Below are positions 1 to 64,000 of a stretch of 64,000 bases of DNA, piece after piece. Source of the DNA: Sinomonas sp. R1AF57. Its GTDB lineage: Bacteria > Actinomycetota > Actinomycetes > Actinomycetales > Micrococcaceae. Within the stretch, counting starts at the first letter, position 1. Every line of letters begins with the position of its first letter. Location: NCBI RefSeq assembly GCF_002224485.1, contig NZ_CP022463.1, forward strand, positions 1,336,817-1,400,816. Reading direction: 5' to 3'. Position numbers and translations under genes: made by a program. Under the pieces are notes generated by a model that searched no databases, was not told the DNA's origin, and saw only the letters and a list, made by a program, of their open reading frames with translations.

Positions 1-14
1 GGACGGGACACAGG

Positions 15-135
15 GTTACGGCGGTCACAGCGTGGGGGAAACGCCCGGTCCCATCCCGAACCCGGAAGCTAAGACCCACAGCGCCGATGGTACTGCACCC
101 GCGAGGGTGTGGGAGAGTAGGACACCGCCGGACAA
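15..135 (+). rRNA. rrf: 5S ribosomal RNA
   Basis: About 121 bases match the actinobacterial 5S rRNA in order: a GTTACGGCGG 5' strand, the GAAACGCCCGGTCCCAT loop region, the CCGAACCCGGAAGCTAAG core, and a CCGCCGG 3' strand that pairs with the 5' end. It is the last gene of an rRNA operon; the 16S and 23S genes would lie left of the window. Exact ends are uncertain by a few bases. Reading frames crossing it on both strands are not genes. Confidence 0.95.
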
Positions 136-147
136 CACCACCAGGTC

Positions 148-175
148 GAGCCCCCCAGCACCCGCCGGGGGGCTC
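148..175 (+). terminator. rRNA operon terminator hairpin
   Basis: Stem GAGCCCCCC (148-156) pairs perfectly with GGGGGGCTC (167-175) around a 10-base loop, 13 bases after the 5S rRNA. There is no T-run, as is common in high-GC actinobacteria. The 185 bases that follow, up to the next start codon, hold no gene and presumably carry the promoter of the repeat protein. Confidence 0.75.
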
Positions 176-359
176 CCTGCATTTAACGACGGCTCGGCAG
201 GGCGAAGGCAGCCCACGTAGACTTGATGGCGCGAGCGTCGGTCAGGTTCGCGGCTGCGGTGCGTCTCAGCATCGAGACTGACAGCTTCATTCAAAGTACA
301 TAGGGACGTGACGGCGCCAAGTCGCCGATCACCAAGGACATCAGGGAAGAGGAGCCACC

Positions 360-2531
360 ATGGCAGACGAGAACGGGCGAGGCAACAGGGGACGGGGATT
401 CGACGGTCCTCGCCGGGGCGGCTCCGATAGAGGCTCCGACCGATCCGGCGCTCCCTTCCGGGGCACCAGCAACTCTGGCGGTCGCCCGCGTGGCTTCCGC
501 GACCGCGATCGAGGTGCCCAGGGTGGCCCCGCCGGGGAGCGGCGTTCGTTCGGCGACCGTGACGACCGCGGTTCGTACGGTGAGCGCGGCCAGCGGGGCT
601 CCTATGGTGATCGTGGTGAGCGTCGCTCCTTCGGCGACCGTGGTTCGTCTGGCGAGCGCGGCTCCTATGGTGATCGTGGCGAGCGTCGTCCGTTCCAGCG
701 GGATGACCGTGGTGAGCGTCGCTCCTTCGGTGATCGTAACGACCGTGGTGAGCGTCGTCCGTTCCAGCGGGATGACCGTGGTGAGCGTCGCTCCTTCGGT
801 GATCGTAACGACCGTGGTGAGCGTCGTCCGTTCCAGCGCGATGACCGTGGTGAGCGTCGTCCGTTCCAGCGCGACGACCGCGGCGACCGTGGTTCGTCTG
901 GCGAGCGCGGCTCCTATGGTGATCGTGGTGAGCGTCGCTCCTTCGGTGATCGTAACGACCGTGGTGAGCGTCGTCCGTTCCAGCGCGATGACCGTGGTCA
1001 GCGTCGTCCGTTCCAGCGCGACGACCGCGGCGAGCGCCGTTCCTTCGGCGAGCGTGGTGAGCGTCGTCCGTTCCAGCGCGACGACCGCGGCGAGCGCCGT
1101 TCCTTCGGTGATCGTGGCGACCGTGGTGAGCGTCGTCCGTTCCAGCGCGACGACCGCGGCGAGCGCCGTTCCTTCGGCGACCGTGGTTCGTCTGGCGAGC
1201 GCGGCTCCTATGGTGATCGTGGTGAGCGTCGTCCGTTCCAGCGCGATGACCGCGGCGAGCGCCGTTCCTTCGGTGATCGTGGCGACCGTGGTGAGCGTCG
1301 TCCGTTCCAGCGCGACGACCGCGAGGGCGGCGAGCGCCGTTCCTTCGGCAACCGCAGGGACTTTGGCGGGCGTCCTGGGCGCGACGACCGTGGCGATCGT
1401 CATGACCGTGGCGATCGCAGCGAGCGCGGTTTCGAACCGCGCGAGGACCGGGAGCGTCGCCACAACGCCGCTGACCTCAGGGTCTCGAACCGGCCCGATC
1501 GCGAGCGGTCCCCCGAGATCGACCCGGACGTCACGGGCCGGGAGCTCGACCGCGCTACGTTCGGACAGCTTCGCACCCTCGAAGGCAACAACAGCGAGTG
1601 GGTCTCGAAGCACCTGGTCATGGCAGGCCGGCTCATCGACGATGACCCGGAAGCGGCCTACCAGCACGCCCTTGCCGCGAGCCGGCGCGGGGGGCGCATC
1701 GGCGCTGTCCGCGAGGCCGTCGGGATGACGGCCTACGCCGCCGGGCGCTACGACGACGCGCTCCGGGAGTTCCGGACGTTCCGCCGCATCACCGGCTCGA
1801 GCATCCACCTCGCCCACATGGCCGACTGCGAGCGCGGTCTCGGGCGCCCCGAGAAGGCACTCGAGCTCGCGCACTCGGATGAGCGCAACATGCTGGACAA
1901 CGCCGGCAAGGCGGAGCTCGCGATGGTCGCCTCCGGGGCCCGCGCCGACATGGGGGACTACAAGGGCGCCGTGGAGGAGCTGGAGATCCCGCAGCTCGAC
2001 ATCAACCGCGCCTTCTCCTTCAGCCCCCGCCTCTTCGAGGCGTACGCCGACGCCCTGTCGGCGGCGGGGCGCTCCGATGAGGCAGCCAAGTGGTACCGCC
2101 AGATCGGCGTCGCCGAGAGTGCTCTGGGCGTGGGCGAGTTCGAGGAGCCCGAGATCATGGACCTCGGCTGGGACGAGGAGGAGGAACGCCGCGAGGAGGA
2201 GGAGCGCGCGGCGCGTTCGGCGGCCGCAGCCCCTCAGGACGACGCTTCCGACGACGGCGCGGCGCCTCACGGCGGCGGCGTCCCGCAGGTGGGGGACGGA
2301 TCGCCCGAAGGGACCGGGGTCGATTCGACCGGAGGCGATTCGAGCGATGCCGATTCGACCGGAGCCGAGCCTGTTGGACTCGACGCCGTTGGCGACGAGG
2401 ACGCAGCGCCCGAGACAGGCCTCGCCGAGGATGAGATCGGCATGACCACCTCCGAGACCCTCGACCAGGAAGACCTCGCCCCGGAGTTCCCCTCCGTGGA
2501 GGACGACGAGCGCCCGCAGGGCGACGCCTAG
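360..2531 (+). CDS. Arg/Asp-rich low-complexity repeat protein with TPR-like helical domain
   Basis: A 723-residue protein in three parts. Residues 1 to about 375 are a disordered, highly charged region built from variants of RGERRPFQRDD, RGERRSFGDR and GSSGERGSYGDR; RRPFQRDD occurs ten times. Residues about 400-605 are alpha-helical and read like tetratricopeptide repeats (for example AAYQHALAASRRGG and YDDALREFRTF). Residues 610-723 are an acidic Asp/Glu/Ser-rich tail. The ATG is set by a GAGGAG ribosome site six bases upstream. No signal peptide or membrane segment is visible, so it is probably cytoplasmic. RG-rich segments often bind RNA or drive condensation, and the gene follows an rRNA operon, but its function is unknown. 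The HAD phosphatase gene starts on the base after its stop codon, suggesting cotranscription. Confidence 0.85.
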   Translation: MADENGRGNRGRGFDGPRRGGSDRGSDRSGAPFRGTSNSGGRPRGFRDRDRGAQGGPAGERRSFGDRDDRGSYGERGQRGSYGDRGERRSFGDRGSSGERGSYGDRGERRPFQRDDRGERRSFGDRNDRGERRPFQRDDRGERRSFGDRNDRGERRPFQRDDRGERRPFQRDDRGDRGSSGERGSYGDRGERRSFGDRNDRGERRPFQRDDRGQRRPFQRDDRGERRSFGERGERRPFQRDDRGERRSFGDRGDRGERRPFQRDDRGERRSFGDRGSSGERGSYGDRGERRPFQRDDRGERRSFGDRGDRGERRPFQRDDREGGERRSFGNRRDFGGRPGRDDRGDRHDRGDRSERGFEPREDRERRHNAADLRVSNRPDRERSPEIDPDVTGRELDRATFGQLRTLEGNNSEWVSKHLVMAGRLIDDDPEAAYQHALAASRRGGRIGAVREAVGMTAYAAGRYDDALREFRTFRRITGSSIHLAHMADCERGLGRPEKALELAHSDERNMLDNAGKAELAMVASGARADMGDYKGAVEELEIPQLDINRAFSFSPRLFEAYADALSAAGRSDEAAKWYRQIGVAESALGVGEFEEPEIMDLGWDEEEERREEEERAARSAAAAPQDDASDDGAAPHGGGVPQVGDGSPEGTGVDSTGGDSSDADSTGAEPVGLDAVGDEDAAPETGLAEDEIGMTTSETLDQEDLAPEFPSVEDDERPQGDA
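537..1350 (+). repeat. In-frame degenerate tandem repeats coding ERRPFQRDD / ERRSFGDR
   Basis: About 0.8 kb of imperfect tandem units of roughly 33-69 bases inside the preceding gene. Several blocks are nearly identical at DNA level (for example GAGCGTCGTCCGTTCCAG recurs), indicating recent expansion by slippage or unequal recombination. All length changes keep the reading frame. Long reading frames in the other frames and on the minus strand here (a Val/Ser-rich and a Thr/Leu-rich pseudo-protein) are by-products of this repeat. Confidence 0.9.
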
Positions 2532-3512
2532 ATGGGAGCCCTCATCGACGGCTTCGACGCCGTCCTGTCCGACTTGGACGGAGTCGTATACGCCGGTCCC
2601 CATGCGATTCCCGGCGCCGTCGACGCACTCAGGGCCCTCGCCCCCCGGGGCGTGCGGCTGGGCTACGTGACGAACAACGCCTCGCGCACCCCCGCCGAGG
2701 TGGCCGCCCATCTGAGGGAGCTCGGCGCGCCGGCGGCGGATGACGACGTCGTGAGCTCCGCCCAGGCGGGCGCGGACCTGCTAGCGCAGCACGTCGCGGC
2801 GGGCGCGCGCGTCCTGGTGACAGGCAGCGCGGCGCTGGGGCGCGAGGTCGAGATGCGGGGGCTCGTCCCCGTCCGCTCGAGCGAGGAGCAGCCGGACGCG
2901 GTGATCCAGGGCTTCAGCCCAGACCTCGGCTGGAGGGACCTCGCCGAGGCGGCCTACGCGGTCGCTCGCGGCGCGCTGTGGATCGCGACCAACACGGACC
3001 TCTCGATCCCGCAGGCCCGGGGGATGGCCCCGGGCAACGGAACGCTCGTCGCGGCGGTCCGGGCGGCAACAGGACGTGACCCTCTCGTCGCGGGGAAGCC
3101 GGAAGCGCCGCTCTTCCTCGCCGCGGCGGACAGGCTCGGGGCCAGCCGGCCGCTCGTGGTGGGCGACCGCCTCGACACGGACATCCTGGGCGGCAACCGC
3201 GCTGGCTTCGCCACCGCCGCCGTGCTGACCGGAGTCGACACGCCCGAGAGCATCCTTGCTGCGCGCGCCGCGGAGCGACCCTCGTTCATCCTGGGCACGC
3301 TGGACGAATTCTTCGCCCCCTACCCCGAGTCCGTCGCGCACGACGGCGCGTGGCGGGTGGGCGGCGCCGTCGCCCGGGCAGAGGGCGCGGTCGTGAGCGT
3401 CGAAGGCGAACCCGGCGACCTCAACGCGTGGCGGGCAGCCTGCGCGGCATGGTGGGAGGCCCACCCTGACGCCGACCTCCCCACCGCACCGGAGGTGCGC
3501 TGGGCAGGCTGA
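2532..3512 (+). CDS. HAD-superfamily IIA phosphatase (NagD-like)
   Basis: A 326-residue soluble HAD hydrolase. Motif I is DLDGVVY with nucleophile Asp14 and general acid Asp16. Motif II is in YVTNNASRTP, with a cap domain following. The C-terminal Mg-binding motif is VVGDRLDTDILGG near residue 215. This set is typical of the NagD/4-nitrophenylphosphatase group, which removes phosphate from small sugar or nucleotide phosphates; the substrate cannot be told from sequence. The ATG follows directly on the TAG of the upstream repeat protein. The last 60 residues are a less conserved extension. The same arrangement upstream of tlyA occurs in related actinobacteria. Confidence 0.88.
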   Translation: MGALIDGFDAVLSDLDGVVYAGPHAIPGAVDALRALAPRGVRLGYVTNNASRTPAEVAAHLRELGAPAADDDVVSSAQAGADLLAQHVAAGARVLVTGSAALGREVEMRGLVPVRSSEEQPDAVIQGFSPDLGWRDLAEAAYAVARGALWIATNTDLSIPQARGMAPGNGTLVAAVRAATGRDPLVAGKPEAPLFLAAADRLGASRPLVVGDRLDTDILGGNRAGFATAAVLTGVDTPESILAARAAERPSFILGTLDEFFAPYPESVAHDGAWRVGGAVARAEGAVVSVEGEPGDLNAWRAACAAWWEAHPDADLPTAPEVRWAG

Positions 3513-3578
3513 GTCCACAGGCCCGCTCCATTGGCAGGGTCGGCGAAACTGCCGCCCGGTCTCGATAAGCTGGGGTCC

Positions 3579-3773
3579 ATGAGCGAGGATCCACAGCTTC
3601 CGGGACCGGGCGCTGCCCGCGGATGCGAGCACGAGGCCGTGGTCCCCGAAACGGAGCAGGCGCTTGCTGCCCTCGACGCGGCCGCGGCGCTGCCCCTCGC
3701 GGAGCGTGCCGCGGCCTTCGAGGCGTTCCACGCGGCGCTGTCCGGCGTCCTCGGCATGGAGCCGGGGGAGTAG
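3579..3773 (+). CDS. Small conserved hypothetical protein
   Basis: A 64-residue acidic, alanine-rich protein beginning MSEDPQLPGPGA and ending in a predicted helix (LALDAAAALPLAERAAAFEAFHAALSGVL-type composition). It is read from ATG 3579; an upstream in-frame TTG at 3531 is less likely. It lies between the HAD phosphatase and tlyA, one base from the tlyA start, so the two are probably translated together. I recognise no domain. The gene position, rather than the sequence, makes it likely to be real. Confidence 0.6.
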   Translation: MSEDPQLPGPGAARGCEHEAVVPETEQALAALDAAAALPLAERAAAFEAFHAALSGVLGMEPGE

Positions 3774-3774
3774 G

Positions 3775-4617
3775 GTGGCGCGGCTCGACCTCGAACTCGT
3801 CCGGCGCCGGCTCGCGCGTTCGCGCACCCACGCCGCTCGCCTGATCGCGGACGGCGCCGTGAGCGTGGACGGTGAACCGGTCACCCGCGCGTCCCAGACC
3901 GTGGGCGAGGGCGCCGACATCCACGTCTCGGCCACCGAGCACGACCGCTATGTGAGCCGCGCGGGCCACAAGCTCGCCGGTGCCCTCGCGAGCTTCCCGG
4001 ACATCGACCCCCGAGGGTCCCGCTGCCTCGACGCCGGGGCCTCGACGGGCGGCTTCACCGACGTCCTCCTCCAGTCCGGCGCCGATCATGTCGTGGCTGT
4101 CGACGTCGGCCACGGGCAGCTCGTCGACAGCCTGCGCAGCGATCCCCGGGTCGAGGTCCACGAGGGCGTCAACGTCCGCGACCTCGATCCTGCCGCCATC
4201 GGCGGCACCGCGAGGCTGACGGTCGCGGACCTTTCGTTCATCTCGCTCACCCTCGTCCTCGGTCCGCTCGCGGGCTGCACGGAGCCCGGCGGAGACCTCC
4301 TGGTCATGGTCAAGCCCCAGTTCGAGGTCGGCCGGGAGCGGCTCGCACGCACCGGCGTCGTGGGCTCCGACGGCGAGCGACGCCGCGCGGTGACCGCGGT
4401 CGCGGAGGCGGCGGTCGCTGCTGGCCTCGCCCTGCGCGGCCTTGCCAGGAGTCCCCTGCCGGGACAGGACGGCAACGTCGAGTACTTCCTGTGGCTCACC
4501 CGCCCGTCCGGGCAGCCGCCCGCGCCCGAAGTGCCGGCCGGGGCGTGGGTCGAGGCGCACTGGCCAGCCGAGCAGGCAGAGACAGCAGCAGAACGTCGAG
4601 GCAAGGAGCGCGCATGA
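3775..4617 (+). CDS. tlyA: TlyA-family rRNA 2'-O-methyltransferase
   Basis: A 280-residue protein with an N-terminal S4 RNA-binding domain (residues 1-60, starting RLDLELVRRRLARSRTHAA) and an FtsJ-like Rossmann methyltransferase domain. The SAM loop is LDAGASTGGFTDVLL, followed by VVAVDVGHGQL, ADLSFISL and the lysine-bearing VMVKPQFEVG. In mycobacteria TlyA methylates 16S and 23S rRNA and its loss gives capreomycin resistance; the same role is inferred here. Start GTG 3775 is preceded by GGGGGAG and cuts off an unrelated upstream extension. Its TGA overlaps the next ATG by four bases (ATGA), implying coupling to nadK. Confidence 0.92.
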   Translation: MARLDLELVRRRLARSRTHAARLIADGAVSVDGEPVTRASQTVGEGADIHVSATEHDRYVSRAGHKLAGALASFPDIDPRGSRCLDAGASTGGFTDVLLQSGADHVVAVDVGHGQLVDSLRSDPRVEVHEGVNVRDLDPAAIGGTARLTVADLSFISLTLVLGPLAGCTEPGGDLLVMVKPQFEVGRERLARTGVVGSDGERRRAVTAVAEAAVAAGLALRGLARSPLPGQDGNVEYFLWLTRPSGQPPAPEVPAGAWVEAHWPAEQAETAAERRGKERA

Positions 4618-5633
4618 ACCGGAGGGTCCTGGTCCTCGCCCATACCGGCCGCGAGGATTCGATGGTCGCGGCGAGGGAGGCCTGCGCCCAGCTCTACGGC
4701 TCGGGGCTCGCACCCGTCATGTCGGCTTCGCAGCAGCGTGATCTCGAGGCGCACTTCGGCGGCCTCGACCATCCCACGGAGATCCTGGGAGAGGACGTCG
4801 AGCTCGACGAGGTGGAGCTCGTGATGGTCCTGGGCGGGGACGGGACGATCCTGCGCGCCGCCGAGCTCGTCCGGAACGTCAAGGTCGATGTCCCCCTCCT
4901 CGGCGTGAACCTGGGGCACGTGGGCTTCCTTGCCGAGAGCGAGCGGGCCGACCTCGCGCAGACGGTGCAGTGGGTCGCCTCGCGGAGCTATTCGGTCGAG
5001 GAGCGCATGACCATCGACGTCACGGTGTGGCACCACGGCACCAAGGTCGCCCACACATGGGCGCTGAACGAGGCCGCGATCGAGAAGGCCGCCCGCGAGC
5101 GGATGATCGAGGTCGTCACCGAGGTCGACGGGAAGCCGCTGACGTCGTACGGCTGCGACGGCGTCGTCCTCGCGACGCCGACGGGAAGCACCGCCTACGC
5201 CTTCTCTGCGGGCGGCCCCGTCGTGTGGCCGGAGGTCGAGGCGCTCCTGATCACGCCGATCAGCGCCCACGCGCTGTTCGCGAAGCCGCTGGTCGTCTCG
5301 CCCAGGTCCCGTCTCGCCGTCGAGATCCTGGGGCGCACCGACGCACACGCGGTCCTGTGGTGCGACGGACGCCGGTCGGTCGACCTCCCACCGGGCGCAC
5401 GGGTCGAGGTCACGAAGTCCCCGGTGCCGGTCCGCCTCGCGAGGATCAGCGCCACGCCGTTCTCCGCCAGGCTCGTACGCAAGTTCGAGCTCCCGATCCA
5501 CGGCTGGCGCGGACCCGTTCCGGCCAGGCCGGGCGCCGGCCCGGAGCCGGGCGTACCCGAGGTGCCCGCCGTTCCATGGGGGGCCCGCCGCGAGGGCGAC
5601 GTCGCCCCGGCCGGAGACGACCCGACGAACTGA
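4614..5633 (+). CDS. nadK: NAD kinase
   Basis: A 339-residue NAD kinase making NADP from NAD and ATP or polyphosphate. It shows the GGDGT motif at residues 74-78 (LGGDGTIL), the NE motif in WALNEAAIEK, and the glycine-rich TPTGSTAYAFSAGGP. The last 40 residues are a Pro/Gly/Ala-rich tail beyond the usual family end. The start overlaps tlyA as ATGA, and an AAGGAG lies about seven bases upstream. The tlyA-nadK-recN order is the one found in M. tuberculosis Rv1694-Rv1696. Confidence 0.95.
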   Translation: MNRRVLVLAHTGREDSMVAAREACAQLYGSGLAPVMSASQQRDLEAHFGGLDHPTEILGEDVELDEVELVMVLGGDGTILRAAELVRNVKVDVPLLGVNLGHVGFLAESERADLAQTVQWVASRSYSVEERMTIDVTVWHHGTKVAHTWALNEAAIEKAARERMIEVVTEVDGKPLTSYGCDGVVLATPTGSTAYAFSAGGPVVWPEVEALLITPISAHALFAKPLVVSPRSRLAVEILGRTDAHAVLWCDGRRSVDLPPGARVEVTKSPVPVRLARISATPFSARLVRKFELPIHGWRGPVPARPGAGPEPGVPEVPAVPWGARREGDVAPAGDDPTN

Positions 5634-5647
5634 AACCAGGAGGACAC

Positions 5648-7396
5648 GTGATCGAGGAACTCAGGATCCGCGACCTCGGCGTCATCACCGAGGCCTCCCT
5701 GCCCTTGGGACCCGGGCTGAGCGTGGTGACGGGCGAGACCGGTGCCGGCAAGACCATGGTGGTCACCGCGCTCGGGCTGCTCCTGGGCGGCCGCTCCGAC
5801 GCCGGCGCGGTGCGCACAGGCGCCAAGTCGGGCCTCGCGGAGGCGAGGGTCCGGCTGGAACCCGGCCACGCCGCCGTCGTGCGCGCCCAGGAGGCCGGGG
5901 CTGACGTCGAGGAGTACGACGGCGCCGCCGAGCTCCTGCTGGCCCGCACGGTCGGCGCCGACGGGCGCAGCCGTGCCCACGTGGGCGGACGCAGCGCGCC
6001 CGTGGGCGTCCTCGCCGAGGTGGGCGGGGCGCTCGTGGTGATCCACGGACAGTCCGAGCAGCTCCGGCTCAAGAGCCCTGCAGCCCAGCGGGAGGCCCTC
6101 GACAAGTTCGCGGGGGAGAAGCTCACCGCTGTCCAGAAGGACTACGAGGAGACCTACACCCGCTGGACGGCGTCGCGCCGCGAGCTCGACGAGCTGGTCT
6201 CCTCCTCGCGCGAGCGCATCCGCGAGGCCGAGTCGCTCGAGGCGTCCCTGGCCGAGATCGCGGAGGTGGGCCCGCAGCCCGGCGAGGACGAGGAACTGCG
6301 GGCCGAGTCGGCGCGCCTCTCGAACGCGGAGGCGCTGCGCGTCGCCGCCCAGCGGGCGCACGAGGCCCTCGTCGCCGAGGACTTCGCTGAGGGCGCCGAT
6401 GCGACCACGCTCGTGGACTCCGCGAAGCGCACACTCGAGCAGGTCGCCGAGCACGACGCCGAGCTCGGCGCCTCTGCCGAGCGGCTCGCCGAGGTGGGCT
6501 ACCTCCTTGCAGACATCGCTGCCTCCCTCGCGAGCTACGGCGCGTCCCTCGACTCCGACGGGCCCGGCCGCCTCGCCGAGGTCGAGGAGCGACGGGCGGC
6601 CCTGACGGGCCTCACCCGCAAGTACGCCCCGACGCTGGACGAGGTCATCGCCTGGGCCGAGACCGGCCAGAAGCGGCTCTTCGAGCTGCAGGACGACGAC
6701 GGCCGCATCGAGGTGCTCACCGCCCAGATCGCGGCCGACGAAGCCCGCCTGCGGGAGCTCGCGGCCGAGATGACGGCGCAGCGCCGGGACGCGGCCGGCG
6801 CCCTCGCCGCCCGCGTCAGCGAGGAGCTCACGGCCCTGGCCATGCCTGACGCGACCCTCCAGGTCGCGGTCGAGGAGACGGACGAGCTCGGGCCGGAGGG
6901 CGCGGACACAGTCGCCATCCTCCTCCGGCCGCACGCCGGCGCGCCGGCACGGCCGCTCGGCAAGGGCGCCTCCGGCGGCGAGCTCTCCCGCGTCATGCTC
7001 GCAATCGAGGTCGTCCTCGCGGCCGTCGACCCCGTCCCCACGTTCGTCTTCGACGAGGTGGACTCAGGGGTGGGCGGCCGCGCGGCGGTCGAGATCGGGC
7101 GGCGCCTCGCGATGCTCGCACAGCACGTGCAGGTCCTCGTCGTCACGCACCTCCCGCAGGTCGCGGCCTTCGCCGACCGGCACATCACTGTGATCAAGAA
7201 CTCGGTTGCCACCGGCCGGACCTCGGACGGCGTCCAGGGCGTCACATCGAGCGACATCCGGGTGCTCGGCGAGGAGGAGCGGGTGGTCGAGCTGGCCCGG
7301 ATGCTCGCGGGCCAGGAGGACTCTGCGTCGGCGCAGGCCCACGCCCTCGAACTCCTCGAGGACGCGCAGGCCTCGAGGGCGACGGCGGCGCGTTGA
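5648..7396 (+). CDS. recN: DNA repair ATPase RecN
   Basis: A 582-residue SMC-like ATPase acting in double-strand-break repair. The Walker A is GETGAGKT near residue 33. Two long Glu/Ala/Arg-rich coiled-coil arms occupy roughly residues 150-400. The C-terminal half has the ABC signature (SGGELSRV) and Walker [13 protein letters not shown], then [15 protein letters not shown]. The GTG start has AGGAGG seven bases before it and lies 14 bases after nadK, so it is in the same transcription unit. Length is normal for RecN. Confidence 0.95.
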
Positions 7397-7445
7397 CCGG
7401 CGCGCCGGCCCATTGCCCGGCGCCGGGGTGATATGCTCGAATTCC

Positions 7446-9161
7446 GTGGTGCAGCGTACTCATTCCCGTTTTTCAGACTCCGCCCAGACGACCAAACAGA
7501 TCTTCGTCACCGGCGGCGTGGCGTCCTCGCTCGGGAAGGGTCTGACGGCATCCAGCCTCGGCCACCTGCTGCGGGCCCGCGGCCTCTCGGTGACCATGCA
7601 GAAGCTGGATCCCTACCTCAACGTGGATCCGGGAACCATGAACCCCTTCCAGCACGGCGAGGTCTTCGTCACTGAGGACGGCGCAGAGACCGACCTCGAC
7701 ATCGGCCACTACGAGCGCTTCCTCGACGAGTCCCTCGACGGCTCGGCCAACGTGACCACCGGCCAGGTCTACTCGACCGTCATCGCCAAGGAGCGCCGCG
7801 GCGAGTACCTCGGTGACACCGTCCAGGTCATCCCGCACATCACGGACGAGATCAAGCGCCGCATGCGCCTTCCGTCCGAGGGCGAGAACGCCCCTGATGT
7901 GATCATCACGGAGATCGGCGGCACGGTCGGGGACATCGAGTCCCAGCCGTTCCTCGAGGCCGCGCGCCAGGTGCGCCAGGACGTCGGCCGGACCAATGTC
8001 TTCTTCGTCCACGTCTCCCTCGTGCCCTACATCGGGCCGTCCCAGGAGCTCAAGACCAAGCCGACCCAGCACTCCGTCGCGGCCCTGCGCTCGATCGGCA
8101 TCCAGCCCGAGGCCATCGTCATCCGCTCCGACCGCGCGATCCCGGATGCGATGCGGGACAAGATCGGCCGCATGTGCGACGTCGACACCGACGCCGTGAT
8201 CAGCTGCCCGGACGCGCCGAGCATCTACGACATCCCCAAGGTCCTCCACTCCCAGGGCCTGGACTCGTACATCGTCCGCGCCCTCGACCTGCCCTTCAAG
8301 GACGTGGACTGGACCAAGTGGGACCGCCTCCTCGCGGCGGTCCACCACCCCTCCCACGAGGTCGAGATCGCGCTGGTCGGCAAGTACATCGACCTCCCGG
8401 ACGCCTACCTGTCGGTGACCGAGGCCCTCCGCGCCGGCGGCTTCGCCAACGACGCCAAGGTCAACATCCGCTGGGTCGCCTCCGACGAGTGCCAGACGCC
8501 CGCGGGGGCGAAGAAGGCGCTTGCCGGCGTCGACGCGATCCTCGTGCCCGGGGGCTTCGGCATCCGTGGGCTCGAGGGCAAGCTCGGGGCACTCACGCTC
8601 GCCCGGGAGACCGGCCTGCCGACCCTGGGCCTGTGCCTCGGGCTGCAGTGCATGGTCATCGAGTACGCCCGCAACGTGGTCGGCCTTGAGGGCGCGTCCT
8701 CGAGCGAGTTCGAGCCCGACTCGAAGTACCCCGTGATCGCCACCATGGAGGAGCAGCTCGACATCGTCGGCGGCAAGGGCGACCTCGGAGGCACGATGAG
8801 GCTCGGCCTCTACGACGCGGTCCTCGAGCCCGGCTCGGTGATCGCCGAGACGTACGGCGCGACCAAGGTGGCCGAGCGCCACCGCCACCGCTACGAGGTC
8901 AACAACGCCTACCGGGAGCAGATCGCGGGCAAGGGCCTGAAGTTCTCCGGCACGTCCCCCGACGGGAAGCTCGTCGAGTTCGTGGAGCTGCCGCGCGACG
9001 TCCACCCGTACTACGTGGCGACGCAGGCCCACCCCGAGCTCGGCTCGCGCCCGACCCGCCCCCACCCGCTGTTCGTGGGCCTCGTCAAGGCGGCCCTCGA
9101 GCGCCAGAACGGCGCCACGGAGACCGCGAAGGTGCCCGCCTCGGCCGCCAAGGGCAAGTAG
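7446..9161 (+). CDS. pyrG: CTP synthase
   Basis: A 571-residue glutamine-dependent CTP synthase (UTP + ATP + Gln to CTP). The amidoligase domain starts [17 protein letters not shown] and contains the UTP-site region [16 protein letters not shown]. The C-terminal class I glutaminase has nucleophile Cys in [10 protein letters not shown] (about residue 396) and the His-Glu pair in [10 protein letters not shown]. Two adjacent in-frame GTG codons (7446, 7449) are possible starts with no clear Shine-Dalgarno; I take the first, giving MVQRTHSRF as in related species. It follows recN by 49 bases. Confidence 0.96.
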
Positions 9162-9170
9162 GCTGCGGAC

Positions 9171-9854
9171 ATGACGAAGCACGCGCCGCGGCCCCACGAC
9201 GCCCCGGCGGTCGAACACACTGCCACGACCGTCGAGGATGCCGTGAGCCCGCGGCGCGTGCTGTCCTCCCATACCGTCTACGAGGGCCGCATCTGGGACG
9301 TCCGCAGCGACGCCTTCGAGCTCTCCGAGGGGTCCGGGACGCTGCACCGCGACTTCATCGACCACCCCGGAGCCGTTGCCGTCCTTCCCATGGACGACGA
9401 CGGCCGCATCCTCCTCCTGCGCCAGTACCGGCATCCTGTCGGGATGGACCTCTGGGAGATCCCGGCCGGGCTCCTCGATGTCGACGGCGAGTCCAACCTT
9501 GCCGCCGCCGCGCGCGAGCTCGCCGAAGAGGCGGACCTCGCCGCCGACGAGTGGCACGTCCTGGCGGAGTTCTTCAGCTCCCCGGGCTCCTCGAGCGAGG
9601 CGATCCGCATCTACCTCGCCCGCGGTCTGCGCGAGGTCCCGCACCACGAGCGCCACACCCGCACCGACGAGGAGTCGGAGATCGAGTTCGCCTGGGTCGA
9701 CCTCGACGACGCCGTCCGGGCGGTCCTCGAGGGCAGGCTGCACAACCCCAGCGCGGCGGTCGCCGTCCTGGCCGCCCACGCGGCGCGCGCCGCGGGCTTC
9801 TCTTCGCTGCGCCCCGGCGACGCCCCGTGGCCGGCGCACCCCGCGCAGCGGTGA
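9171..9854 (+). CDS. Nudix hydrolase, ADP-ribose pyrophosphatase-like
   Basis: A 227-residue Nudix protein. The Nudix box is seen as G-x5-E-x7-RELAEEAD (residues about 99-121), after the strand [19 protein letters not shown] that is characteristic of ADP-ribose/NDP-sugar pyrophosphatases. The N-terminal 40 residues are variable. It cleaves a nucleoside diphosphate linked to another moiety, probably ADP-ribose. It lies between pyrG and xerD exactly as Rv1700 lies between Rv1699 and Rv1701. Its stop overlaps the xerD start (GTGA). Confidence 0.88.
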
Positions 9855-10873
9855 CCGTGCCCCCCGTGCAGGCCCCGGACCCCGCACCGGCCGCCGCCCC
9901 GGCGACCCCCGCCCCAGCCGCGGGGCCAGCAGAGCCGCCGCCCGCCGTCGCCCGTGGCGTCGAGGACTACCTGCGGCACCTCGCGGTGGAGCGGGGCCTC
10001 GCCGCCAACACCCTTGCCGCGTACCGCCGCGACCTCGCCCGCTACGGTGCCTACCTCGGCGCGGCCGGCCTCACCTTGCCGGCGCACGTCCAGCGGCAGC
10101 ACGTGGGCGCCTTCGCGCAGGCTCTCCGGGACGGGGCCGACGGCGGCAGCCCGCTCACCGCGAGATCGGCGGCCCGGACCGTGGTCGCCGTGCGCGGGCT
10201 CCACCGCTTCTGGGCGCTCGAGGGCACGACGCCGAACGACCCCGCCGTCGACGTCCACCCCCCGCTCGCCGGCCAGCGCCTCCCCAAGGCCATCACCGTG
10301 CACGAGGTGACCCGGATCCTCGAGGCAGCCGCCGCCGACACGCCCTCGGGCCTGCGCGACCGGGCGCTGCTCGAATTCCTCTACGCGACGGGTGCGCGCA
10401 TCAGCGAGGCGGTCGGTCTCGACGTCGACGACCTCCGTCTCGATTCCGCGGACGGCGGCCCCCCGGTCGTGCGGCTCTTCGGCAAGGGCTCCAAGGAACG
10501 CCTCGTCCCAATCGGCAGCTTTGCCGCCCGGGCGCTCTCGGCCTACCTCGTCCGCGCCCGCCCCACCCTCGTGTCCAAGGGACGCGGCACCCCCGCGCTC
10601 TTCCTCAACGCCCGGGGCGGCCGGCTGAGCCGCCAGAGCGCCTGGACCATTTTGAAGGACGTCGCCGAGAAGGCCCAGATCGGCCGGGACGTCTCGCCCC
10701 ACACGCTGCGCCACTCCTTCGCGACCCACCTCCTCGAGGGCGGCGCGGACGTGAGGGTGGTCCAGGAGCTTCTGGGCCACGCCTCAGTCACCACCACGCA
10801 GGTCTACACGCTCGTCACCGCAGACACGCTGCGCGAGGTCTACGCTGCGGCGCACCCGAGGGCCAGAGGATGA
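9851..10873 (+). CDS. xerD: Site-specific tyrosine recombinase XerD
   Basis: A 340-residue tyrosine recombinase. The N-terminal SAM-like core-binding domain starts [19 protein letters not shown]. The catalytic residues are present: Arg in [13 protein letters not shown] (about 181), Lys in [22 protein letters not shown] (about 283), His in [11 protein letters not shown], and nucleophile Tyr in QVYTLVT (about 318). The first 35 residues are a Pro/Ala-rich extension. With XerC it resolves chromosome dimers at dif. The GTG start overlaps the Nudix stop. The conserved context means this is the housekeeping enzyme and not a mobile-element integrase. Confidence 0.93.
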
Positions 10874-10889
10874 TGCGGAGCCACCGCTG

Positions 10890-11369
10890 ATGGGCGCCCC
10901 CGTCGCCCTCTGCTTCCTCCTGCGCGAGGCTCCCCTCGGCCGCGAGGTGCTGCTGGGCCGCAAGAAGCGCGGGTTCGGCCTCGGCAAGGTCGTGGGCCTC
11001 GGGGGGCACATCGAACCGGGGGAGACCCCGGCGGAAGCGGCCGTGCGCGAGCTAGCCGAGGAGGCCGGCGTCGTGCTCGACGCCGCGCTGCTCACCCCGG
11101 CGGGCACCGTCGACTTCCGCTTCCCCGCCCGGCCGGCCTGGGACATGGAGTGCACCATGTTCACCTCGACGGTGTGGACGGGAGAGATCGGCGAGACCGA
11201 GGAGATCGCCCCGGCGTGGTACCCCGTGGACCGGCTCCCCGTCGAGCACATGTGGCAGGACGCGGACCACTGGCTGCCCGTGGTCCTGTCCGGGACGGTC
11301 GGGGACTTCTACGTGGAAATGGCCGAGGACAACGAGACGGTGGCCCGTTTCGTCGTCCTCGGCCAGTGA
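10890..11369 (+). CDS. Nudix hydrolase, MutT/MTH1-like (8-oxo-dGTP diphosphatase)
   Basis: A 159-residue protein with a complete Nudix box, G-x5-E-x7-RELAEEAG, at residues 38-60 (GGHIEPGETPAEAAVRELAE). The segment LLGRKKRGFGLGKVVGLGG resembles the MTH1 group that hydrolyses oxidised purine nucleoside triphosphates. Late residues include NDEDNETVARF-like acidic sequence close to the C-terminus. It begins 16 bases after xerD, so it may be cotranscribed, and it converges with prpC. Assignment to oxidised-nucleotide sanitation is by family resemblance only. Confidence 0.82.
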   Translation: MGAPVALCFLLREAPLGREVLLGRKKRGFGLGKVVGLGGHIEPGETPAEAAVRELAEEAGVVLDAALLTPAGTVDFRFPARPAWDMECTMFTSTVWTGEIGETEEIAPAWYPVDRLPVEHMWQDADHWLPVVLSGTVGDFYVEMAEDNETVARFVVLGQ

Positions 11370-11403
11370 CCGCGCCGGCTGGCGCCGGGACCTCAGCGGA
11401 GGG

Positions 11404-12555
11404 TCAGTCGAGGTGCCGCTCGTCCGGGCCGTTGTAGGCCGAGAGCGGGCGGATGAGGGAGTTGCTCTCGAGCTGCTCCATGACGTGGGCCGTCCAGCCC
11501 ACGATCCGGCTTGCCACGAACAGCGGCGTGAACGTGGGGATGTCGAATCCCATGAGGTGGTAGGCCGGGCCGGTGGGGTAGTCCAGGTTCGGCTTGATGC
11601 CCTTGGCCTCGTCCATCGACTGCTCGAGGCCGTCGTAGAGCCCCAGGACCTCGGGGCGCCCGTAGAACGCGATGAGGTCGTCGAGGGCCGCCTTCATGGT
11701 CGGCACGCGCGAGTCGCCGTGCTTGTAGACGCGGTGGCCGAAGCCCATGACCTTCTTCTTGGCAGCGAGCGCGGCGTCCATCCACGCCTTGGCGCGGGTC
11801 TTGGCCTCCTCATGGGATTCGTCGGCGCGGATCCCGATCTCCTCGAAGGTCTCCATGACGGCCTCGTTCGCCCCGCCGTGGAGGGGTCCCTTGAGGGCAC
11901 CGATCGCAGCCGTCACGGCGGAGTGCAGGTCGGACAGTGTCGAGGTCACGACGCGGGCCGTGAACGTCGAGGCGTTGAACGAGTGCTCGGCGTAGAGGAT
12001 CATCGACACCTCGAAGGCGCGCACCACCTCGGGGGCCGGCTCCTCGCCGAACGTCATCCAGAGGAAGTTCGCCGCGTAGCCGAGGTCGCTGCGGGACTCG
12101 ATGAGGTCCTGGCCGCGGCGCCGGCGCTGGTCGTAGGCGACGACGGCGGGCATGGCGGCGAAGAGCTCGAGGGCCTTGGCGAGGTTGGCCTCGCGCGACG
12201 AGTCCGCCGCGAGCGCGTGCCGTGCGCCGTGCACGCTGGCCGCCGTGCGGCACACGTCCATCGGGTGGGAGGTGGTCGGCAGCGCATCCACGACCTGCTT
12301 CACGACCGGGTCGAGGGAGCGGCCCGAGCGCTCCCGCGCCTCGAACTCGGCGAGCTGGTCCTGGGTCGGGAGCTCGCCGTTCCACAGGAGGTAGGCGACC
12401 TCCTCCATGCTGCAGCGGGCGGCGAGCTCCTGGACGGGGTAGCCGCGGTAGAGGAGGGAGTTGGTCTCGGGGTTGACCTTGGAGATGGCGGTGTAGTCCA
12501 CCACCACGCCGGCCAGGCCCTTCTTGATCTCTTCGGTATTGGGCACTTGCGTCAT
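11404..12555 (-). CDS. prpC: 2-methylcitrate synthase / citrate synthase
   Basis: A 383-residue citrate-synthase fold enzyme condensing propionyl-CoA with oxaloacetate to 2-methylcitrate. Visible motifs are GLAGVVVDYTAISKVNPE, LLYRGYPVQELA, the catalytic His regions HGGANEAVMETF and GFGHRVYKHGDSR, and the Asp-region FTPLFVASRIVGW. Length and the short N-terminus fit the PrpC group rather than the longer housekeeping citrate synthases. The ATG has AGGAG seven bases upstream. It is the last gene of the prpD-prpB-prpC run, 31 bases after prpB. Some citrate synthase activity is common in this group. Confidence 0.93.
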   Translation of the reverse strand: MTQVPNTEEIKKGLAGVVVDYTAISKVNPETNSLLYRGYPVQELAARCSMEEVAYLLWNGELPTQDQLAEFEARERSGRSLDPVVKQVVDALPTTSHPMDVCRTAASVHGARHALAADSSREANLAKALELFAAMPAVVAYDQRRRRGQDLIESRSDLGYAANFLWMTFGEEPAPEVVRAFEVSMILYAEHSFNASTFTARVVTSTLSDLHSAVTAAIGALKGPLHGGANEAVMETFEEIGIRADESHEEAKTRAKAWMDAALAAKKKVMGFGHRVYKHGDSRVPTMKAALDDLIAFYGRPEVLGLYDGLEQSMDEAKGIKPNLDYPTGPAYHLMGFDIPTFTPLFVASRIVGWTAHVMEQLESNSLIRPLSAYNGPDERHLD

Positions 12556-12586
12556 CGCAGGACTCCTATTCTGTGGTCCTTGGCAC

Positions 12587-13492
12587 TCAGTATCGGCCGG
12601 GAACCTGGAAGTTGAACACGCCGGTGTCGAAGCGGTTGTACGCCTCGTAGTCGACCAGCTCGTAGAGGCGCGAGCGGGTCAGCATGTTCTCCACCTCGGC
12701 CTCCTGCGTTCCGTCCGCCCTGATGGTATCCAGCGTACGTTCTGCCGCCCCCATCGCAATGCGCAGGAGGGTGACCGGGTAGATCACGAGGTTCACGCCG
12801 ATCCCCGCGAGCTCGTCCCGGGTGAAGAGCCGGCTCTTGCCGAACTCTGTCATGTTGGCCAGGATCGGCACGTCGACGGCGCCCCGGATCGCCGCGAACT
12901 CCTCGAGGCTCGCCATGGCCTCGGGGAAGATCGCATCGGCCCCGGCGTCCACGAGCGCCTTGGCGCGCTCGACCGCCGCCTCAAGCCCGTCCGCGGCGCG
13001 CACGTCGGTGCGCGCCATGACGAGGAAGTTCGGGTCCCGGCGCGCGTCGGCCGCGGCGCGGATCCGCTGGAGGGCCGTGTCGAGGTCGACGACGGCCTTG
13101 CCGTCGAGATGGCCGCACCGCTTGGGATTGACCTGGTCCTCGATGTGGCAGCCGGCGAGTCCGGCGTTCTCAAGCTCCTGCACCGAGCGGGCCACGTTCA
13201 TGGCCTCGCCGAAGCCCGTGTCGGCATCCACGATGGCGGGCAGGTCGGTCATGCGCGCGATCTGCCCGGCGCGGGTGGCCACCTCGGTGAGCGTCGTGAG
13301 GCCGATGTCCGGCAGGCCGAGGTCGTTGGCCAGGACCGCCCCGGAGATGTACACCCCGGGGAACCCCTTCTCCTCGATCAGCCGCGCGGACAGCGGGCTG
13401 AACGCTCCGGGGAACTGCTGGAGCGTCCCGGAGGAGAGGATCTCGCGCAGCTTCACCCGCTTCTGCTCGGGCGTGGACTTCGAGTACAGCAT
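12587..13492 (-). CDS. prpB: 2-methylisocitrate lyase
   Basis: A 301-residue member of the PEP mutase/isocitrate lyase superfamily that cleaves 2-methylisocitrate to pyruvate and succinate. It shows the VDADTGFGEAMNVARSV metal-binding segment, HIEDQVNPKRCGHLDGK with the catalytic KRCGH loop, and the MARTDVRA motif. The ATG (13492) overlaps the prpD stop by one base (TGATG), which fixes the start against a long spurious upstream extension. The GTVLM-like sequence before it belongs to another frame of prpD. Confidence 0.94.
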   Translation of the reverse strand: MLYSKSTPEQKRVKLREILSSGTLQQFPGAFSPLSARLIEEKGFPGVYISGAVLANDLGLPDIGLTTLTEVATRAGQIARMTDLPAIVDADTGFGEAMNVARSVQELENAGLAGCHIEDQVNPKRCGHLDGKAVVDLDTALQRIRAAADARRDPNFLVMARTDVRAADGLEAAVERAKALVDAGADAIFPEAMASLEEFAAIRGAVDVPILANMTEFGKSRLFTRDELAGIGVNLVIYPVTLLRIAMGAAERTLDTIRADGTQEAEVENMLTRSRLYELVDYEAYNRFDTGVFNFQVPGRY

Positions 13493-15012
13493 CAGAACAG
13501 TCCCTTCGGGGCCGCGGCGAGGTCGATCACGCCGTCCTTCGCCACGATGTTGAGCGCGTCGAGTTCGCCCGCGCCGAGCTCGGGGAGGCGCTGGACCGCG
13601 TCGAGGAAGCGGTCGATCTCCTCCGGCGCCACGGCCTCGGCCGCGAGGTTGCGGAACTTGGCGATGTACTGCTCGCGCCCGAACGGGCGGGCCCCGAGCG
13701 GGTGCGCGTCGGCGACGGCGATCTGGTCCTCGATGACGGTGCCGTCGGTGAGCGTGATGACCACGGAGCCGCCGAAGGCCTTCTCGGAGATGTCCAGCGA
13801 GTGGTACCGGCGGGTCCACTCCGGGTCTTCCTCGGTGGTCACCTTGTGCCACAGGGCCACCGTGTCCGGCCGCCCGGCCCGCTCGGGCGAGTAGGAGTCG
13901 ACGTGGTGCCACGCGCCGTCCTGGAGGGCGACGGCGAAGATGTAGGGGATCGAGTGGTCGAGCGTCTCGCGGGAGGCCGTCGGGTCGTACTTCTGCGGGT
14001 CGTTGGCCCCCGAGCCGATGACGTAGTGCGTGTGGTGGCTCGTCCTGATGAGGATGCTCGCCACGTTCGCCGGGTCCGTCACCTCGGGGTGCTCGCGGTT
14101 CAGCTTCCGCGCCAGGTCGATCCAGGCCTGCGCCTGGTACTCGGCCGAGTGCTCCTTGGTGTAGGTGTCGAGGATGGCGCGCTTCGCCTCGCCGTCGGCC
14201 GGGAGCGGCACCTCGTACGAGGCGTCGGGGCCATCGAGGAGCCAGGCGATGACGCCGTCCTCGCCTTCGTAGATCGGCACGGGCGAGGTCTGGCCGCGCA
14301 TCGCCCGGTCCACGGCCTCGACGGCCATCTTGCCCGCGAAGGCCGGGGCGTGGGCCTTCCACGTCGAGATCTCGCCCTTGCGGGACTGGCGGGTCGCGGT
14401 CGTCGTGTGCAGGGCCTGGCCCACGGCCTGGAAGATCGTCTCGACGTCGAGGCCGAGCAGCGTCCCGATCCCCGCCGCAGCGGAGGGGCCGAGGTGGGCC
14501 ACGTGGTCGATCTTGTGCTTGTGCAGGCTGATGGCCTTCACGAGGTCCACCTGGATCTCGTAGCCGGTCGCGATGCCGCGGATGAGGTCGCGGCCGCTCG
14601 AGCCGACGTGCTGGCCCACGGCGAGGATCGGCGGGATGTTGTCGCCGGGGTGGGAGTACTCCGCCGCGAGGAACGTGTCGTGGTAGTCCAGCTCGCGCAC
14701 GGCCACCCCGTTGGCCCACGCGGCCCACTCGGGGGAGACCCGCTCGGTGACGCCGTACACGAGAGCGCCACGGCCGCCGGACGACGGCGCGTGGGCCAGT
14801 GCCTGCGCCCGCGCGGCGACGATCGGGCCGCGGTTGAGGGAGGCGATGGCGACGGAGGCGTTGTCGATGATGCGGTTGATGATCATCTCCGTCACCTCGG
14901 GCGTTACCTCGACCGGGTCGGCGGCGACCTTCGCGATCCTGTGCGCGAGCTGCTCCTCGCGCGGAAGGTTCTCTTCGCTCTTGTAGACGCGGACCTTATG
15001 CATCTCAACCAT
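13492..15012 (-). CDS. prpD: 2-methylcitrate dehydratase
   Basis: A 506-residue MmgE/PrpD-family dehydratase converting 2-methylcitrate to methyl-cis-aconitate. It has the family features [50 protein letters not shown] and [15 protein letters not shown]. The start [17 protein letters not shown] is chosen at 15012 because GAGG lies seven bases upstream; ATG 15003 is an alternative. It overlaps the GntR stop by eight bases, so regulator and pathway genes form one operon. Length is normal for PrpD. Confidence 0.95.
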
Positions 15013-15676
15013 GGGAGACCTCTCGGATGTGGGGGGTGGGAGTGGTGTGGGTGGACTTGATGTGGTTCAGGCTGTTGCTGAGGTGGACTGCGGTCGCGGC
15101 GGCCGCCAGGTGCGCGTTGCCGTCGGCAATGGCGGCGGCGATCGCGGCGTGCTCGGACGCCGCCTGCCTCAGCCGCGCGGCGTCGTCCTTCGCGAGGCGG
15201 CGCACCCGGGTGAGGTGGACGCGCAGGCCCTCGAGCGACTGCGCGAGGTAGGAGTTCCCGACCGCGGCGTCGATCGCCGCGTCGAGCTCTGCGGCGAGGG
15301 CGTAGTACTCGTGGCGCTGCGGGTCGTCGTCGTTCAGGAGCGCCGGCGCCGCCGCGAACCGGTCGCGCAGCACTGCGAAGAGCTCGCGGTCCCCCCTGAG
15401 CGCGGCGAGCGCGGCGGCCTTCGACTCGAGGGCCTCGCGGAGCTCGAAGAGCTCGTCGATGTGGGCCAGGGAGATGTCGCTCACGACGACGCCCCGCCCC
15501 CGCTGGGCGGAGGCCAGTCCCTCGGCGGTGAGCCTCGCGAGCGCCTCGCGCAGGGGAGTCCGCGAGACCCCCAGCCGCTCGGACTGCTCGACCTCGCCGA
15601 GCACGGTCCCGGGGGGCAGCCGCCACTCGACGATGTCGTCCCGGAGTGCCGCATAGGCGCGGTCGCTGGCCTTCAT
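15005..15676 (-). CDS. GntR-family (FCD) transcriptional regulator of the prp locus
   Basis: A 223-residue regulator with an N-terminal winged helix (residues 1-70, ending [20 protein letters not shown] plus the wing GRGVVVSDI) and a C-terminal FCD ligand domain ([18 protein letters not shown] onward). FCD regulators of the FadR subfamily usually bind small carboxylates. It is the first gene of the prp operon and its stop lies inside prpD. The ATG has GAGAGGAG upstream. Two TGTATACA sites in front of it suggest autoregulation, possibly with 2-methylcitrate or propionate as effector (inference). It is not the sigma-54 type PrpR of enterobacteria. Confidence 0.88.
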
Positions 15677-15711
15677 GACACTCCTCTCGACGGGTGGCCG
15701 GATTTACCTCT

Positions 15712-15783
15712 GTGTATACATTCGCAGGGGCTCGGCGTGAAAGCAAGCGTTGTGGCAGGGCAAGTCGCTTTGGATGTATACAC
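15712..15783. promoter_or_regulatory. Two TGTATACA operators between divergent prp operon and prpE
   Basis: GTGTATACAT at 15712-15721 and its exact reverse complement ATGTATACAC at 15774-15783 share the self-complementary core TGTATACA. The two cores start 62 bases apart, about six helical turns, on the same face of the helix. They sit 36 bases before the GntR start and 69 before prpE. The sequence matches the general TGT-N-ACA style of FadR/FCD regulator sites, so the adjacent GntR protein is the likely ligand. Confidence 0.7.
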
Positions 15784-15851
15784 GAACCCTTGTGGGCCGC
15801 CCGTCCGGTCCCCTACGCTGGGGGCATCACGACGAAGTGAGGAGCACCACA

Positions 15852-17810
15852 GTGACGCAGGGGACGACGCAGGGTACGGGGACGACGCCGGGGACCGGGG
15901 AGCAACCAGCCGCGGCCCAGGGGACCGGCACATACGAGCGCCTGTACAGGCGCAGCCTCGAGGACCGCGAGGGCTTCTGGCTCGAGGCCGCGGATTCGAT
16001 CGCGTGGACCACTCGGCCCACCGCAGCGCTGGATGCCGGCGAGCGCCCGCTGTACCGCTGGTTCCCGGGCGGCGAGCTGAACACCTGCTACAACGCGCTC
16101 GACCGCCATGTGGAGGCCGGGCGGGGCGCGGACGCCGCCCTCGTCTACGACTCGGCTGCCCTCGGCACGCAGCGTGTGTACACCTACGCCGAATTGACCG
16201 ACCTCGTCGCCCGGTTCGCCGGGGCCCTGCGGAGCCTGGGCGTCGGCAAGGGCGACCGCGTGGTCCTCTACCTGCCGATGATCCCCGAGGCCGTGATCTC
16301 GATGCTCGCGTGCGCGCGCCTCGGCGCAGTCCATTCGGTCGTGTTCGGCGGCTTCGCGCCGCGCGAGCTCGCCGCCCGGATCGCCGACGCGCGCCCGAAG
16401 CTCATCGTGACGGCCAGCGGCGGCATCGAGCCGAACCGCCGGGTCGAGTACCTTCCCGCCGTCGAGGAGGCCCTCGAGGTCGCCGGCGTGCCCGATCTCC
16501 CGGTCGTCGTCGTGCCCCGCGAGGGCTTCGGCCATACGCTCGCCGACTACCCCGGCTGGCTCGGCTTCGACGAGGCCCTCGCCGGTGCCGACCCCGTCGC
16601 CCCGGTGCCTGTGGCGGCGTCGGACCCGCTGTACATCCTCTACACCTCAGGGACCACCGGCACGCCGAAGGGCGTGCAGCGCGACAACGGGGGGCACGCG
16701 GTGGCCCTCTCGTGGACCATGCGCAGCCTCTACGGGGTCGGCCCGGGGGAGGTGATGTGGACCGCCTCCGACGTCGGCTGGGTCGTGGGCCACTCGTACA
16801 TCGTCTACGGCCCGCTCCTGGCGGGAGCGACGACGGTCCTGTACGAGGGCAAGCCGGTCGGCACACCCGACGCGGGGGCGTTCTGGAGGGTCGTGCAGGA
16901 CCACCGCGTCAAGGTCCTCTTCACGGCGCCGACGGCGCTGAGGGCCATCCGCCGCGCGGACCCGGAGCTCGGGCTGCTTGCCGGATACGACGTCTCGTCC
17001 CTGGTGCGGCTCTACGCGGCGGGGGAGCGGCTCGACCCGGAGACGTACCGCTGGGCGGGGGAGAAGCTCGGCATCCCCGTCGTGGACCACTGGTGGCAGA
17101 CCGAGACGGGCTGGGCGATCTGCGGGAACCCGGCCGGAGTCGAGGAGCTGCCGCTCAAGGCGGGCTCGCCCTCACTGCCCATGCCCGGCTACGAGCTCGA
17201 GATCCTCGACGGGGCCGGCGCCCCGCTGGGACCGGGCGAGGAGGGGAACATCGCGCTGCGGCTGCCCCTGCCGCCCGGCACGCTCACGACCCTGTGGCAC
17301 AACGATGAGCGGTTCGTCGCCTCGTACCTCTCTGCCTTCCCGGGCTTCTACGCCACCGGCGACTCGGGCTACCGCGACCCCGACGGGTACGTCTACGTCA
17401 TGGGGCGCACCGACGACATCATCAACGTCGCCGGCCACCGCCTCTCGACCGGGGCCATCGAGGCCGTCCTGGCCCGTCATCCGGCCGTCGCCGAGTGCGC
17501 CGTCATCGGACTCAAGGACCAGCTCAAGGGGCAGCGGGCTGTCGGCTTCGTCGTGCTCAAGGCCGGAGTGTCCGTCCCCGGGGACCAGCTCGCGGCCGAG
17601 CTCGTGGCGCTCGTGCGGCGCGAGGTCGGGCCGGTGGCCGACTTCAAGCAGGCGGTCGTCGTGGACGCCCTGCCCAAGACCCGCTCGGGGAAGATCCTGC
17701 GCAAGACCATGCGCCAGATCGCCGATGGGGAGGACTACGCCGTCCCGTCGACGATCGAGGATGCCACGGTCATCGACCGCCTCGTGCCGGTCCTGACCCA
17801 GCGGACATGA
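15852..17810 (+). CDS. prpE: AMP-forming propionyl-CoA (acyl-CoA) synthetase
   Basis: A 652-residue acetyl/propionyl-CoA synthetase of the ANL superfamily. It has the P-loop-like YILYTSGTTGTPKGVQRD, VVDHWWQTETGWAICGNP, the hinge region MGRTDDIINVAGHRLSTGAI, and the acetylatable lysine motif RSGKILRKTMRQIADG. The QRDNGGHAVAL stretch and the prp neighbours favour propionate over acetate; substrate is inferred. The GTG start has GAGGAG eight bases upstream. An alternative TTG near 15750 would run through the operators and is rejected. The first 30 residues are Thr/Gly/Gln-rich filler. Confidence 0.85.
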   Translation: MTQGTTQGTGTTPGTGEQPAAAQGTGTYERLYRRSLEDREGFWLEAADSIAWTTRPTAALDAGERPLYRWFPGGELNTCYNALDRHVEAGRGADAALVYDSAALGTQRVYTYAELTDLVARFAGALRSLGVGKGDRVVLYLPMIPEAVISMLACARLGAVHSVVFGGFAPRELAARIADARPKLIVTASGGIEPNRRVEYLPAVEEALEVAGVPDLPVVVVPREGFGHTLADYPGWLGFDEALAGADPVAPVPVAASDPLYILYTSGTTGTPKGVQRDNGGHAVALSWTMRSLYGVGPGEVMWTASDVGWVVGHSYIVYGPLLAGATTVLYEGKPVGTPDAGAFWRVVQDHRVKVLFTAPTALRAIRRADPELGLLAGYDVSSLVRLYAAGERLDPETYRWAGEKLGIPVVDHWWQTETGWAICGNPAGVEELPLKAGSPSLPMPGYELEILDGAGAPLGPGEEGNIALRLPLPPGTLTTLWHNDERFVASYLSAFPGFYATGDSGYRDPDGYVYVMGRTDDIINVAGHRLSTGAIEAVLARHPAVAECAVIGLKDQLKGQRAVGFVVLKAGVSVPGDQLAAELVALVRREVGPVADFKQAVVVDALPKTRSGKILRKTMRQIADGEDYAVPSTIEDATVIDRLVPVLTQRT

Positions 17811-17841
17811 CGGCGAAGTTACTCACCAGTAGCATGGGGCC

Positions 17842-18384
17842 ATGCATCTCCTCCTGCGCACGCTCCTGCTGCTGATCACGTCCCGCCGGCGCCCGCCCCT
17901 GACCGTGTGGGAGACCTCTTCCCTGCCGCTTCGGGTGCTGCCCACGGACATCGACCTCGCCATGCACGTCAACAACGGCATGTACTTCTCCCTCATGGAC
18001 CTGGGCCGGTTCGACCTCATGGTCCGCGCGGGCGCGTGGGACAGGATGAGGGCCAGAGGGTGGTCGCCGGTGGTGAACCTCGAGACGATCACCTTCCGCA
18101 AGTCGCTGACGCTCTGGCAGCGCTACACGGTCGAGAGCCGCATCATCGGATTCGACGAGAAGGCGATGTTCTTCGAGCAGCGCATGGTGGCCGACGGCGA
18201 GGTGTACGCCCGCGCCTACATCGCGGCCCGCCTCGTCTCCTCCGCCGGGCCCGTGCCCAACGAGGAGATCTTCGCCGAGGTGGGACGCCCGCCGGCGGAC
18301 CTCGTGCTGCCGGAGTTCCTCCACCGGTGGCGCGAGGAGAACGCGCTGCCGAGCACCCGGCGCCCCGCTCCGCACGCCTGGTAG
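17842..18384 (+). CDS. Hotdog-fold acyl-CoA thioesterase
   Basis: A 180-residue 4-hydroxybenzoyl-CoA-thioesterase-like protein. After a hydrophobic N-terminus (MHLLLRTLLLLITSRRR) comes the characteristic D-x4-MHVNNGMYFSLMDLGR segment with the DIDLAMHVNN motif, then NLETITFRKSLTLWQRYTVE. It probably hydrolyses acyl-CoA thioesters, perhaps recycling CoA from excess propionyl-CoA (inference from its position 31 bases after prpE). The hydrophobic start could associate it with the membrane. It converges with the next gene, with 12 bases between stops. Confidence 0.8.
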   Translation: MHLLLRTLLLLITSRRRPPLTVWETSSLPLRVLPTDIDLAMHVNNGMYFSLMDLGRFDLMVRAGAWDRMRARGWSPVVNLETITFRKSLTLWQRYTVESRIIGFDEKAMFFEQRMVADGEVYARAYIAARLVSSAGPVPNEEIFAEVGRPPADLVLPEFLHRWREENALPSTRRPAPHAW

Positions 18385-18396
18385 GGCCCCGGGCTC

Positions 18397-19797
18397 CTAG
18401 GAGCCGAGCTCCTTGATGGCTGCGGCCAGCGTCGGGTAGCGGAAGCCGAAGCCTGCCTCGTTGAGCACGCCGGGTACCGCGCGCACGCTGTCCAGCGCGA
18501 GGGCGGGGTTGGTGCGCATCACTCCCGCGCCGAGCCGCACGAGGGCGGCCGGGGCGGGGATGCCGACCGGGACCCCCACGAGCTCGCGCAGGTGCGCCAT
18601 GAGCTCCCGGTTGGTCACGGGCTGCGGTGAGGCGGCATTGACCACACCGTCCGGCAGGGCCGCGAGCCCTGAGCCGCCGGGATCGGCCGCGAGGCCGAGG
18701 GCGGCCCGGGCGATCCGCACCCAGTCCGCGGCGTGGATCCAGGTGAACCACTGCCCGCCCGTGCCGAGGTGGCCCCCGGCGCCGATCCGGGCGGGAACTG
18801 TCAGGCGCGTCATGAGCGGCGCGTCGCGGTGGAGCACGACGGCGGTGCGCAGCACCGTCCGGTGCTCCGCGGCGGCCCCGTCCGCGGCGCCCTCCCACGC
18901 CCTCACGACGGCGGCGAGCCCGCCGGCGAGCTGCGGTGGCTGGGTCGACTCGTCCGCGACGTCCCCGCTGTCGCCGTAGATCCCGACGGCGCTCTGCTGG
19001 AGCCAGTGCTCGACGGGCCGGTCCCACGAGCGGCTCGCCTCGACGAGCGCCCGGGTCGGCTCGACCCGGCTGGCGGTCAGCAGGGCGAGGTTCTCGTCCG
19101 TCCCCGGGCGGTCCAGGCTCACCCCGGACAGGTTGGCGAGGCGCAGGCGGGGCTCGGCACCCAGCCGGGCCGACCACTCGCCGTCGTGCGCGCCGTCCCA
19201 GGTGATCTGCTCGAAGGGCGAGTCGCTCGCGGAACGGGTCAGCACCGCGACGCGCCGGCCGTCGCAGGCCAGGTCAGCGGCCAGCAGGGTTCCGAGGAAG
19301 CCCGAGCCCCCGACGATGACGGTGAGGTCGCGTCCGTCGGCGTCCGCGGACGGCGCCGGCGGGGCGGCGAGGCGGTACAGGCGCGCGCACTGCAGCTCGA
19401 AGCCGCGCACGAGCGGCTCTCCTGCGGTGAGGCCGAACTGCTGGGCGAGCGGCCCGGCCACCGAGACGCGCTGGGTCAGGACAGTACCCCCGTCCCGCTC
19501 CTCGAGGGTCCACTCGATGTCCTGTGAGCCGCCAGGCTGGGGCTGCCGGAGGGCGAGCCGCCGTCCATCCTGGACGGCGGTCAGGCTGAAGGCCGGCGCG
19601 GTCCGTCGGTGCAGCGGCCCGATGAGCCGGTGACTGGGGGAGTAGCGGCCGGACGTCCCCTCGCGGAGGGGCCCGTCGAGATCGGCGTGCGCCACTGCCG
19701 GGTTCCACTGGGGCCACAGCTCGAGCCGCGAGATGACCTCCCACAGCTGCTGGGCCGGGAGGCGGAACCACTGCGATGCGCTGCGCTGCCAGGTCAC
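18397..19797 (-). CDS. Fusion of SRPBCC domain and TIGR01777 NAD(P)-dependent epimerase (SDR39U1-like)
   Basis: A 466-residue two-domain protein. Residues 1-145 form a START/SRPBCC (polyketide-cyclase-like) ligand-binding domain (LPAQQLWEVISRLELWPQWN). Residues about 155-466 are a Rossmann-fold epimerase of the YfcH/SDR39U1 type, with VIVGGSGFLGTLLAADLA, LQQSAVGIYGDSG and a C-terminal DUF1731-like end. The GTG start is four bases after the MarR stop, with no ribosome site of its own, so translation is probably coupled. The substrate is unknown. Its TAG lies in the 14-base palindrome GGCTCCTAGGAGCC. Confidence 0.82.
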   Translation of the reverse strand: MTWQRSASQWFRLPAQQLWEVISRLELWPQWNPAVAHADLDGPLREGTSGRYSPSHRLIGPLHRRTAPAFSLTAVQDGRRLALRQPQPGGSQDIEWTLEERDGGTVLTQRVSVAGPLAQQFGLTAGEPLVRGFELQCARLYRLAAPPAPSADADGRDLTVIVGGSGFLGTLLAADLACDGRRVAVLTRSASDSPFEQITWDGAHDGEWSARLGAEPRLRLANLSGVSLDRPGTDENLALLTASRVEPTRALVEASRSWDRPVEHWLQQSAVGIYGDSGDVADESTQPPQLAGGLAAVVRAWEGAADGAAAEHRTVLRTAVVLHRDAPLMTRLTVPARIGAGGHLGTGGQWFTWIHAADWVRIARAALGLAADPGGSGLAALPDGVVNAASPQPVTNRELMAHLRELVGVPVGIPAPAALVRLGAGVMRTNPALALDSVRAVPGVLNEAGFGFRYPTLAAAIKELGS

Positions 19798-19801
19798 GCG
19801 G

Positions 19802-20320
19802 TCAGTCTAGCTGTCGCCCCGGTCCGTCCCCCGCCTCCGCCTCTACCGTCATGGCGGCGTCGATGATCCGGCTGCATGCCTCTCGGAGGAGGTCCTGCTG
19901 CTCCGGTGAGAGAGGGTCGAAGACCGTCCTGCGCACGAACTCCACGTGGCCCGGGGCGGCGTCGACGATCGCGGCACGGCCTGCATCGGTGAGGTGGACG
20001 TCCTGTCCGCGCGCGTCGAGGGTCGAACAGGTGCGGAAGATGAGCCCCTTGGCCTCCATGCGCTTGAGGATGTGCGAGAGGCGGCTCCGCTCCCAGCCGA
20101 GCTCCTGTGCCGCCGTGCCCGACCGGAGGACACCGTCCGGGCATTCGGAGAGGGTCGCGAGCACCGAGTACTCGGGACCGGACAGGCGCGAGTCTCGGGT
20201 GAGCTGGCGGTCGATCGCGGGCGGCAGGCCCCACATGAGCCGGCGCAGCGCAAGCCAGACCTCCCGCTCGCGCGCGTCCAGCCAGCGCGGCTCGGCCTCG
20301 GTTGCAGCCTGTGTGCCCAC
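19802..20320 (-). CDS. MarR-family transcriptional regulator
   Basis: A 172-residue winged-helix regulator. The recognition-helix region is AAQELGWERSRLSHILKRME and the wing is CSTLDARGQDVHLTDAGR. The GTG at 20320 is chosen as start because GGAGGA lies six bases upstream; an ATG at 20371 would add 17 residues and run over a palindromic site. MarR proteins typically repress efflux, redox or aromatic-degradation genes and release DNA upon ligand or oxidant binding. It is cotranscribed with the SRPBCC-epimerase fusion and divergent from an FMN reductase; TTGA-N4-TCAA repeats between them are its likely operators. Confidence 0.86.
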   Translation of the reverse strand: MGTQAATEAEPRWLDAREREVWLALRRLMWGLPPAIDRQLTRDSRLSGPEYSVLATLSECPDGVLRSGTAAQELGWERSRLSHILKRMEAKGLIFRTCSTLDARGQDVHLTDAGRAAIVDAAPGHVEFVRRTVFDPLSPEQQDLLREACSRIIDAAMTVEAEAGDGPGRQLD

Positions 20321-20349
20321 GATCACTCCTCCAGATCCCCCATCAGTGC

Positions 20350-20409
20350 TTGACACATCAATTATGCCCATGTTCTAGTTGAACCATCAAGTTTTGATTG
20401 ATGCGTCAA
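20350..20409. promoter_or_regulatory. Three TTGA-N4-TCAA operator candidates for MarR regulator
   Basis: TTGACACATCAA (20350-20361), TTGAACCATCAA (20379-20390) and TTGATGCGTCAA (20398-20409) all fit TTGA-N4-TCAA. They occupy the 103 bases between the divergent marR and FMN reductase starts. Starts of successive sites are 29 and 19 bases apart. The last ends 14 bases before the reductase ATG, where binding would block ribosome or polymerase access. The spacing and symmetry fit MarR dimers. Confidence 0.7.
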
Positions 20410-20423
20410 CAAGGAGAGACCCT

Positions 20424-21002
20424 ATGACCAAGATCGCCGTCGTCACTGGCAGCACCCGCCCCGGCCGCAACAACCGCCAGGTCGCCGAGTGGGTCCTCGA
20501 GCGCGCCCGGCAGCAGAAGCCCGAGGTGGAGTTCGAGCTCGTCGACATCGCCGACTACAGCCTCCCGCTCCTGAACGAGGCCATGCCCGCTGCCTACCAG
20601 TCGTACAGCAACGAGTCCACCAAGGAGTTCTCGGCCCGCATCGACGAGTTCGACGGCTACATCTTCATCTCCCCCGAGTACAACCACTCGGTCGCGCCAG
20701 CACTCGCCAACGCGCTCTCGTACCTCAACGCCGAGTTCGCCAACAAGGCCGCCGGCATCGTCTCCTACGGTTCGGCCTTCGGCGTGCGCGCCGTCGAGCA
20801 CCTCCGCGGCATCCTCTCGGAGCTCCAGGTCGCCCACGTCCAGAAGACCGGCATGTTCTCGCTCTTCAGCGACTTCGAGAACTTCTCCGTGTTCAAGCCC
20901 ACCGAGATGCAGGCCGCCTCGGTCGACCCGATGCTCGACCAGCTCGTGGTCTGGACCAAGGCCCTCGAGTCGGTCCGGGCTTCCCTCAACGTGGCCGTCT
21001 GA
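20424..21002 (+). CDS. NAD(P)H-dependent FMN/quinone reductase
   Basis: A 192-residue flavodoxin-fold reductase of the NADPH-dependent FMN reductase family. The FMN phosphate loop is GSTRPGRNNRQVAEWV and the isoalloxazine-contacting segment is SPEYNHSVAPALANALSYLN. Such enzymes reduce quinones, azo dyes or FMN in the cytoplasm. The ATG 20424 has AAGGAGA eight bases upstream; a TTG 45 bases further up lies inside an operator and is rejected. Control by the divergent MarR protein would fit an electrophile or quinone response (inference). Confidence 0.87.
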   Translation: MTKIAVVTGSTRPGRNNRQVAEWVLERARQQKPEVEFELVDIADYSLPLLNEAMPAAYQSYSNESTKEFSARIDEFDGYIFISPEYNHSVAPALANALSYLNAEFANKAAGIVSYGSAFGVRAVEHLRGILSELQVAHVQKTGMFSLFSDFENFSVFKPTEMQAASVDPMLDQLVVWTKALESVRASLNVAV

Positions 21003-21030
21003 CCCTTCCCCTTTCCAGACAGCCAGCGCG

Positions 21031-21081
21031 CGACGGCGGCATCTGGGTGAGCTCATGAGGCTCACCCGGGTGCCGCCGTCG
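21031..21081 (+). terminator. Intrinsic-type terminator after FMN reductase
   Basis: Outer stem CGACGGCGGCA (21031-21041) pairs with TGCCGCCGTCG (21071-21081). An inner stem GGGTGAGC pairs with GCTCACCC around a TCATGAG loop. No T-run follows. Confidence 0.7.
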
Positions 21082-21175
21082 TGCGTGTCGGGGCCGTGGG
21101 GCATAGCCGTCGGCGGTGCAGGCCAGCGAGGATGGTCGGGGCGGCCACCGTGGGCGCCGAGAAAGGGAGTGAACC

Positions 21176-22024
21176 ATGCAGATCGCACTCACCGGCGGAA
21201 GCGGGAAGCTCGGGCGGGCAGTGGTCGAGCACCTCCGCAGCGCCGGGCACACCGTATGGAACCTCGACACGGTGGGGGAGCGCGGCCCGGGCTACGTGCG
21301 CATCGACCTCACCGACTACGGCCAGGTCGCCGACGCGCTCGCGGGCATCGACGACCGCCACAGCGGGGTCGACGCCGTCGTGCATCTCGCGGCCATCCCT
21401 GCCCCCGGGCTGGCCCCGGACGCCGCGACGTTCCGCAACAACATGCTCGCGACCTACAACGTGTTCCAGGCGGCCCGCCGGGCGGGCGTCAAGCGGATCG
21501 TCTATGCCTCGAGCGAGACCGTCCTGGGCCTGCCGTTCGACACGCCGCCTCCGTACATCCCGGTCGACGAGGAGTACCCCGCCCGACCCGAGAGCACATA
21601 CTCGCTGGTCAAGCACCTCGAGGAGCAGATGGCCATCCAGCTGTGCCGCTGGGACCCCGAGCTGAGCGTGAGCGCCTTCAGGTTCTCCAACGTGATGGTC
21701 CCGGCCGACTATGCAGCCTTCCCGGGCTTCGACGCCGACCCGCGTGGGCGCAAGTGGAACCTCTGGGGATACATAGACGCGCGCGACGGCGCGCAGGCGG
21801 TCGAGCGCGCGCTCGAGGGCGCCCGGCCGGGCTTCGAGGCGTACATCATCGCCGCTGCGGACACGGTCATGTCCCGCAGCTCCGCCGACCTCGCTGCCGA
21901 GGTGTTCCCCGGGGTGACCGTCACGAAGGAGCTCGGCGAGCACGAGACGCTCCTGTCCATCGACAAGGCCCGCCGCGTCCTCGGGTACGACCCTCAGCAC
22001 TCCTGGAGGGACGAGGTCGGCTGA
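21176..22024 (+). CDS. Extended SDR NAD-dependent epimerase/dehydratase (possible uronate dehydrogenase-like)
   Basis: A 282-residue Rossmann protein beginning MQIALTGGSGKLGRAVVEHL with the GxxGxxG nucleotide site at residues 7-13. The SDR active-site pattern is present as YASSETVLG and Tyr-x3-Lys in STYSLVKHLEEQ. The length and a short C-terminal domain resemble uronate dehydrogenases and related sugar epimerases. The next gene group starts with an ACS-type MFS transporter, a family that carries hexuronates and similar acids, so a sugar-acid role is possible but unproven. It is separated from upstream genes by a terminator. Confidence 0.8.
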   Translation: MQIALTGGSGKLGRAVVEHLRSAGHTVWNLDTVGERGPGYVRIDLTDYGQVADALAGIDDRHSGVDAVVHLAAIPAPGLAPDAATFRNNMLATYNVFQAARRAGVKRIVYASSETVLGLPFDTPPPYIPVDEEYPARPESTYSLVKHLEEQMAIQLCRWDPELSVSAFRFSNVMVPADYAAFPGFDADPRGRKWNLWGYIDARDGAQAVERALEGARPGFEAYIIAAADTVMSRSSADLAAEVFPGVTVTKELGEHETLLSIDKARRVLGYDPQHSWRDEVG

Positions 22025-22041
22025 GCCCCAGAGCCTCTCGC

Positions 22042-22139
22042 TTAGGATCCCAAATTGGGATCCCAAATCCTTGACTGTGGTCTGGGACACTGCGTAAGCT
22101 CTCTCTTGGGATCCCAAATCGGAATCCCAAGAGAGAGCT
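22042..22139 (+). promoter_or_regulatory. Promoter flanked by paired TTGGGATCCCAA operators
   Basis: Four 12-base near-palindromes occur as two pairs: TTAGGATCCCAA (22042-22053) with TTGGGATCCCAA (22055-22066), and TTGGGATCCCAA (22106-22117) with TCGGAATCCCAA (22119-22130). Within each pair starts are 13 bases apart. A candidate promoter lies between the pairs: TTGACT (22071-22076), 18 bases, TAAGCT (22095-22100). The downstream pair is also embedded in a perfect 16-base inverted repeat (22097-22112 with 22124-22139, 11-base loop). This is a typical repression layout for the MFS-led operon; the GntR/FCD protein two genes on is the likely binder. Confidence 0.75.
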
Positions 22140-22223
22140 CTCCCACACATTGCGCACCGCCCACCCGGGCTCGGCATCCGCCTGTTCGGCTGCCGCACTT
22201 CCCACCGCTGTGAAGGAGGACGT

Positions 22224-23558
22224 GTGTCCCTTCGAGAAGAAGCCACCGCCCCGCGGCCGCTCGCCAAGGATGGCGGGCAGCCCGCGCCCAAGCGCACCAG
22301 TGTGCGCTGGAAGCTGTTCATCCTGCTCCTGGTCCTGGTCACCGTGAACTACGTGGACCGAGGATCGATCTCCGTCGCGCTGCCGGTCATCCAGAAGGAG
22401 TTCGACCTCTCGCCTGAACTGGTCGGGCTCCTGCTCTCAGCCTTCTTCTGGACCTATGCGCTGATGCAGGTCCCCGTCGGCTGGCTCATCGACCGCTTCG
22501 GCCCGCGCAAGGTCATCACGGCCTCCTGCGTCGGCTGGGGCGCGGCCACAGCTGCGTCCGGCATGGCCGGCGGATTCCTGAGCATGTTCATCGCCCGCAT
22601 GGGCATCGGCGTCACCGAGGCCGGCATCATGCCGGCGGGCGGGAAGCTCAACGCCCTGTGGATGCACTCCAAGGAGCGGGGCCGCGGCGCCACGATCCTC
22701 GACGCGGGTGCCCCTCTCGGCGCCGGCGTGGGAGCCGTCATCATCACCTGGCTCATCAGCGCCGCCGGCGGCTGGCGCGCGGCATTCGTCATCGCCGGCA
22801 TTGCGACTGTCCTGCTCGGCGCGCTCACCTGGTGGTACATCCGGGACAATCCCCGGGCCCACAAGGCAGTCAACGAGGCGGAGGCCGAGTACATCGAGGC
22901 CTCGCACCGGGCCGAGGACGAGGCCGCCGGCGTGAACGGCGAGGCACGCCGCGCGCTCCTGCCCTACCTGAAGTTCCGCTCGTTCTGGGCGATGTGCCTC
23001 GGCTGGCTCGGATTCAACGGCGTCTTCTACGGCCTGCTGACCTGGGGCCCGCTCTACCTGTCCCAGGCCAAGGGGTTCGACCTGAAGACCATCGGGTGGT
23101 CCACGTTCGTGATCTTCGGCGCCGGGTTCGTCGGGGAGATCCTCGGCGGCACGCTCGCAGACAGGCTCCGTGCCCGCGGGCTGGGGGCGAACCTCGTGAT
23201 GCGGACGCTCCTGGGCATCTCGAGTGTGATCGTGGCCGGCGGGCTCGTCGGGGTCACGGTCGTCTCGGATCCGATCGCCGCGGTCGTGCTCCTCTCCGTG
23301 GTCCTCTTCTTCCTGCGGTGGGTGGGCCTGTTCTGGGCCGTGCCCGCGACGCTGGGCGGACGCACGAACGCAGGCGTCCTCGGCGGGGCGATGAACCTCA
23401 GCGGCAACATCGCCGGCTTCGTCACCCCGATCGCCGTGGGCTTCATCGTCGGCGCCACCGGGGGCTACACCTGGGCCCTCCTCTACTTCGTCGGCTCGGC
23501 GATCGTCATGGGGGTCTCGGTGCTCGCGCTCGACTACAGCAAGCGACTCCCCGTCTGA
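22224..23558 (+). CDS. MFS transporter, anion:cation symporter (ACS) family
   Basis: A 444-residue integral membrane transporter with about 12 hydrophobic segments. It begins with a 25-residue hydrophilic leader, then TM1 (LFILLLVLVTVNYVDRGSIS). The NYVDRGSISVALP segment and the loop GWLIDRFGPRKVI are typical of the ACS family (glucarate, galactonate, hexuronate, allantoate and phthalate carriers). The GTG has GGAGGA upstream. It leads the unassigned catabolic cluster and sits behind the TTGGGATCCCAA-controlled promoter. It therefore probably imports the cluster's organic-acid substrate. Confidence 0.87.
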   Translation: MSLREEATAPRPLAKDGGQPAPKRTSVRWKLFILLLVLVTVNYVDRGSISVALPVIQKEFDLSPELVGLLLSAFFWTYALMQVPVGWLIDRFGPRKVITASCVGWGAATAASGMAGGFLSMFIARMGIGVTEAGIMPAGGKLNALWMHSKERGRGATILDAGAPLGAGVGAVIITWLISAAGGWRAAFVIAGIATVLLGALTWWYIRDNPRAHKAVNEAEAEYIEASHRAEDEAAGVNGEARRALLPYLKFRSFWAMCLGWLGFNGVFYGLLTWGPLYLSQAKGFDLKTIGWSTFVIFGAGFVGEILGGTLADRLRARGLGANLVMRTLLGISSVIVAGGLVGVTVVSDPIAAVVLLSVVLFFLRWVGLFWAVPATLGGRTNAGVLGGAMNLSGNIAGFVTPIAVGFIVGATGGYTWALLYFVGSAIVMGVSVLALDYSKRLPV

Positions 23559-23566
23559 TCCCGGCT

Positions 23567-23601
23567 GTGCCCGGCCGGCGGGCTTGCCGCCGGCCGGGCA
23601 C
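23567..23601 (+). terminator. Hairpin after MFS transporter
   Basis: A perfect 15-base stem (23567-23581 with 23587-23601) encloses the loop GCTTG, nine bases after the stop codon. It may terminate or attenuate transcription between the transporter and its regulator gene. Confidence 0.7.
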
Positions 23602-23608
23602 CGCCCCC

Positions 23609-23625
23609 GTGGTCGAATGGACCAC
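23609..23625. promoter_or_regulatory. Inverted repeat GTGGTC-N5-GACCAC before GntR gene
   Basis: GTGGTC (23609-23614) and GACCAC (23620-23625) form an inverted repeat 51 bases upstream of the GntR/FCD start. FCD regulators often bind GGTC/GACC-like arms, so this could be an autoregulatory site different from the TTGGGATCCCAA sites. Confidence 0.4.
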
Positions 23626-23676
23626 AGCACGAACCGTCACGGCGGGCCGAGGCCCGTACTCACCTGAGGAGCGATC

Positions 23677-24324
23677 ATGGCACAGCCAGTCGAGGAGCCC
23701 GGCCGGGACCGCCCGCTGCGGGAGGTCATCCGCGACACGCTGCGCTCGCGGATCTTCGAGGGGTACTACGCCCCCGGGACGCGCCTCATCGAGCGGGACC
23801 TCGCCGGGGAGTTCAACGTCTCGAGGCTCCCCGTGCGCGAGGCCCTGCGCATGCTGCAGCAGGAGGGCCTGCTCGCTCCCCGCGCCACACGGGGCTCGGT
23901 GGTGGCCGGGCTCAGCGAGAAGGAGGTCGAGGACCTCTTCGACGTCCGGGCGTCCCTCGAGGTCCTCGCCTGCCGGCTCGCGTCCCAGCGCGCCACGCCC
24001 GAGGACGTGTCCCGCCTGGAGGCTCTCCTGGACCAGGCGTCGGATGCCCTGCGTCGCGGGAGCGTCCATGAGGCGCACCGGTTCAACAACGACTTCCACG
24101 ACGAGGTCACGGCGATCGCGGACAACGCGTTCCTCCGGACCGCGCTCGAGCCGCTCCAAGGGCGCATGCACTGGCTCTTCCGGCACGTGACCGACCTGCC
24201 TGAGCTCATCCAGGAGCACCGCGACCTCCTCGCCGCGATTGCCAGCGGCGATCCCGACGCCGCCGCAGCCCAGTCCGCACGGCACATCGGCAAGTACCGG
24301 GCGCAGTACCCGGACACCGTCTGA
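23677..24324 (+). CDS. GntR-family (FCD) transcriptional regulator
   Basis: A 215-residue regulator. The winged helix spans residues 10-78, with RDTLRSRIFEGYYAPGTRLI, DLAGEFNVSRLPVREALRML and wing RGSVVAGLSE. The FCD domain follows, with the likely metal-binding acid and histidines in FNNDFHDEVTAIADN, QEHRDLLAAI and SARHIGKY. It lies between the MFS transporter and the three catabolic genes, the usual place for a local repressor responding to a pathway acid. ATG 23677 is preceded by GAGGAG. Ligand unknown. Confidence 0.88.
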   Translation: MAQPVEEPGRDRPLREVIRDTLRSRIFEGYYAPGTRLIERDLAGEFNVSRLPVREALRMLQQEGLLAPRATRGSVVAGLSEKEVEDLFDVRASLEVLACRLASQRATPEDVSRLEALLDQASDALRRGSVHEAHRFNNDFHDEVTAIADNAFLRTALEPLQGRMHWLFRHVTDLPELIQEHRDLLAAIASGDPDAAAAQSARHIGKYRAQYPDTV

Positions 24325-24380
24325 CTATCCCGACACGGCCTCCGCGAGAGCGCTGGCCGTTCCCCTCAAGGAACCCGTAC

Positions 24381-25169
24381 ATGAGACTTCTGGTCATCAA
24401 CCCCAACATCAGCGAGGACGTGACCGCGCTGATCCGCTCGGAGGCGGAGCGGTCCGCAGCCCCCGCCACCGAACTTGTCGTCCGCACCGCGGGCCACGGT
24501 GTCGAGTACATCGAGACGCGCCTCGAATCGCTGATCGCCGCCGGCGCCGTGGCCGAGCTCATCGCTGAGCACGCCGGCCAGGTCGACGGCGTCGTGGTCG
24601 CAGCCTTCGGCGATCCGGGCATGCCCGCCCTCAAGGAACTCGCCGACGTCCCGGTGCTCGGGATCACCGAGGCAGCCCTCTGCGCCGCCGCGCTCCAGGG
24701 GCACCGGTTCTCGATCATCGCGATCTCGGACCGCATCACGGCCTGGTACCGCGACTGCGTCGAGCGGTTCGGCTTCGGCTCCCGGCTGGCGTCGATCCGC
24801 TCGATCACAGAGGCGCTGCGGGGCATCGGCAGCGTCCAGGAGGACTTCCGCCCGACGCTCGTCGAACTCGCGCGGCTGGCCGTGGCCGGGGACGGCGCCG
24901 ACGTCGTGATCCTCGCCGGTGCGCCGCTCGCGGGCCTGGCGCGCGAGGTCGCCGACGAGATCCCCGTTCCCGTCGTGGACGGCATCGGCGCCGGCATCCG
25001 GCTCGCCGAGGCCGTGGTAGGGCTCGCCTCGGGCCCCCACCGCGCGGGCTCGTTCGCTGCCCCGCCGCTGAAGCGGCGCACCGGCCTCTCGCCGGCGCTC
25101 GACGCCGCGCTCGACACGGCCCAGCTCGCAGCCGGCCGCGCGCCCCAGGGCGCGGGGAGCGTGCAGTGA
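24381..25169 (+). CDS. Asp/Glu/hydantoin racemase-fold protein lacking the cysteine pair
   Basis: A 262-residue protein of the hydantoin/allantoin racemase family, starting MRLLVINPNISEDVTALI. The family normally uses two cysteines, one in a CFGDPG-type and one in an LGCAG-type motif. Here these read AAFGDPG (Ala75 at the Cys position) and LAGAPLAG (Gly180 at the Cys position). The only cysteines are Cys101 and Cys126, outside those motifs. A classical two-base racemase mechanism therefore looks impossible, so it may be a decarboxylase, lyase or binding protein, or use another base. It overlaps the next start by one base (TGATG), so the two are coupled. Confidence 0.8.
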   Translation: MRLLVINPNISEDVTALIRSEAERSAAPATELVVRTAGHGVEYIETRLESLIAAGAVAELIAEHAGQVDGVVVAAFGDPGMPALKELADVPVLGITEAALCAAALQGHRFSIIAISDRITAWYRDCVERFGFGSRLASIRSITEALRGIGSVQEDFRPTLVELARLAVAGDGADVVILAGAPLAGLAREVADEIPVPVVDGIGAGIRLAEAVVGLASGPHRAGSFAAPPLKRRTGLSPALDAALDTAQLAAGRAPQGAGSVQ

Positions 25170-26638
25170 TGCCCGGCATTGCAGACCTCGTCATCGCCAA
25201 CGGTCTCGTGGTCAACGCGGATTCACGCCGGCTCGCCCATGTCGTGGTCGACGGCGGGCGGGTCACCGCCGTCGTCGACGCCGCCGAGCCAGTCCCCGCC
25301 GCCGAGCGCACCATCGACGCCGCCGGCCGCGCCGTCATCCCGGGAGGGATCGACGCCCACTGCCACGTGGCGCAGACCACCGGGCAGTGGAGCACCCTGG
25401 ACGATTTCGCCATCACCTCGGCAGCAGCGCTGTGGGGAGGGACGACGACCATCCTCGACTTCGGCATCCCGAGGGACTCCTCCGAAACCCCCCTAGAGGC
25501 GGCGAGGCACAAGCTGGCCCTCGCGGCGGAGTCCCGCTGCGACGTGGCCCTCCATGGGGCCGTCGTCGAGTGGGACGAGACCGTCCCCGCCCAGCTCGAG
25601 GAGCTCGCCGTCCTGGGAATCCGGTCCGTCAAGATGTACATGACCAACCGGGGATCCACGATGGCAGACGACGACACGGTGCTGCGGGTCATGCGCGAGA
25701 TGGTGCGGCTCGACGGACTCACCTACATCCACGCCGAGCACGACGCCATGATCGTCGACTGCACCCAGGAGCACGCCTCGGCAGGCCGGATCGGGATCGG
25801 GCACCTGCACGAGACCCGCCCGGAGCTCGCCGAGGAGGCGTCCGTCCGGGAGGTCCTCGCCCTGGCCGAGTACACGGGGGCCCCCGTCTACTTCGTGCAC
25901 CAGTCCACGCCCGGGGCGATCGACCTCGTGGCAGAGGCCCGCGCCCGGGGTCTGGACGCGCATTCCGAGACCTGCCCCCACTACCTCGTCCTCGACGACG
26001 GCGTCTACTCGTCCCAGTTCCCGCACTGGTACGCCTGCTGCCCGCCGATGCGCTCCCCCGAGACCGTCGCGGCGGTCCGCCGGCGCTTCGCCGACGGCTC
26101 CGTCCACACCGTCTCGAGCGACCATTCGTGCTACGACCTCACGCAGAAGCGCGGGCGGGCGGACGACGTCCGCCAGATGCCCCACGGCCTGCCCGGCGTC
26201 GAGACCCGCATGCCGGTGGCCTTCACGGCCCTCGCCGACGCGTGGGCGGACCGGGAGGCGCACGACGGCGCGCGGCTGCTCGAGCGGTTCGTCGACCTCT
26301 TCGCGGCCTCGCCCGCGCGGATCAACGCGATCCCCGGAAAGGGAACCATCGCTCCCGGCTACGACGCGGACCTCGTCGTCTTCGATCCTGCCGAGGCGCG
26401 GACGGTCGACAGCGCCGCCCTCCACATGGGCACCGACTTCTCGCCGTTCCACGGGCGCGTGCTGCGCGGGTGGCCCCACACCGTCGTCGCGGGCGGCCGA
26501 GTGGTCCTCGATGAGGACGGCTTCCACGACCCAGGCCCCGTCGGCCGGTTCGTGGAGCGGCGTGGCTACGCGGAATCCCGGGACGTATCCGGCACGGGCG
26601 TGCGCGTCCCCTCCATCGCCGACCAGAGAGGAAACTGA
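25169..26638 (+). CDS. Dihydropyrimidinase/hydantoinase-like cyclic amidohydrolase
   Basis: A 489-residue amidohydrolase-superfamily enzyme with the full binuclear metal set: His64 and His66 (IDAHCHV), carboxylatable Lys155 (SVKMYMT), His188 (YIHAEHD), His244 (YFVHQST) and Asp318 (SSDHS). This matches dihydropyrimidinases, which open 5- or 6-membered cyclic diamides. The CPHYL segment and the C-terminal DADLVVFDP are also typical. ATG 25169 overlaps the upstream stop; GTG 25166 is an alternative. With the neighbouring racemase-fold proteins it suggests degradation of a hydantoin, dihydropyrimidine or similar cyclic imide, but the substrate is not evident. Confidence 0.86.
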   Translation: MPGIADLVIANGLVVNADSRRLAHVVVDGGRVTAVVDAAEPVPAAERTIDAAGRAVIPGGIDAHCHVAQTTGQWSTLDDFAITSAAALWGGTTTILDFGIPRDSSETPLEAARHKLALAAESRCDVALHGAVVEWDETVPAQLEELAVLGIRSVKMYMTNRGSTMADDDTVLRVMREMVRLDGLTYIHAEHDAMIVDCTQEHASAGRIGIGHLHETRPELAEEASVREVLALAEYTGAPVYFVHQSTPGAIDLVAEARARGLDAHSETCPHYLVLDDGVYSSQFPHWYACCPPMRSPETVAAVRRRFADGSVHTVSSDHSCYDLTQKRGRADDVRQMPHGLPGVETRMPVAFTALADAWADREAHDGARLLERFVDLFAASPARINAIPGKGTIAPGYDADLVVFDPAEARTVDSAALHMGTDFSPFHGRVLRGWPHTVVAGGRVVLDEDGFHDPGPVGRFVERRGYAESRDVSGTGVRVPSIADQRGN

Positions 26639-26639
26639 G

Positions 26640-27365
26640 ATGCCCCAGACCGCCCGCCCCACCCGCATCGGGGTGATCGTGCCTTCGTCCAACACCTGCC
26701 TCGAACCGATGAGCTACCGCCTCCTCGGGGACCGCGAGGACGTCACGATCCATTCCACCCGCATCCCGGTGACGCGGATTGCGCTTGACTCCGGATCCGA
26801 CAGGCAGTTCGACGTCGGGGCCATGCGCTCCGCCGCAGAGCTCCTGGCCACGGCGGACGTCGACGTCATCGCCTGGAACGGCACCTCGGGGTCATGGCTC
26901 GGCGTCGGGCATGACAGGGAGATCGCCGCGGAGATCACGGCCGCCACCGGAATCCCGGCCACGACCTCCACGCTCGCCTACCTCGACGCCTTCGCAGCGT
27001 TCGGCATCGGGACCATCGGTCTCTTCACGCCGTACACGGCCGACGTGAACGAGCAGGTGATCGCCCGGTACGCCGAGGCGGGCGTGCGGACCAGCGGGCA
27101 TCGGGCGCTGGGCCTGAGCGACAACGAGTCCTTCGCGAGGGTCGCCCCGGAAGAGCTCGTCCCCGGCTCTCTCGAGCTCACCGCCGAGCGCCCGGACGCG
27201 CTGGTGTTCCTCTGCACCAACCTCTACGGGGCCCCGGTCGTCGCGGACCTCGAGTCGCGGACAGGGGTCCCGGTCCTCGACTCGGTCGCCGTCACGCTGT
27301 GGCGGTGCCTCGACATCGCAGGGGCGCCGCTCCTGGACCCGCGCTGGGGGAAGCTCCTCGCCTGA
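26640..27365 (+). CDS. Maleate isomerase/arylmalonate decarboxylase-family protein
   Basis: A 241-residue protein of the maleate cis-trans isomerase/AMDase fold: GVIVPSSNTCLEP at the N-terminus, LFTPYTADVNEQV (Tyr132), and LCTNLYG with Cys192 in the second catalytic loop. The first loop reads NGTSGSW, so Gly81 replaces the cysteine of maleate isomerases (CTSGS). Arylmalonate decarboxylase is known to have Gly-Thr-Ser here and a single catalytic Cys in the second loop, so decarboxylation is an alternative to isomerisation. The ATG follows the amidohydrolase stop by one base and closes the operon. Confidence 0.8.
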   Translation: MPQTARPTRIGVIVPSSNTCLEPMSYRLLGDREDVTIHSTRIPVTRIALDSGSDRQFDVGAMRSAAELLATADVDVIAWNGTSGSWLGVGHDREIAAEITAATGIPATTSTLAYLDAFAAFGIGTIGLFTPYTADVNEQVIARYAEAGVRTSGHRALGLSDNESFARVAPEELVPGSLELTAERPDALVFLCTNLYGAPVVADLESRTGVPVLDSVAVTLWRCLDIAGAPLLDPRWGKLLA

Positions 27366-27385
27366 GGAGCCGTGGAGGATCGCCG

Positions 27386-28072
27386 TCAGAGCCCGAGGGC
27401 GCGGGCCATCTCGTCGCGCAGGTAGTACTGCCCGGCCACGCTCGGGTGGACACCGTCCGGACCCACGAGTCCGTCCAGCCCGACGAACCACTCCTGCGCT
27501 ATGGGGTCCACGAAGTCCGCGCCTTCGCGCGCGGCCGCGGCCTCGAGAGTGTCGTGCACCGCGACCCGCTCGGGTTCGGGGTCCGCGGTGTAGGACGGCG
27601 GGCCCACGACGACGAGCCGCGCCTTCGGGGAAGACGTTCGAGCGGTCTGCAGGGCCTCGTCGACGGCGGCGCCGAGTTCGGAGTCATCGGCGCCCATGTC
27701 GTTCTCCGAGCCGAAGAAGACGACCATCTGGGCATCCGGTCGGGCGGCCTCGGCGACGTGGGAGACGAAGGTCCCGTTGTCGTCGCCCACGGCGAGGAAG
27801 CCGTCGCCGTTCTCGGAGGAGTTCACGACGTCGACCCGCCCCATCTCCTCGGCGGAGAGCAGCGTGGGCCAGGCGAAGTCAGGAGAGGTGCCGTAGCCGG
27901 TGCTCAGGGAGTCCCCGACGACGACCACGTGGAATGCGTCGGCGCGGGGTGATACTGCGGCGGGGGCTGGCGCCCGCCAGAGCCCGGCCGTGGCGCAGAC
28001 TGCCCCGGTGAGGGCCACCGCCGTCAACGCGAACGCCGCGCGCGCGAAGGGGAACGTGGGCGGAGGGGCCAT
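27386..28072 (-). CDS. Secreted or membrane-anchored SGNH/GDSL hydrolase
   Basis: A 228-residue GDSL-family esterase. An N-terminal hydrophobic segment (ARAAFALTAVALTGAVCATA) is a signal peptide or anchor. Block I is VVVVGDSLSTGYG with nucleophile Ser, block III is FFGSEND, and block V is DGVHPSVAG with the Asp-His pair. ATG 28072 is chosen because GGGAGGAG lies seven bases upstream; ATG 28111 has none. It probably deacylates an extracellular lipid or carbohydrate. It converges with the catabolic operon (20 bases between stops) and is divergent from the large secreted protein. Confidence 0.83.
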   Translation of the reverse strand: MAPPPTFPFARAAFALTAVALTGAVCATAGLWRAPAPAAVSPRADAFHVVVVGDSLSTGYGTSPDFAWPTLLSAEEMGRVDVVNSSENGDGFLAVGDDNGTFVSHVAEAARPDAQMVVFFGSENDMGADDSELGAAVDEALQTARTSSPKARLVVVGPPSYTADPEPERVAVHDTLEAAAAREGADFVDPIAQEWFVGLDGLVGPDGVHPSVAGQYYLRDEMARALGL

Positions 28073-28363
28073 CAGAGCACTCCTCCCTGCGCTGTCGGGT
28101 CCAATCATCATGACCCAACCATGATCGCAAATGACTGGGGCGCAGAGGCTGTGACCGGGCTGTGGAGTTGAGCACTCTGCCTGTGATTCTGGGGACTTTG
28201 ATCACTTCCCGCGCATGGCACCCGCGCGTACTCTGATCCGTGGATGTGGCGTTGTCAGGGAGCGGCAACGGGTCTCGCATACCGATCTCGGACTCGCCGC
28301 AGGGGGCGGAGCCTCCGGGGCCCGCGCTGCTGCGGGCGCGTTCATCAGTGATTGGGGTTGACC

Positions 28364-31261
28364 GTGGACACTCAGACGCCTTCGCACCCGGACCGGAGGA
28401 CACGGTTCCAGCCCTCCCAGAGGGGCGGCTCTGTCCGCAGGATGGCGGCGGCCGTCCTCGCCGCCGTCCTGGGCGCCGCTGCTCTCGTGGGGCTCCAGGC
28501 GCCGGCGCCGGCGCGGAGCGCCACCGCGTGCGCCAACGGGGACATGAACATCGTGGCCCATACCGACGACGACCTGCTCTTCCTGAGCCCTGACTTCATG
28601 CGGGACCTCGAAGTGGACCGCTGTTCCCTCACGGTCTTCACCACAGCGGGGGAGGCGGGCGAAGGTGCCTCCTACTGGCAGAGCCTCGAGGCCGGCATCC
28701 AGGCGACGTATGCGCAGATGGCCGGCAAGGCGAACTCGTGGGTCGACATCGATGACGGCATCGCCAACCGGGACATCGCGCGGTGGCAGCTGAGCGGTTC
28801 CAACATCCAGGTGATGTTCCTCCGCATCCCGGACGGCTTCCCGGACGGCTCGGGCAGCGACACCTACAACTACCAGAGCATCCTCAAGCTCTGGAACGGC
28901 ACGCTCAGCTCCGTCACACCGGTCGACGGCCGCGCGGCGTACACGAAGTCGCAGCTGGCCAGCATCCTGCTGCAGACCATGCAGTCCTTCAAGCCGACGA
29001 CGCTGCGCACCCAGGACTGGACCGGCTCCTACACCAATCCCTACGACCACAGCGACCACTGGGCGACGGCGAAGTTCGCGCAGCAGGCCAGCGCCTCCTA
29101 CACGGCGCCGCACACCCTCACCGGCTACGACGCGTACGTGATCGACGAGTACGCCCAGAACGTGTTCGACCCCGAGCTGACCAAGAAGGTGGACGCGTTC
29201 GTGACGTTCGCGGGCTACGACCACAACGTCTGCAACTCGCCGGGGGAGGGGTGCCCGGACTCGCCGTACAACGAGTGGCTCAAGCGCGAGTACCCCACTG
29301 CCATCCAGTGGACCAAGAACGCCGCCAAGGACTCCGGGACCACCGTCCAGGCCTCCTCCCAGGCGTCCAGCACCCAGAGCCCGGACCGCGCCCGCGACGG
29401 CTACGCGTGGGGCGCCCCCCAGGCTCCCGGGAAGGAATGGGTCTCCAACGGCGAGAAGACCGGCGCCTGGATCCAGTACACCTTCGGCTCGCCGACCGCC
29501 GTTTCGATGGTGAACCTGTTCGACCGTCCGCTCGCCGACCAGCAGGTCACGTCGGGCGTGCTCGACTTCTCCGACGGCACCTCGGTGCCGGTCGGCGCGC
29601 TCTACAACAACGGCGCCGGCACCACCGTGACCTTCCCGGGCCGGACCGTGACCTCGGTGAAGTTCACCGTCACCGGGGTAAGCCCGAGCACGACGGCGGC
29701 CGGCCTGGCCGAGTTCGAGGTCTTCAAGGGCGCCGACACCACGGCGCCGGTGATCACGGCGACGCCGCCTGGCGGCGCCTACCCCTCGGGCCAGACGGTG
29801 ACGCTGAGCTCCAACGAGCCGTCGACGACCATCCGCTACACCACGGATGGCTCGACACCGACAGCCACGAGCCCCACGTACACGTCGCCGATTCCGATCG
29901 GTTCCGGGCTGACGCTGAAGTACTTCGGCAAGGACGCCGCCGGCAACTCGTCCGCGGTCGCGACGCAGACGTACACCCTCGCGGATGACAAGACCCCTCC
30001 CACAGTCACCGCGGATCCGGTCGGCGGAGCGTACCCGGCGGGGACGCAGATCAAGCTCACGGCCAATGAGCCCGCGACGATCCGGTACACGACGGACGGC
30101 TCGGATCCCGTGACCGCAGGGACCACCTACACCGGGCCGATCTCACTCGATGCGGCTATGACGCTCAAGTACTTCGCGACGGACAGTGCCGGGAATGCCT
30201 CGGCAGTTGCCCAGCAGGTATACACGATCGCCGCCGACACGACACCGCCGACGATCACGGCGAACCCGGTGGGCGGCACGTATCCCTCGGGACAGCAGAT
30301 CACGCTGTCCTCCAACGAGGGCAACACGGCCATCTACTACACGACCGACGGCTCGACACCCACCACGGCCAGCACCCCGTACACCGGGCCGCTGACGCTG
30401 ACTCAGACGTTCACGCTCTCCTACTTCGGGAAGGACTTGGCGGGGAACACGTCAACCGTCCAGAGCCAGACCTACACGCTCCAGCCCAAGCCGGTCACAC
30501 CCTCCTGGCACGACTACACCGGCGACGGCTACGCGGACGTCCTCGCGGCGGACGGCGACCTCCTCAAGCTCTACAAGGGCGACGGCGCCGGCGGCATCGC
30601 GGCAGGCGTGCAGGTCGCCACGGGCTGGAGCGGGATGAACGCCACCATGACGCCGGGCGACTTCAACGGCGACGGCAAGAACGACGTCCTGGCCCGCAGG
30701 ACCAGCGATGGCGCCCTCTTCCTCTATCCCGGCAACGGTTCGGGCGGCTTCGGCACCCGGGTCCAGGTCGGCTGGGGGTGGAACGTCATGACGGCGGTCC
30801 TCTCGCCCGGCGACTTCGACGGCGACGGCAACAGCGACGTCCTGGCACGGGACAGCGGCGGCGCCCTGTGGCTCTACCCGGGTGACGGGACCGGCGGCTG
30901 GAAGTCACGCGTCCAGGTTGGCTGGGGCTGGAACGTCATGAACGCGATCGTCAGCGGCCGCGACTTCAACGGCGACGGCAAGAACGACGTCATCGCACGC
31001 GACACCAACGGCACCCTCTGGCTGTACCCGGGCGACGGGGCCAACGGCTGGCTCAGCCGCTCCCAGATCGCCACCGGCTGGGGGTCAATGACGGCGATCG
31101 CGGCTCCCGGCGACCTCACGGGCGACGCCAAGACCGACATCATTGCCCGAGACGGCAGCGGCGTCCTCTGGCTCTACCCGGGCACCGGCACCGGCGGCAT
31201 CGACGTGAACGGGCGCACGCAGCTCGCCACGGGGTGGGGTGCCTTGAAGTTCATCTCCTAG
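28364..31261 (+). CDS. Large secreted protein: PIG-L deacetylase, carbohydrate-binding, chitobiase-like and FG-GAP repeats
   Basis: About 965 residues. A basic leader (RRTRFQPSQRGGSVRR) and a hydrophobic segment (residues 27-45) form a signal peptide. The PIG-L (LmbE-like) metal-dependent deacetylase domain has AHTDDD (His66, Asp69) and HSDHW as zinc ligands. Next comes a discoidin/galactose-binding-like region (about residues 325-460). Three chitobiase/hexosaminidase C-terminal-type repeats follow (about 29750-30485), each with TTDGS and a YTxPI-like turn. The C-terminus has at least five FG-GAP-like repeats (GDFNGDGKNDVLAR, LWLYPGDG). It probably acts on N-acetylated glycans outside the cell. 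The start (GTG 28364 or TTG 28352) is uncertain. No sortase motif is seen. Confidence 0.85.
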   Translation: MDTQTPSHPDRRTRFQPSQRGGSVRRMAAAVLAAVLGAAALVGLQAPAPARSATACANGDMNIVAHTDDDLLFLSPDFMRDLEVDRCSLTVFTTAGEAGEGASYWQSLEAGIQATYAQMAGKANSWVDIDDGIANRDIARWQLSGSNIQVMFLRIPDGFPDGSGSDTYNYQSILKLWNGTLSSVTPVDGRAAYTKSQLASILLQTMQSFKPTTLRTQDWTGSYTNPYDHSDHWATAKFAQQASASYTAPHTLTGYDAYVIDEYAQNVFDPELTKKVDAFVTFAGYDHNVCNSPGEGCPDSPYNEWLKREYPTAIQWTKNAAKDSGTTVQASSQASSTQSPDRARDGYAWGAPQAPGKEWVSNGEKTGAWIQYTFGSPTAVSMVNLFDRPLADQQVTSGVLDFSDGTSVPVGALYNNGAGTTVTFPGRTVTSVKFTVTGVSPSTTAAGLAEFEVFKGADTTAPVITATPPGGAYPSGQTVTLSSNEPSTTIRYTTDGSTPTATSPTYTSPIPIGSGLTLKYFGKDAAGNSSAVATQTYTLADDKTPPTVTADPVGGAYPAGTQIKLTANEPATIRYTTDGSDPVTAGTTYTGPISLDAAMTLKYFATDSAGNASAVAQQVYTIAADTTPPTITANPVGGTYPSGQQITLSSNEGNTAIYYTTDGSTPTTASTPYTGPLTLTQTFTLSYFGKDLAGNTSTVQSQTYTLQPKPVTPSWHDYTGDGYADVLAADGDLLKLYKGDGAGGIAAGVQVATGWSGMNATMTPGDFNGDGKNDVLARRTSDGALFLYPGNGSGGFGTRVQVGWGWNVMTAVLSPGDFDGDGNSDVLARDSGGALWLYPGDGTGGWKSRVQVGWGWNVMNAIVSGRDFNGDGKNDVIARDTNGTLWLYPGDGANGWLSRSQIATGWGSMTAIAAPGDLTGDAKTDIIARDGSGVLWLYPGTGTGGIDVNGRTQLATGWGALKFIS

Positions 31262-31836
31262 CCGCGAGAGGTCTGGGGACCCGGCAGGTCGATGTCGAGG
31301 TCCCCGCCGAGGCCCGTGCAGTCGACCGCTTCGGCGCCGTGCGCGGCGAGGTAGGGGCCGGCGCCCCGGTCGCCGGCGAGCTCGGCGAGGAGCGGGGCCC
31401 AGTGGTCCCGCCCGATGAGCACGGGGTGCCCTGGGCGGCCGCCGTACTCCGCACGGCGGAGCGAGCCCGGATCGACGGGGCCCGCGAGGACCTTCCTGAA
31501 CGCCTCCTCCTGCAGCGAGGGCAGGTCGACGAGGGTCACGAGCACCGCGTTGGGGGCGGGTTCGATCGCTGCCGCGGCCTCGATGCCGGCACGGAGCGAA
31601 GCCGCCATGCCGGAGGCCCAAGCGGGCGCGACGACGGGGACGATCCTCGGATCGGCTGGCAGGAGCTGGCGTGCCTCCTCAGCTGCAGCGCCGAGCACGG
31701 CCAGCACGCGCGCACAGCCTGCCGACAGCGGAAGCAGGGCCGCCCGCGCGAGCCAGGGGCCGCCGTCGTCCGCCACCAATGCCTTGGGAGACCCCATCCT
31801 GCGGCCGGCGCCCGCCGCGAGCACGAGACCGACCAC
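31258..31836 (-). CDS. MobA-like NTP transferase (molybdenum cofactor cytidylyl/guanylyltransferase family)
   Basis: About 192 residues with the NTP-transferase signature LVLAAGAGRRMGSPKALV at the N-terminus and a metal-binding VTLVDLPSL. Members transfer CMP or GMP to molybdopterin or act on related small substrates; no molybdenum enzyme is nearby, so the acceptor is unknown. GTG 31836 is preferred as start. A TTG at 31902 would begin upstream of the cspA terminator hairpin and add a Pro/Ala-rich stretch translated from that hairpin. The stop shares the palindrome CTAG with the stop of the convergent secreted protein. Confidence 0.75.
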   Translation of the reverse strand: MVGLVLAAGAGRRMGSPKALVADDGGPWLARAALLPLSAGCARVLAVLGAAAEEARQLLPADPRIVPVVAPAWASGMAASLRAGIEAAAAIEPAPNAVLVTLVDLPSLQEEAFRKVLAGPVDPGSLRRAEYGGRPGHPVLIGRDHWAPLLAELAGDRGAGPYLAAHGAEAVDCTGLGGDLDIDLPGPQTSRG

Positions 31837-31848
31837 CTGCGCAGACGC

Positions 31849-31883
31849 CGGAGGGCCGGCAGCGGGAAGCTGCCGGCCCTCCG
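31849..31883 (-). terminator. Terminator hairpin downstream of cspA
   Basis: A perfect 14-base stem (31849-31862 with 31870-31883) around the loop CGGGAAG, 38 bases past the cspA stop. It probably ends the cspA transcript and separates it from the nucleotidyltransferase. Confidence 0.75.
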
Positions 31884-31920
31884 GGAGACCGCGATGCGTC
31901 AACCGATTGGCAGACGCAGA

Positions 31921-32124
31921 TCAGAGCGGGCGGACCTTGGCGGCCTGGAGGCCCTTCGGGCCCTGCTGGGCCTCGAACTCGACCTTCTGGCCTTCCTGGA
32001 GCTCGCGGTAGCCCTTGGACTCGATCGCGGAGAAGTGCACGAAGATGTCCGCGCCGTTGTCATCGGGCGCGATGAACCCGAAGCCCTTTTCACTGTTGAA
32101 CCACTTGACGGTGCCAGTTGCCAT
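31921..32124 (-). CDS. cspA: Cold shock protein, CspA family
   Basis: A 67-residue single cold-shock domain: [18 protein letters not shown] with RNP1 (KGFGFI) and RNP2 (DIFVHFSAI), then an actinobacterial-type end. It binds single-stranded RNA/DNA as a chaperone in the cytoplasm. ATG 32124 is preceded by GAGGAC-like sequence. About 200 bases of untranslated sequence lie upstream, consistent with the long regulatory leaders of csp genes, though no specific structure was identified. Confidence 0.95.
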
Positions 32125-32335
32125 GCGTCCTCCTCGGGACGGGTGCAGCCTCGGCCTTCGGGGCTGCTCGCAGCGGTGTCCAGAAACCGCCAAGCAAGCA
32201 CGGCCCCGGCCTCCGGCGGAGGATGGGCGCCGTGCAGACACAACGTGAAACACAACGACTACAGCTCAACCCTACAGGAGCAGAAAGGGGTCCGGCCAGT
32301 GGCGCGCGCGTCCCCTCGACGAGTCGGAAGGCCGC

Positions 32336-32536
32336 CTAGTCGAGACCGCGCTCGATGTCCGGGTTCTCCTCCTCGACGTCGAGCTCGATCAGCCGGTGCG
32401 GGTCGTGCAGGGGGTCGATCTCATCCATCGTCTCGGGGTTGTCGCTGGACCCCTCCGGGGCCTGGCTGTCCCTGCCGTCCAAGGGCTCGGTGAGGTCGTC
32501 GTCTTCGGTGTCGCCGTAGTCGAGGCTGTGCGTCAT
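32336..32536 (-). CDS. Small acidic hypothetical protein
   Basis: A 66-residue, strongly acidic protein (MTHSLDYGDTEDDDLTEPL at the N-terminus, ending in Glu/Asp-rich sequence), with no cysteine and no hydrophobic core, so probably disordered. The ATG has GAGGAG about eight bases upstream, supporting translation. It lies 63 bases from a second small acidic gene on the same strand. I recognise no family. Confidence 0.55.
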   Translation of the reverse strand: MTHSLDYGDTEDDDLTEPLDGRDSQAPEGSSDNPETMDEIDPLHDPHRLIELDVEEENPDIERGLD

Positions 32537-32599
32537 GGCTCCTCTTCTCCTCGTTGCCGCCGGGGCCCGTCCTGGCCCGGCACTGTGTGCGCCGCTGCG

Positions 32600-32770
32600 T
32601 CAGCCCGCGTCGAAGCGCTCGTCGTCGGTCTCGTCGCCGTCGCGGTCATTGCCCGAACCGTCGGGCAGGGAGTCGATGTCGGGAAGCACGGGCTCCGGCG
32701 CCTCGCGGGCCTCGGCCGTCGCGGTGGCCGCGCCGTTGGGCTCGACCAGTTCGGGGCTCTCGCTGCTCAT
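32600..32770 (-). CDS. Small acidic hypothetical protein
   Basis: A 56-residue acidic protein starting MSSESPELVEPNGAA and ending GNDRDGDETDDERFDAG. ATG 32770 has AAAGGAG seven bases upstream; a longer upstream reading lacks a ribosome site. Composition (Glu, Asp, Pro, Ala) points to a disordered protein. It may share a transcript with the acidic gene that follows. Function unknown. Confidence 0.5.
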   Translation of the reverse strand: MSSESPELVEPNGAATATAEAREAPEPVLPDIDSLPDGSGNDRDGDETDDERFDAG

Positions 32771-32913
32771 CGCTGCTCCTTTCCGTCGCCGGGACGCCGC
32801 GCTGGCGGCTCCCTGGTTCAACGGTAGGCCCGTCCAGCGTCGAGCGACAGGAGCCAAGGGCCCTGTCTGCGGCGCGCCGCAATGTGCGGCGCCGACGGGC
32901 TCCCCGGACCGCC

Positions 32914-33630
32914 CTACCCCGCCCAGCGGTACTCGTTCTCCGGGCGCCCGGGGGTGCCGTACCGGGCGGAGCGCGTCAGCTCGCCGACGTCGGCCAGGTG
33001 CTCGAGGTAGCGGCGTGCCGTCACGCGGGAGATGCCGACGGCCTCCGTCAGCTCAGACGCGGAGACGGCGTCACCGCGCAGGCGCAGGTAGTCCCTGACG
33101 GCCTCGAGGGTGTGCGCCGAGAGGCCCTTCGGCAGCGGCTTCGACACCGGCGCGCGCAGCGCGGCGAGGGCCTCGTCCACGGCGGCCTGCGAGGTCGGGC
33201 CAGCGTGTCCCGCCAGCGCCTGGCGGTACGCCCGGTAGTGCTCCAGGCGCTCGGCGAACGCCGCGAAGGTGAACGGCTTGATGAGGTACTGCACGACCCC
33301 CACCGAGATCGCGCGCCGCACGACGGGCAGCTCGCGGACAGCGGTGATCGCGATGATGTCCACGGGATGCCCCGCCGCCCGCAGGCGCCGGCCCACGTCG
33401 AGACCATGGAGGTCTGGGAGGTTCATGTCGAGCAGGACGAGGTCCACCGGTGTCCCCGCCGCGGCGAGCTGGCCCGCGAGGCGGAGGGCCGACGCGCCGT
33501 CGTGCGCGGTGCCGGAATGGACGAAGCCCGGCACCCGCCCGACGTAGGCCGCGTGGGCGTCCGCTGCGATCGGCTCGTCCTCGACGACGAGCACCCGGAT
33601 GGCCCGGGTTGCCTCTGCTGCCTGGGTCAC
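32914..33630 (-). CDS. dctR: Response regulator, CitB/DcuR/DctR family
   Basis: A 238-residue regulator. The receiver domain (residues 10-130) has the acidic pocket VVEDEP, phospho-acceptor Asp68 (LVLLDMNLPD) and Lys in YLIKPF. The C-terminal HTH of the CitB type contains SASELTEAVGISRVTARRYL. Such proteins activate C4-dicarboxylate or citrate uptake genes. Its GTG overlaps the kinase TGA by four bases. The divergent dctA gene is the expected target. The symbol is by context; dcuR/citB-like would be equally valid. Confidence 0.87.
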   Translation of the reverse strand: MTQAAEATRAIRVLVVEDEPIAADAHAAYVGRVPGFVHSGTAHDGASALRLAGQLAAAGTPVDLVLLDMNLPDLHGLDVGRRLRAAGHPVDIIAITAVRELPVVRRAISVGVVQYLIKPFTFAAFAERLEHYRAYRQALAGHAGPTSQAAVDEALAALRAPVSKPLPKGLSAHTLEAVRDYLRLRGDAVSASELTEAVGISRVTARRYLEHLADVGELTRSARYGTPGRPENEYRWAG

Positions 33631-35231
33631 GGCACGTGCTCCTTCCGTGGCAGGACGACGGTGAAGACGGCACCCTTGCCAGGCGTCAGGGCCAGGGATC
33701 CGCCGAGCCGCTCGACGGAGCGCTTGACGAGCGCGAGGCCCAGTCCTCGGCCCGGGCCCGTGTGCGGCTTGGTCGAGTACCCGTACTGGAGGATCCGGTC
33801 GGCCTCCTCCGCCGGCACGCCCGTCCCGCTGTCCGCCACCTCGATCACGACGTCGTCGCCCTCCTCCGCGATCCCGAGCGACACCCAGCGCGGCGGCTCG
33901 CCGGCGGCCGCGGCGTCGATCGCGTTGTCGACGAGGTTGCCGACGATGGTCACGAGGTCCTGCGGCGCCATGCCGGATCCGGCCAGCGTCGCGGACGCGT
34001 CGGCGTCGAGGCGCACGCCGCGCTCATTGGCCTGGGCGGCCTTGCCCATGACGAGCGCGGCGAGGACGGGCTCGTCGAGGGAGACCACGAGCTCGTCGGC
34101 CAGGGACTGGCTCAGCTTCAGGTCCTCGGTGGCGAACGAGAGCGCCTCCGCGGTGCGCCCGAGCTCGAGCAGGGAGACGATCGTGTGGAGCCGATTCCCG
34201 TGCTCGTGGGCCTGGCTGCGGAGGGCATCGGAGAGCGTGCGCAGCGTCTCGAGCTCGCTGCCGAGCGCGGCGATCTCGGTCCGGTCCCGGAGGGTCGCGA
34301 CCGCGCCGATCACCTTGGGGCGCCGTCCCTCGCGGATGGTCGCCGGTTCCTGGTTGACCACGAGGACGCGGTCGGACGTCAGGTGGATCTCGTCGTGGGC
34401 GCTGCGGCCGCTGGCGAGCAGCTCGCGCAGGCTCTCGGGCAGCGCGAGGCCATCCAGCCCGGCCGGCTCCGCGCCGTCGTCGTGCTCGGGGAGGCCCAGG
34501 AGGCGCGAGGCCTGGTCGTTCCGGATCACCACCCTGCCCCGCCGGTCCACGAGAACCACGCCCTCCCGGACCGAATGCAGCACCGACTCGTAGTACGCGA
34601 ACAGCTGGCCCAGCTCCTCCGGGCCGTAGCCGCGCGTGACGCGGGACAGGTACCGGCCGAGGCCGAGCGAGCCGAGCGAGCCGAGGGCGAGCACGACGGC
34701 GGCGATCGCCAGGAGCGCCGGGAGCCGGCCCGCGGCGGCCACCTCGAGCGCGCTCACGCGGACGCCGGCGGCGACCATGCCGACGACCTTGCCCCCGTCG
34801 ACGATCGGGACGATCGACCGGACCGAGGGCCCCAGCGTCCCGGTGTAGGTCTCCGTGAGCGCGTGCCCCGCGAGCGCCTCGTCCACGCTCCCGAGGTACT
34901 TCCCCCCGATCTGCTCGGGATTCGCGTGGGTCCAGCGGGTCCGGTCCGGAGCCATGATCGTGACGAAGTCCAGGTCCGCGTCCTGGATGACCTGCTCGGC
35001 GTAGGGCTGCAGGACGGGGGAGGGGTCCGTCGTCGCCGCATTCCGCGCGGCGTCGATGACGAACGGGCTGTCCGCGATGGCCTCCGCCGTGGAGAGCGTC
35101 CGCCGCCCGGCGTTCTGGTGGGTCTGGTCGCGGGCGTCCACGTACATGGCCGTCCCGATGAATGCCGTCAGGGCCACGACGGCGAGGACCAGGATCGCGA
35201 GGAGCCTGCTCGCGAGGCTCATCCTCCTCAT
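33627..35231 (-). CDS. dctS: Sensor histidine kinase, CitA/DcuS family
   Basis: A 534-residue membrane sensor. TM1 is LLAILVLAVVALTAFIG, followed by an extracytoplasmic PAS-like (sCache) domain with residues typical of dicarboxylate sensors (DFVTIMAPDRTRWTHANP). TM2 is LLAIAAVVLALGSLGSLGL, then a cytoplasmic PAS domain and a CitA-type dimerisation helix with phospho-acceptor His in SQAHEHGNRLHTIV. The HATPase has NLVDNAIDAA, DSGTGVP and GRGLGLALVK. ATG 35231 is favoured by GGAAAGGA seven bases upstream; ATG 35246 is an alternative. It probably senses C4-dicarboxylates outside the cell. Confidence 0.88.
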   Translation of the reverse strand: MRRMSLASRLLAILVLAVVALTAFIGTAMYVDARDQTHQNAGRRTLSTAEAIADSPFVIDAARNAATTDPSPVLQPYAEQVIQDADLDFVTIMAPDRTRWTHANPEQIGGKYLGSVDEALAGHALTETYTGTLGPSVRSIVPIVDGGKVVGMVAAGVRVSALEVAAAGRLPALLAIAAVVLALGSLGSLGLGRYLSRVTRGYGPEELGQLFAYYESVLHSVREGVVLVDRRGRVVIRNDQASRLLGLPEHDDGAEPAGLDGLALPESLRELLASGRSAHDEIHLTSDRVLVVNQEPATIREGRRPKVIGAVATLRDRTEIAALGSELETLRTLSDALRSQAHEHGNRLHTIVSLLELGRTAEALSFATEDLKLSQSLADELVVSLDEPVLAALVMGKAAQANERGVRLDADASATLAGSGMAPQDLVTIVGNLVDNAIDAAAAGEPPRWVSLGIAEEGDDVVIEVADSGTGVPAEEADRILQYGYSTKPHTGPGRGLGLALVKRSVERLGGSLALTPGKGAVFTVVLPRKEHVP

Positions 35232-35258
35232 GCTGGTCCTTTCCATGTCGGGGGTTTC

Positions 35259-35297
35259 CTGTGACCAATATGACCGCAACGGTGAGGTCTGTCACAG
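35259..35297. promoter_or_regulatory. Inverted repeat CTGTGAC / GTCACAG between dctS and dctA
   Basis: CTGTGAC (35259-35265) and GTCACAG (35291-35297) are exact reverse complements, 25 bases apart, in the 132-base divergent region. They could be paired half-sites for the DctR-like regulator or a CRP-type protein. The spacing is too wide for a single CRP site. Confidence 0.35.
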
Positions 35298-35363
35298 CGC
35301 GGGAAAGAGTAGGGGGTGAACAGGCCCACACCGGGCCTCAGCCAAGGTATCAAGGAGCATCCC

Positions 35364-36743
35364 GTGGCAACGTCGCCAACGGCCCCCGAGCGGGCGCCCG
35401 CCAAGAAGCCTGCCGACCGCACGCACGTCCTCTACATCGCCGTCATCGTCGCCGTCGTGCTCGGCGTCGTCGTCGGCCTCCTCTTCCCCGGCAAGGACGG
35501 GTTCGCTGCGGATCTCAAGCCGCTCGGCGACGGATTCGTGGCCCTCATCAAGATGATGATCGCCCCGGTCATCTTCTGCACGATCGTGCTGGGCATCGGC
35601 TCGATCGCGAAGGCCGCCACCGTCGGCAAGGTCGGCGGGCTCGCCCTCCTGTACTTCATGGTCATGAGCACCTTCGCGCTCGCGATCGGCCTCGTGGTGG
35701 GCAACTTCATCCACCCGGGCGAGGGCCTGAACCTCAAGGACGCCACGTACAAGGCGACCGAGTCCGCGGACACCACGAACTTCCTGCTGGGCATCATCCC
35801 CAAGACGCTCGTGTCCTCCCTGACCTCAGGCGAGATCCTCCAGACGCTCTTTGTGGCGCTCCTCGTCGGCTTCGCACTCCAGCGCATGGGCAAGACCGGC
35901 GCGCTGCTGCTCGAGTTCATCCGCCAGGCGCAGGTGCTCGTGTTCCGCATCCTCATCATGATCATGTGGCTGGCCCCGATCGGCGCCTTCGGTGCCATCG
36001 CCGCCGTGGTCGGCGCCACCGGCTGGAAGGCCGTCCTGAGCCTGCTGACGCTGATGGTCGCCTTCTACATCACCTGCATCCTTTTCATCGTCTTCATCCT
36101 CGGCACGATCCTGAAGGTCGTCTCGGGCGTGAACATCTTCAAGCTCATGAAGTACCTGGGCCGCGAGTACCTCATCATCGTCTCGACGTCCTCCTCTGAG
36201 GCCGCCCTGCCGCGCCTCATCGCCAAGATGGAGCACCTCGGCGTCTCCAAGCCGGTCGTCGGCGTGACGGTTCCGACGGGCTACTCGTTCAACCTGGACG
36301 GCACCGCGATCTACCTGACGATGGCGTCCCTGTTCATCGCCACGGCCATGGGCCAGCCTCTCGCCCTGGGCGAGCAGATCGGACTCCTCGTGTTCATGAT
36401 CATCGCCTCCAAGGGTGCGGCCGGCGTCTCCGGCGCGGGCCTCGCGACCCTCGCCGGCGGCCTCCAGGCGCACGCGCCTCAGCTCGTGGGCGGCGTCTCG
36501 TTCATCGTCGGCATCGACCGCTTCATGTCCGAGGCCCGCGCGCTGACCAACTTCACGGGCAACGCCGTCGCCACCGTCCTGATGGGCACGTGGACCCGGG
36601 AGATCGACACGGACCGCGTCGGCGAGGTCCTCTCGGGCCGGCGCCCGTTCGACGAGACGACGATGCTCGCCGGGCACGGCCACGGCGGCGAGCCCGAGAG
36701 CGAGGACGTCGTCGGCGCGCCGGGCGAGCCCGCCCGCACCTGA
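35364..36743 (+). CDS. dctA: C4-dicarboxylate:cation symporter DctA
   Basis: A 459-residue DAACS-family transporter importing succinate, fumarate and malate with protons or sodium. Diagnostic segments are KMMIAPVIFCTIVLGI, the serine-rich hairpin STSSSEAALPRLIAKME, GYSFNLDGTAIYLTMASLF and SKGAAGVSGAGLATLA. About eight transmembrane helices are visible. GTG 35364 is chosen for the GGAG seven bases upstream; an ATG-less upstream extension is rejected. The C-terminal tail is acidic and Gly/His-rich. The divergent two-component system is its probable activator. Confidence 0.94.
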   Translation: MATSPTAPERAPAKKPADRTHVLYIAVIVAVVLGVVVGLLFPGKDGFAADLKPLGDGFVALIKMMIAPVIFCTIVLGIGSIAKAATVGKVGGLALLYFMVMSTFALAIGLVVGNFIHPGEGLNLKDATYKATESADTTNFLLGIIPKTLVSSLTSGEILQTLFVALLVGFALQRMGKTGALLLEFIRQAQVLVFRILIMIMWLAPIGAFGAIAAVVGATGWKAVLSLLTLMVAFYITCILFIVFILGTILKVVSGVNIFKLMKYLGREYLIIVSTSSSEAALPRLIAKMEHLGVSKPVVGVTVPTGYSFNLDGTAIYLTMASLFIATAMGQPLALGEQIGLLVFMIIASKGAAGVSGAGLATLAGGLQAHAPQLVGGVSFIVGIDRFMSEARALTNFTGNAVATVLMGTWTREIDTDRVGEVLSGRRPFDETTMLAGHGHGGEPESEDVVGAPGEPART

Positions 36744-36754
36744 CCCGCCCCGCC

Positions 36755-36811
36755 TGAGGGTCACCTCCCGTGGGTCTTTGCCTGGCATCGACCCACACGA
36801 GGTGGCCCTCA
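36755..36811 (+). terminator. Hairpin after dctA
   Basis: TGAGGGTCACCTC (36755-36767) pairs with GAGGTGGCCCTCA (36799-36811) with one mismatch. An inner TGGGTC/GACCCA pair extends the structure. It begins 12 bases after the dctA stop. The remaining 165 bases up to parA hold no gene and presumably contain the promoter of the parA-der block. Confidence 0.65.
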
Positions 36812-36976
36812 GCCGCGTCCGGAGCGGAAACCTTGAAGTTCCAGTTGAAGGTGAGGCGCGCCGGAGGGGCATTTGTCAAGGTCCCGGGGATGCGTGTTGC
36901 GGCTGTGTAGGCTGAGGACTCAAGGACGCCGCAGGCAAGCCAGCCCAGCAAGCGAATCGAAAGTGTGGATGGTTAC

Positions 36977-37876
36977 GTGAGCACAGAGCAGAGCGCAGCG
37001 ACTCTGGACGGCATTTCCGCAGACATCGCCGGGACCGAGCTCGGCCCCACTGGGCGGCCCCTGCGCGAGTTCCCCGAGCCCGCGCCCCTGTCCTCCCACG
37101 GCCCGGCCCGCATCATCGCGATGGTCAACCAGAAGGGCGGCGTCGGCAAGACCACCTCCGCCATCAACCTCGCCGCCGCGCTCGCGGAGTACGGCCGCAA
37201 GGTCCTGATCGTCGACTTCGACCCGCAGGGTGCTGCCTCGGCCGGCTTCGGCATCAACCCCCACGAGCTCGAGACGACCGTGTACAACGTCATGATGGAC
37301 CGCCACGTCGACGTCCATTCGGCGATCCGGCACACCGAGGTCGAGAATGTCGACCTCCTCCCGGCGAACATCGACCTCTCGGCGGCCGAAGTCCAGCTCG
37401 TGACCGAGGTCGCGCGCGAACAGGTCCTCGCTGGCGCGCTGCGGCGTGTCGAGGACGAGTACGACGTCATCCTCATCGACTGCCAGCCTTCCCTGGGCCT
37501 CCTGACGGTCAACGCGCTCACGGCCGCGCACGGCGTCGTGATCCCGCTCATCTGCGAGTTCTTCGCCCTGCGCGCGGTGGCCCTGCTCGTCGAGACGATC
37601 GAGAAGGTCCAGGACCGCCTGAACCCGCGCCTCACCGTGGACGGCGTCCTGGCCACGATGTACGACGCCCGCACGCTCCACTCCCGCGAGGTCCTCGCCC
37701 GGCTGGTCGAGGCCTTCGGCGACAAGGTCTTCGACACGGTCATCAAGCGCACCATCAAGTTCGCCGACGCAACCGTCGCCGCCGAGCCCATCACCCGCTA
37801 CGCGTCCAACCACCCGGGCGCCGAGGCGTACCGCCGGCTGGCCCGCGAGCTCGTGGCCCGCGGTGGCGCCCCCTAG
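36977..37876 (+). CDS. parA: ParA/Soj-like ATPase of the scpAB cluster
   Basis: A 299-residue P-loop ATPase with the deviant Walker A NQKGGVGKTTSAINLA, Walker B-type LIVDFDPQGAAS, and LIDCQPSLGLLTVNAL. A 45-residue Pro/Glu-rich leader precedes the ATPase. No parB is adjacent; in actinobacteria this ParA paralogue (M. tuberculosis Rv1708) sits with scpA-scpB and is distinct from the origin-proximal ParAB pair. Its role is probably in chromosome organisation. Start GTG 36977 is followed by scpA with a 14-base overlap. Confidence 0.9.
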   Translation: MSTEQSAATLDGISADIAGTELGPTGRPLREFPEPAPLSSHGPARIIAMVNQKGGVGKTTSAINLAAALAEYGRKVLIVDFDPQGAASAGFGINPHELETTVYNVMMDRHVDVHSAIRHTEVENVDLLPANIDLSAAEVQLVTEVAREQVLAGALRRVEDEYDVILIDCQPSLGLLTVNALTAAHGVVIPLICEFFALRAVALLVETIEKVQDRLNPRLTVDGVLATMYDARTLHSREVLARLVEAFGDKVFDTVIKRTIKFADATVAAEPITRYASNHPGAEAYRRLARELVARGGAP

Positions 37877-38825
37877 CCAGGAGGCGGGGACGGCGCACGA
37901 CGCCGCGCGGCCGGCATCCGCAGACCTCTCGCCCGAACTCCCCGGCGACCAGCCGTCCGGGAACCGCGGCGGGTTCGAGGTTCGCCTCGAGAACTTCACC
38001 GGCCCCTTCGACCTGCTCCTCGGGCTCATCGCGAAGCACCGCCTCGACATCACCGAGGTGGCCCTGGCGACCGTCACGGACGACTTCATCGCGTACATCC
38101 GCGCGCTCCAGGAGCGCGGCGAGGACTGGGCCCTGGACGAGGCAAGCGAGTTCCTCGTCATCGCCGCGACCCTCCTCGACCTCAAGGCCGCCCGCCTGCT
38201 TCCCGCCGGGGAGGTCGAGGACGAGGAGGACGTGGCCCGGCTCGAGGCCCGGGACCTCCTGTTCGCGCGCCTCCTGCAGTACAGGGCCTTCAAGGAGATC
38301 GCAGCGGTCTTCGCTTCGACCCTCGAGGAGGAGGGCCGCCGCTACCCCCGGACCGTGACCCTCGAGCCGTCCTTCGCCGCGCTCCTGCCCGATCTCGTGT
38401 GGCAGCACACCCCCGAGCAGTTCGCGGCCATTGCCGCGAGGGCGTTCGCGCCGAAGGAGGAGGCGCCGAGCGAGGTCGGCGTGGAGCACCTCCACGCTCC
38501 TCCCGTGAGCGTGCGCGAGCAGGCCGAGCTCATCGGGCTCCGCCTGCAGGCTGCCGGCCCCTTGAGCTTCCGGGCCCTCACGGCGGACGCCGCGAGCCGG
38601 CTGGTCGTCGTCGTGCGCTTCCTCGCGCTGCTCGAGCTCTTCCGTGACCGCGCGGTGGCGTTCGAGCAGGCCGCCCCGCTGGCGGAGCTGAGCGTGCGCT
38701 GGACCGCCGCCGCCAGCTGGACCTCGGAGCGGATGGGCGAGGAGTACGACGGCGCCGCCATCCCCGCCGTGCCGGGCGGCATGTCCGAGAACGACGAAAG
38801 CTGGGAAGATGGCCATGACGGATGA
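37863..38825 (+). CDS. scpA: Segregation and condensation protein A
   Basis: A 320-residue kleisin of the SMC-ScpAB complex. The N-terminal helix region FEVRLENFTGPFDLLLGLI is diagnostic, with DFIAYIRALQ and LVIAATLLDLKAARLLP following, and a C-terminal winged helix (VVVVRFLALLELFRD). The first 35 residues are variable. The GTG start lies inside the parA end and the gene overlaps scpB by 17 bases, so the three are translationally linked. It acts on the nucleoid in condensation. Confidence 0.94.
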   Translation: MAPPSQEAGTAHDAARPASADLSPELPGDQPSGNRGGFEVRLENFTGPFDLLLGLIAKHRLDITEVALATVTDDFIAYIRALQERGEDWALDEASEFLVIAATLLDLKAARLLPAGEVEDEEDVARLEARDLLFARLLQYRAFKEIAAVFASTLEEEGRRYPRTVTLEPSFAALLPDLVWQHTPEQFAAIAARAFAPKEEAPSEVGVEHLHAPPVSVREQAELIGLRLQAAGPLSFRALTADAASRLVVVVRFLALLELFRDRAVAFEQAAPLAELSVRWTAAASWTSERMGEEYDGAAIPAVPGGMSENDESWEDGHDG

Positions 38826-39372
38826 GGGCAGGATCGGAGCCGCGCTCGAGGCGGTGCTCATGGTGGTCGACGAGCCGGTGGGCGCGGCCGAGCTCGCGAG
38901 CGTCCTCGACGTGCCGCAGCCGGAGGTCGAGGCCCACCTCTCCCGCCTCGCGGGGGAGTACGACCGCCAGGGACGGGGATTCGAACTGCGGTCCGTGGCA
39001 GGGGGATGGCGCTTCTACTCGCGGCCCGACTTCGCGGAGATCGTGTCCCGCTACGTCATCGAGGGACAGACCGCGCGGCTCACTCAGGCTGCGCTCGAGA
39101 CGCTCGCCGTCATCGCGTACCGCCAGCCTGTGGCGCGCTCGCGGGTCGCCGCGATCCGGGGCGTCAACGTCGACTCGGTGGTCAAGACGCTCGTGACCCG
39201 CGGACTCGTCGAGGAGGCTGGCACGGACCCCGAGTCGGGAGCCATCCTGTACTCCACGACCTCCTATTTCCTCGAGCGGCTCGGGATCGGCTCCGTGGCC
39301 GAGCTGCCCCAGATTTCCCCGCACCTCCCGGGGCTCGACGAGCTCGGCTCGATCGACGGCGCGTACCCCTGA
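38809..39372 (+). CDS. scpB: Segregation and condensation protein B
   Basis: A 187-residue protein with two winged-helix domains that binds ScpA. Visible family segments: IGAALEAVLMVVDEPVGAAE, the GFELRSVAGGWRFYSRPDF strand, LTQAALETLAVIAYRQPVAR and the SVVKTLVTRGLVEE turn. Length is normal. It overlaps the scpA end and precedes rluB, the order seen in Rv1709-Rv1711. Confidence 0.94.
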   Translation: MAMTDEGRIGAALEAVLMVVDEPVGAAELASVLDVPQPEVEAHLSRLAGEYDRQGRGFELRSVAGGWRFYSRPDFAEIVSRYVIEGQTARLTQAALETLAVIAYRQPVARSRVAAIRGVNVDSVVKTLVTRGLVEEAGTDPESGAILYSTTSYFLERLGIGSVAELPQISPHLPGLDELGSIDGAYP

Positions 39373-39500
39373 CCGCGGGCCGCCGGGGCGCCGAGCGGGC
39401 CATCCGGTATCCTTGACTGCGGGCATTCGCCCTCACCTACCAACGCGTCCCTCCGGCCACCCCGGATTCCCGGGCGCTTCATACTGCAAAGGCATTGGTC

Positions 39501-40535
39501 ATGACACAGGCGGGACGCCAGGGTTCACCCAACGGAGGACACCCTCGCAGGAACGGTTCATCGGGCGCCGGCTCGCGCGGCGGCGCCGCGCGCGGAGGCG
39601 CGAAGGGCGCCCCCAAGTCGCCCGCGCGCAAGCGGGGCGATCGCCCCCAGGCCAAGGGATCCGGTGCGGCGCCGTTCGCGGGGGAGCGCTTCGGGAAGAA
39701 CCTCGGCCCCGTCCGCAGGGACAAGCCGCAGCGGGACTCCGCAGGGGGCCGCAAGTCGCCCACCCCGCTGCCCCAGCACACGCCGCGGTCGCGGGCCGAG
39801 ATGAGCGAGGAGGGCGTGCGCCTGCAGAAAGTCATGGCCAACGCCGGCGTCGCGTCGCGCCGCGTCTGCGAGGAGCTCATCGCGGAGGGCCGCGTCGAGG
39901 TCAATGGGCAGATCGTCACCGAGCTCGGTTCGCGCGTCAACCCCGAGACCGATGTCATCCACGTGGACGGCGTGCGGGTCCAGACCAACGAGCACCTCGT
40001 CTACATGGCGTTCAACAAGCCGCGCGGGGTCGTGTCCACGATGGACGACCCCGAGGGCCGGCCGTGCATCTCGGACTACCTCCGCCCGGGCTCGCCGGAG
40101 CGGCTCTTCCACGTCGGGCGGCTCGACACCAACACCGAGGGCCTGCTGCCCCTGACCAACGACGGCGAGCTCGCGAACCGGCTGACGCACCCGTCCTACG
40201 AGGTGCCCAAGACTTATGTCGTCCAGGTGCGCGGCCCGATGCCGCAGGGCGTCGGCGCCCAGCTGCGCCGCGGCGTCGAGCTCGAGGACGGCCTTGCGAA
40301 GGTCGACTCGTTCCGGCTCGTCGACTCGACCCCAGGCTTCGTGCTGTGCGAGGTCGTGCTCCATTCCGGCAAGAACCGGATCGTGCGCCGCATGTTCGAC
40401 GCCGTCGGGTTCCCCGTCCAGCGCCTCGTGCGCGCCAAGATCGGTCCCATCGGCCTCGGAGACCAGAAGCAGGGCACCGTCCGCCGCCTCGGCAAGCAGG
40501 AGATCGGCCACCTCATGGCGGCCGTGGGTCTCTGA
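39501..40535 (+). CDS. rluB: rRNA pseudouridine synthase, RluB family
   Basis: A 344-residue RsuA/RluB-family enzyme. After a 100-residue disordered Arg/Gly/Lys-rich leader comes an S4 domain (RLQKVMANAGVASRRVCEEL). The catalytic domain has the aspartate loop HVGRLDTNTEGLLPLTNDG and the PKTYVVQVRGP and LHSGKNRIVRRMFDA motifs. It isomerises a uridine in 23S rRNA. ATG 39501 is used; TTG 39495 would add two residues. The basic leader may aid rRNA binding. Confidence 0.92.
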   Translation: MTQAGRQGSPNGGHPRRNGSSGAGSRGGAARGGAKGAPKSPARKRGDRPQAKGSGAAPFAGERFGKNLGPVRRDKPQRDSAGGRKSPTPLPQHTPRSRAEMSEEGVRLQKVMANAGVASRRVCEELIAEGRVEVNGQIVTELGSRVNPETDVIHVDGVRVQTNEHLVYMAFNKPRGVVSTMDDPEGRPCISDYLRPGSPERLFHVGRLDTNTEGLLPLTNDGELANRLTHPSYEVPKTYVVQVRGPMPQGVGAQLRRGVELEDGLAKVDSFRLVDSTPGFVLCEVVLHSGKNRIVRRMFDAVGFPVQRLVRAKIGPIGLGDQKQGTVRRLGKQEIGHLMAAVGL

Positions 40536-40549
40536 TCCGGGACGAGAGA

Positions 40550-41650
40550 ATGGCTGTCACCCACCTTCACGGGCCCGTCGTCGTGATCGGCACGGGCCTT
40601 CTCGGAACGAGCATCGGGCTCGGTCTCGAGCACCGCGGCGTGCCGGTGTTCCTCGAGGACCCCTCGCCGACCAACCAGGCCGTCGCGGTCGACATCGGAG
40701 CCGGACGGCCGGTCGCGGAGCTGGAGGCGGACCCAGGTGCGCAGCCCGAGGTCGTCGTCGTCGCCGCGCCGCCCGACGTGACCGCCGACGTCGTCGCGCG
40801 CTCCCTCGAGCGGTGGCCGCGCGCCGTCGTCGTGGACATTGCGAGCGTCAAGGGCGCGATCCTCGCCGACCTCCGCGGGCGCGGGGTGGACCTGTCCCGC
40901 TACGTGGGCACGCACCCCATGGCCGGGCGGGAGAAGTCCGGGCCGGTTGCCGCCCGGGGCGAGCTGTTCACGTCGATGCCCTGGGTCGTGTGCCCCGGGG
41001 GAGAGGCGGCGCCCGACGCCGTCCGCGCGGCCAAGGCGCTCGGCGCTGACCTCGGCGCCACGGTGGTCGAGTTCGGCCCCGAGGAGCACGACGAGGCGGT
41101 GGCCCTCGTGAGCCACCTCCCGCAGGTCATGTCCTCGCTGCTCGCCTCGCGGCTGCAGGGCACGGACCTGCGCCTGCTCGCCCTCGCGGGCAACGGGCTC
41201 CGTGACACCACGAGGATCGCCGCGAGCGACCCGGGCCTCTGGGTGCAGATCCTCGGGGCGAACGCGCCGAAGATCGTCGAGCACCTCTACGGCGTCCGCG
41301 AGGACGTCGAGCGGCTCATCCGCACTCTCGAGGCCCCGGCGGCGCCGGGTGCGCGGCTCGACCTCGCGCAGCTCATGGCGGAGGGCAATGCCGGGCAGGC
41401 ACGGATCCCGGGCAAGCACGGCGGACCGCCGCATGCCTTCGCCTGGCTCACGGTGCTCGTGGACGACCGCCCGGGCCAGATCGCCAGGCTCCTGACGGAG
41501 ATCGGCGAGATCGGGGTGAACCTCGAAGACCTCCGCCTCGACCACTCGTCGGGCCGGAACGTGGGCATGGTGGAGATCTCCGTGCTCCCGAGCAAGCACG
41601 ATGCACTGGTAACGGAACTGGAGGAGCGCGGATGGCGGGTACTGCAATGA
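40550..41650 (+). CDS. tyrA: Prephenate dehydrogenase with C-terminal ACT domain
   Basis: A 366-residue enzyme of tyrosine synthesis converting prephenate to 4-hydroxyphenylpyruvate with NAD. The Rossmann motif is VVVIGTGLLGTSIGLGL; catalytic His lies in GTHPMAGREKSG, and SHLPQVMSSLLA and GNGLRDTTRIAASDP follow. From about residue 300 there is an ACT domain (LTVLVDDRPGQIARLLTEIG), which normally mediates tyrosine feedback inhibition. It is 14 bases after rluB. Its end overlaps the cmk start, so the gene sits in a mixed housekeeping operon. Confidence 0.93.
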   Translation: MAVTHLHGPVVVIGTGLLGTSIGLGLEHRGVPVFLEDPSPTNQAVAVDIGAGRPVAELEADPGAQPEVVVVAAPPDVTADVVARSLERWPRAVVVDIASVKGAILADLRGRGVDLSRYVGTHPMAGREKSGPVAARGELFTSMPWVVCPGGEAAPDAVRAAKALGADLGATVVEFGPEEHDEAVALVSHLPQVMSSLLASRLQGTDLRLLALAGNGLRDTTRIAASDPGLWVQILGANAPKIVEHLYGVREDVERLIRTLEAPAAPGARLDLAQLMAEGNAGQARIPGKHGGPPHAFAWLTVLVDDRPGQIARLLTEIGEIGVNLEDLRLDHSSGRNVGMVEISVLPSKHDALVTELEERGWRVLQ

Positions 41651-42459
41651 GCGCGCGGCAGGATGCGCAGCACGGTGGGTCGCTGAGCTCGGCGAGCACG
41701 TCCGAGGGGACGTCCGTCCGGTACACCCCGGGCCCCGGCGGCGGTCCGGCGCAGTCGGGCCAGCCGCTGCGCGTGGGCCGTCCCCTCGTCGTCGCGATCG
41801 ACGGGCCCTCAGGCTCGGGGAAGTCGAGCATCTCCAAGGAGGTGGCGCGCCGGCTGCGGCTCGCGTACCTCGACACGGGGGCGATGTACCGCGCCGTGGC
41901 GTGGGACTGCCTCGAGCGGGGCCTCGACCTCGCGGACGGCGCCCTCGTCGAGGCCGCCGCGCGGGCGCTCGACCTCGAGCTGAGCACGAGCGCCGACGCG
42001 GAGCGCGTCGTCGTGCGCGGCCACGACGTGACCGCGGAGATCCGCGAGCCGCGGATCTCCTCCGCCGTGAGTGCCGTCGCCACGAATCTCGGCGTCCGCG
42101 ACGAGCTCATCCGCCGCCAGCGCGCCCTCATCGCCGCCCACGGCCGCCGCATGGTGGTCGAAGGCCGGGACATCACCACCGTCGTGGCGCGCGACGCCGA
42201 GGTCCGGCTCCTGCTGACGGCCTCCGAGGAGGCGCGCATGCGCCGCCGTGGCGCCCAGCTCGGCGGGACCCAGACCGCGGAGCAGCTGCGCGAGCAGGTC
42301 GTCGCGCGGGACGCGAAGGATTCGACGGTCGCGAGCTTCACCCAGGCCGCGGACGGCGTCTTCACCGTCGACTCGTCCGACCTGGACTTCGACCAGACCG
42401 TCGACGCCGTGCTCGGCGTCGTGCACGCGGCCGTCGGCGGCCGCCCGGCCGGCGCCTGA
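41632..42459 (+). CDS. cmk: Cytidylate kinase
   Basis: A 275-residue (d)CMP kinase: P-loop [33 protein letters not shown], the [19 protein letters not shown] segment and the lid RARRxG-like region [10 protein letters not shown]. About 48 N-terminal residues are a Ser/Gly-rich extension. ATG 41632 has the strong site GGAGGAG six bases upstream inside tyrA; ATG 41647 overlaps the tyrA stop as ATGA and is an equally plausible start. It phosphorylates CMP and dCMP with ATP. Confidence 0.93.
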
Positions 42460-42490
42460 GCCGGCCCCCAGAGATGTCAAGGAGACTCAC

Positions 42491-44038
42491 ATGACCGAAT
42501 CCGTGGAAACCGGATCCTCATCGGCCCAGGACGACGAGTTCGTGCCCGAGGGCACCGACGAGGTCGCCGAGCACCTCGCCGCAATGGACGACTCCGAGGC
42601 GGAGCAGCGTGCTGCGACGCTCCGGGCCGGGCTGGACGACTACGAGCTCGACGACGAGGACGCGCGCCTCCTTGCGGGCCTCGGCGAGGAGTGGGACCCG
42701 GACGCGCCCACGCGCATGGACCCCGTGCTCGCGATCATCGGCCGGCCCAACGTGGGCAAGTCCACGCTCGTGAACCGCATCCTCGGCCGGCGCGAGGCGG
42801 TCGTCGAGGACGTCCCCGGCGTCACGCGGGACCGCGTGTCCTACCCGGCAGAGTGGAACGGGCGGAAGTTCACCCTCGTCGACACCGGCGGCTGGGAGCG
42901 CGACGCCAAGGGCATCCACGCCATGGTGGCCGAGCAGGCCGAGATCGCCGTCGGCCTCGCCGACGCCGTGATGTTCGTGGTCGACTCCACCGTGGGGGCG
43001 ACCGCAACCGACGAGGCGGTCATGCGCATGCTGCGCAAGTCCAAGAAGCCGGTCCTGCTCGTGGCCAACAAGGTCGACGACTTTGCCCAGGAGGCCGACG
43101 CCTCGGTCCTGTGGGGCCTCGGCTTCGGCCAGCCCTGGCCCGTCTCGGCGCTGCACGGCCGCGGCGTCGCCGACCTCCTCGACGCCGCCCTGGAGGTGCT
43201 GCCGGAGTTCTCGGCCGTCGCTGGGGTGGAACGCTCGGGCGGCCCGCGCCGCGTGGCCCTCATCGGCCGTCCCAACGTGGGCAAGTCCTCGCTCCTGAAC
43301 AAGCTCGCCGGCTCCGAGCGGGCGGTCGTGAACGAGATGGCCGGGACCACGCGCGACCCGATCGACGAGTACATCGAGCTCGGCGGCAAGACGTGGCGCT
43401 TCGTCGACACAGCGGGCATCCGCCGCCGCCAGCACATGTCCCAGGGCGCGGAGTACTACGCGTCCCTGCGGACGCAGGCCGCGCTCGAGAAGGCGGAGGT
43501 CGCCGTCGTGCTCCTCGCCGCGGACGAGGTGCTCGCGGAGCAGGACGTGCGCATCCTCAACCTCGCGATCGAGTCGGGGCGCGCGCTCGTGATCGCATTC
43601 AACAAGTGGGACCTCATGGACGACGAGCGGCGCCGCTGGCTCGAGCGTGAGATCGAGAAGGACCTCGCCCACGTCGAATGGGCTCCGCGCGTGAACATCT
43701 CGGCGAAGACGGGCTGGCACCGGGACCGCCTCGTGCCGGCGCTCGAGAAGGCGCTCGAGGGATGGGACACCCGCATCCCGACCGGTCGGCTCAATGCGTT
43801 CCTGGGCGAGCTCGTGGCCGCGCATCCCCATCCAGTGCGCGGTGGCAAGCAGCCGCGCATCCTGTTCGGGACCCAGGCGCAGAGCCGCCCGCCCAAGTTC
43901 GTCCTGTTCACCACCGGGTTCCTGGACCCGGGCTACCGCCGCTTCATCACGCGCCGGCTGCGCGAGACGTTCGGCTTCGAGGGCACCCCGATCGAGATCG
44001 GGATGCGCGTGCGCGAGAGGCGCTCGAAGAAGAAGTAA
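42491..44038 (+). CDS. der: GTPase Der (EngA), ribosome assembly
   Basis: A 515-residue protein with two tandem G domains. G1 motifs are [15 protein letters not shown] and [16 protein letters not shown]3 are DTGG and DTAG; G4 are NKVD and NKWD. A C-terminal KH-like domain ends with basic ERRSKKK. The acidic 70-residue leader is longer than in E. coli Der and is common in actinobacteria. It acts in 50S subunit maturation. AAGGAG precedes ATG 42491. This is the last gene of the parA-der block and is followed by a strong hairpin. Confidence 0.96.
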
Positions 44039-44053
44039 CGGCCACCACCGCGG

Positions 44054-44097
44054 ACGACGGCGGCGCCTCACCCACGCGGGTGAGGCGCCGCCGTCGT
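44054..44097 (+). terminator. Strong terminator after der
   Basis: A perfect 20-base stem (44054-44073 with 44078-44097) with the four-base loop ACGC, 15 bases after the der stop. No T-run. Confidence 0.85.
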
Positions 44098-44215
44098 GCT
44101 TCCCGGGATACCAGAAAGGTTGAAGGTAGTACCATTGGAAGGTTGGCAGCGCTCCGTCGGACCGCCGGACAGCCCGGACTCCTGACGATGCGACGGCCAG
44201 AGAACAGGAGGATGA

Positions 44216-46462
44216 GTGGCAGAAACAGCGGATATCCAGGGATTCGACACCACGTCGCCGAGGGCGGCGATCGAACGCAGCCGGCTCGGGGGAACCGAGC
44301 GTCGCCGGACCGGCGGGGGCGAGGGCCGGCCTCCAGTCTCCAGCGCCGAGCTGGGACGAGGGCCGGAGGAGTTCGGGGAGAGTCGGGGACCCAGGGTCCG
44401 CTGGAGGGTGTTCGTCATCTCCTCCGCCATCATCCTTGCCTTCTCGGTGTGCGCCATGGCGATGCCGGGGCACGCCGCCTCGACGATGCATGCGGTCGTC
44501 GAGTGGATCGCGACGAACCTCGGATGGTTCTACGTGCTGACCGTGACGCTCGTGATCCTGTTCGTGGTGTGGGTCGCGCTGTCCAAGGAGGGCAGCGTCC
44601 GGCTCGGCCCGGACCATTCGCGTCCGCAGTACCGCCTGTTCACCTGGGTGGCGATGCTCTTCGCGGCCGGAGTCGGCATCGACATGCTCTTCTACTCCGT
44701 CACGGGCCCGATCACCCAGTACATCGCGCCGCCCTCGGGCTCCGGCCAGACCCCTGAGGCCGCCCAGGATGCGGTCGTCTGGACGATGTTCCACTACGGG
44801 GTGGCCGGCTGGGCCATGTACGCGCTGCTGGGCATGGCCATGGGCTACTTTGCGTACCGGTGGGGCATGCCCCTGTCCATCCGAGCCGCCCTCTACCCCC
44901 TGCTGGGCAAGAGGGTGCGGGGAGCCATCGGCGACACGATCGACATCTTCGCGCTTGTCGGGACGGTCTTCGGGGTCGCGACGTCGATGGGCATCGGCGT
45001 GGTGCTGCTCAACGTCGGCTTCGCGACGCTGTTCGGGCTTGAGCAGGGCCTCGGCCTGCAGATCGCCCTCGTGGTGGTGGCTGTCGTCATGACGATCGCC
45101 GCCTGCACCTCGGGCGTGGACAAGGGGATCCGCCTCATCTCCGAGCTCAACCTCTGGAGCGCCGGTGCGCTCCTGCTGTACATCCTCGTGACCGGGCAGA
45201 CCTCGTTCGTGCTCAACGCGACCGTGGAGAACATCGGCCGCTTCGTCGCCACGCTCCCGGGGCGCACGCTGCAGACCTTCGCCTACGAGGAGGGCGGTTC
45301 CTCCTGGATGGCGGTCTGGACGCTCTTCTTCTGGGCGTTCTGGCTCGCGTGGGGCCCGTTCGTGGGCCTGTTCCTGGCCCGCATCTCCCGCGGCCGGACG
45401 CTGCGCGAGTTCGTCATCGCGGCCATCACCGCGCCCGTGCTGTGCGACCTGCTCATCGTGGCGATCTTCGGCAACAGCGCCCTGTACGAGGTGATGCACG
45501 GCAACATGGACTTCGCGACCCTGGCGATGGAGAGCCCCGAGCAGGGCTGGTACGCCCTCCTGGAGAAGTTCCCCGGCGCGCCCTTCCTCATCGGCCTCGC
45601 GACGCTGTCCGGCCTGCTGTTCTACCTCACGAGTGCGAACTCCGGCGCCATGGTGATGTCCAACTTCTCGTCGTCGATCCCGGACCCGGGCCAGGACGGG
45701 GCGAAGTGGCTGCGCATCTTCTGGGCGGTGCTCACTGCCGTGCTCACCGTGGCCATGCTCATGGCCGGGGGTGTGACCACGATGGAGTATGCCACCCTGA
45801 TCTTCGCGCTGCCGGTGACGGTCATCGCCTATCTCGTCATGGCGTCCTTCTCGAAGGCCCTCCGGATGGAACGCGCCGAGCGGGAGGGGCGCGCGCTGCG
45901 GAGCAGGTCCACGGCTGCGACCGGCGGCGCGGTGCCCGAGCGGAGCTGGCGCCAGCGGCTGGCCGGGCTCCGGTCCTATCCCTCGAAGAAGTCCGTGGCG
46001 CTGTTCATGGAGCGCACGGTGGAGCCGGCGCTGCGGGACGTCGCCCTCGAGCTCACCCAGCAGGGCTACGTGGCGAGCCTCGTCACCGCCGCGGGGGAGG
46101 GGACGGGCATCCCGACCCACACCCTCGTGGTCAGCATGGACGAGTACCGCAGCTTCCACTACGAGGTTGCGGCGGTCGCGGCGCCCGTGCCGATGTTCGG
46201 CGGCCGGGTGAACCAGGAGGAAGACGTCTACTACCGCCTCGAGGTTTTCACCCAGACCGGATCGGAGGGCTACGACCTCATGGGCGTGACCCGTCAGCAG
46301 GTCATCGACGACGTCCTGGACCGGTACGAGGCGCACCTGGGCTTCCTCGCGTACTCCGCCGAGCACTCCGCGGCATCGATGCTCACCCCGCCAGTCGACC
46401 TCACCACCGGCCAGGTCCCGAGCGTGCCGCTCGACGCCGAGCCGGAGAAGGCGCCCGCCTGA
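44216..46462 (+). CDS. BCCT-family transporter (choline/betaine, BetT-like)
   Basis: A 748-residue member of the betaine/carnitine/choline transporter family with about 12 transmembrane helices. The family signature tryptophan segment is seen as TLFFWAFWLAWGPFVGLFLA, with GMAMGYFAYRWGMPLSIRAA upstream. A 60-residue hydrophilic N-terminus and a C-terminal cytoplasmic domain of about 180 residues (from KSVALFMERTVEPALRDVA) resemble BetT, where the tail governs osmotic activation. The GTG start follows AGGAGG. No choline oxidase genes are adjacent, so it may serve osmoprotection. Confidence 0.88.
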   Translation: MAETADIQGFDTTSPRAAIERSRLGGTERRRTGGGEGRPPVSSAELGRGPEEFGESRGPRVRWRVFVISSAIILAFSVCAMAMPGHAASTMHAVVEWIATNLGWFYVLTVTLVILFVVWVALSKEGSVRLGPDHSRPQYRLFTWVAMLFAAGVGIDMLFYSVTGPITQYIAPPSGSGQTPEAAQDAVVWTMFHYGVAGWAMYALLGMAMGYFAYRWGMPLSIRAALYPLLGKRVRGAIGDTIDIFALVGTVFGVATSMGIGVVLLNVGFATLFGLEQGLGLQIALVVVAVVMTIAACTSGVDKGIRLISELNLWSAGALLLYILVTGQTSFVLNATVENIGRFVATLPGRTLQTFAYEEGGSSWMAVWTLFFWAFWLAWGPFVGLFLARISRGRTLREFVIAAITAPVLCDLLIVAIFGNSALYEVMHGNMDFATLAMESPEQGWYALLEKFPGAPFLIGLATLSGLLFYLTSANSGAMVMSNFSSSIPDPGQDGAKWLRIFWAVLTAVLTVAMLMAGGVTTMEYATLIFALPVTVIAYLVMASFSKALRMERAEREGRALRSRSTAATGGAVPERSWRQRLAGLRSYPSKKSVALFMERTVEPALRDVALELTQQGYVASLVTAAGEGTGIPTHTLVVSMDEYRSFHYEVAAVAAPVPMFGGRVNQEEDVYYRLEVFTQTGSEGYDLMGVTRQQVIDDVLDRYEAHLGFLAYSAEHSAASMLTPPVDLTTGQVPSVPLDAEPEKAPA

Positions 46463-46489
46463 GCGGGGGCGCCCGGGACGCGCGGCACC

Positions 46490-47617
46490 CTACACCTCGG
46501 CGACCGCGGGCTCGTTGCGGAAGTGCCCGACGGCGATGAGCACAGCGCCGACCACGGCCCAGCCGGCCAGGACGAGCCATGGGAACTGCGCCGAGGCCTC
46601 CGGGAAGTAGGAGAGGTCGCGCAGGAGCGTGCCCGACGCGCCCGGGACGAGCCACTGCCCGACATCGCCCCACGGCGCCGGCAGGAACTCCTTGGGCTGG
46701 GTGAGCGACGAGAGGGGATTGCCGACGAAGAGCGTGATGACCGCGCCGAGGGCGAGGCCAGGCCGCCCCAGCAGCGCGTTGAGGCCCACGATGATCGCCG
46801 CGGTGGCGACGACCCCGAGGCCTATCGCCCCCGCGTTGGCCCAGAAGCTCCCCTGGAGTATGTGGAACCAGCCCTGCAGGATCCCCGCCAGGCCCAGCCC
46901 TGCCAGGACGCCGTAGGCGGTGATCGCACCGAGCCGGCGCCACGTCCCGGAGACGAGCAGCGAGATGAGCACGCCGCCGATCATCCCGCCCATGGCGAGC
47001 GGCAGGCCGGCGACGGCGAGCCCGGTGCCGCGGGGGTCGTCGGGGGAGAGGGGCGCGACGTCGGTCACCGCCACCGTGGGCGTCGCCGCCTGGGGCGCCT
47101 GTTGGGCCGCCGGGCTCTGCGGAGCCGCTGGCCCGGGGCCCTGGGCCGAGTGCTGCGCAGCCTGGCCGAGGGCCTCCTGCAGCCTGGCGATGACCTGCGC
47201 CTGGATCTGGGACTGCATCTGCTGGCCCACCTGGGTCAGGGCCTGCGCGGCGGCCGGGCTCGCGGCGCTCGCGATGAGTACCTCGGGTGCGTTCCCGAGG
47301 ATGACCGCTCCGTAGGCCTCCTTCGTCCGGATGAGCTCCACCGCCTCGTCGCGGCTCGCCGCTGTCCGCACGTCGAGTGCGCCCGCGGGCGCCTTGGACG
47401 TGACCTGCGCGACTTGCTCCGGCGTGCCGACCGCAGCGACGGGCAGGTTCTGGACCTTTGCCGTGACGCTCGGCCATGCGAAGGCCAGGAGCACGATGCA
47501 CACTGCGATGGCCGCGAGGACCGCCGTGCGGAGGGCGTGCCTCCATGGCGTGTGAGCGCCGCGGGCGGGGCCGTCCCGGTGCGCAGGGGCGCGTGGGGTG
47601 AGCGTTCTGGTGGACAT
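46490..47617 (-). CDS. Multi-pass membrane protein, YhgE/Pip or ABC-2-like
   Basis: A 375-residue protein. One TM segment near the N-terminus (AVLAAIAVCIVLLAFAWP) is followed by a roughly 165-residue extracytoplasmic region ending in a Gln/Ala/Pro-rich linker, then about five TM segments (for example GLPLAMGGMIGGVLISLLVSG and AIIVGLNALLG). This topology resembles the YhgE/Pip and ABC-2 membrane families, often linked to export or drug tolerance. A divergent TetR gene suggests inducible expression. It converges with the BCCT gene. No ATPase partner is adjacent. Confidence 0.72.
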   Translation of the reverse strand: MSTRTLTPRAPAHRDGPARGAHTPWRHALRTAVLAAIAVCIVLLAFAWPSVTAKVQNLPVAAVGTPEQVAQVTSKAPAGALDVRTAASRDEAVELIRTKEAYGAVILGNAPEVLIASAASPAAAQALTQVGQQMQSQIQAQVIARLQEALGQAAQHSAQGPGPAAPQSPAAQQAPQAATPTVAVTDVAPLSPDDPRGTGLAVAGLPLAMGGMIGGVLISLLVSGTWRRLGAITAYGVLAGLGLAGILQGWFHILQGSFWANAGAIGLGVVATAAIIVGLNALLGRPGLALGAVITLFVGNPLSSLTQPKEFLPAPWGDVGQWLVPGASGTLLRDLSYFPEASAQFPWLVLAGWAVVGAVLIAVGHFRNEPAVAEV

Positions 47618-47632
47618 GATCGCCCTCTCGCT

Positions 47633-47697
47633 AAAACGAATGCCTGTTCTCTATTGTCCTCAGGCGCCGCAATGCGTCAAGAATGATCATTCGTTTT
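47633..47697. promoter_or_regulatory. TetR operator candidates between membrane protein and TetR genes
   Basis: AAAACGAATG (47633-47642) and its reverse complement CATTCGTTTT (47688-47697) flank the 100-base divergent region. The second overlaps the 12-base palindrome GAATGATCATTC (47681-47692), which lies 26 bases before the TetR ATG. Sites near both starts fit repression of both genes by the TetR protein. Confidence 0.65.
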
Positions 47698-47717
47698 CTT
47701 TGCGGTACCGTAGCCTC

Positions 47718-48314
47718 ATGCCGAAAGTGAGCGAGGAGCACCGCGCGGCCATGCGCGAGCGGATCCAGGCGGCGGCCCTGGCCTGCGTCGCGGACAGGGG
47801 CTTCTCGAACGTGTCGATGGCGGACATCATCGCCGCGGCCGGTCTCTCCGCCGGCGCCGTGTACGTGTACTACCGCTCAAAAGAGGAGCTGGTCGTCGAC
47901 GTCGGCCGCAGGGTCTTCGGCGAACGCATGACCGCGCTCGAGCAGCTCGGGGGCCACGACCCCGTTCCCCCTCCCGCCGAGGCCGTCACCGCCCTCATGA
48001 GAGGTCTGGCCAGCACCGACTTTTTTCCCGGGGTCGCCGTCCAGGTGTGGGGAGAGGCCGTGCGCAACGACGAGCTGGGCGCCATTGCCCGGGACATCAT
48101 CGCCCAGATCCGCGCGCACATCGAGTACTATCTGACGGCGTGGCTCGCCGCCTCCCGGGGCCGGGCGGCCGACGCCGCAGCCTCCGAGGCGCGACGCCTC
48201 GCCCCCGCTGTCATGGGACTGATCCAGGGCTTCGCCGTCCAGGCCGCCCTCGGGGGCCCGGGGATCGAGGCGCGGTACGTCGAGTCGGCGCGGGCCCTAC
48301 TCGCCAGCCTCTGA
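47718..48314 (+). CDS. TetR-family transcriptional regulator
   Basis: A 198-residue regulator. The N-terminal HTH (residues 12-58) contains ALACVADRGFSNVSMADIIA and AAGLSAGAVYVYYRSKEELV, the canonical TetR recognition helix. The C-terminal ligand domain is helical and unassigned. ATG 47718 is used. It is divergent from the membrane protein gene across palindromic sites, so it most likely represses that gene and itself. It is followed 18 bases on by a SnoaL-like gene. Confidence 0.88.
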   Translation: MPKVSEEHRAAMRERIQAAALACVADRGFSNVSMADIIAAAGLSAGAVYVYYRSKEELVVDVGRRVFGERMTALEQLGGHDPVPPPAEAVTALMRGLASTDFFPGVAVQVWGEAVRNDELGAIARDIIAQIRAHIEYYLTAWLAASRGRAADAAASEARRLAPAVMGLIQGFAVQAALGGPGIEARYVESARALLASL

Positions 48315-48332
48315 CCGGCGCAGAATGTCCGA

Positions 48333-48677
48333 GTGGATCCACTCGCAGTCTTCACCCGCCTCATCATGGAGGGCTTCGCCACAGGCAACGACGCGGTGGT
48401 GCGCGGCGTGCGGGCCATGATCCCCGACGTCGCCTGCACGATCGATGACCAGGTCCTCGACGGGAACACCCTGTGGGTTCGCATGACGTCCAGGGGCACT
48501 CACTCCGTGCCCGTCATGGGACAGCCGCCCACGGGTTGCGAACTGGTGCTGACGGTCATCGACATCGCGAGCTTCGAGGGCGGCCGCATGGCGGAGCACT
48601 GGGGCGTGCCCGACCGCTTCGCGCTCATGCCCCAGGTAGGCGCGCTGCGCCGTCCGACGCCGGCGACGGACGCCTGA
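48333..48677 (+). CDS. SnoaL-like (NTF2-fold) small protein
   Basis: A 114-residue protein resembling the SnoaL/ester-cyclase NTF2-like fold: TIDDQVLDGNTLWVRMTSRGTHS and the end VIDIASFEGGRMAEHWGVPD, where the AEHW motif is typical. These domains act as small isomerases, cyclases or ligand binders; no specific function can be given. The GTG start has no clear ribosome site, and it may be translated from the TetR transcript. Its N-terminus lacks the usual first helix, so it may be shortened. Confidence 0.7.
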   Translation: MDPLAVFTRLIMEGFATGNDAVVRGVRAMIPDVACTIDDQVLDGNTLWVRMTSRGTHSVPVMGQPPTGCELVLTVIDIASFEGGRMAEHWGVPDRFALMPQVGALRRPTPATDA

Positions 48678-48825
48678 TCACGGGCGATGACTGGCCGGAC
48701 GGGCCCCCGTCAAGGAGCCACGCGGACCTCCTCCCGATTCGCGCGATCCGCCCTCGTCGGATATGCTGGAGCGGTTGCTTGGCCGGGCGCGAGAGCGAAA
48801 GTGATCGTGTTAGGCGTGCGATGTT

Positions 48826-48899
<74 letters not shown>

Positions 48900-48904
48900 C
48901 GAAC

Positions 48905-48939
48905 AAGCCCCGGCGAGACGATGTCTCGCCGGGGCTTTT
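48905..48939 (+). terminator. tRNA-Pro terminator
   Basis: A perfect 15-base stem (48905-48919 with 48923-48937) around the loop GAT, followed by TT, just after the tRNA. This is one of the few hairpins here that runs into a short T stretch. Confidence 0.85.
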
Positions 48940-49136
48940 GGCGTCCTCCCCGGCGCGGACCGGGCCGTTGGTCCCTAGCCTGCCGCACACCGGGGGGCTT
49001 GACTGTGCGGAGGAGCCTCGAGGAGGGGCATCCCGAACGGGCCGACGCCGGGGGGACGACGCCGGCCCCACGACGCCGCTCACGGAGGTCAAGCAGTTGG
49101 CCTCCGGGGACGGTTCCGTGGACGGCAGGAGGGCGT

Positions 49137-50513
49137 ATGCCGAGGTCGCGCGATCGGCTCAGCGCCCTCGACTCCCTGTTCCTGCGTCTGGAGACTGGGG
49201 CCCAGTCGCTGCACGTGGGCACCGTGCTCATCCTCGAAGGACCAGCCCCTAGCCCGGAGCAGTTCCGGCACCACGTCGCGGAGCGGGTCGCCTCCCTGCC
49301 GATCCTTGGCCGGCGTGTCCTGCCGATGCCCTTCGGGCTCGGACGTCCGATCTGGGTCGACGCCGAAGGATTCGACGCCTCCGACCATGTGCAGCACTAC
49401 TGCCTCGACGAGCCGGGCTCGGACGACCAGCTCCGCGCCGCGGTGGCGTGCCTCATGGCTCCCCGGCTCGACCCGCGCCGCCCGCTGTGGGGAGTCTGGC
49501 AGGTCGACGGACTCGCGGGCGGGCGATGGGCTGCGGTGGCCAAGGCCCATCACACCATGGTCGACGGCCGGTCCGGCGTGGGCCTCGTGCAGGCGCTCCT
49601 GGCCGACGGCCCTGGCAGGGTTCCCGCTGCTGCCCCGGCCGCCCAGCCTCGGCCGAAGCCATCGACGGTCCAGCTCGCCGTCGACCTCCCCGTCTGGGCG
49701 GCCGGCCTCGCGCTGCGGACGCTCCGGCTCGCCGTGCGCTCGCTCCTGGCCCCCCGCGCCGCGCTGCAGAAGCTGCGGGCCGTCCGATTCGGACTGGCCC
49801 AGGTCATCCGCCCAGACCTTCCGCCGTCGGTCCTGAACGGCCCTCTGGGCGCCGAGAGGCTATGGGGATGGGCGACCGCCGACCTCGCCGCCGTCCAGCG
49901 GCGCGCACGCACCGCGGGCTGCACCGTGAACGACGTCTTCCTCGCAGCCTTGGCCGGCGCCTTCCGACGTTTCCTGCTGGACCGGGGAGAGGACCTCCGG
50001 ACAGTGGTGCTCCGGACCATCGTGCCCGTTGCAGGCCCTGACCGACGCCGGCCTGGAGCGGTGCGCAATCTGACCTCGGCGATGTTCGTCGAGCTGCCCG
50101 TCCAGCTCGCCGACCCTGTGGCCCGGCTTGCCGCCGTCACGGCGCGGACCGCCGAGCAGAAGGCCCGGAGGGTGGCTGAGGCGACGGCCGCGTTCGCGGC
50201 CATGGCAGACCACATCCCCGCTCCGCTGCTGGCCCGTGCCGGCACCGCCTACGGCCGGTCCCGGCAGGGCAGGGTCAACGTCGCCGCGACCAACCTCCGC
50301 GGCCCCGGTCAGACCCAGTACCTGGCCGGCCGCCGCGTCCTCGCCGTCATCCCCTGGGTCCCGGTGGCCCTCGACGTCCGCGCCACGGCGGCGATGATCA
50401 GCTACGCCGGGGACCTGACCGTCGCCGTCACCACCGACGCCCAGGCCCTCCCCGACGCGGACCGCCTCGTCGCCGCCGTCGCGGAGGAGCTGGCGCTGCT
50501 CTCCGACGACTGA
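49137..50513 (+). CDS. Wax ester synthase / diacylglycerol acyltransferase (WS/DGAT) family protein
   Basis: A 458-residue acyltransferase. The catalytic HHxxxDG motif is present as KAHHTMVDGRSGVG. An N-terminal segment (RLSALDSLFLRLETGAQSLHVG) and the C-terminal VNVAATNLRGPGQ, with the family NVxGP-like motif, support the assignment. It would esterify fatty acyl-CoA with a fatty alcohol or diacylglycerol for storage lipids. ATG 49137 follows AGGAGG. It stands alone between the tRNA and the mobA promoter. Substrate preference cannot be read from sequence. Confidence 0.87.
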   Translation: MPRSRDRLSALDSLFLRLETGAQSLHVGTVLILEGPAPSPEQFRHHVAERVASLPILGRRVLPMPFGLGRPIWVDAEGFDASDHVQHYCLDEPGSDDQLRAAVACLMAPRLDPRRPLWGVWQVDGLAGGRWAAVAKAHHTMVDGRSGVGLVQALLADGPGRVPAAAPAAQPRPKPSTVQLAVDLPVWAAGLALRTLRLAVRSLLAPRAALQKLRAVRFGLAQVIRPDLPPSVLNGPLGAERLWGWATADLAAVQRRARTAGCTVNDVFLAALAGAFRRFLLDRGEDLRTVVLRTIVPVAGPDRRRPGAVRNLTSAMFVELPVQLADPVARLAAVTARTAEQKARRVAEATAAFAAMADHIPAPLLARAGTAYGRSRQGRVNVAATNLRGPGQTQYLAGRRVLAVIPWVPVALDVRATAAMISYAGDLTVAVTTDAQALPDADRLVAAVAEELALLSDD

Positions 50514-50599
50514 CCTCACTCACCCGCACTCCTCCGGCTGGTGCTGCTTCCGCGGCGCGGCCTCCGCGACGCCGCGGCTTGAAACCCAGCCGTGAGCCA

Positions 50600-50660
50600 G
50601 CTTACTATCGATTGAGCGATATGCGAACGTGCGTTTCTAATATCGAACATATCAGCTAGC
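50600..50660 (+). promoter_or_regulatory. AT-rich promoter/operator region before mobA
   Basis: This stretch is distinctly AT-rich in an otherwise GC-rich window. It holds the inverted repeat AACGTGCGTT and flanking GATAT/ATATC arms. It lies 40-100 bases upstream of mobA and is the likely promoter with a regulator site, perhaps for an IclR or MarR protein encoded elsewhere. Confidence 0.45.
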
Positions 50661-50700
50661 GGCGGCACATCGCCACCCCCACAGAGAAGTGAGGAAGACC

Positions 50701-52602
50701 GTGCAGTTCCACCATCACGGCTATGTCTCCACGGACCCGAAGGTCCAGCCCGCCGCCGGCGTCGGCCTCAACCGCCCCGAGGAGCTGCCGGACCAGGTCG
50801 ACGTCCTGATCATCGGCACCGGTCCCGCGGGCATGATCACCGCGGCCCAGCTCTCGCAGTTCCCGGATGTGACCACGCGCATCATCGAGCGCCGGCCCGG
50901 CCGCCTTGAGATCGGTCAGGCCGACGGCATCCAGGCCCGCAGCGTCGAGACGTTCCAGGCGTTCGGCTTCGCCCCGGAGATCATCGCCGAGGCGTACCAC
51001 ATCACCGAGATGAACTTCTGGAGCCCGGACCCCGAGAACCCGCAGAACATCGTCCGCACCTCCCGCGCGGTCGACGACGAGATGGGCATCAGCGAGTTCC
51101 CGCACCTGATCGTCAACCAGGCCCGCGTCCTGGACTACTTCGCCGAGGTCATGAAGAACTCCCCGACCCGGATGACCCCGGACTACGGCTGGGAGTTCCT
51201 CGGCCTCGAGATCGGCGAGGGCGAGTACCCGGTGACCGTGCGGATCGTCGGCTCCGGTCCCGACAACCAAGGCCAGGAGCGCACCATCAGCGCCAAGTAC
51301 GTCGTCGGCTCCGACGGCGCGCGCAGCAAGGTGCGCGACTCCATCGGCTGCGAGATGAGCGGCGACCGTGCCAACCACGCGTGGGGCGTCATGGACGTCC
51401 TTGCGAACACGGATTTCCCGGACATCCGCACGAAGTGCGCCATCCAGTCCCACGACGGCGGCAGCATCCTCCACATCCCGCGCGAGGGCGGCTACCTGTT
51501 CCGGATGTACGTGGACCTCGGCGTGGTGCCGGACGACGACCATGGCAAGATCCGCCAGACCCCGCTCGAGACCATCATCGAGAAGGCCAACAGGATCCTC
51601 CACCCGTACTCCGTGGACGTGAAGAGCGTCGCGTGGAGCAGCGTCTACGAGGTGGGCCACCGCGTGACCCACCGCTTCGACGACGTCCCCACCGAGCTGG
51701 CCGGCACCCGCACTCCGCGGGTCTTCATCACCGGCGACGCCTGCCATACGCACAGCGCCAAGGCCGGGCAGGGCATGAACGTGTCGATGCAGGACGGCTT
51801 CAACATCGGCTGGAAGCTGGGCCACGTCCTCGAGGGCCGCAGCCCCGAGAGCCTCCTCTCGACCTACACCGCCGAGCGCCAGGTCATCGCCCAGAACCTC
51901 ATCGACTTCGACCGCACCTGGTCCTCCATGATGGCCAAGAAGCCCGAGGAGTTCGAGAACCCCCAGGAGCTCGCGGACTTCTACGTGCGCACCGCGGAGT
52001 TCCCCGCAGGGTTCATGACCGAGTACACGCACTCGATGATCGTGGGCGAGGCGAAGCACCAGGCGCTGGCCACCGGCTTCCCCATCGGCAAGCGCTTCAA
52101 GTCGGCCAAGGCCGTGCGCATCTCCGACACGAACCCGCTGCACCTCGGCCACCTCGCGGCCGCAGACGGGCGCTGGCGCATCTACGTCTTCGCCGACTCC
52201 GCCAAGCCGGGTGCGGACGACTCGACGCTCGCGAAGTTCGCCGACTGGCTCGCCGCCGACCCCGCCTCGCCGGTGGCCGCGACCCCCGAGGGCCTCGACC
52301 GCAACGCGTGGTTCGACGTCAAGGTGGTGTACCAGGCCGACCACCGCTCGTTCGACCTCAACGACGTCCCGGCGGTGTTCAAGCCGCAGGTGGGCCCGTT
52401 CCAGCTCAACGACCTCGAGAACGTCTTCGGCACCCTCAAGGACGAGGACATCTTCGAGGAGCGCGGGATCGACCGCGAGGGCGTGGTCGTGGTGGTGCGC
52501 CCGGACCAGTACGTGGCCAATGTCCTGCCCCTGTCTGCCACTGACGAGCTTGGGGAGTTCTTCGCAGGCGTCCTGGGGGCCAAGAAGGCCCAGACCGTCT
52601 GA
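50701..52602 (+). CDS. mobA: FAD-dependent 3-hydroxybenzoate 4-monooxygenase (MobA-like)
   Basis: A 633-residue class A flavoprotein monooxygenase, close in length and order of motifs to Comamonas MobA, which converts 3-hydroxybenzoate to protocatechuate with NADPH and O2. FAD-binding GTGPAGMITAAQLSQFP, the DG motif VVGSDGARSKVR and the GD motif FITGDACHTHSAKAGQGMN are present, then a thioredoxin-like C-terminal domain as in phenol hydroxylase. GTG 50701 has GAGGAAG upstream and gives MQFHHHGYVS. No protocatechuate ring-cleavage genes are in the window, so the product must be used elsewhere. Phenol-type substrates are an alternative. Confidence 0.85.
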   Translation: MQFHHHGYVSTDPKVQPAAGVGLNRPEELPDQVDVLIIGTGPAGMITAAQLSQFPDVTTRIIERRPGRLEIGQADGIQARSVETFQAFGFAPEIIAEAYHITEMNFWSPDPENPQNIVRTSRAVDDEMGISEFPHLIVNQARVLDYFAEVMKNSPTRMTPDYGWEFLGLEIGEGEYPVTVRIVGSGPDNQGQERTISAKYVVGSDGARSKVRDSIGCEMSGDRANHAWGVMDVLANTDFPDIRTKCAIQSHDGGSILHIPREGGYLFRMYVDLGVVPDDDHGKIRQTPLETIIEKANRILHPYSVDVKSVAWSSVYEVGHRVTHRFDDVPTELAGTRTPRVFITGDACHTHSAKAGQGMNVSMQDGFNIGWKLGHVLEGRSPESLLSTYTAERQVIAQNLIDFDRTWSSMMAKKPEEFENPQELADFYVRTAEFPAGFMTEYTHSMIVGEAKHQALATGFPIGKRFKSAKAVRISDTNPLHLGHLAAADGRWRIYVFADSAKPGADDSTLAKFADWLAADPASPVAATPEGLDRNAWFDVKVVYQADHRSFDLNDVPAVFKPQVGPFQLNDLENVFGTLKDEDIFEERGIDREGVVVVVRPDQYVANVLPLSATDELGEFFAGVLGAKKAQTV

Positions 52603-52610
52603 CAGAACGG

Positions 52611-52644
52611 CAGCGTGGCCCGGGCAGGTGCCTGGGCCACGCTG
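52611..52644 (+). terminator. Terminator after mobA
   Basis: A 15-base stem (52611-52625 with 52630-52644, one G-T pair) with loop AGGT, eight bases after the mobA stop. Confidence 0.8.
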
Positions 52645-52719
52645 ACCTTCGGCGGGTCTCGTTCCCTCGGCGGGTCTTGTCGAGGAATAGACGCGATCCG
52701 AAAAAGGTTGAGGCTTCAC

Positions 52720-53769
52720 GTGAAAGCGTTCGGTTTCCTCTCCTTCGGCCACTACGGCGCGTTCCGCGGATCCGAGACCCGGGGGGCGGCGGACATGATC
52801 CGCCAGGCCCTCGACCTCGGAGTCGGCGCAGACGAGCTGGGCGTGAACGGCGCCTACTTCCGCGTCCACCACTTCGCCCCGCAGCAGGCGGCGCCGGTCC
52901 CGCTGCTGTCCGCGATCGCAGCCAGGACGAAGCACATCGAGGTCGGTACCGGGGTCATCGACATGCGGTACGAGAACCCCCTCTACCTGGCCGAGGAGCT
53001 CGCGGCGCTCGACATCATCAGCGCCGGGCGGATCGCGATCGGCGTGAGCCGAGGGTCGCCCGAGCCCGCCCTCCGCGGCTACGAGGCGTTCGGCTACACC
53101 GGATCGACGGACGAGCGCGGCGCCGACCTCGCGCGGCGGCACTTCGAGCTGTTCCTCAAGGCCATCGACGGGGAGGGCATCGCCCCTGCCGACCCGCGCC
53201 AGGCGCCGGCCGGGACCCTTCTGCCGGTCGAGCCGCACTCGCCCGGCCTCCGCGACCGGATCTGGTGGGGGAGCGGCACCCGCACCACCGCCGAGTGGAC
53301 CGGGAAGCTGGGACTGAACATGATGAGCTCGACTCTCCTCACGGAGGCCACGGGTGTGCCGTTCCACGAACTCCAGCGCGAGCAGATCGACGCCTACCGG
53401 GCGGCGTACAAGGCGGCAGGCCACACCCGGCCGCCCCGCGTCTCGGTGAGCCGCAGCATCTTCCCGATCGTGAACTCGAAGGACGCCATGTACTTCGGGA
53501 TGCGCACTGACGCCGACCAGATCGGGGTGATCGACGGCTTCCAGTCGACGTTCGGCAAGACCTACGCCGCAGAGCCGGACGACCTCATCGAGCAGCTCAG
53601 AGCCGACTCCGCCGTGATGGCTGCCGACACGGTCATGCTCACGGTCCCGAACCAGCTCGGGGTCGACTACAACCTCCACATCCTTGAATCGTTCGCGAAG
53701 CACGTCGCTCCCGAACTCGGCTGGAAGCCGAACACGGACGGCCCCGTCCAGGGCGATCCGGTGGACTGA
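52720..53769 (+). CDS. Luciferase-like (LLM) flavin-dependent oxidoreductase
   Basis: A 349-residue TIM-barrel protein of the bacterial luciferase-like family. Features are the N-terminal strand MKAFGFLSFGHYG, the RTKHIEVGTGVIDMRYENPL flavin-site region with the family cis-peptide strand, and the AALDIISAGRIAIGVSRGSP segment. Such enzymes use reduced FMN or F420. GTG 52720 has GAGG seven bases upstream and avoids an unrelated leader. It lies 117 bases after mobA, beyond a hairpin, and may be a separate unit. Substrate unknown. Confidence 0.85.
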   Translation: MKAFGFLSFGHYGAFRGSETRGAADMIRQALDLGVGADELGVNGAYFRVHHFAPQQAAPVPLLSAIAARTKHIEVGTGVIDMRYENPLYLAEELAALDIISAGRIAIGVSRGSPEPALRGYEAFGYTGSTDERGADLARRHFELFLKAIDGEGIAPADPRQAPAGTLLPVEPHSPGLRDRIWWGSGTRTTAEWTGKLGLNMMSSTLLTEATGVPFHELQREQIDAYRAAYKAAGHTRPPRVSVSRSIFPIVNSKDAMYFGMRTDADQIGVIDGFQSTFGKTYAAEPDDLIEQLRADSAVMAADTVMLTVPNQLGVDYNLHILESFAKHVAPELGWKPNTDGPVQGDPVD

Positions 53770-53820
53770 CCCTTCCCCTCGCCTCTGGCCGGACGCCTGC
53801 GTGCCCGATAGCGTGGCGGG

Positions 53821-54414
53821 ATGGCAGACGTCCTCCTGTTCCATCATGCGCTCGGCCTCACGTCCGGCATCGCATCGTTCGCCGAGACGCTCCTCCGCAA
53901 CGGCCACACCGTCACCACGCCTGACCTGTTCGACGGCAGGACTTTCGCCACCGTGGAGGAGGGGGTCGCGCATGCCCAGTCCATCGGCATCGGCGAGCTC
54001 ATCGCCCGGGGCGAGCAGGCGGCGTCGTCCATGCCGGAGAACCTTGTCTACGCCGGATTCTCCCTCGGCGTCCTCCCGGCGCAGAAGCTCGCCCAGACGC
54101 GCCCGGGTGCAGCCGGGGCGCTCTTCTTCTACTCGTGCCTCCCACTCACGGAATTCGGAAGCGCGTGGCCGAAGGGCGTTCCCGTGCAGGTCCACGCCAT
54201 GGACCATGACCCTCTGTTCATGGAGGAGGGGGATCTCGAGGCGGCGCGGGATCTCGTCTCGCAGGCCGACTCCGGCGAGCTCTTCCCCTATCCCGGCGAC
54301 CAGCACTACTTCGCCGAGCCGATGCTGCCGAGCTTCCGGCCGGAGCAGGCGGCCCTCCTCGCTGAGAGGGTCCTGGCGTTCCTGGACGCGGTCGGGCCGC
54401 CAACGCAATCCTGA
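53821..54414 (+). CDS. Dienelactone hydrolase-family protein with serine nucleophile
   Basis: A 197-residue alpha/beta hydrolase of the DLH family, starting MADVLLFHHALGLTSGI. The nucleophile elbow is GFSLGV, with Ser in place of the cysteine of classical dienelactone hydrolase. The acid is Asp in AMDHDPLF and the base His in YPGDQHYF. It is small and cytoplasmic. ATG 53821 is used. It is 51 bases after the LLM gene and could hydrolyse an ester or lactone formed in the same pathway, but this is only contextual. Confidence 0.8.
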   Translation: MADVLLFHHALGLTSGIASFAETLLRNGHTVTTPDLFDGRTFATVEEGVAHAQSIGIGELIARGEQAASSMPENLVYAGFSLGVLPAQKLAQTRPGAAGALFFYSCLPLTEFGSAWPKGVPVQVHAMDHDPLFMEEGDLEAARDLVSQADSGELFPYPGDQHYFAEPMLPSFRPEQAALLAERVLAFLDAVGPPTQS

Positions 54415-54471
54415 CAGGGCGACGGGCGCGAGCGTCGAGTCCGGTCCGGGCGCGGTCCGTCCGGACACGGC

Positions 54472-55632
54472 TCAGAACGCCTCGAGGAGCCGCCGCGCAA
54501 CGTCGTCCGGCGAGGGCATCGCGGCGATCTCCGTGGCGACCGCCGCGGCAGCGTCCCGGAATCGGTGGTCCCCGAGCAGCCGCCCGACGGCGGCTGCGAT
54601 CCCCTCAGGGGTGTCCGCATCGGGACGCAGGCCGATTCCGGAATCCGTGACTGCCGCGGCATTGACGAAGTGGTCGGCGCCCTGCGGTACCACCAGCTGT
54701 GGTATGCCGTGCTGCGCGGCCGCGAGCATGGTGCCCGACCCGCCATGGTGCACGATCGCGTCCACGGTCGGAAGCACGAGGGCCTGTGGCACGAACCTGT
54801 GCACCTTCACGGAGTCGGGCACCGGGCCCAGAGCGGCGGGGTCGCCGTCCGCCCCGCACGCCACGAGCACCTCGGCGCCCGTCCGCGCAGCTCCGAGGAC
54901 CGCCGTCCGCAATGAGCCGGCTGTGTTGAAGACGGTGCCCAGGCTCACGAAGACCCGCTGCCGGCCGCCAGCCGGCCGTGCCAGGAGTGATGTCTCGAAC
55001 GACGGCGCGCGCTCGGCCCAGGCGGCGGTCCGGATCGGGACCCGCGCGGCCGGAAGCCCCGCGACGCCCTGCAGCGTGACGGGGAAGGGGTCGACGTAGC
55101 CGGCCCCCACGTCCAGTGCCGGCTGCGGCTCTCCAAGCGCCCACGGTGGACGCGGGTCGTCGCCGAGCGCGGCGCGGGCCACGCTCCGAATGGTCCCGAC
55201 GAAGGGCGCCCAGCGGACGATTCCGAAGGTGTAGGACGGGACCCCCAGCTCGTCCGCAACGATGCCCGCCGCAGGGAACAGGGCTTCGTGCACCACGGCG
55301 TCCGGCTTCTCACGGGCCCATGACTGCCGGAGCTGGGGCGCGGCTGCGCGGGGAACCACGGCGCCGAAGAGCGCGGGCGCCCAGCGGCCGGCGGGGTCGT
55401 CCCTCACTGCCGGGAACTCGGACACGACCGCACGGGTAAGATCCTTGAGCGAGGTCAGCCCGGGCGGAAGCGACCGCGTCGTGGGCACCGGAAGACGCCC
55501 GAGGAACGGCTCGCCTACCGCGATGTGGACGTCCGCCCCCGCGCGCACCAAGGCCTCCGCCAGGGGCATGAGCGGATACAGGTGCCCGAACGCGGGAGCG
55601 GTGGCGAGGACGATCCTTGGCCTGTCAGGCAC
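54472..55632 (-). CDS. Glycosyltransferase, GT1 (macrolide/UGT-like) family
   Basis: About 386 residues with a GT-B fold. The N-terminal acceptor domain starts RIVLATAPAFGHLYPLMPLA. The C-terminal donor domain has VFVSLGTVFNTAGSL and the PSPG-like nucleotide-sugar motif VDAIVHHGGSGTMLAAAQHG with GADHFVNAAAV. These enzymes attach sugars to small hydrophobic acceptors. The start is uncertain: GTG 55632 has AGGAAGG about eleven bases upstream, while ATG 55683 lacks a site but would add 17 residues. It is divergent from the CoA-transferase gene. Confidence 0.85.
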   Translation of the reverse strand: MPDRPRIVLATAPAFGHLYPLMPLAEALVRAGADVHIAVGEPFLGRLPVPTTRSLPPGLTSLKDLTRAVVSEFPAVRDDPAGRWAPALFGAVVPRAAAPQLRQSWAREKPDAVVHEALFPAAGIVADELGVPSYTFGIVRWAPFVGTIRSVARAALGDDPRPPWALGEPQPALDVGAGYVDPFPVTLQGVAGLPAARVPIRTAAWAERAPSFETSLLARPAGGRQRVFVSLGTVFNTAGSLRTAVLGAARTGAEVLVACGADGDPAALGPVPDSVKVHRFVPQALVLPTVDAIVHHGGSGTMLAAAQHGIPQLVVPQGADHFVNAAAVTDSGIGLRPDADTPEGIAAAVGRLLGDHRFRDAAAAVATEIAAMPSPDDVARRLLEAF

Positions 55633-55773
55633 TGGCGGTCTTGCCTTCCTCTGCACCCTCTGTCCCGTCGCCCACAGTGCCATGATGACAGAGGTCACAG
55701 CGCCGGCGGCGGCAGAAGGAATAGACTCGTCTGCTGCGTGGGCAGAGCTGCCCCCGCAGAGAAGAGGGATCAG

Positions 55774-57306
55774 GTGCACGAGCGAATCCGCCACGCCGGG
55801 ATGCTGCAGAAGAGAATGAGTCCGGAGCAGGCGGCGGCCCTGATCAGGCCCGGCATGACCGTGGCGATGAGCGGCTTCACGGGCGCCGGCTACCCGAAGG
55901 CCGTGCCCCAGGCGCTCGCGGCCCACATGGAGGCGGCGCACTCGGCCGGGGAGCAGTTCAAGATCAAGGTCCTCACGGGCGCGTCGACGGCCCCGGAGCT
56001 CGACGGCGTGCTCGCCAAGGCGGACGGCATGGAGCTTCGGCTTCCGTACATGTCCGACCCGGCGCTGCGGAAGCGGATCAACGACGGCGAGCTGGACTAC
56101 ATGGACATCCACCTGAGCCACGTCGCCCAGCACACGTGGTTCGGCTTCTACGGCGACGTGGATGTCGCCGTCGTCGAGGTGGTCGGCATCCTCGAGGACG
56201 GGCGTCTCATCCCGTCCTCCTCGGTGGGCAACAACAAGACCTGGCTCGACATGGCCAGCAGGGTGATCCTCGAGGTCAACTCCCGCCAGCCGGCCGCCAT
56301 GGAGGGCATGCACGACGTCTACTACGGCACGGCCCTGCCGCCGAACCGCCGCCCGGTCCCGATTCTCGCCCCCAGCGACCGGATCGGCGAGCCGTACCTC
56401 CGGGTCGACCCCGAGAAGGTCGTCGCTGTCGTCGAGACCGACGCCCCGGACCGGCTCTCAGGCTTCAGCGCCCCCGACGAGGCGTCCCGCGCCATCGCGG
56501 CGCACCTTCTGGACTTCTTCGACCATGAGGTCCGCCGCGGTCGGCTCGGCGAGCGACTCCTGCCCCTTCAGTCGGGGGTGGGCAACATCGCCAACGCGGT
56601 CCTCGCCGGCCTCGCCGAGGGCGGCTACCGGGGCCTGAGCGCCTACACCGAGGTCATCCAGGACGGCATGCTCGGCCTGGTCAAGGACGGCACGATCGAG
56701 TTCGCGTCCGCCACCTCGTTCTCCCTCAGTGAGGACGGCGTCGCGGACTTCACCGCCAACGTCGACCTCTACCGCGAGCGCATCCTCCTGCGCACGCAGG
56801 AGATCTCGAACCATCCGGAGGTGGTTCGGCGGCTGGGGTGCATCGCGCTGAACGGCATGATCGAGGCGGACATCTACGGCAACGTCAACTCGACCCACGT
56901 CGCGGGGAGCGCCGTGATGAATGGGATCGGCGGCTCGGGCGACTTCGCGCGCAACGGCTTCCTGAGCGTGTTCATGTCCCCGTCGACGGCGAAGGGCGGG
57001 AAGATCTCGGCGATCGTGCCGATGGCCAGCCACGTGGACCACACCGAGCACGACACGATGATCCTCATCACCGAACAGGGCCTCGCCGACCTGCGCGGCC
57101 TCGCCCCCAAGCAGCGTGCACGAGCCGTGATCGCCCGGTGTGCCCACCCGGAGTACCGCCCCGCCCTCGAGGACTACTTCGAGCGCGCGCTCCGGGACAG
57201 CTACGGCAAGCACACGCCACACCTGCTGGGGGAGGCGCTCTCGTGGCACGAGCGGTTCGTCTCCACGGGGGACATGCGCCCCGCGGCGCCCGACCCTGCT
57301 ATTTGA
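55774..57306 (+). CDS. Acetyl-CoA hydrolase/succinyl-CoA:acetate CoA-transferase family
   Basis: A 510-residue family I CoA-transferase (Cat1/AarC-like). It has GMTVAMSGFTGAGYPKAVPQ, the QSGVGNIANAVLAGLAEGG motif, and the catalytic glutamate in LSAYTEVIQDGM. It exchanges CoA between acetate and succinyl-CoA (or propionyl-CoA). The GTG 55774 follows AAGAGGGA and excludes a long unrelated leader. It probably scavenges acetate or propionate, and thus ties in with the prp locus. The end overlaps the convergent fpg by eight bases. Confidence 0.88.
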   Translation: MHERIRHAGMLQKRMSPEQAAALIRPGMTVAMSGFTGAGYPKAVPQALAAHMEAAHSAGEQFKIKVLTGASTAPELDGVLAKADGMELRLPYMSDPALRKRINDGELDYMDIHLSHVAQHTWFGFYGDVDVAVVEVVGILEDGRLIPSSSVGNNKTWLDMASRVILEVNSRQPAAMEGMHDVYYGTALPPNRRPVPILAPSDRIGEPYLRVDPEKVVAVVETDAPDRLSGFSAPDEASRAIAAHLLDFFDHEVRRGRLGERLLPLQSGVGNIANAVLAGLAEGGYRGLSAYTEVIQDGMLGLVKDGTIEFASATSFSLSEDGVADFTANVDLYRERILLRTQEISNHPEVVRRLGCIALNGMIEADIYGNVNSTHVAGSAVMNGIGGSGDFARNGFLSVFMSPSTAKGGKISAIVPMASHVDHTEHDTMILITEQGLADLRGLAPKQRARAVIARCAHPEYRPALEDYFERALRDSYGKHTPHLLGEALSWHERFVSTGDMRPAAPDPAI

Positions 57307-58222
57307 GGAACTTGGAGGTCCGCCGGTCCGCCAGCGGCTTGCCGCCCGTCTGGCAGGTCGGACAGTACTGGAGCGCGGAGTCCGAGAAGGAGACCTCGAG
57401 GATGGTGTCACCGCACACGGGACAGGGCTCTCCGGCGCGGCGGTGCACCCGCATGGTCCGCCGCTTCTCGTCCTTGAGCTCCTCGGGGGCGTGCCCCATC
57501 GCCTCGGCGACCGCGTCGGAGAGGACCCGGCGGAGCGCCTCGTAGAGGCGTTCCGCGGTGGCATCGTCCAGCGTGGAGGCGATCGCGAACGGCGAGAGCC
57601 TGGCCGCGTGCAGGATCTCGTCGCTGTAGGCGTTGCCGATCCCCGCAATGGCCTTCTGGCTGCGCAGGAGGCCCTTGATCTGCTGCTTGTGCGAGGCCAG
57701 GATCTTCCGGAAGGCCTCGAAGGTGAAGGTGTCCTCGAGCGGCTCCGGGCCGAGCTCCGCGATCGCCGGCACATCCTCGAGCCGTCGGACGATGTACACG
57801 GCGAGCCGCTTCCACGTGCCCGCCTCGGTCAGCTCGATTCCGGTCTCCTCGCGCCCGGCACCGGTGTCCCGGACGAACCCGAAGCGCGCCGCGATGTACC
57901 CCTTGCCTCGCGGCATCGTCGGCTCGGGAAGGTGGTCCAGCACGCGCACCCACCCGCTGAGGGAAAGATGCACGACGACGGCGACCGGGCCGGCGTCGTC
58001 CTCCCCGCCGCCCGCGGTGCCCGGGCCTGGCGAGGTGAGCACGACGAGGAGCTTGCCCCGCCGCGCCACGCCCTCGACACGCCGGCCGAGGAGGAAGGCG
58101 TACGGCGGGTCGGCCGTCTTGAGGGCGTTGACCGAGCCGATGGAGACGTGTTCGATCACCGACCCGGCGAGGCGCTCGTCGAGCGCTGCTGCCAGTGCTG
58201 TGACTTCGGGGAGTTCCGGCAC
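57299..58222 (-). CDS. Formamidopyrimidine-DNA glycosylase (Fpg/Nei family)
   Basis: A 307-residue base-excision repair glycosylase/AP lyase. GTG 58222 places PELPEV at the N-terminus, so Pro1 and Glu2 would be catalytic after Met removal. The His-two-turn-helix region (SHKQQIKGLLRSQKAIAGIG) and C-terminal zinc finger (CPVCGD to CPTCQTGG) are intact. It removes oxidised purines. A second Fpg/Nei copy is expected elsewhere, so it may be a paralogue of the canonical mutM. It converges with the CoA-transferase and is divergent from gcvH. Confidence 0.9.
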   Translation of the reverse strand: MPELPEVTALAAALDERLAGSVIEHVSIGSVNALKTADPPYAFLLGRRVEGVARRGKLLVVLTSPGPGTAGGGEDDAGPVAVVVHLSLSGWVRVLDHLPEPTMPRGKGYIAARFGFVRDTGAGREETGIELTEAGTWKRLAVYIVRRLEDVPAIAELGPEPLEDTFTFEAFRKILASHKQQIKGLLRSQKAIAGIGNAYSDEILHAARLSPFAIASTLDDATAERLYEALRRVLSDAVAEAMGHAPEELKDEKRRTMRVHRRAGEPCPVCGDTILEVSFSDSALQYCPTCQTGGKPLADRRTSKFLK

Positions 58223-58368
58223 GGTGCCTCCTGGTGCCCGGCGGTGGGGGACCCCTCCATGGTGGCAGGAAAACGCCACGGGGCAGGGGAACACTGTGCC
58301 TATACTTTCAGCGACACCGCACCCAGAGGCTCCGGCAGCGGGGCCCGACGCCGACGAAAGGGCTCCTC

Positions 58369-58755
58369 ATGAGCAACGTCCCCTCTGAGCTGTCGTACAC
58401 CGCCGAGCACGAGTGGATCTCGATGGAACCCGGCGACGGGGTGGTGCGCATCGGCATCACCGACTTCGCCCAGGACGCCCTCGGGGACGTGGTCTACGTC
58501 CAGATGCCCGAAGTGGGCACCGAGGTGAGCGCCAACGCCGTCGTGGGCGAGGTCGAGTCGACCAAGAGCGTGAGCGACATCTACGCCCCCGTCTCCGGCA
58601 AGGTCGTGGCCCGCAACGAGGCGCTCGACGGCGATCCCGCCCTCGTGAACTCGGATCCCTACGGCGAGGGCTGGCTCATCGAGGTGCAGCTTTCGGACGA
58701 CTCCGAGACGGACAAGCTGCTCAGTGCCGCCCAGTACGAACAGCAGGTAGGGTAG
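58369..58755 (+). CDS. gcvH: Glycine cleavage system H protein
   Basis: A 128-residue lipoyl-carrier protein. The lipoylation site is Lys66 in GEVESTKSVSDIYAPVSG; IGITDFAQDALGDVVYVQMP is also diagnostic. It shuttles the aminomethyl group between the P, T and L proteins. ATG 58369 has GAAAGGG about eight bases upstream. The other gcv genes are absent. In actinobacteria gcvH is commonly found with garA, as here and in M. tuberculosis (Rv1826-Rv1827). Confidence 0.95.
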   Translation: MSNVPSELSYTAEHEWISMEPGDGVVRIGITDFAQDALGDVVYVQMPEVGTEVSANAVVGEVESTKSVSDIYAPVSGKVVARNEALDGDPALVNSDPYGEGWLIEVQLSDDSETDKLLSAAQYEQQVG

Positions 58756-58788
58756 TTTTCTGAATCCGGGACGAGCGAGGAGGAACCG

Positions 58789-59274
58789 ATGGTGAGCGAC
58801 GAGCGTCGAGACATCGGCGCCGACGAGGCAACGCAGCGACAGGAAGCGGCGAACGAGACGACGTCGATCCAGCTTCCACCCATCTCGGGGGAGCCGACGA
58901 TGGCGCCTGCGCTGAGCTCCGAGGAGGCAGGTGCTGTTGCTGCACTGCCCTTCGGCTCCGCTCTCCTCGTTGCCCACAGCGGCCCCAACTCCGGCGCCCG
59001 GTTCCTCCTCGACTCCGATGTCACGACGGTGGGGCGCCACCCGGACGCGGACATCTTCCTCGACGACGTCACGGTGTCCCGCCGCCATGCGGAGTTCCGG
59101 AGGGTCGGGCGCGGGTTCGAGGTCGTGGACGCCGGGAGCCTCAACGGGACCTACGTCAACCATGACCGTGTCGACCAGGTGACGCTGCGAAACGGGTCGG
59201 AAGTGCAGATCGGCAAGTTCCGGCTCACGTTCTATCTCAGCCCCGCACAGAACCCGGTGCGGCCAACCGCCTAA
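58789..59274 (+). CDS. garA: FHA-domain regulator GarA/OdhI
   Basis: A 161-residue forkhead-associated protein. The N-terminal ETTS motif (Thr24, Thr25) is the kinase target in GarA/OdhI, where phosphorylation makes the FHA domain bind its own tail. The FHA core reads VGRHPDADIFLDDVTVSRRH and GSLNGTYVN. Unphosphorylated OdhI/GarA inhibits 2-oxoglutarate dehydrogenase and controls glutamate metabolism; this role is inferred. Start ATG 58789 has GAGGA seven bases before. It follows gcvH by 33 bases and ftsR by 11 after. Confidence 0.93.
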   Translation: MVSDERRDIGADEATQRQEAANETTSIQLPPISGEPTMAPALSSEEAGAVAALPFGSALLVAHSGPNSGARFLLDSDVTTVGRHPDADIFLDDVTVSRRHAEFRRVGRGFEVVDAGSLNGTYVNHDRVDQVTLRNGSEVQIGKFRLTFYLSPAQNPVRPTA

Positions 59275-59285
59275 GGGGGCGGATC

Positions 59286-60011
59286 ATGGCAGCTGCGCAG
59301 ACCGAGCGGAGGGGCTCGGGCGCCCTCAACATCGGCGAGGTCCTGGCCACTCTGGCAGAGGAGTTCCCGTCGATGACGGCGTCCAAGATCCGCTTCCTCG
59401 AGGACAAGGGACTCATCGCCCCGCACCGCACGCCCGCCGGGTACCGGCAGTACAGCCAGGGCGACGTCGAACGGCTGCGCTTCGTGCTGGCGCTCCAGCG
59501 GGACCAGTACCTCCCGCTGAAGGTCATCAAGGACTACCTCGATGCGATCGACCGAGGCGAACGGCCGGAGGGACTGCCCCCGGGGGTGAGCGTGGCGCCG
59601 CGTGCGGTCTCGGAGGAGCTCTCCGCGCACCTGAGCACGACGCGTCCGCGCTCCCTGTCCGAGGCACAGCTGCGGGCAGAGTCAGGGGCCAGCGTCGCCC
59701 TCGTCGAGGCGATGGTCAGCTATGGCCTCGTGGAGTCGGCCGACGGCCGCTTCGACGAGCACGCGCTTCAGGTGGCCCGCGCGTGCGTCGCGCTCGAGGA
59801 CCACGGTCTCGAGCCGCGCCACCTGCGGCCGTTCCAGGCCTCGGCTGAGCGCGAGGTGGGACTCATCGAGCGTGTCGTGGCTCCGATGGCCTCGCGCCGG
59901 GACACCGATGCGCGGGCGAGGGCGGCCGAGGAGGCCCGCGAGCTCAGCGAAGTGTTCCTCACCCTGCACCGCGCCCTCGTGCACGGTCTCATCACGAGGA
60001 TGGATGGCTGA
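59286..60011 (+). CDS. ftsR: MerR-family regulator FtsR
   Basis: A 241-residue MerR-type regulator. The winged helix contains LNIGEVLATLAEEF, SKIRFLEDKGLIAPHR and GYRQYSQGDVERLRFVLAL. The C-terminal region is helical without cysteine metal sites. The gene position between garA and a bifunctional nuclease gene matches Corynebacterium FtsR and Rv1828, which regulate ftsZ; that function is inferred from synteny and length. The stop overlaps the next ATG by one base. Confidence 0.88.
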   Translation: MAAAQTERRGSGALNIGEVLATLAEEFPSMTASKIRFLEDKGLIAPHRTPAGYRQYSQGDVERLRFVLALQRDQYLPLKVIKDYLDAIDRGERPEGLPPGVSVAPRAVSEELSAHLSTTRPRSLSEAQLRAESGASVALVEAMVSYGLVESADGRFDEHALQVARACVALEDHGLEPRHLRPFQASAEREVGLIERVVAPMASRRDTDARARAAEEARELSEVFLTLHRALVHGLITRMDG

Positions 60012-60514
60012 TGATCGAAGTCGAAGTCGTGGGAGTGCGCATCGAGCTCCCCTCCAACCAGCCCCTCGTGCTCCTGAAGGAAGCCCACGGGGAACGCCAC
60101 CTGCCCATCTGGATCGGCACGGCGGAGGCCAGCGCCATCGCCCTCGCGCAGCAGCACGTCGTCCCCCCGCGCCCGCTGACCCATGACCTCCTCGTCAACG
60201 TGGTCCACGGGCTCGGCCGGCAGGTGGTCAGTGCGACGATCGTCGCGGTCGAGGACAGCGTCTTCTACGCCCAGCTCGGGTTCGACGACGGGACGACCAT
60301 CGAGTCCCGCGCCTCCGACGCCCTCGCCGTCGCGCTCCGGGTGAACTGCAGGATCTGGTGCGCCGACGCGGTCCTCGAGGAGGCGGGGGTCCAGCTCGCC
60401 GAGGGCAGCGAGGAGGGAACCGAAGAGGCTGCGCCGACCGTTGAGGAGGAGAGCGAGCTGCGCCGCTTCCGCGAGTTCCTGGCCGATGTCGAGCCGGAGG
60501 ACTTCGACGAATGA
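60011..60514 (+). CDS. Bifunctional nuclease (DUF151) family protein
   Basis: A 167-residue protein starting MIEVEVVGVRIELPSNQPLV with the DUF151 motifs LPIWIGTAEASAIALA, LTHDLLVNVVHGLG and SRASDALAVALRVNC. The C-terminal 50 residues are acidic. Plant BFN homologues cut DNA and RNA; the bacterial role is unclear. It lies between two MerR-family genes as Rv1829 does. Translation is coupled to ftsR. Confidence 0.9.
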   Translation: MIEVEVVGVRIELPSNQPLVLLKEAHGERHLPIWIGTAEASAIALAQQHVVPPRPLTHDLLVNVVHGLGRQVVSATIVAVEDSVFYAQLGFDDGTTIESRASDALAVALRVNCRIWCADAVLEEAGVQLAEGSEEGTEEAAPTVEEESELRRFREFLADVEPEDFDE

Positions 60515-60670
60515 CCCTTCTCCGCTCCCTTCCCGGGGCGGAGACCCCGACACGCCTCGGCCCGTGAGCCAGATGTCTTTGCTTTCGCCCCGGCGCAGTT
60601 CTAACGTCGGTAGAGACAGGTTCCCATTGCATCCCGGGCGGCCAGAGGCGACACTGGAGACTGCACTCCG

Positions 60671-60684
60671 ACTGTAATTACAGT
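60671..60684. promoter_or_regulatory. Palindrome ACTGTAATTACAGT upstream of second MerR gene
   Basis: A perfect 14-base AT-rich palindrome, with GCACT (60663-60667) and AGTGC (60685-60689) close to either side, lies 65 bases before the MerR start in a 234-base gap. MerR proteins bind such dyads within promoters, so autoregulation by the downstream gene or FtsR is likely. Confidence 0.6.
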
Positions 60685-60748
60685 AGTGCGCTTTATGACG
60701 ATCCCCTCGGTGTGGCGATTCCCCAGGGGAGCCGTGAAGGAGGGTTTT

Positions 60749-61342
60749 GTGAGTCCCAAGGGAGAGCACGGAGAGCTCGGGCAGATACACGCCCCGGGCG
60801 CGGACGTGCCGGTTGGCACGCAGGGTCTCCTCTTCGACGATGACCTGCCCGAGCTTGACGAAGAGGCGGGCTACCGCGGCCCGACCGCATGCAAGGCAGC
60901 CGGCATCACCTACCGGCAGCTGGACTACTGGGCCCGCACGGGTCTCGTCGAGCCGACCGTGCGTGGGGCCGCGGGGAGCGGCTCCCAGCGGCTGTACGGC
61001 TTCCGCGACATCCTCGTCCTCAAGGTGGTCAAGCGCCTCCTCGACACGGGAGTGTCGCTCCAGCAGATCCGCTCCGCCGTGGGCCACCTGCGGGAGCGGG
61101 GCGTCGAGGACCTCGCGCAGATCACGCTCATGAGCGATGGCGCCTCGGTCTACGAGTGCACCTCCGCCGACGAGGTCATCGATCTGGTCCAGGGCGGCCA
61201 GGGCGTCTTCGGCATTGCCGTGGGCCGCGTGTGGCGCGAGGTCGAGGGGAGCCTTGCGGAACTTCCGAGTGAGCACGCTGCCGATCAGACGTTTCCCGGT
61301 GATGAACTGAGCAAGCGCCGCGCGGCGCGCAAGACCGGCTGA
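60749..61342 (+). CDS. MerR-family transcriptional regulator (Rv1830-like)
   Basis: A 197-residue protein. Residues 30-50 are acidic (LLFDDDLPELDEEAGY); the winged helix (about 45-115) reads TACKAAGITYRQLDYWARTG and YGFRDILVLKVVKRLL. The C-terminal part is short and lacks a known ligand domain. GTG 60749 is favoured by AAGGAGG upstream, excluding a 21-residue leader. By synteny it matches Rv1830, which affects cell division and growth in mycobacteria; function here is inferred. Confidence 0.87.
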   Translation: MSPKGEHGELGQIHAPGADVPVGTQGLLFDDDLPELDEEAGYRGPTACKAAGITYRQLDYWARTGLVEPTVRGAAGSGSQRLYGFRDILVLKVVKRLLDTGVSLQQIRSAVGHLRERGVEDLAQITLMSDGASVYECTSADEVIDLVQGGQGVFGIAVGRVWREVEGSLAELPSEHAADQTFPGDELSKRRAARKTG

Positions 61343-61358
61343 ACCAACGCTCCGACGC

Positions 61359-61406
61359 ACGACGCCGAAGGGTCGCCTCCCGCGGGAGGCGACCCTTCGG
61401 CGTCGT
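61359..61406. terminator. 48-base perfect palindrome, bidirectional terminator
   Basis: Two 23-base arms (61359-61381 with 61384-61406) separated by GC form a perfect palindrome between convergent genes. It can terminate both the merR and the ParA transcripts. Confidence 0.85.
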
Positions 61407-61447
61407 ACGCGTTCGGGGGCAACAGGCCCCTGCGCGTTCGGTGGAGA

Positions 61448-62275
61448 CTAGCGCATCGCCGCCCGCGGGCGGAGCTCCCGGCTGGGGGAGAGGATCGAGG
61501 TGAGCAGCTCGTCGTAGATGGCCGCCGTGCCGCGGGCCGCTTCCCCCGGCCAGTGGTGGACGGCGTGGGCGGCCCCCTGGATCTGCTGCCAGTTGGCGAG
61601 CTCGGGGACGTGCGGGCTCAGGAGCAGCGGCCCGAACATCTGCCTCATCTCCTCGAGCCGGTAGCCGTGCTCAGTGGAGGATGGGCGCACGCGGTTGGCG
61701 ACGATCCCGGCCGGTGAGAGCCGCGGCGCGTACTCCTGCTTGAAGACCTGGATGGCGCGCAGGGTGCGCTCCGTCCCGGCGACCGAGAACAGGCCGGGCT
61801 CGGCGACGAGGAGCACGCGGTTGCTCGCCGACCACGCCATGCGGGTCAGGCCGTTGAGCGACGGCGGGCAGTCGACGAGGACCAGTCCGTAGCCCTCGAC
61901 CCCGTTCAGGACCATGTCGAGCCGGCGCAGGTCTCTGCGCCCGAGGTCGGGACGGTCGTAGACGGAGCTGAGCGAGCCCCCGTACGCGACGTCGAGCACG
62001 CGGTTCTGGCGGCCAGCCAGCGCGGCCGCGCGCCGGACCCAGGCGCTGGGGACCACGTTGTCCTCGAGGAAGGCCCTCCGCGGCGACTTCAGCATCCTGC
62101 CGATCTCGAGCTTGCCGTCGGCCGCGACTCCCAGCGCGGTGGAGGCGTCAGCATGCGGGTCCAGATCCACCACGAGGGTGGGGATGCCGGCTGCGAGGGC
62201 CGCCGAGGCGAGCCCTGTCGTCACCGAGGTCTTCCCGACTCCGCCCTTGAGGCTGCTGATGCTGACTACTTGCAC
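61448..62275 (-). CDS. Orphan ParA/MinD-type ATPase
   Basis: About 275 residues. The deviant Walker A is SLKGGVGKTSVTTGLASA, with LVVDLDPHADASTAL and VLVDCPPSLNGLTRMA. The C-terminus ends in a basic ELRPRAAMR. No parB or scpA gene is near, so it is an orphan ATPase that may position other cargo. GTG 62275 gives MQVVSISSLKGG; GTG 62287 would add four residues. It is convergent with the MerR gene across a strong palindrome and divergent from pyc. Confidence 0.87.
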   Translation of the reverse strand: MQVVSISSLKGGVGKTSVTTGLASAALAAGIPTLVVDLDPHADASTALGVAADGKLEIGRMLKSPRRAFLEDNVVPSAWVRRAAALAGRQNRVLDVAYGGSLSSVYDRPDLGRRDLRRLDMVLNGVEGYGLVLVDCPPSLNGLTRMAWSASNRVLLVAEPGLFSVAGTERTLRAIQVFKQEYAPRLSPAGIVANRVRPSSTEHGYRLEEMRQMFGPLLLSPHVPELANWQQIQGAAHAVHHWPGEAARGTAAIYDELLTSILSPSRELRPRAAMR

Positions 62276-62467
62276 TGGAGGATCCACTACCTTTTCGCTC
62301 GCCGACTCCCCATCATCTTAGTGGGACCGCTCCGGGCTTTCGGGCCGTCCCACACCATGAGATATGACGTAGCGTGATTCAGGGCACAGAACGTTGTCCT
62401 GATACTTTGACCGCATAGACACTAGGCACCACCTAGACCAGTCCTGCGTTGCGACAACAGGAGTCCC

Positions 62468-64000
62468 ATGTTCTCCAAAATTCTGGTAGCGAACCGCGGT
62501 GAAATCGCCATCCGCGCGTTCCGTGCCGGCTACGAGCTCGGTGCCAAGACAGTTGCGGTATTCCCCCACGAGGACCGCAACTCCATCCACCGCCAGAAGG
62601 CGGACGAGGCCTACCTCATCGGTGAGGAAGGCCATCCAGTCCGTGCGTACCTCGATGTCAACGAGATCGTCCGCGTGGCCAAGGAGGCAGGCGCGGACGC
62701 CATCTACCCCGGCTACGGCTTCCTCTCGGAGAACCCCGAGCTCGCCCGCGCCGCCGAGGGCGCCGGCATCACGTTCGTCGGCCCGCCGGCCGAGGTCCTC
62801 GAGCTGGCCGGCCACAAGGTCCATGCCCTGGAGGCGGCCCGCAAGGCCGGCATCCCGGTGCTGCGGTCCTCCAAGCCGAGCTCGGACGCCGAGGAACTGC
62901 TGAAGGAGGCCGACGAGATCGGCTTCCCGATCTTCGTCAAGGCCGTCGCTGGCGGCGGCGGCCGAGGCATGCGCCGCGTCGACACGCGGGAGGCACTGCC
63001 CGAATCGCTCAACGCGGCGATGCGTGAGGCCGACGCCGCGTTCGGTGACCCGACGGTGTTCCTGGAGCAGGCCGTCCTGCGCCCGCGGCACATCGAGGTG
63101 CAGGTCCTGGCCGACGCCGAGGGCAACGTGGTGCACCTGTTCGAGCGCGACTGCTCGCTCCAGCGCCGGCACCAGAAGGTCATCGAGATCGCCCCCGCGC
63201 CCCAGCTGGACGAGTCGATCCGCCAGGCGCTCTACGCGGACGCCATCAAGTTCGCCAAGGCCCTCGGCTACGTCAACGCGGGCACGGTCGAGTTCCTTGT
63301 CGACACCGTGGGCGAGCGGGCGGGCCAGCATGTGTTCATCGAGATGAACCCGCGCATCCAGGTCGAGCACACCGTCACCGAGGAAGTCACCGACGTCGAC
63401 CTCGTCCAGGCGCAGCTCCGCATCGCGTCTGGGGAGACCCTCGAGGACCTCGGGCTGACCCAGGACAAGATCCACCTCAAGGGCGCCGCCCTCCAGTGCC
63501 GCATCACCACCGAGGACCCGGCCAACGGCTTCCGCCCCGACGTCGGCAAGATCACCGGCTACCGCTCCGCGGGCGGGGCCGGCGTGCGCCTCGACGGCGG
63601 CACGATCTACCAGGGCGCCGAGATCAGCCCGCACTTCGACTCGATGCTCGTCAAGCTCACCTGCCGCGGCCGTGACTACGCCACCGCCGTCAAGCGCGCC
63701 CGCCGGGCCCTGGCAGAGTTCCGCATCCGCGGTGTCTCCACGAACATCCCGTTCCTCCAGGCTGTCCTCGACGACGACGACTTCGTGGCCGGCAACGTCG
63801 CGACCTCGTTCATCGACGAGCGCCCCGAGCTGCTGAAGGCGCGTTCGTCCGCGGACCGTGGCACCAAGCTGCTCACCTGGCTGGCCGACGTCACCGTCAA
63901 CAAGCCCAATGGCGAGGCGCGCGTCCTCACCGATCCGCGGGACAAGCTCCCCAAGGTGAACCTGGCGGACGCGCCGGCCGGCTCCCGGCAGCGGCTCCTC
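62468..64000 (+). CDS. pyc: Pyruvate carboxylase, N-terminal part (runs off the window)
   Basis: 511 residues of a biotin-dependent carboxylase. The biotin carboxylase domain has MFSKILVANRGEIAIRAFRA, KAVAGGGGRGMRRV (ATP-grasp loop), EMNPRIQVEHTVTEEVT and PHFDSMLVKLTCRG. The sequence then enters the linker (LLTWLADVTVNKPNG, ending PAGSRQRLL) typical of pyruvate carboxylase rather than acetyl-CoA carboxylase, so the carboxyltransferase and biotinyl domains should lie beyond 64000. It makes oxaloacetate for anaplerosis. The ATG is preceded by ACAGGAG. The gene is partial only because the window ends. Confidence 0.92.
   Translation, partial: MFSKILVANRGEIAIRAFRAGYELGAKTVAVFPHEDRNSIHRQKADEAYLIGEEGHPVRAYLDVNEIVRVAKEAGADAIYPGYGFLSENPELARAAEGAGITFVGPPAEVLELAGHKVHALEAARKAGIPVLRSSKPSSDAEELLKEADEIGFPIFVKAVAGGGGRGMRRVDTREALPESLNAAMREADAAFGDPTVFLEQAVLRPRHIEVQVLADAEGNVVHLFERDCSLQRRHQKVIEIAPAPQLDESIRQALYADAIKFAKALGYVNAGTVEFLVDTVGERAGQHVFIEMNPRIQVEHTVTEEVTDVDLVQAQLRIASGETLEDLGLTQDKIHLKGAALQCRITTEDPANGFRPDVGKITGYRSAGGAGVRLDGGTIYQGAEISPHFDSMLVKLTCRGRDYATAVKRARRALAEFRIRGVSTNIPFLQAVLDDDDFVAGNVATSFIDERPELLKARSSADRGTKLLTWLADVTVNKPNGEARVLTDPRDKLPKVNLADAPAGSRQRLL

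Follow-up and report, generated by a model that had tools for sequence, protein, structure and literature searches.

Hydantoin-utilisation (hyu) operons, found in Arthrobacter and others, bring together a permease, a racemase-fold protein and a cyclic amidohydrolase. A block of five genes (A to E) in the 64,000-nucleotide window of Sinomonas sp. R1AF57 DNA that we analysed joins the same three kinds of gene. Unlike the hyu operons, it has no N-carbamoylase gene among its five genes, its racemase-fold protein is without cysteines, and it carries an ACS-type importer, an FCD regulator and an extra enzyme of the AMDase/maleate-isomerase fold (E), of which we know no counterpart in hyu operons. 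The comparisons described here suggest, with a probability of about 0.5, that A–E is an operon, inducible by its substrate, for the catabolism of a small cyclic ureide (hydantoin, dihydropyrimidine or nucleobase type).

Layout and conservation of the block

All five open reading frames that the initial annotation had placed at 22224..27365 of the window are present there and intact:

22224–23558, + strand: gene A, importer of the MFS, probably an anion:cation symporter
23677–24324, + strand: gene B, GntR/FCD regulator; putative repressor at the tandem operators
24381–25169, + strand: gene C, allantoin/hydantoin-racemase-fold protein (PF01177) without catalytic cysteines (Ala75, Gly180)
25169–26638, + strand: gene D, cyclic amidohydrolase of the dihydropyrimidinase/hydantoinase type; starts with the ATG at 25169 or, alternatively, with the GTG at 25166
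26640–27365, + strand: gene E, enzyme of the AMDase/maleate-isomerase fold; has Asn18, Gly81-Thr82-Ser83, Tyr132, Asn162 and Cys192

The start of E is at 26640 rather than 26511, with 1 base between D and E. If the GTG is the start of D, the last 4 bases of C are shared with D. The importer and regulator assignments were supported, with an MFS_1 domain in A and GntR and FCD domains in B. In NCBIfam, A matched the 'D-galactonate transporter' subfamily best, with 265 bits against a cut-off of 395 that it does not reach, and we take A to be of the ACS type. FMN-reductase and SDR genes lie just upstream (20379–22024); they were rejected as members of the block, since they adjoin it only in L021–L023 among the 12 loci read.

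An orthologue of C (82% or more) was present in 12 of 15 same-genus genomes, the window's own genome counted, and the order A-B-C-D-E was found in the window and in 10 of the 11 other same-genus neighbourhoods fetched, which argues that the block is not a chance arrangement. Genome G005 had B-C-D-E without A within the 19 kb read. The same-genus blocks sit in at least three different chromosomal surroundings. All five genes occurred together in 73 of 80 actinobacterial loci fetched, these being the 80 top hits among 143 when ordered by E, and not a random sample. Genes near many Arthrobacter loci, named by eye and presumably related to pca and transhydrogenase genes, were regarded as chromosomal background. 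Both co-occurrence and order are thus conserved, in line with the earlier expectation that the genes are kept together, and the comparisons indicate that A–E is a real unit, a conserved catabolic operon.

Twenty plasmid loci from outside Arthrobacter were also fetched; 11 of them had C together with E, and 9 of these 11 a hydantoinase as well, so that on sequence grounds Actinobacteria and Proteobacteria have C and E in common. An A-type importer was present at 48–54% in five plasmid loci, the orthologues being in Cupriavidus, Diaphorobacter, Paraburkholderia and B. glumae. The hydantoinase paired with C and E in nine proteobacterial loci retains the usual Tyr and Asn, and D is only 30–34% identical to the proteobacterial hydantoinases, with the substrate Tyr and Asn positions changed; the ring may therefore differ between the phyla. 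Two Rhizobium loci had C, E and an amidase, and no hydantoinase was found in the stretch read of these two.

Active-site residues of D, C and E

D was initially described as a hydrolase with all metal ligands, and these are in place (H64, H66, K155, H188, H244 and D318); the set HxH, Lys, His, His, Asp is kept in at least 97% of 76 sequences. D thus shares with D-hydantoinase (1nfg) and dihydropyrimidinase the fold family and all six metal-ligand residues, but it scored 342 bits against the D-hydantoinase profile, below the curated cut-off of 393, and has Asn160 in place of the substrate Tyr (which we take to be Tyr155 in those enzymes) and His339 in place of Asn. Against the allantoinase AllB profile D scored about 241 bits versus a cut-off of 358, and another gene of the same genome scored 557. 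D was rejected as the genome's allantoinase, a canonical one above the cut-off being present elsewhere in 16 of 16 genomes.

For C, the earlier description as racemase-like stood for the fold and failed for the residues. C belongs to the Asp/Glu/hydantoin racemase family (PF01177, 146 bits versus a cut-off of 31). Its best PDB sequence matches were allantoin racemases (KpAllR 3qvk, 118 bits; 5lfd, 116 bits), with which it shares the NPN motif. According to excerpts of PMC12661438, the catalytic cysteines of KpAllR are Cys79 and Cys184, and Thr118 and Thr119 bind allantoin; in C the cysteines are replaced by Ala75 and Gly180 and the threonines by Ala114 and Ile115. The aligned KpAllR chain has Ser at both Cys places and is probably an active-site mutant, and the aligned P. 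fluorescens chain 5lfd has Gly and Cys; C has no Cys at either. Ala75 and Gly180 are present in at least 97% of 74 orthologues and, among 13 distant plasmid loci, in the C-like proteins of 12. An allantoin or hydantoin racemase function of C was rejected on these residues.

These observations bear on whether the block is an ordinary hydantoin-utilisation operon of racemase, hydantoinase and transporter with its carbamoylase encoded elsewhere. The D-hydantoinase score of D, the membership of C in PF01177, like hydantoin racemase, and an NCS1 permease within the regulon (see below) agree with this explanation, but the loss from C of both cysteines and of the allantoin-binding threonines, the Asn in D for the usual Tyr, the presence of E and the lack of a carbamoylase among the five genes argue against it, and we consider it very unlikely.

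E combines features of two enzymes, as the initial annotation had in part proposed by calling it maleate-isomerase/AMDase-like. It exceeded the Pfam Amdase gathering score (85.2 versus 25.9 bits) and the Pfam Asp/Glu racemase cut-off, and fell below the NCBIfam AMDase cut-off (83.7 versus 225 bits). Gly74, Thr75, Ser76, Tyr126 and Cys188 of AMDase correspond to Gly81, Thr82, Ser83, Tyr132 and Cys192 in E. This motif is present in at least 97% of 80 sequences and complete in 16 of 18 distant relatives. In contrast, Pro14-Pro15, Val156, Met159 and Gly189, which form the binding pockets and dioxyanion hole of AMDase (PMC4996985), are replaced by Pro15-Ser16, Asn162, Phe165 and Thr193. In AMDase the position of Asn162 is taken by a residue of a hydrophobic pocket, to which Leu40, Val43 and Tyr48 of that enzyme also belong, and a simple AMDase reaction is therefore disfavoured for E.

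The closest fold of E is that of maleate cis-trans isomerase (4fq7, 2xed), with a query TM-score of 0.83–0.85 to the P. putida enzyme. Asn18, Tyr132, Asn162 and Cys192 align with residues of that enzyme, in which the equivalents of the first three presumably surround the diacid. The first of its two active-site cysteines is Gly81 in E, and E was rejected as a maleate isomerase on its residues. The best NCBIfam match of E was EutA of ectoine utilisation (124.6 bits, far below the cut-off of 318); genes of the eutB–E kinds are absent from the rest of the block. EutA is without an assigned function in PMC3187862.

The tandem operator and its proposed regulon

Two tandem operator pairs flank a likely promoter upstream of A:

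22043..22065, strand not assigned: predicted upstream tandem operator pair, TAGGATCCCA-AAT-TGGGATCCCA
22071..22100, + strand: likely promoter read from the sequence, TTGACT (22071–22076) and TAAGCT (22095–22100), 18 bp apart
22107..22129, strand not assigned: second, downstream tandem operator pair, TGGGATCCCA-AAT-CGGAATCCCA, at 64 bp from the upstream pair

The TGGGATCCCA operator had not been noticed in the initial annotation. A similar TTGAC...TA arrangement occurs in orthologous upstream regions, and TGGGATCCCA precedes A in 73 of 73 regions, usually in tandem. A search of 12 whole genomes that tolerated as many as 2 mismatches gave 14 tandem sites, 13 of them at the cluster, and no tandem site for the reversed pattern. 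At the same tolerance none was found in G003 or G006, both without the cluster. At 1 mismatch, 41 of 295 family genomes matched versus 4 for the reversed pattern. Three genomes with the cluster (G004, G008 and G013) showed no tandem at 1 mismatch, and in a fourth (G018) the operator was present at the cluster as one single copy only. Four of 20 operator sites fetched (L203, L205, L207 and L208) lay beside unrelated genes, and the tandem operator was absent from all 20 non-Arthrobacter plasmid loci. We propose that B is a repressor acting on the tandem operators.

The same operator precedes an NCS1 permease in L196 and L200, an MFS and amidase pair in L198, and an operon of xanthine permease (NCS2), CynX, FAH and cyanuric acid amidohydrolase in L040. 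The NCS1 permeases are relatives of the hydantoin permease Mhp1. Together these sites support a nucleobase- or hydantoin-like cyclic ureide as the substrate. The NCS1 site in L196 adjoins a B paralogue (58%), so a different regulator may account for this link. In L200 the NCS1 gene as called begins ahead of the operator, which would precede the gene only with a later start like that in L196. Uptake and ring opening of a cyclic imide or hydantoin, the activity initially suggested, is indirectly supported by these permeases and by the nine proteobacterial loci with C, E and a hydantoinase.

The imide version would have D open a cyclic imide to a half-amide, an amidase remove the amide and E isomerise a maleate-like acid. 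Amidases that follow the operator, as in L198, or neighbour the block, as in other strains, would fit, as would the fold and the four shared residues of E. However, amidases of the protein cluster identified were found in only 10 of 80 loci, NCS1 and NCS2 permeases suit ureides and nucleobases better than imides, and E has Gly for the first Cys. Maleate isomerase with Cys194 changed still forms succinyl-cysteine (title of 2xed), so that the other Cys is the nucleophile. We regard this pathway as distinctly unlikely.

Proposed pathway and a possible link to urate breakdown

Gene content, order, conserved residues and the operator are read directly from the sequence; the ureide substrate class, every enzymatic step and repression by B are inferred, as follows. 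A would import the compound, a task taken by NCS1, NCS2 or other permeases in other strains, and D would open the ring at its binuclear metal site to give a ureido or amide acid. E would act on this acid: Thr82, Ser83 and Tyr132 would form the dioxyanion hole for one carboxylate, a second polar group would be bound by Asn18 and Asn162, and Cys192 alone would give or take a proton at the enediolate. With Cys192 as sole proton donor or acceptor, the step would be one-sided, either the decarboxylation of a substituted malonate or a lyase reaction, and not a racemisation. The residues of E make a malonate- or maleate-type acid a plausible intermediate. C, which has no cysteine at either site, would act on a similar molecule in a step other than racemisation, and an amidase would complete the route in some strains. 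B would repress by binding the tandem TGGGATCCCA sites and be released when the inducer appears.

The initial annotation could match the block to no known pathway; our searches found none either, and the open-licence PMC literature yielded no description of the cluster. The UGTCase purine route, as given in an excerpt of PMC4016543, does not match the A–E gene set, and an excerpt of PMC9608346 merely names Arthrobacter hyuA, in a stress response. We see an even chance that this is a phylum-crossing ring-degradation pathway not previously described, in which two rebuilt racemase-fold enzymes, a one-Cys decarboxylase or lyase and a Cys-free protein, partner a hydantoinase-type ring opener, and in which a dedicated tandem-operator regulon in Actinobacteria swaps permeases between strains. 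The block marks a nitrogen-ring compound as a nutrient apparently common to soil actinobacteria and proteobacteria, and the operator, a reporter and few genes offer a clean handle for finding it. If C acts as proposed, the Asp/Glu racemase fold gains a cysteine-free member with a catabolic role; if E does, the fold also gains a small-diacid enzyme related to AMDase, a cofactor-free decarboxylase useful in biocatalysis.

The operon may instead process a by-product formed when urate or allantoin is degraded, such as a hydantoin that has been oxidised or carboxylated, with C, D and E as retuned relatives of allantoin enzymes. Genes for OHCU decarboxylase and HIU hydrolase lie directly upstream of A in 10 of 80 loci, this OHCU decarboxylase was the genome's only one in the 9 such genomes tested, and the xanthine-type permease in L040 is under the same operator. 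However, on the D tree, which included 9 of the 10 loci, this neighbourhood required only 3 changes (starred branches force 2) and may reflect one event plus exchange, and in 16 of 16 genomes, 3 of them without the cluster, a canonical allantoinase and OHCU decarboxylase are present elsewhere. We judge this explanation unlikely and, after the tree test, treat the neighbourhood as a lead only. In Defluviimonas, PuuD, UraD and HIU hydrolase are encoded near C, E and a hydantoinase, and in Salipiger and Allorhizobium a polysaccharide-deacetylase-type gene, which we take to be PuuE-like, adjoins C; both arrangements are in keeping with a urate connection.

Gene content and distribution of the cluster

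The cluster was located in the window as follows, with E starting at 26640, not 26511.

22224-27365, + strand: five-gene cluster A-B-C-D-E. A, MFS importer; B, GntR/FCD regulator; C, racemase-fold protein; D, cyclic amidohydrolase; E, AMDase/maleate-isomerase-fold protein

The initial annotation had described an unassigned catabolic cluster with a transporter, a GntR regulator, an amidohydrolase and two racemase-fold proteins. All five genes were present there and the interpretation was right in outline, but the families given for C and E need correcting. We found no description of the cluster in the open-licence literature, to which the search was confined.

Genes A-E belong together. The window's genome (3.94 Mb) is actinobacterial, and Sinomonas sequences were the nearest named relatives in a tree of D. 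An orthologue of C was present in 12 of 15 same-genus genomes, the window's own included (at least 82% identity), and in 1 of 21 genomes from other genera of the family (65%). Besides the window, 11 neighbourhoods from the same genus were fetched, and 10 of them kept the A-B-C-D-E order, with at least three distinct chromosomal contexts among them; the eleventh (G005) carried B-C-D-E, without A within the 19 kb read. In G018, from another genus, A-C-D-E were together and B was divergent. Scanning a genome collection with an alignment of E yielded 143 relatives, the best 80 of which were taken forward. These came from Sinomonas, Arthrobacter, Pseudarthrobacter, Paenarthrobacter, Microbacterium, Zhihengliuella, Nocardia and Amycolatopsis, and 73 of the 80 loci contained all five genes. 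B-C-D-E were present and A absent in four (L039, L040, L067, L111), contig ends interrupted the cluster in two (L047, L092), and one (L045) had E alone.

Directly upstream of A, 10 of these 80 loci carried genes for OHCU decarboxylase and HIU hydrolase, and in the nine such genomes tested this OHCU decarboxylase was the only one of its genome. On the tree of D, which included nine of the ten loci, this neighbourhood required three changes, two of them forced by the starred branches; since the changes are so few, it may represent one or two events. Defluviimonas provided an independent case. We regard the link to urate as a lead.

Separately, in Sinomonas mesophila (L021:10621-12838) a sugar-porter MFS and another protein of the racemase fold, which has no cysteine at either of the two catalytic positions, lie immediately upstream of A.

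Active-site residues of C, D and E

The catalytic cysteines of the allantoin racemase KpAllR (3qvk) are Cys79 and Cys184 (PMC12661438). At these positions C has Ala75 and Gly180, which at least 97% of 74 orthologues share. Of 13 distant loci with a C-like protein, 12 likewise had Ala and Gly at the two sites. The exception, the protein of L178, had Gly and Cys; its surroundings, named by eye, presumably form an allantoin cluster. Because the allantoin racemase chain of P. fluorescens (5lfd) also reads Gly and Cys, one-cysteine members may exist; C, unlike both proteins, has no cysteine at either site. The allantoin-binding Thr118/Thr119 of KpAllR are replaced by Ala114/Ile115 in C. With neither catalytic cysteine kept, C is, judged by its residues, not a racemase. 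A distant paralogue of C (36%) in the window's own genome (G000:C1:844325-845059) has one TGA inside the open stretch.

In D, H64, H66, K155, H188, H244 and D318 were retained in at least 97% of 76 sequences. D matched 58 NCBIfam models and, for each of the 25 shown, scored under the cut-off, with 342 of the 393 bits required for D-hydantoinase and 241 of 358 for allantoinase, and it has Asn160 where the D-hydantoinase 1nfg has Tyr. In 16 of 16 genomes, three without the cluster among them, a canonical allantoinase was encoded elsewhere, as was an OHCU decarboxylase, which rules out D as the organism's allantoin enzyme.

E retains Gly81, Thr82, Ser83, Tyr132 and Cys192 of AMDase and scored above the Pfam Amdase cut-off. 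PMC4996985 gives Pro15, Val156, Met159 and Gly189 as AMDase criteria; E has Ser16, Asn162, Phe165 and Thr193 instead, three further pocket residues being outside the aligned stretch. Of maleate isomerase, E retains Asn18, Tyr132, Asn162 and Cys192, but it has Gly in place of the first Cys. In NCBIfam, E reached neither the EutA nor the AMDase cut-off. Its structure, predicted from 10 sequences (pLDDT 76.5, pTM 0.81), was closest to maleate isomerase (TM 0.83-0.85), followed by AMDase. Judged from its residues, the site of E is a mixture of these two known sites, and E may act on a small, dicarboxylate-like acid by proton chemistry from one side.

The operator and the genes that carry it

The palindrome TGGGATCCCA was present in all 73 upstream regions of A compared (window and 72 loci; one further locus was left out by a length filter). 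In the regions inspected, the copies were mostly paired, 13 bp apart, and adjoined a TTGAC...TA promoter.

22043-22065 and 22107-22129: two tandem operator pairs
22071-22100: flanked stretch, predicted promoter

With up to two mismatches, 9 of 12 genomes had the tandem operator; of its 14 sites, 13 were at the cluster. The reversed pattern had zero matches in the same genomes. The tandem operator was not found at this threshold in G003 and G006, both without the cluster, or in G018, where the cluster has a single copy. With one mismatch, it was found in 41 of 295 family genomes versus 4 for the reversed pattern; G004, G008 and G013, same-genus genomes with the cluster, had no site at this threshold. 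We infer that B binds this operator, with the caveat that a B paralogue (58%) is near one of the sites away from the cluster (L196).

We fetched 20 operator sites, mainly choosing genomes that had a second site or belonged to other genera. Thirteen were at the cluster; in two of these, L201 and L202, the operator lies between the cluster and a divergent MFS-amidase pair. Two more were at an NCS1 permease (L196, L200), the site in L198 precedes an MFS-amidase pair, and the last four had unrelated genes nearby. One genome (G402) has sites of three kinds: at the cluster, at an MFS-amidase pair and at an NCS1 permease. Four loci (L060, L087, L107, L111) have an extra MFS and amidase upstream of B, preceded by single palindrome copies. 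A. celericrescens has a second tandem site, next to what is left of an NCS1 permease and of an MFS. The NCS1 protein encoded in L092 is related to the hydantoin permease Mhp1, with the residues aligned with Trp117, Gln121 and Asn318 kept and a Phe near Trp220, positions that presumably have a role in Mhp1. A divergent operon takes A's place in A. terricola (L040) and is served by the operator, one half of which has one mismatch.

L040, operon under the operator: xanthine permease (463 bits, cut-off 414), CynX-like MFS, FAH protein, cyanuric acid amidohydrolase (448 bits, cut-off 360)

The permeases found under the same operator point to a nucleobase- or hydantoin-like compound.

Related loci on plasmids and other observations

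A plasmid search gave 20 non-Arthrobacter loci, hand-picked among the matches listed, including one from Streptomyces (L178) and one from a cyanobacterium (L155). C and E occurred together in 11 of the 20, with a hydantoinase in nine (L143-L147, L150, L151, L175, L176) and an amidase in its place in two from Rhizobium (L158, L177). These hydantoinases are 30-34% identical to D and retain the usual Tyr and Asn; D is therefore a different subfamily in the same seat. Orthologues of the A-type MFS (48-54%) were present in five plasmid loci, from Cupriavidus (two), Diaphorobacter, Paraburkholderia and B. glumae. In seven of the remaining nine loci, the stretch read contained E but no C; six of these had another amidohydrolase, hydantoinase or amidase nearby, or the MFS alone, and in the seventh, L156, the E motif is degenerate. 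L178 and L179 have C-like genes without E. Other neighbours of C or E included DUF3830, FAH-family and RidA proteins, TRAP, TTT and ABC importers, and a BhcA-like aminotransferase (455 and 426 bits, cut-off 650).

DUF3830 genes repeatedly adjoin the clusters in Proteobacteria (L151:12013-12432, L152:12058-12465, L158:10077-10493), and no paper naming this family was found in the open-licence literature. A Methylobacterium nodulans plasmid (L145:18602-24190) carries two MmgE/PrpD genes next to a dihydroorotase-family gene that has the Asn/Arg of D at 160/161. In Allorhizobium pseudoryzae (L179:10001-11498), two adjacent cysteine-less racemase-fold genes accompany a polysaccharide-deacetylase-type gene, an amidase and a hydantoinase.

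Elsewhere in the window, a 5S rRNA gene lies at the start (17-133), and 12587-17810, read from translations, is what we take to be a propionate (methylcitrate) cluster that includes a GntR regulator of its own and adjoins an acyl-CoA synthetase. At 28352-31261 is an unusual multidomain protein, a large predicted PIG-L-type deacetylase with DUF7402 / F5-8 type C, three chitobiase-C-terminal repeats and FG-GAP repeats.
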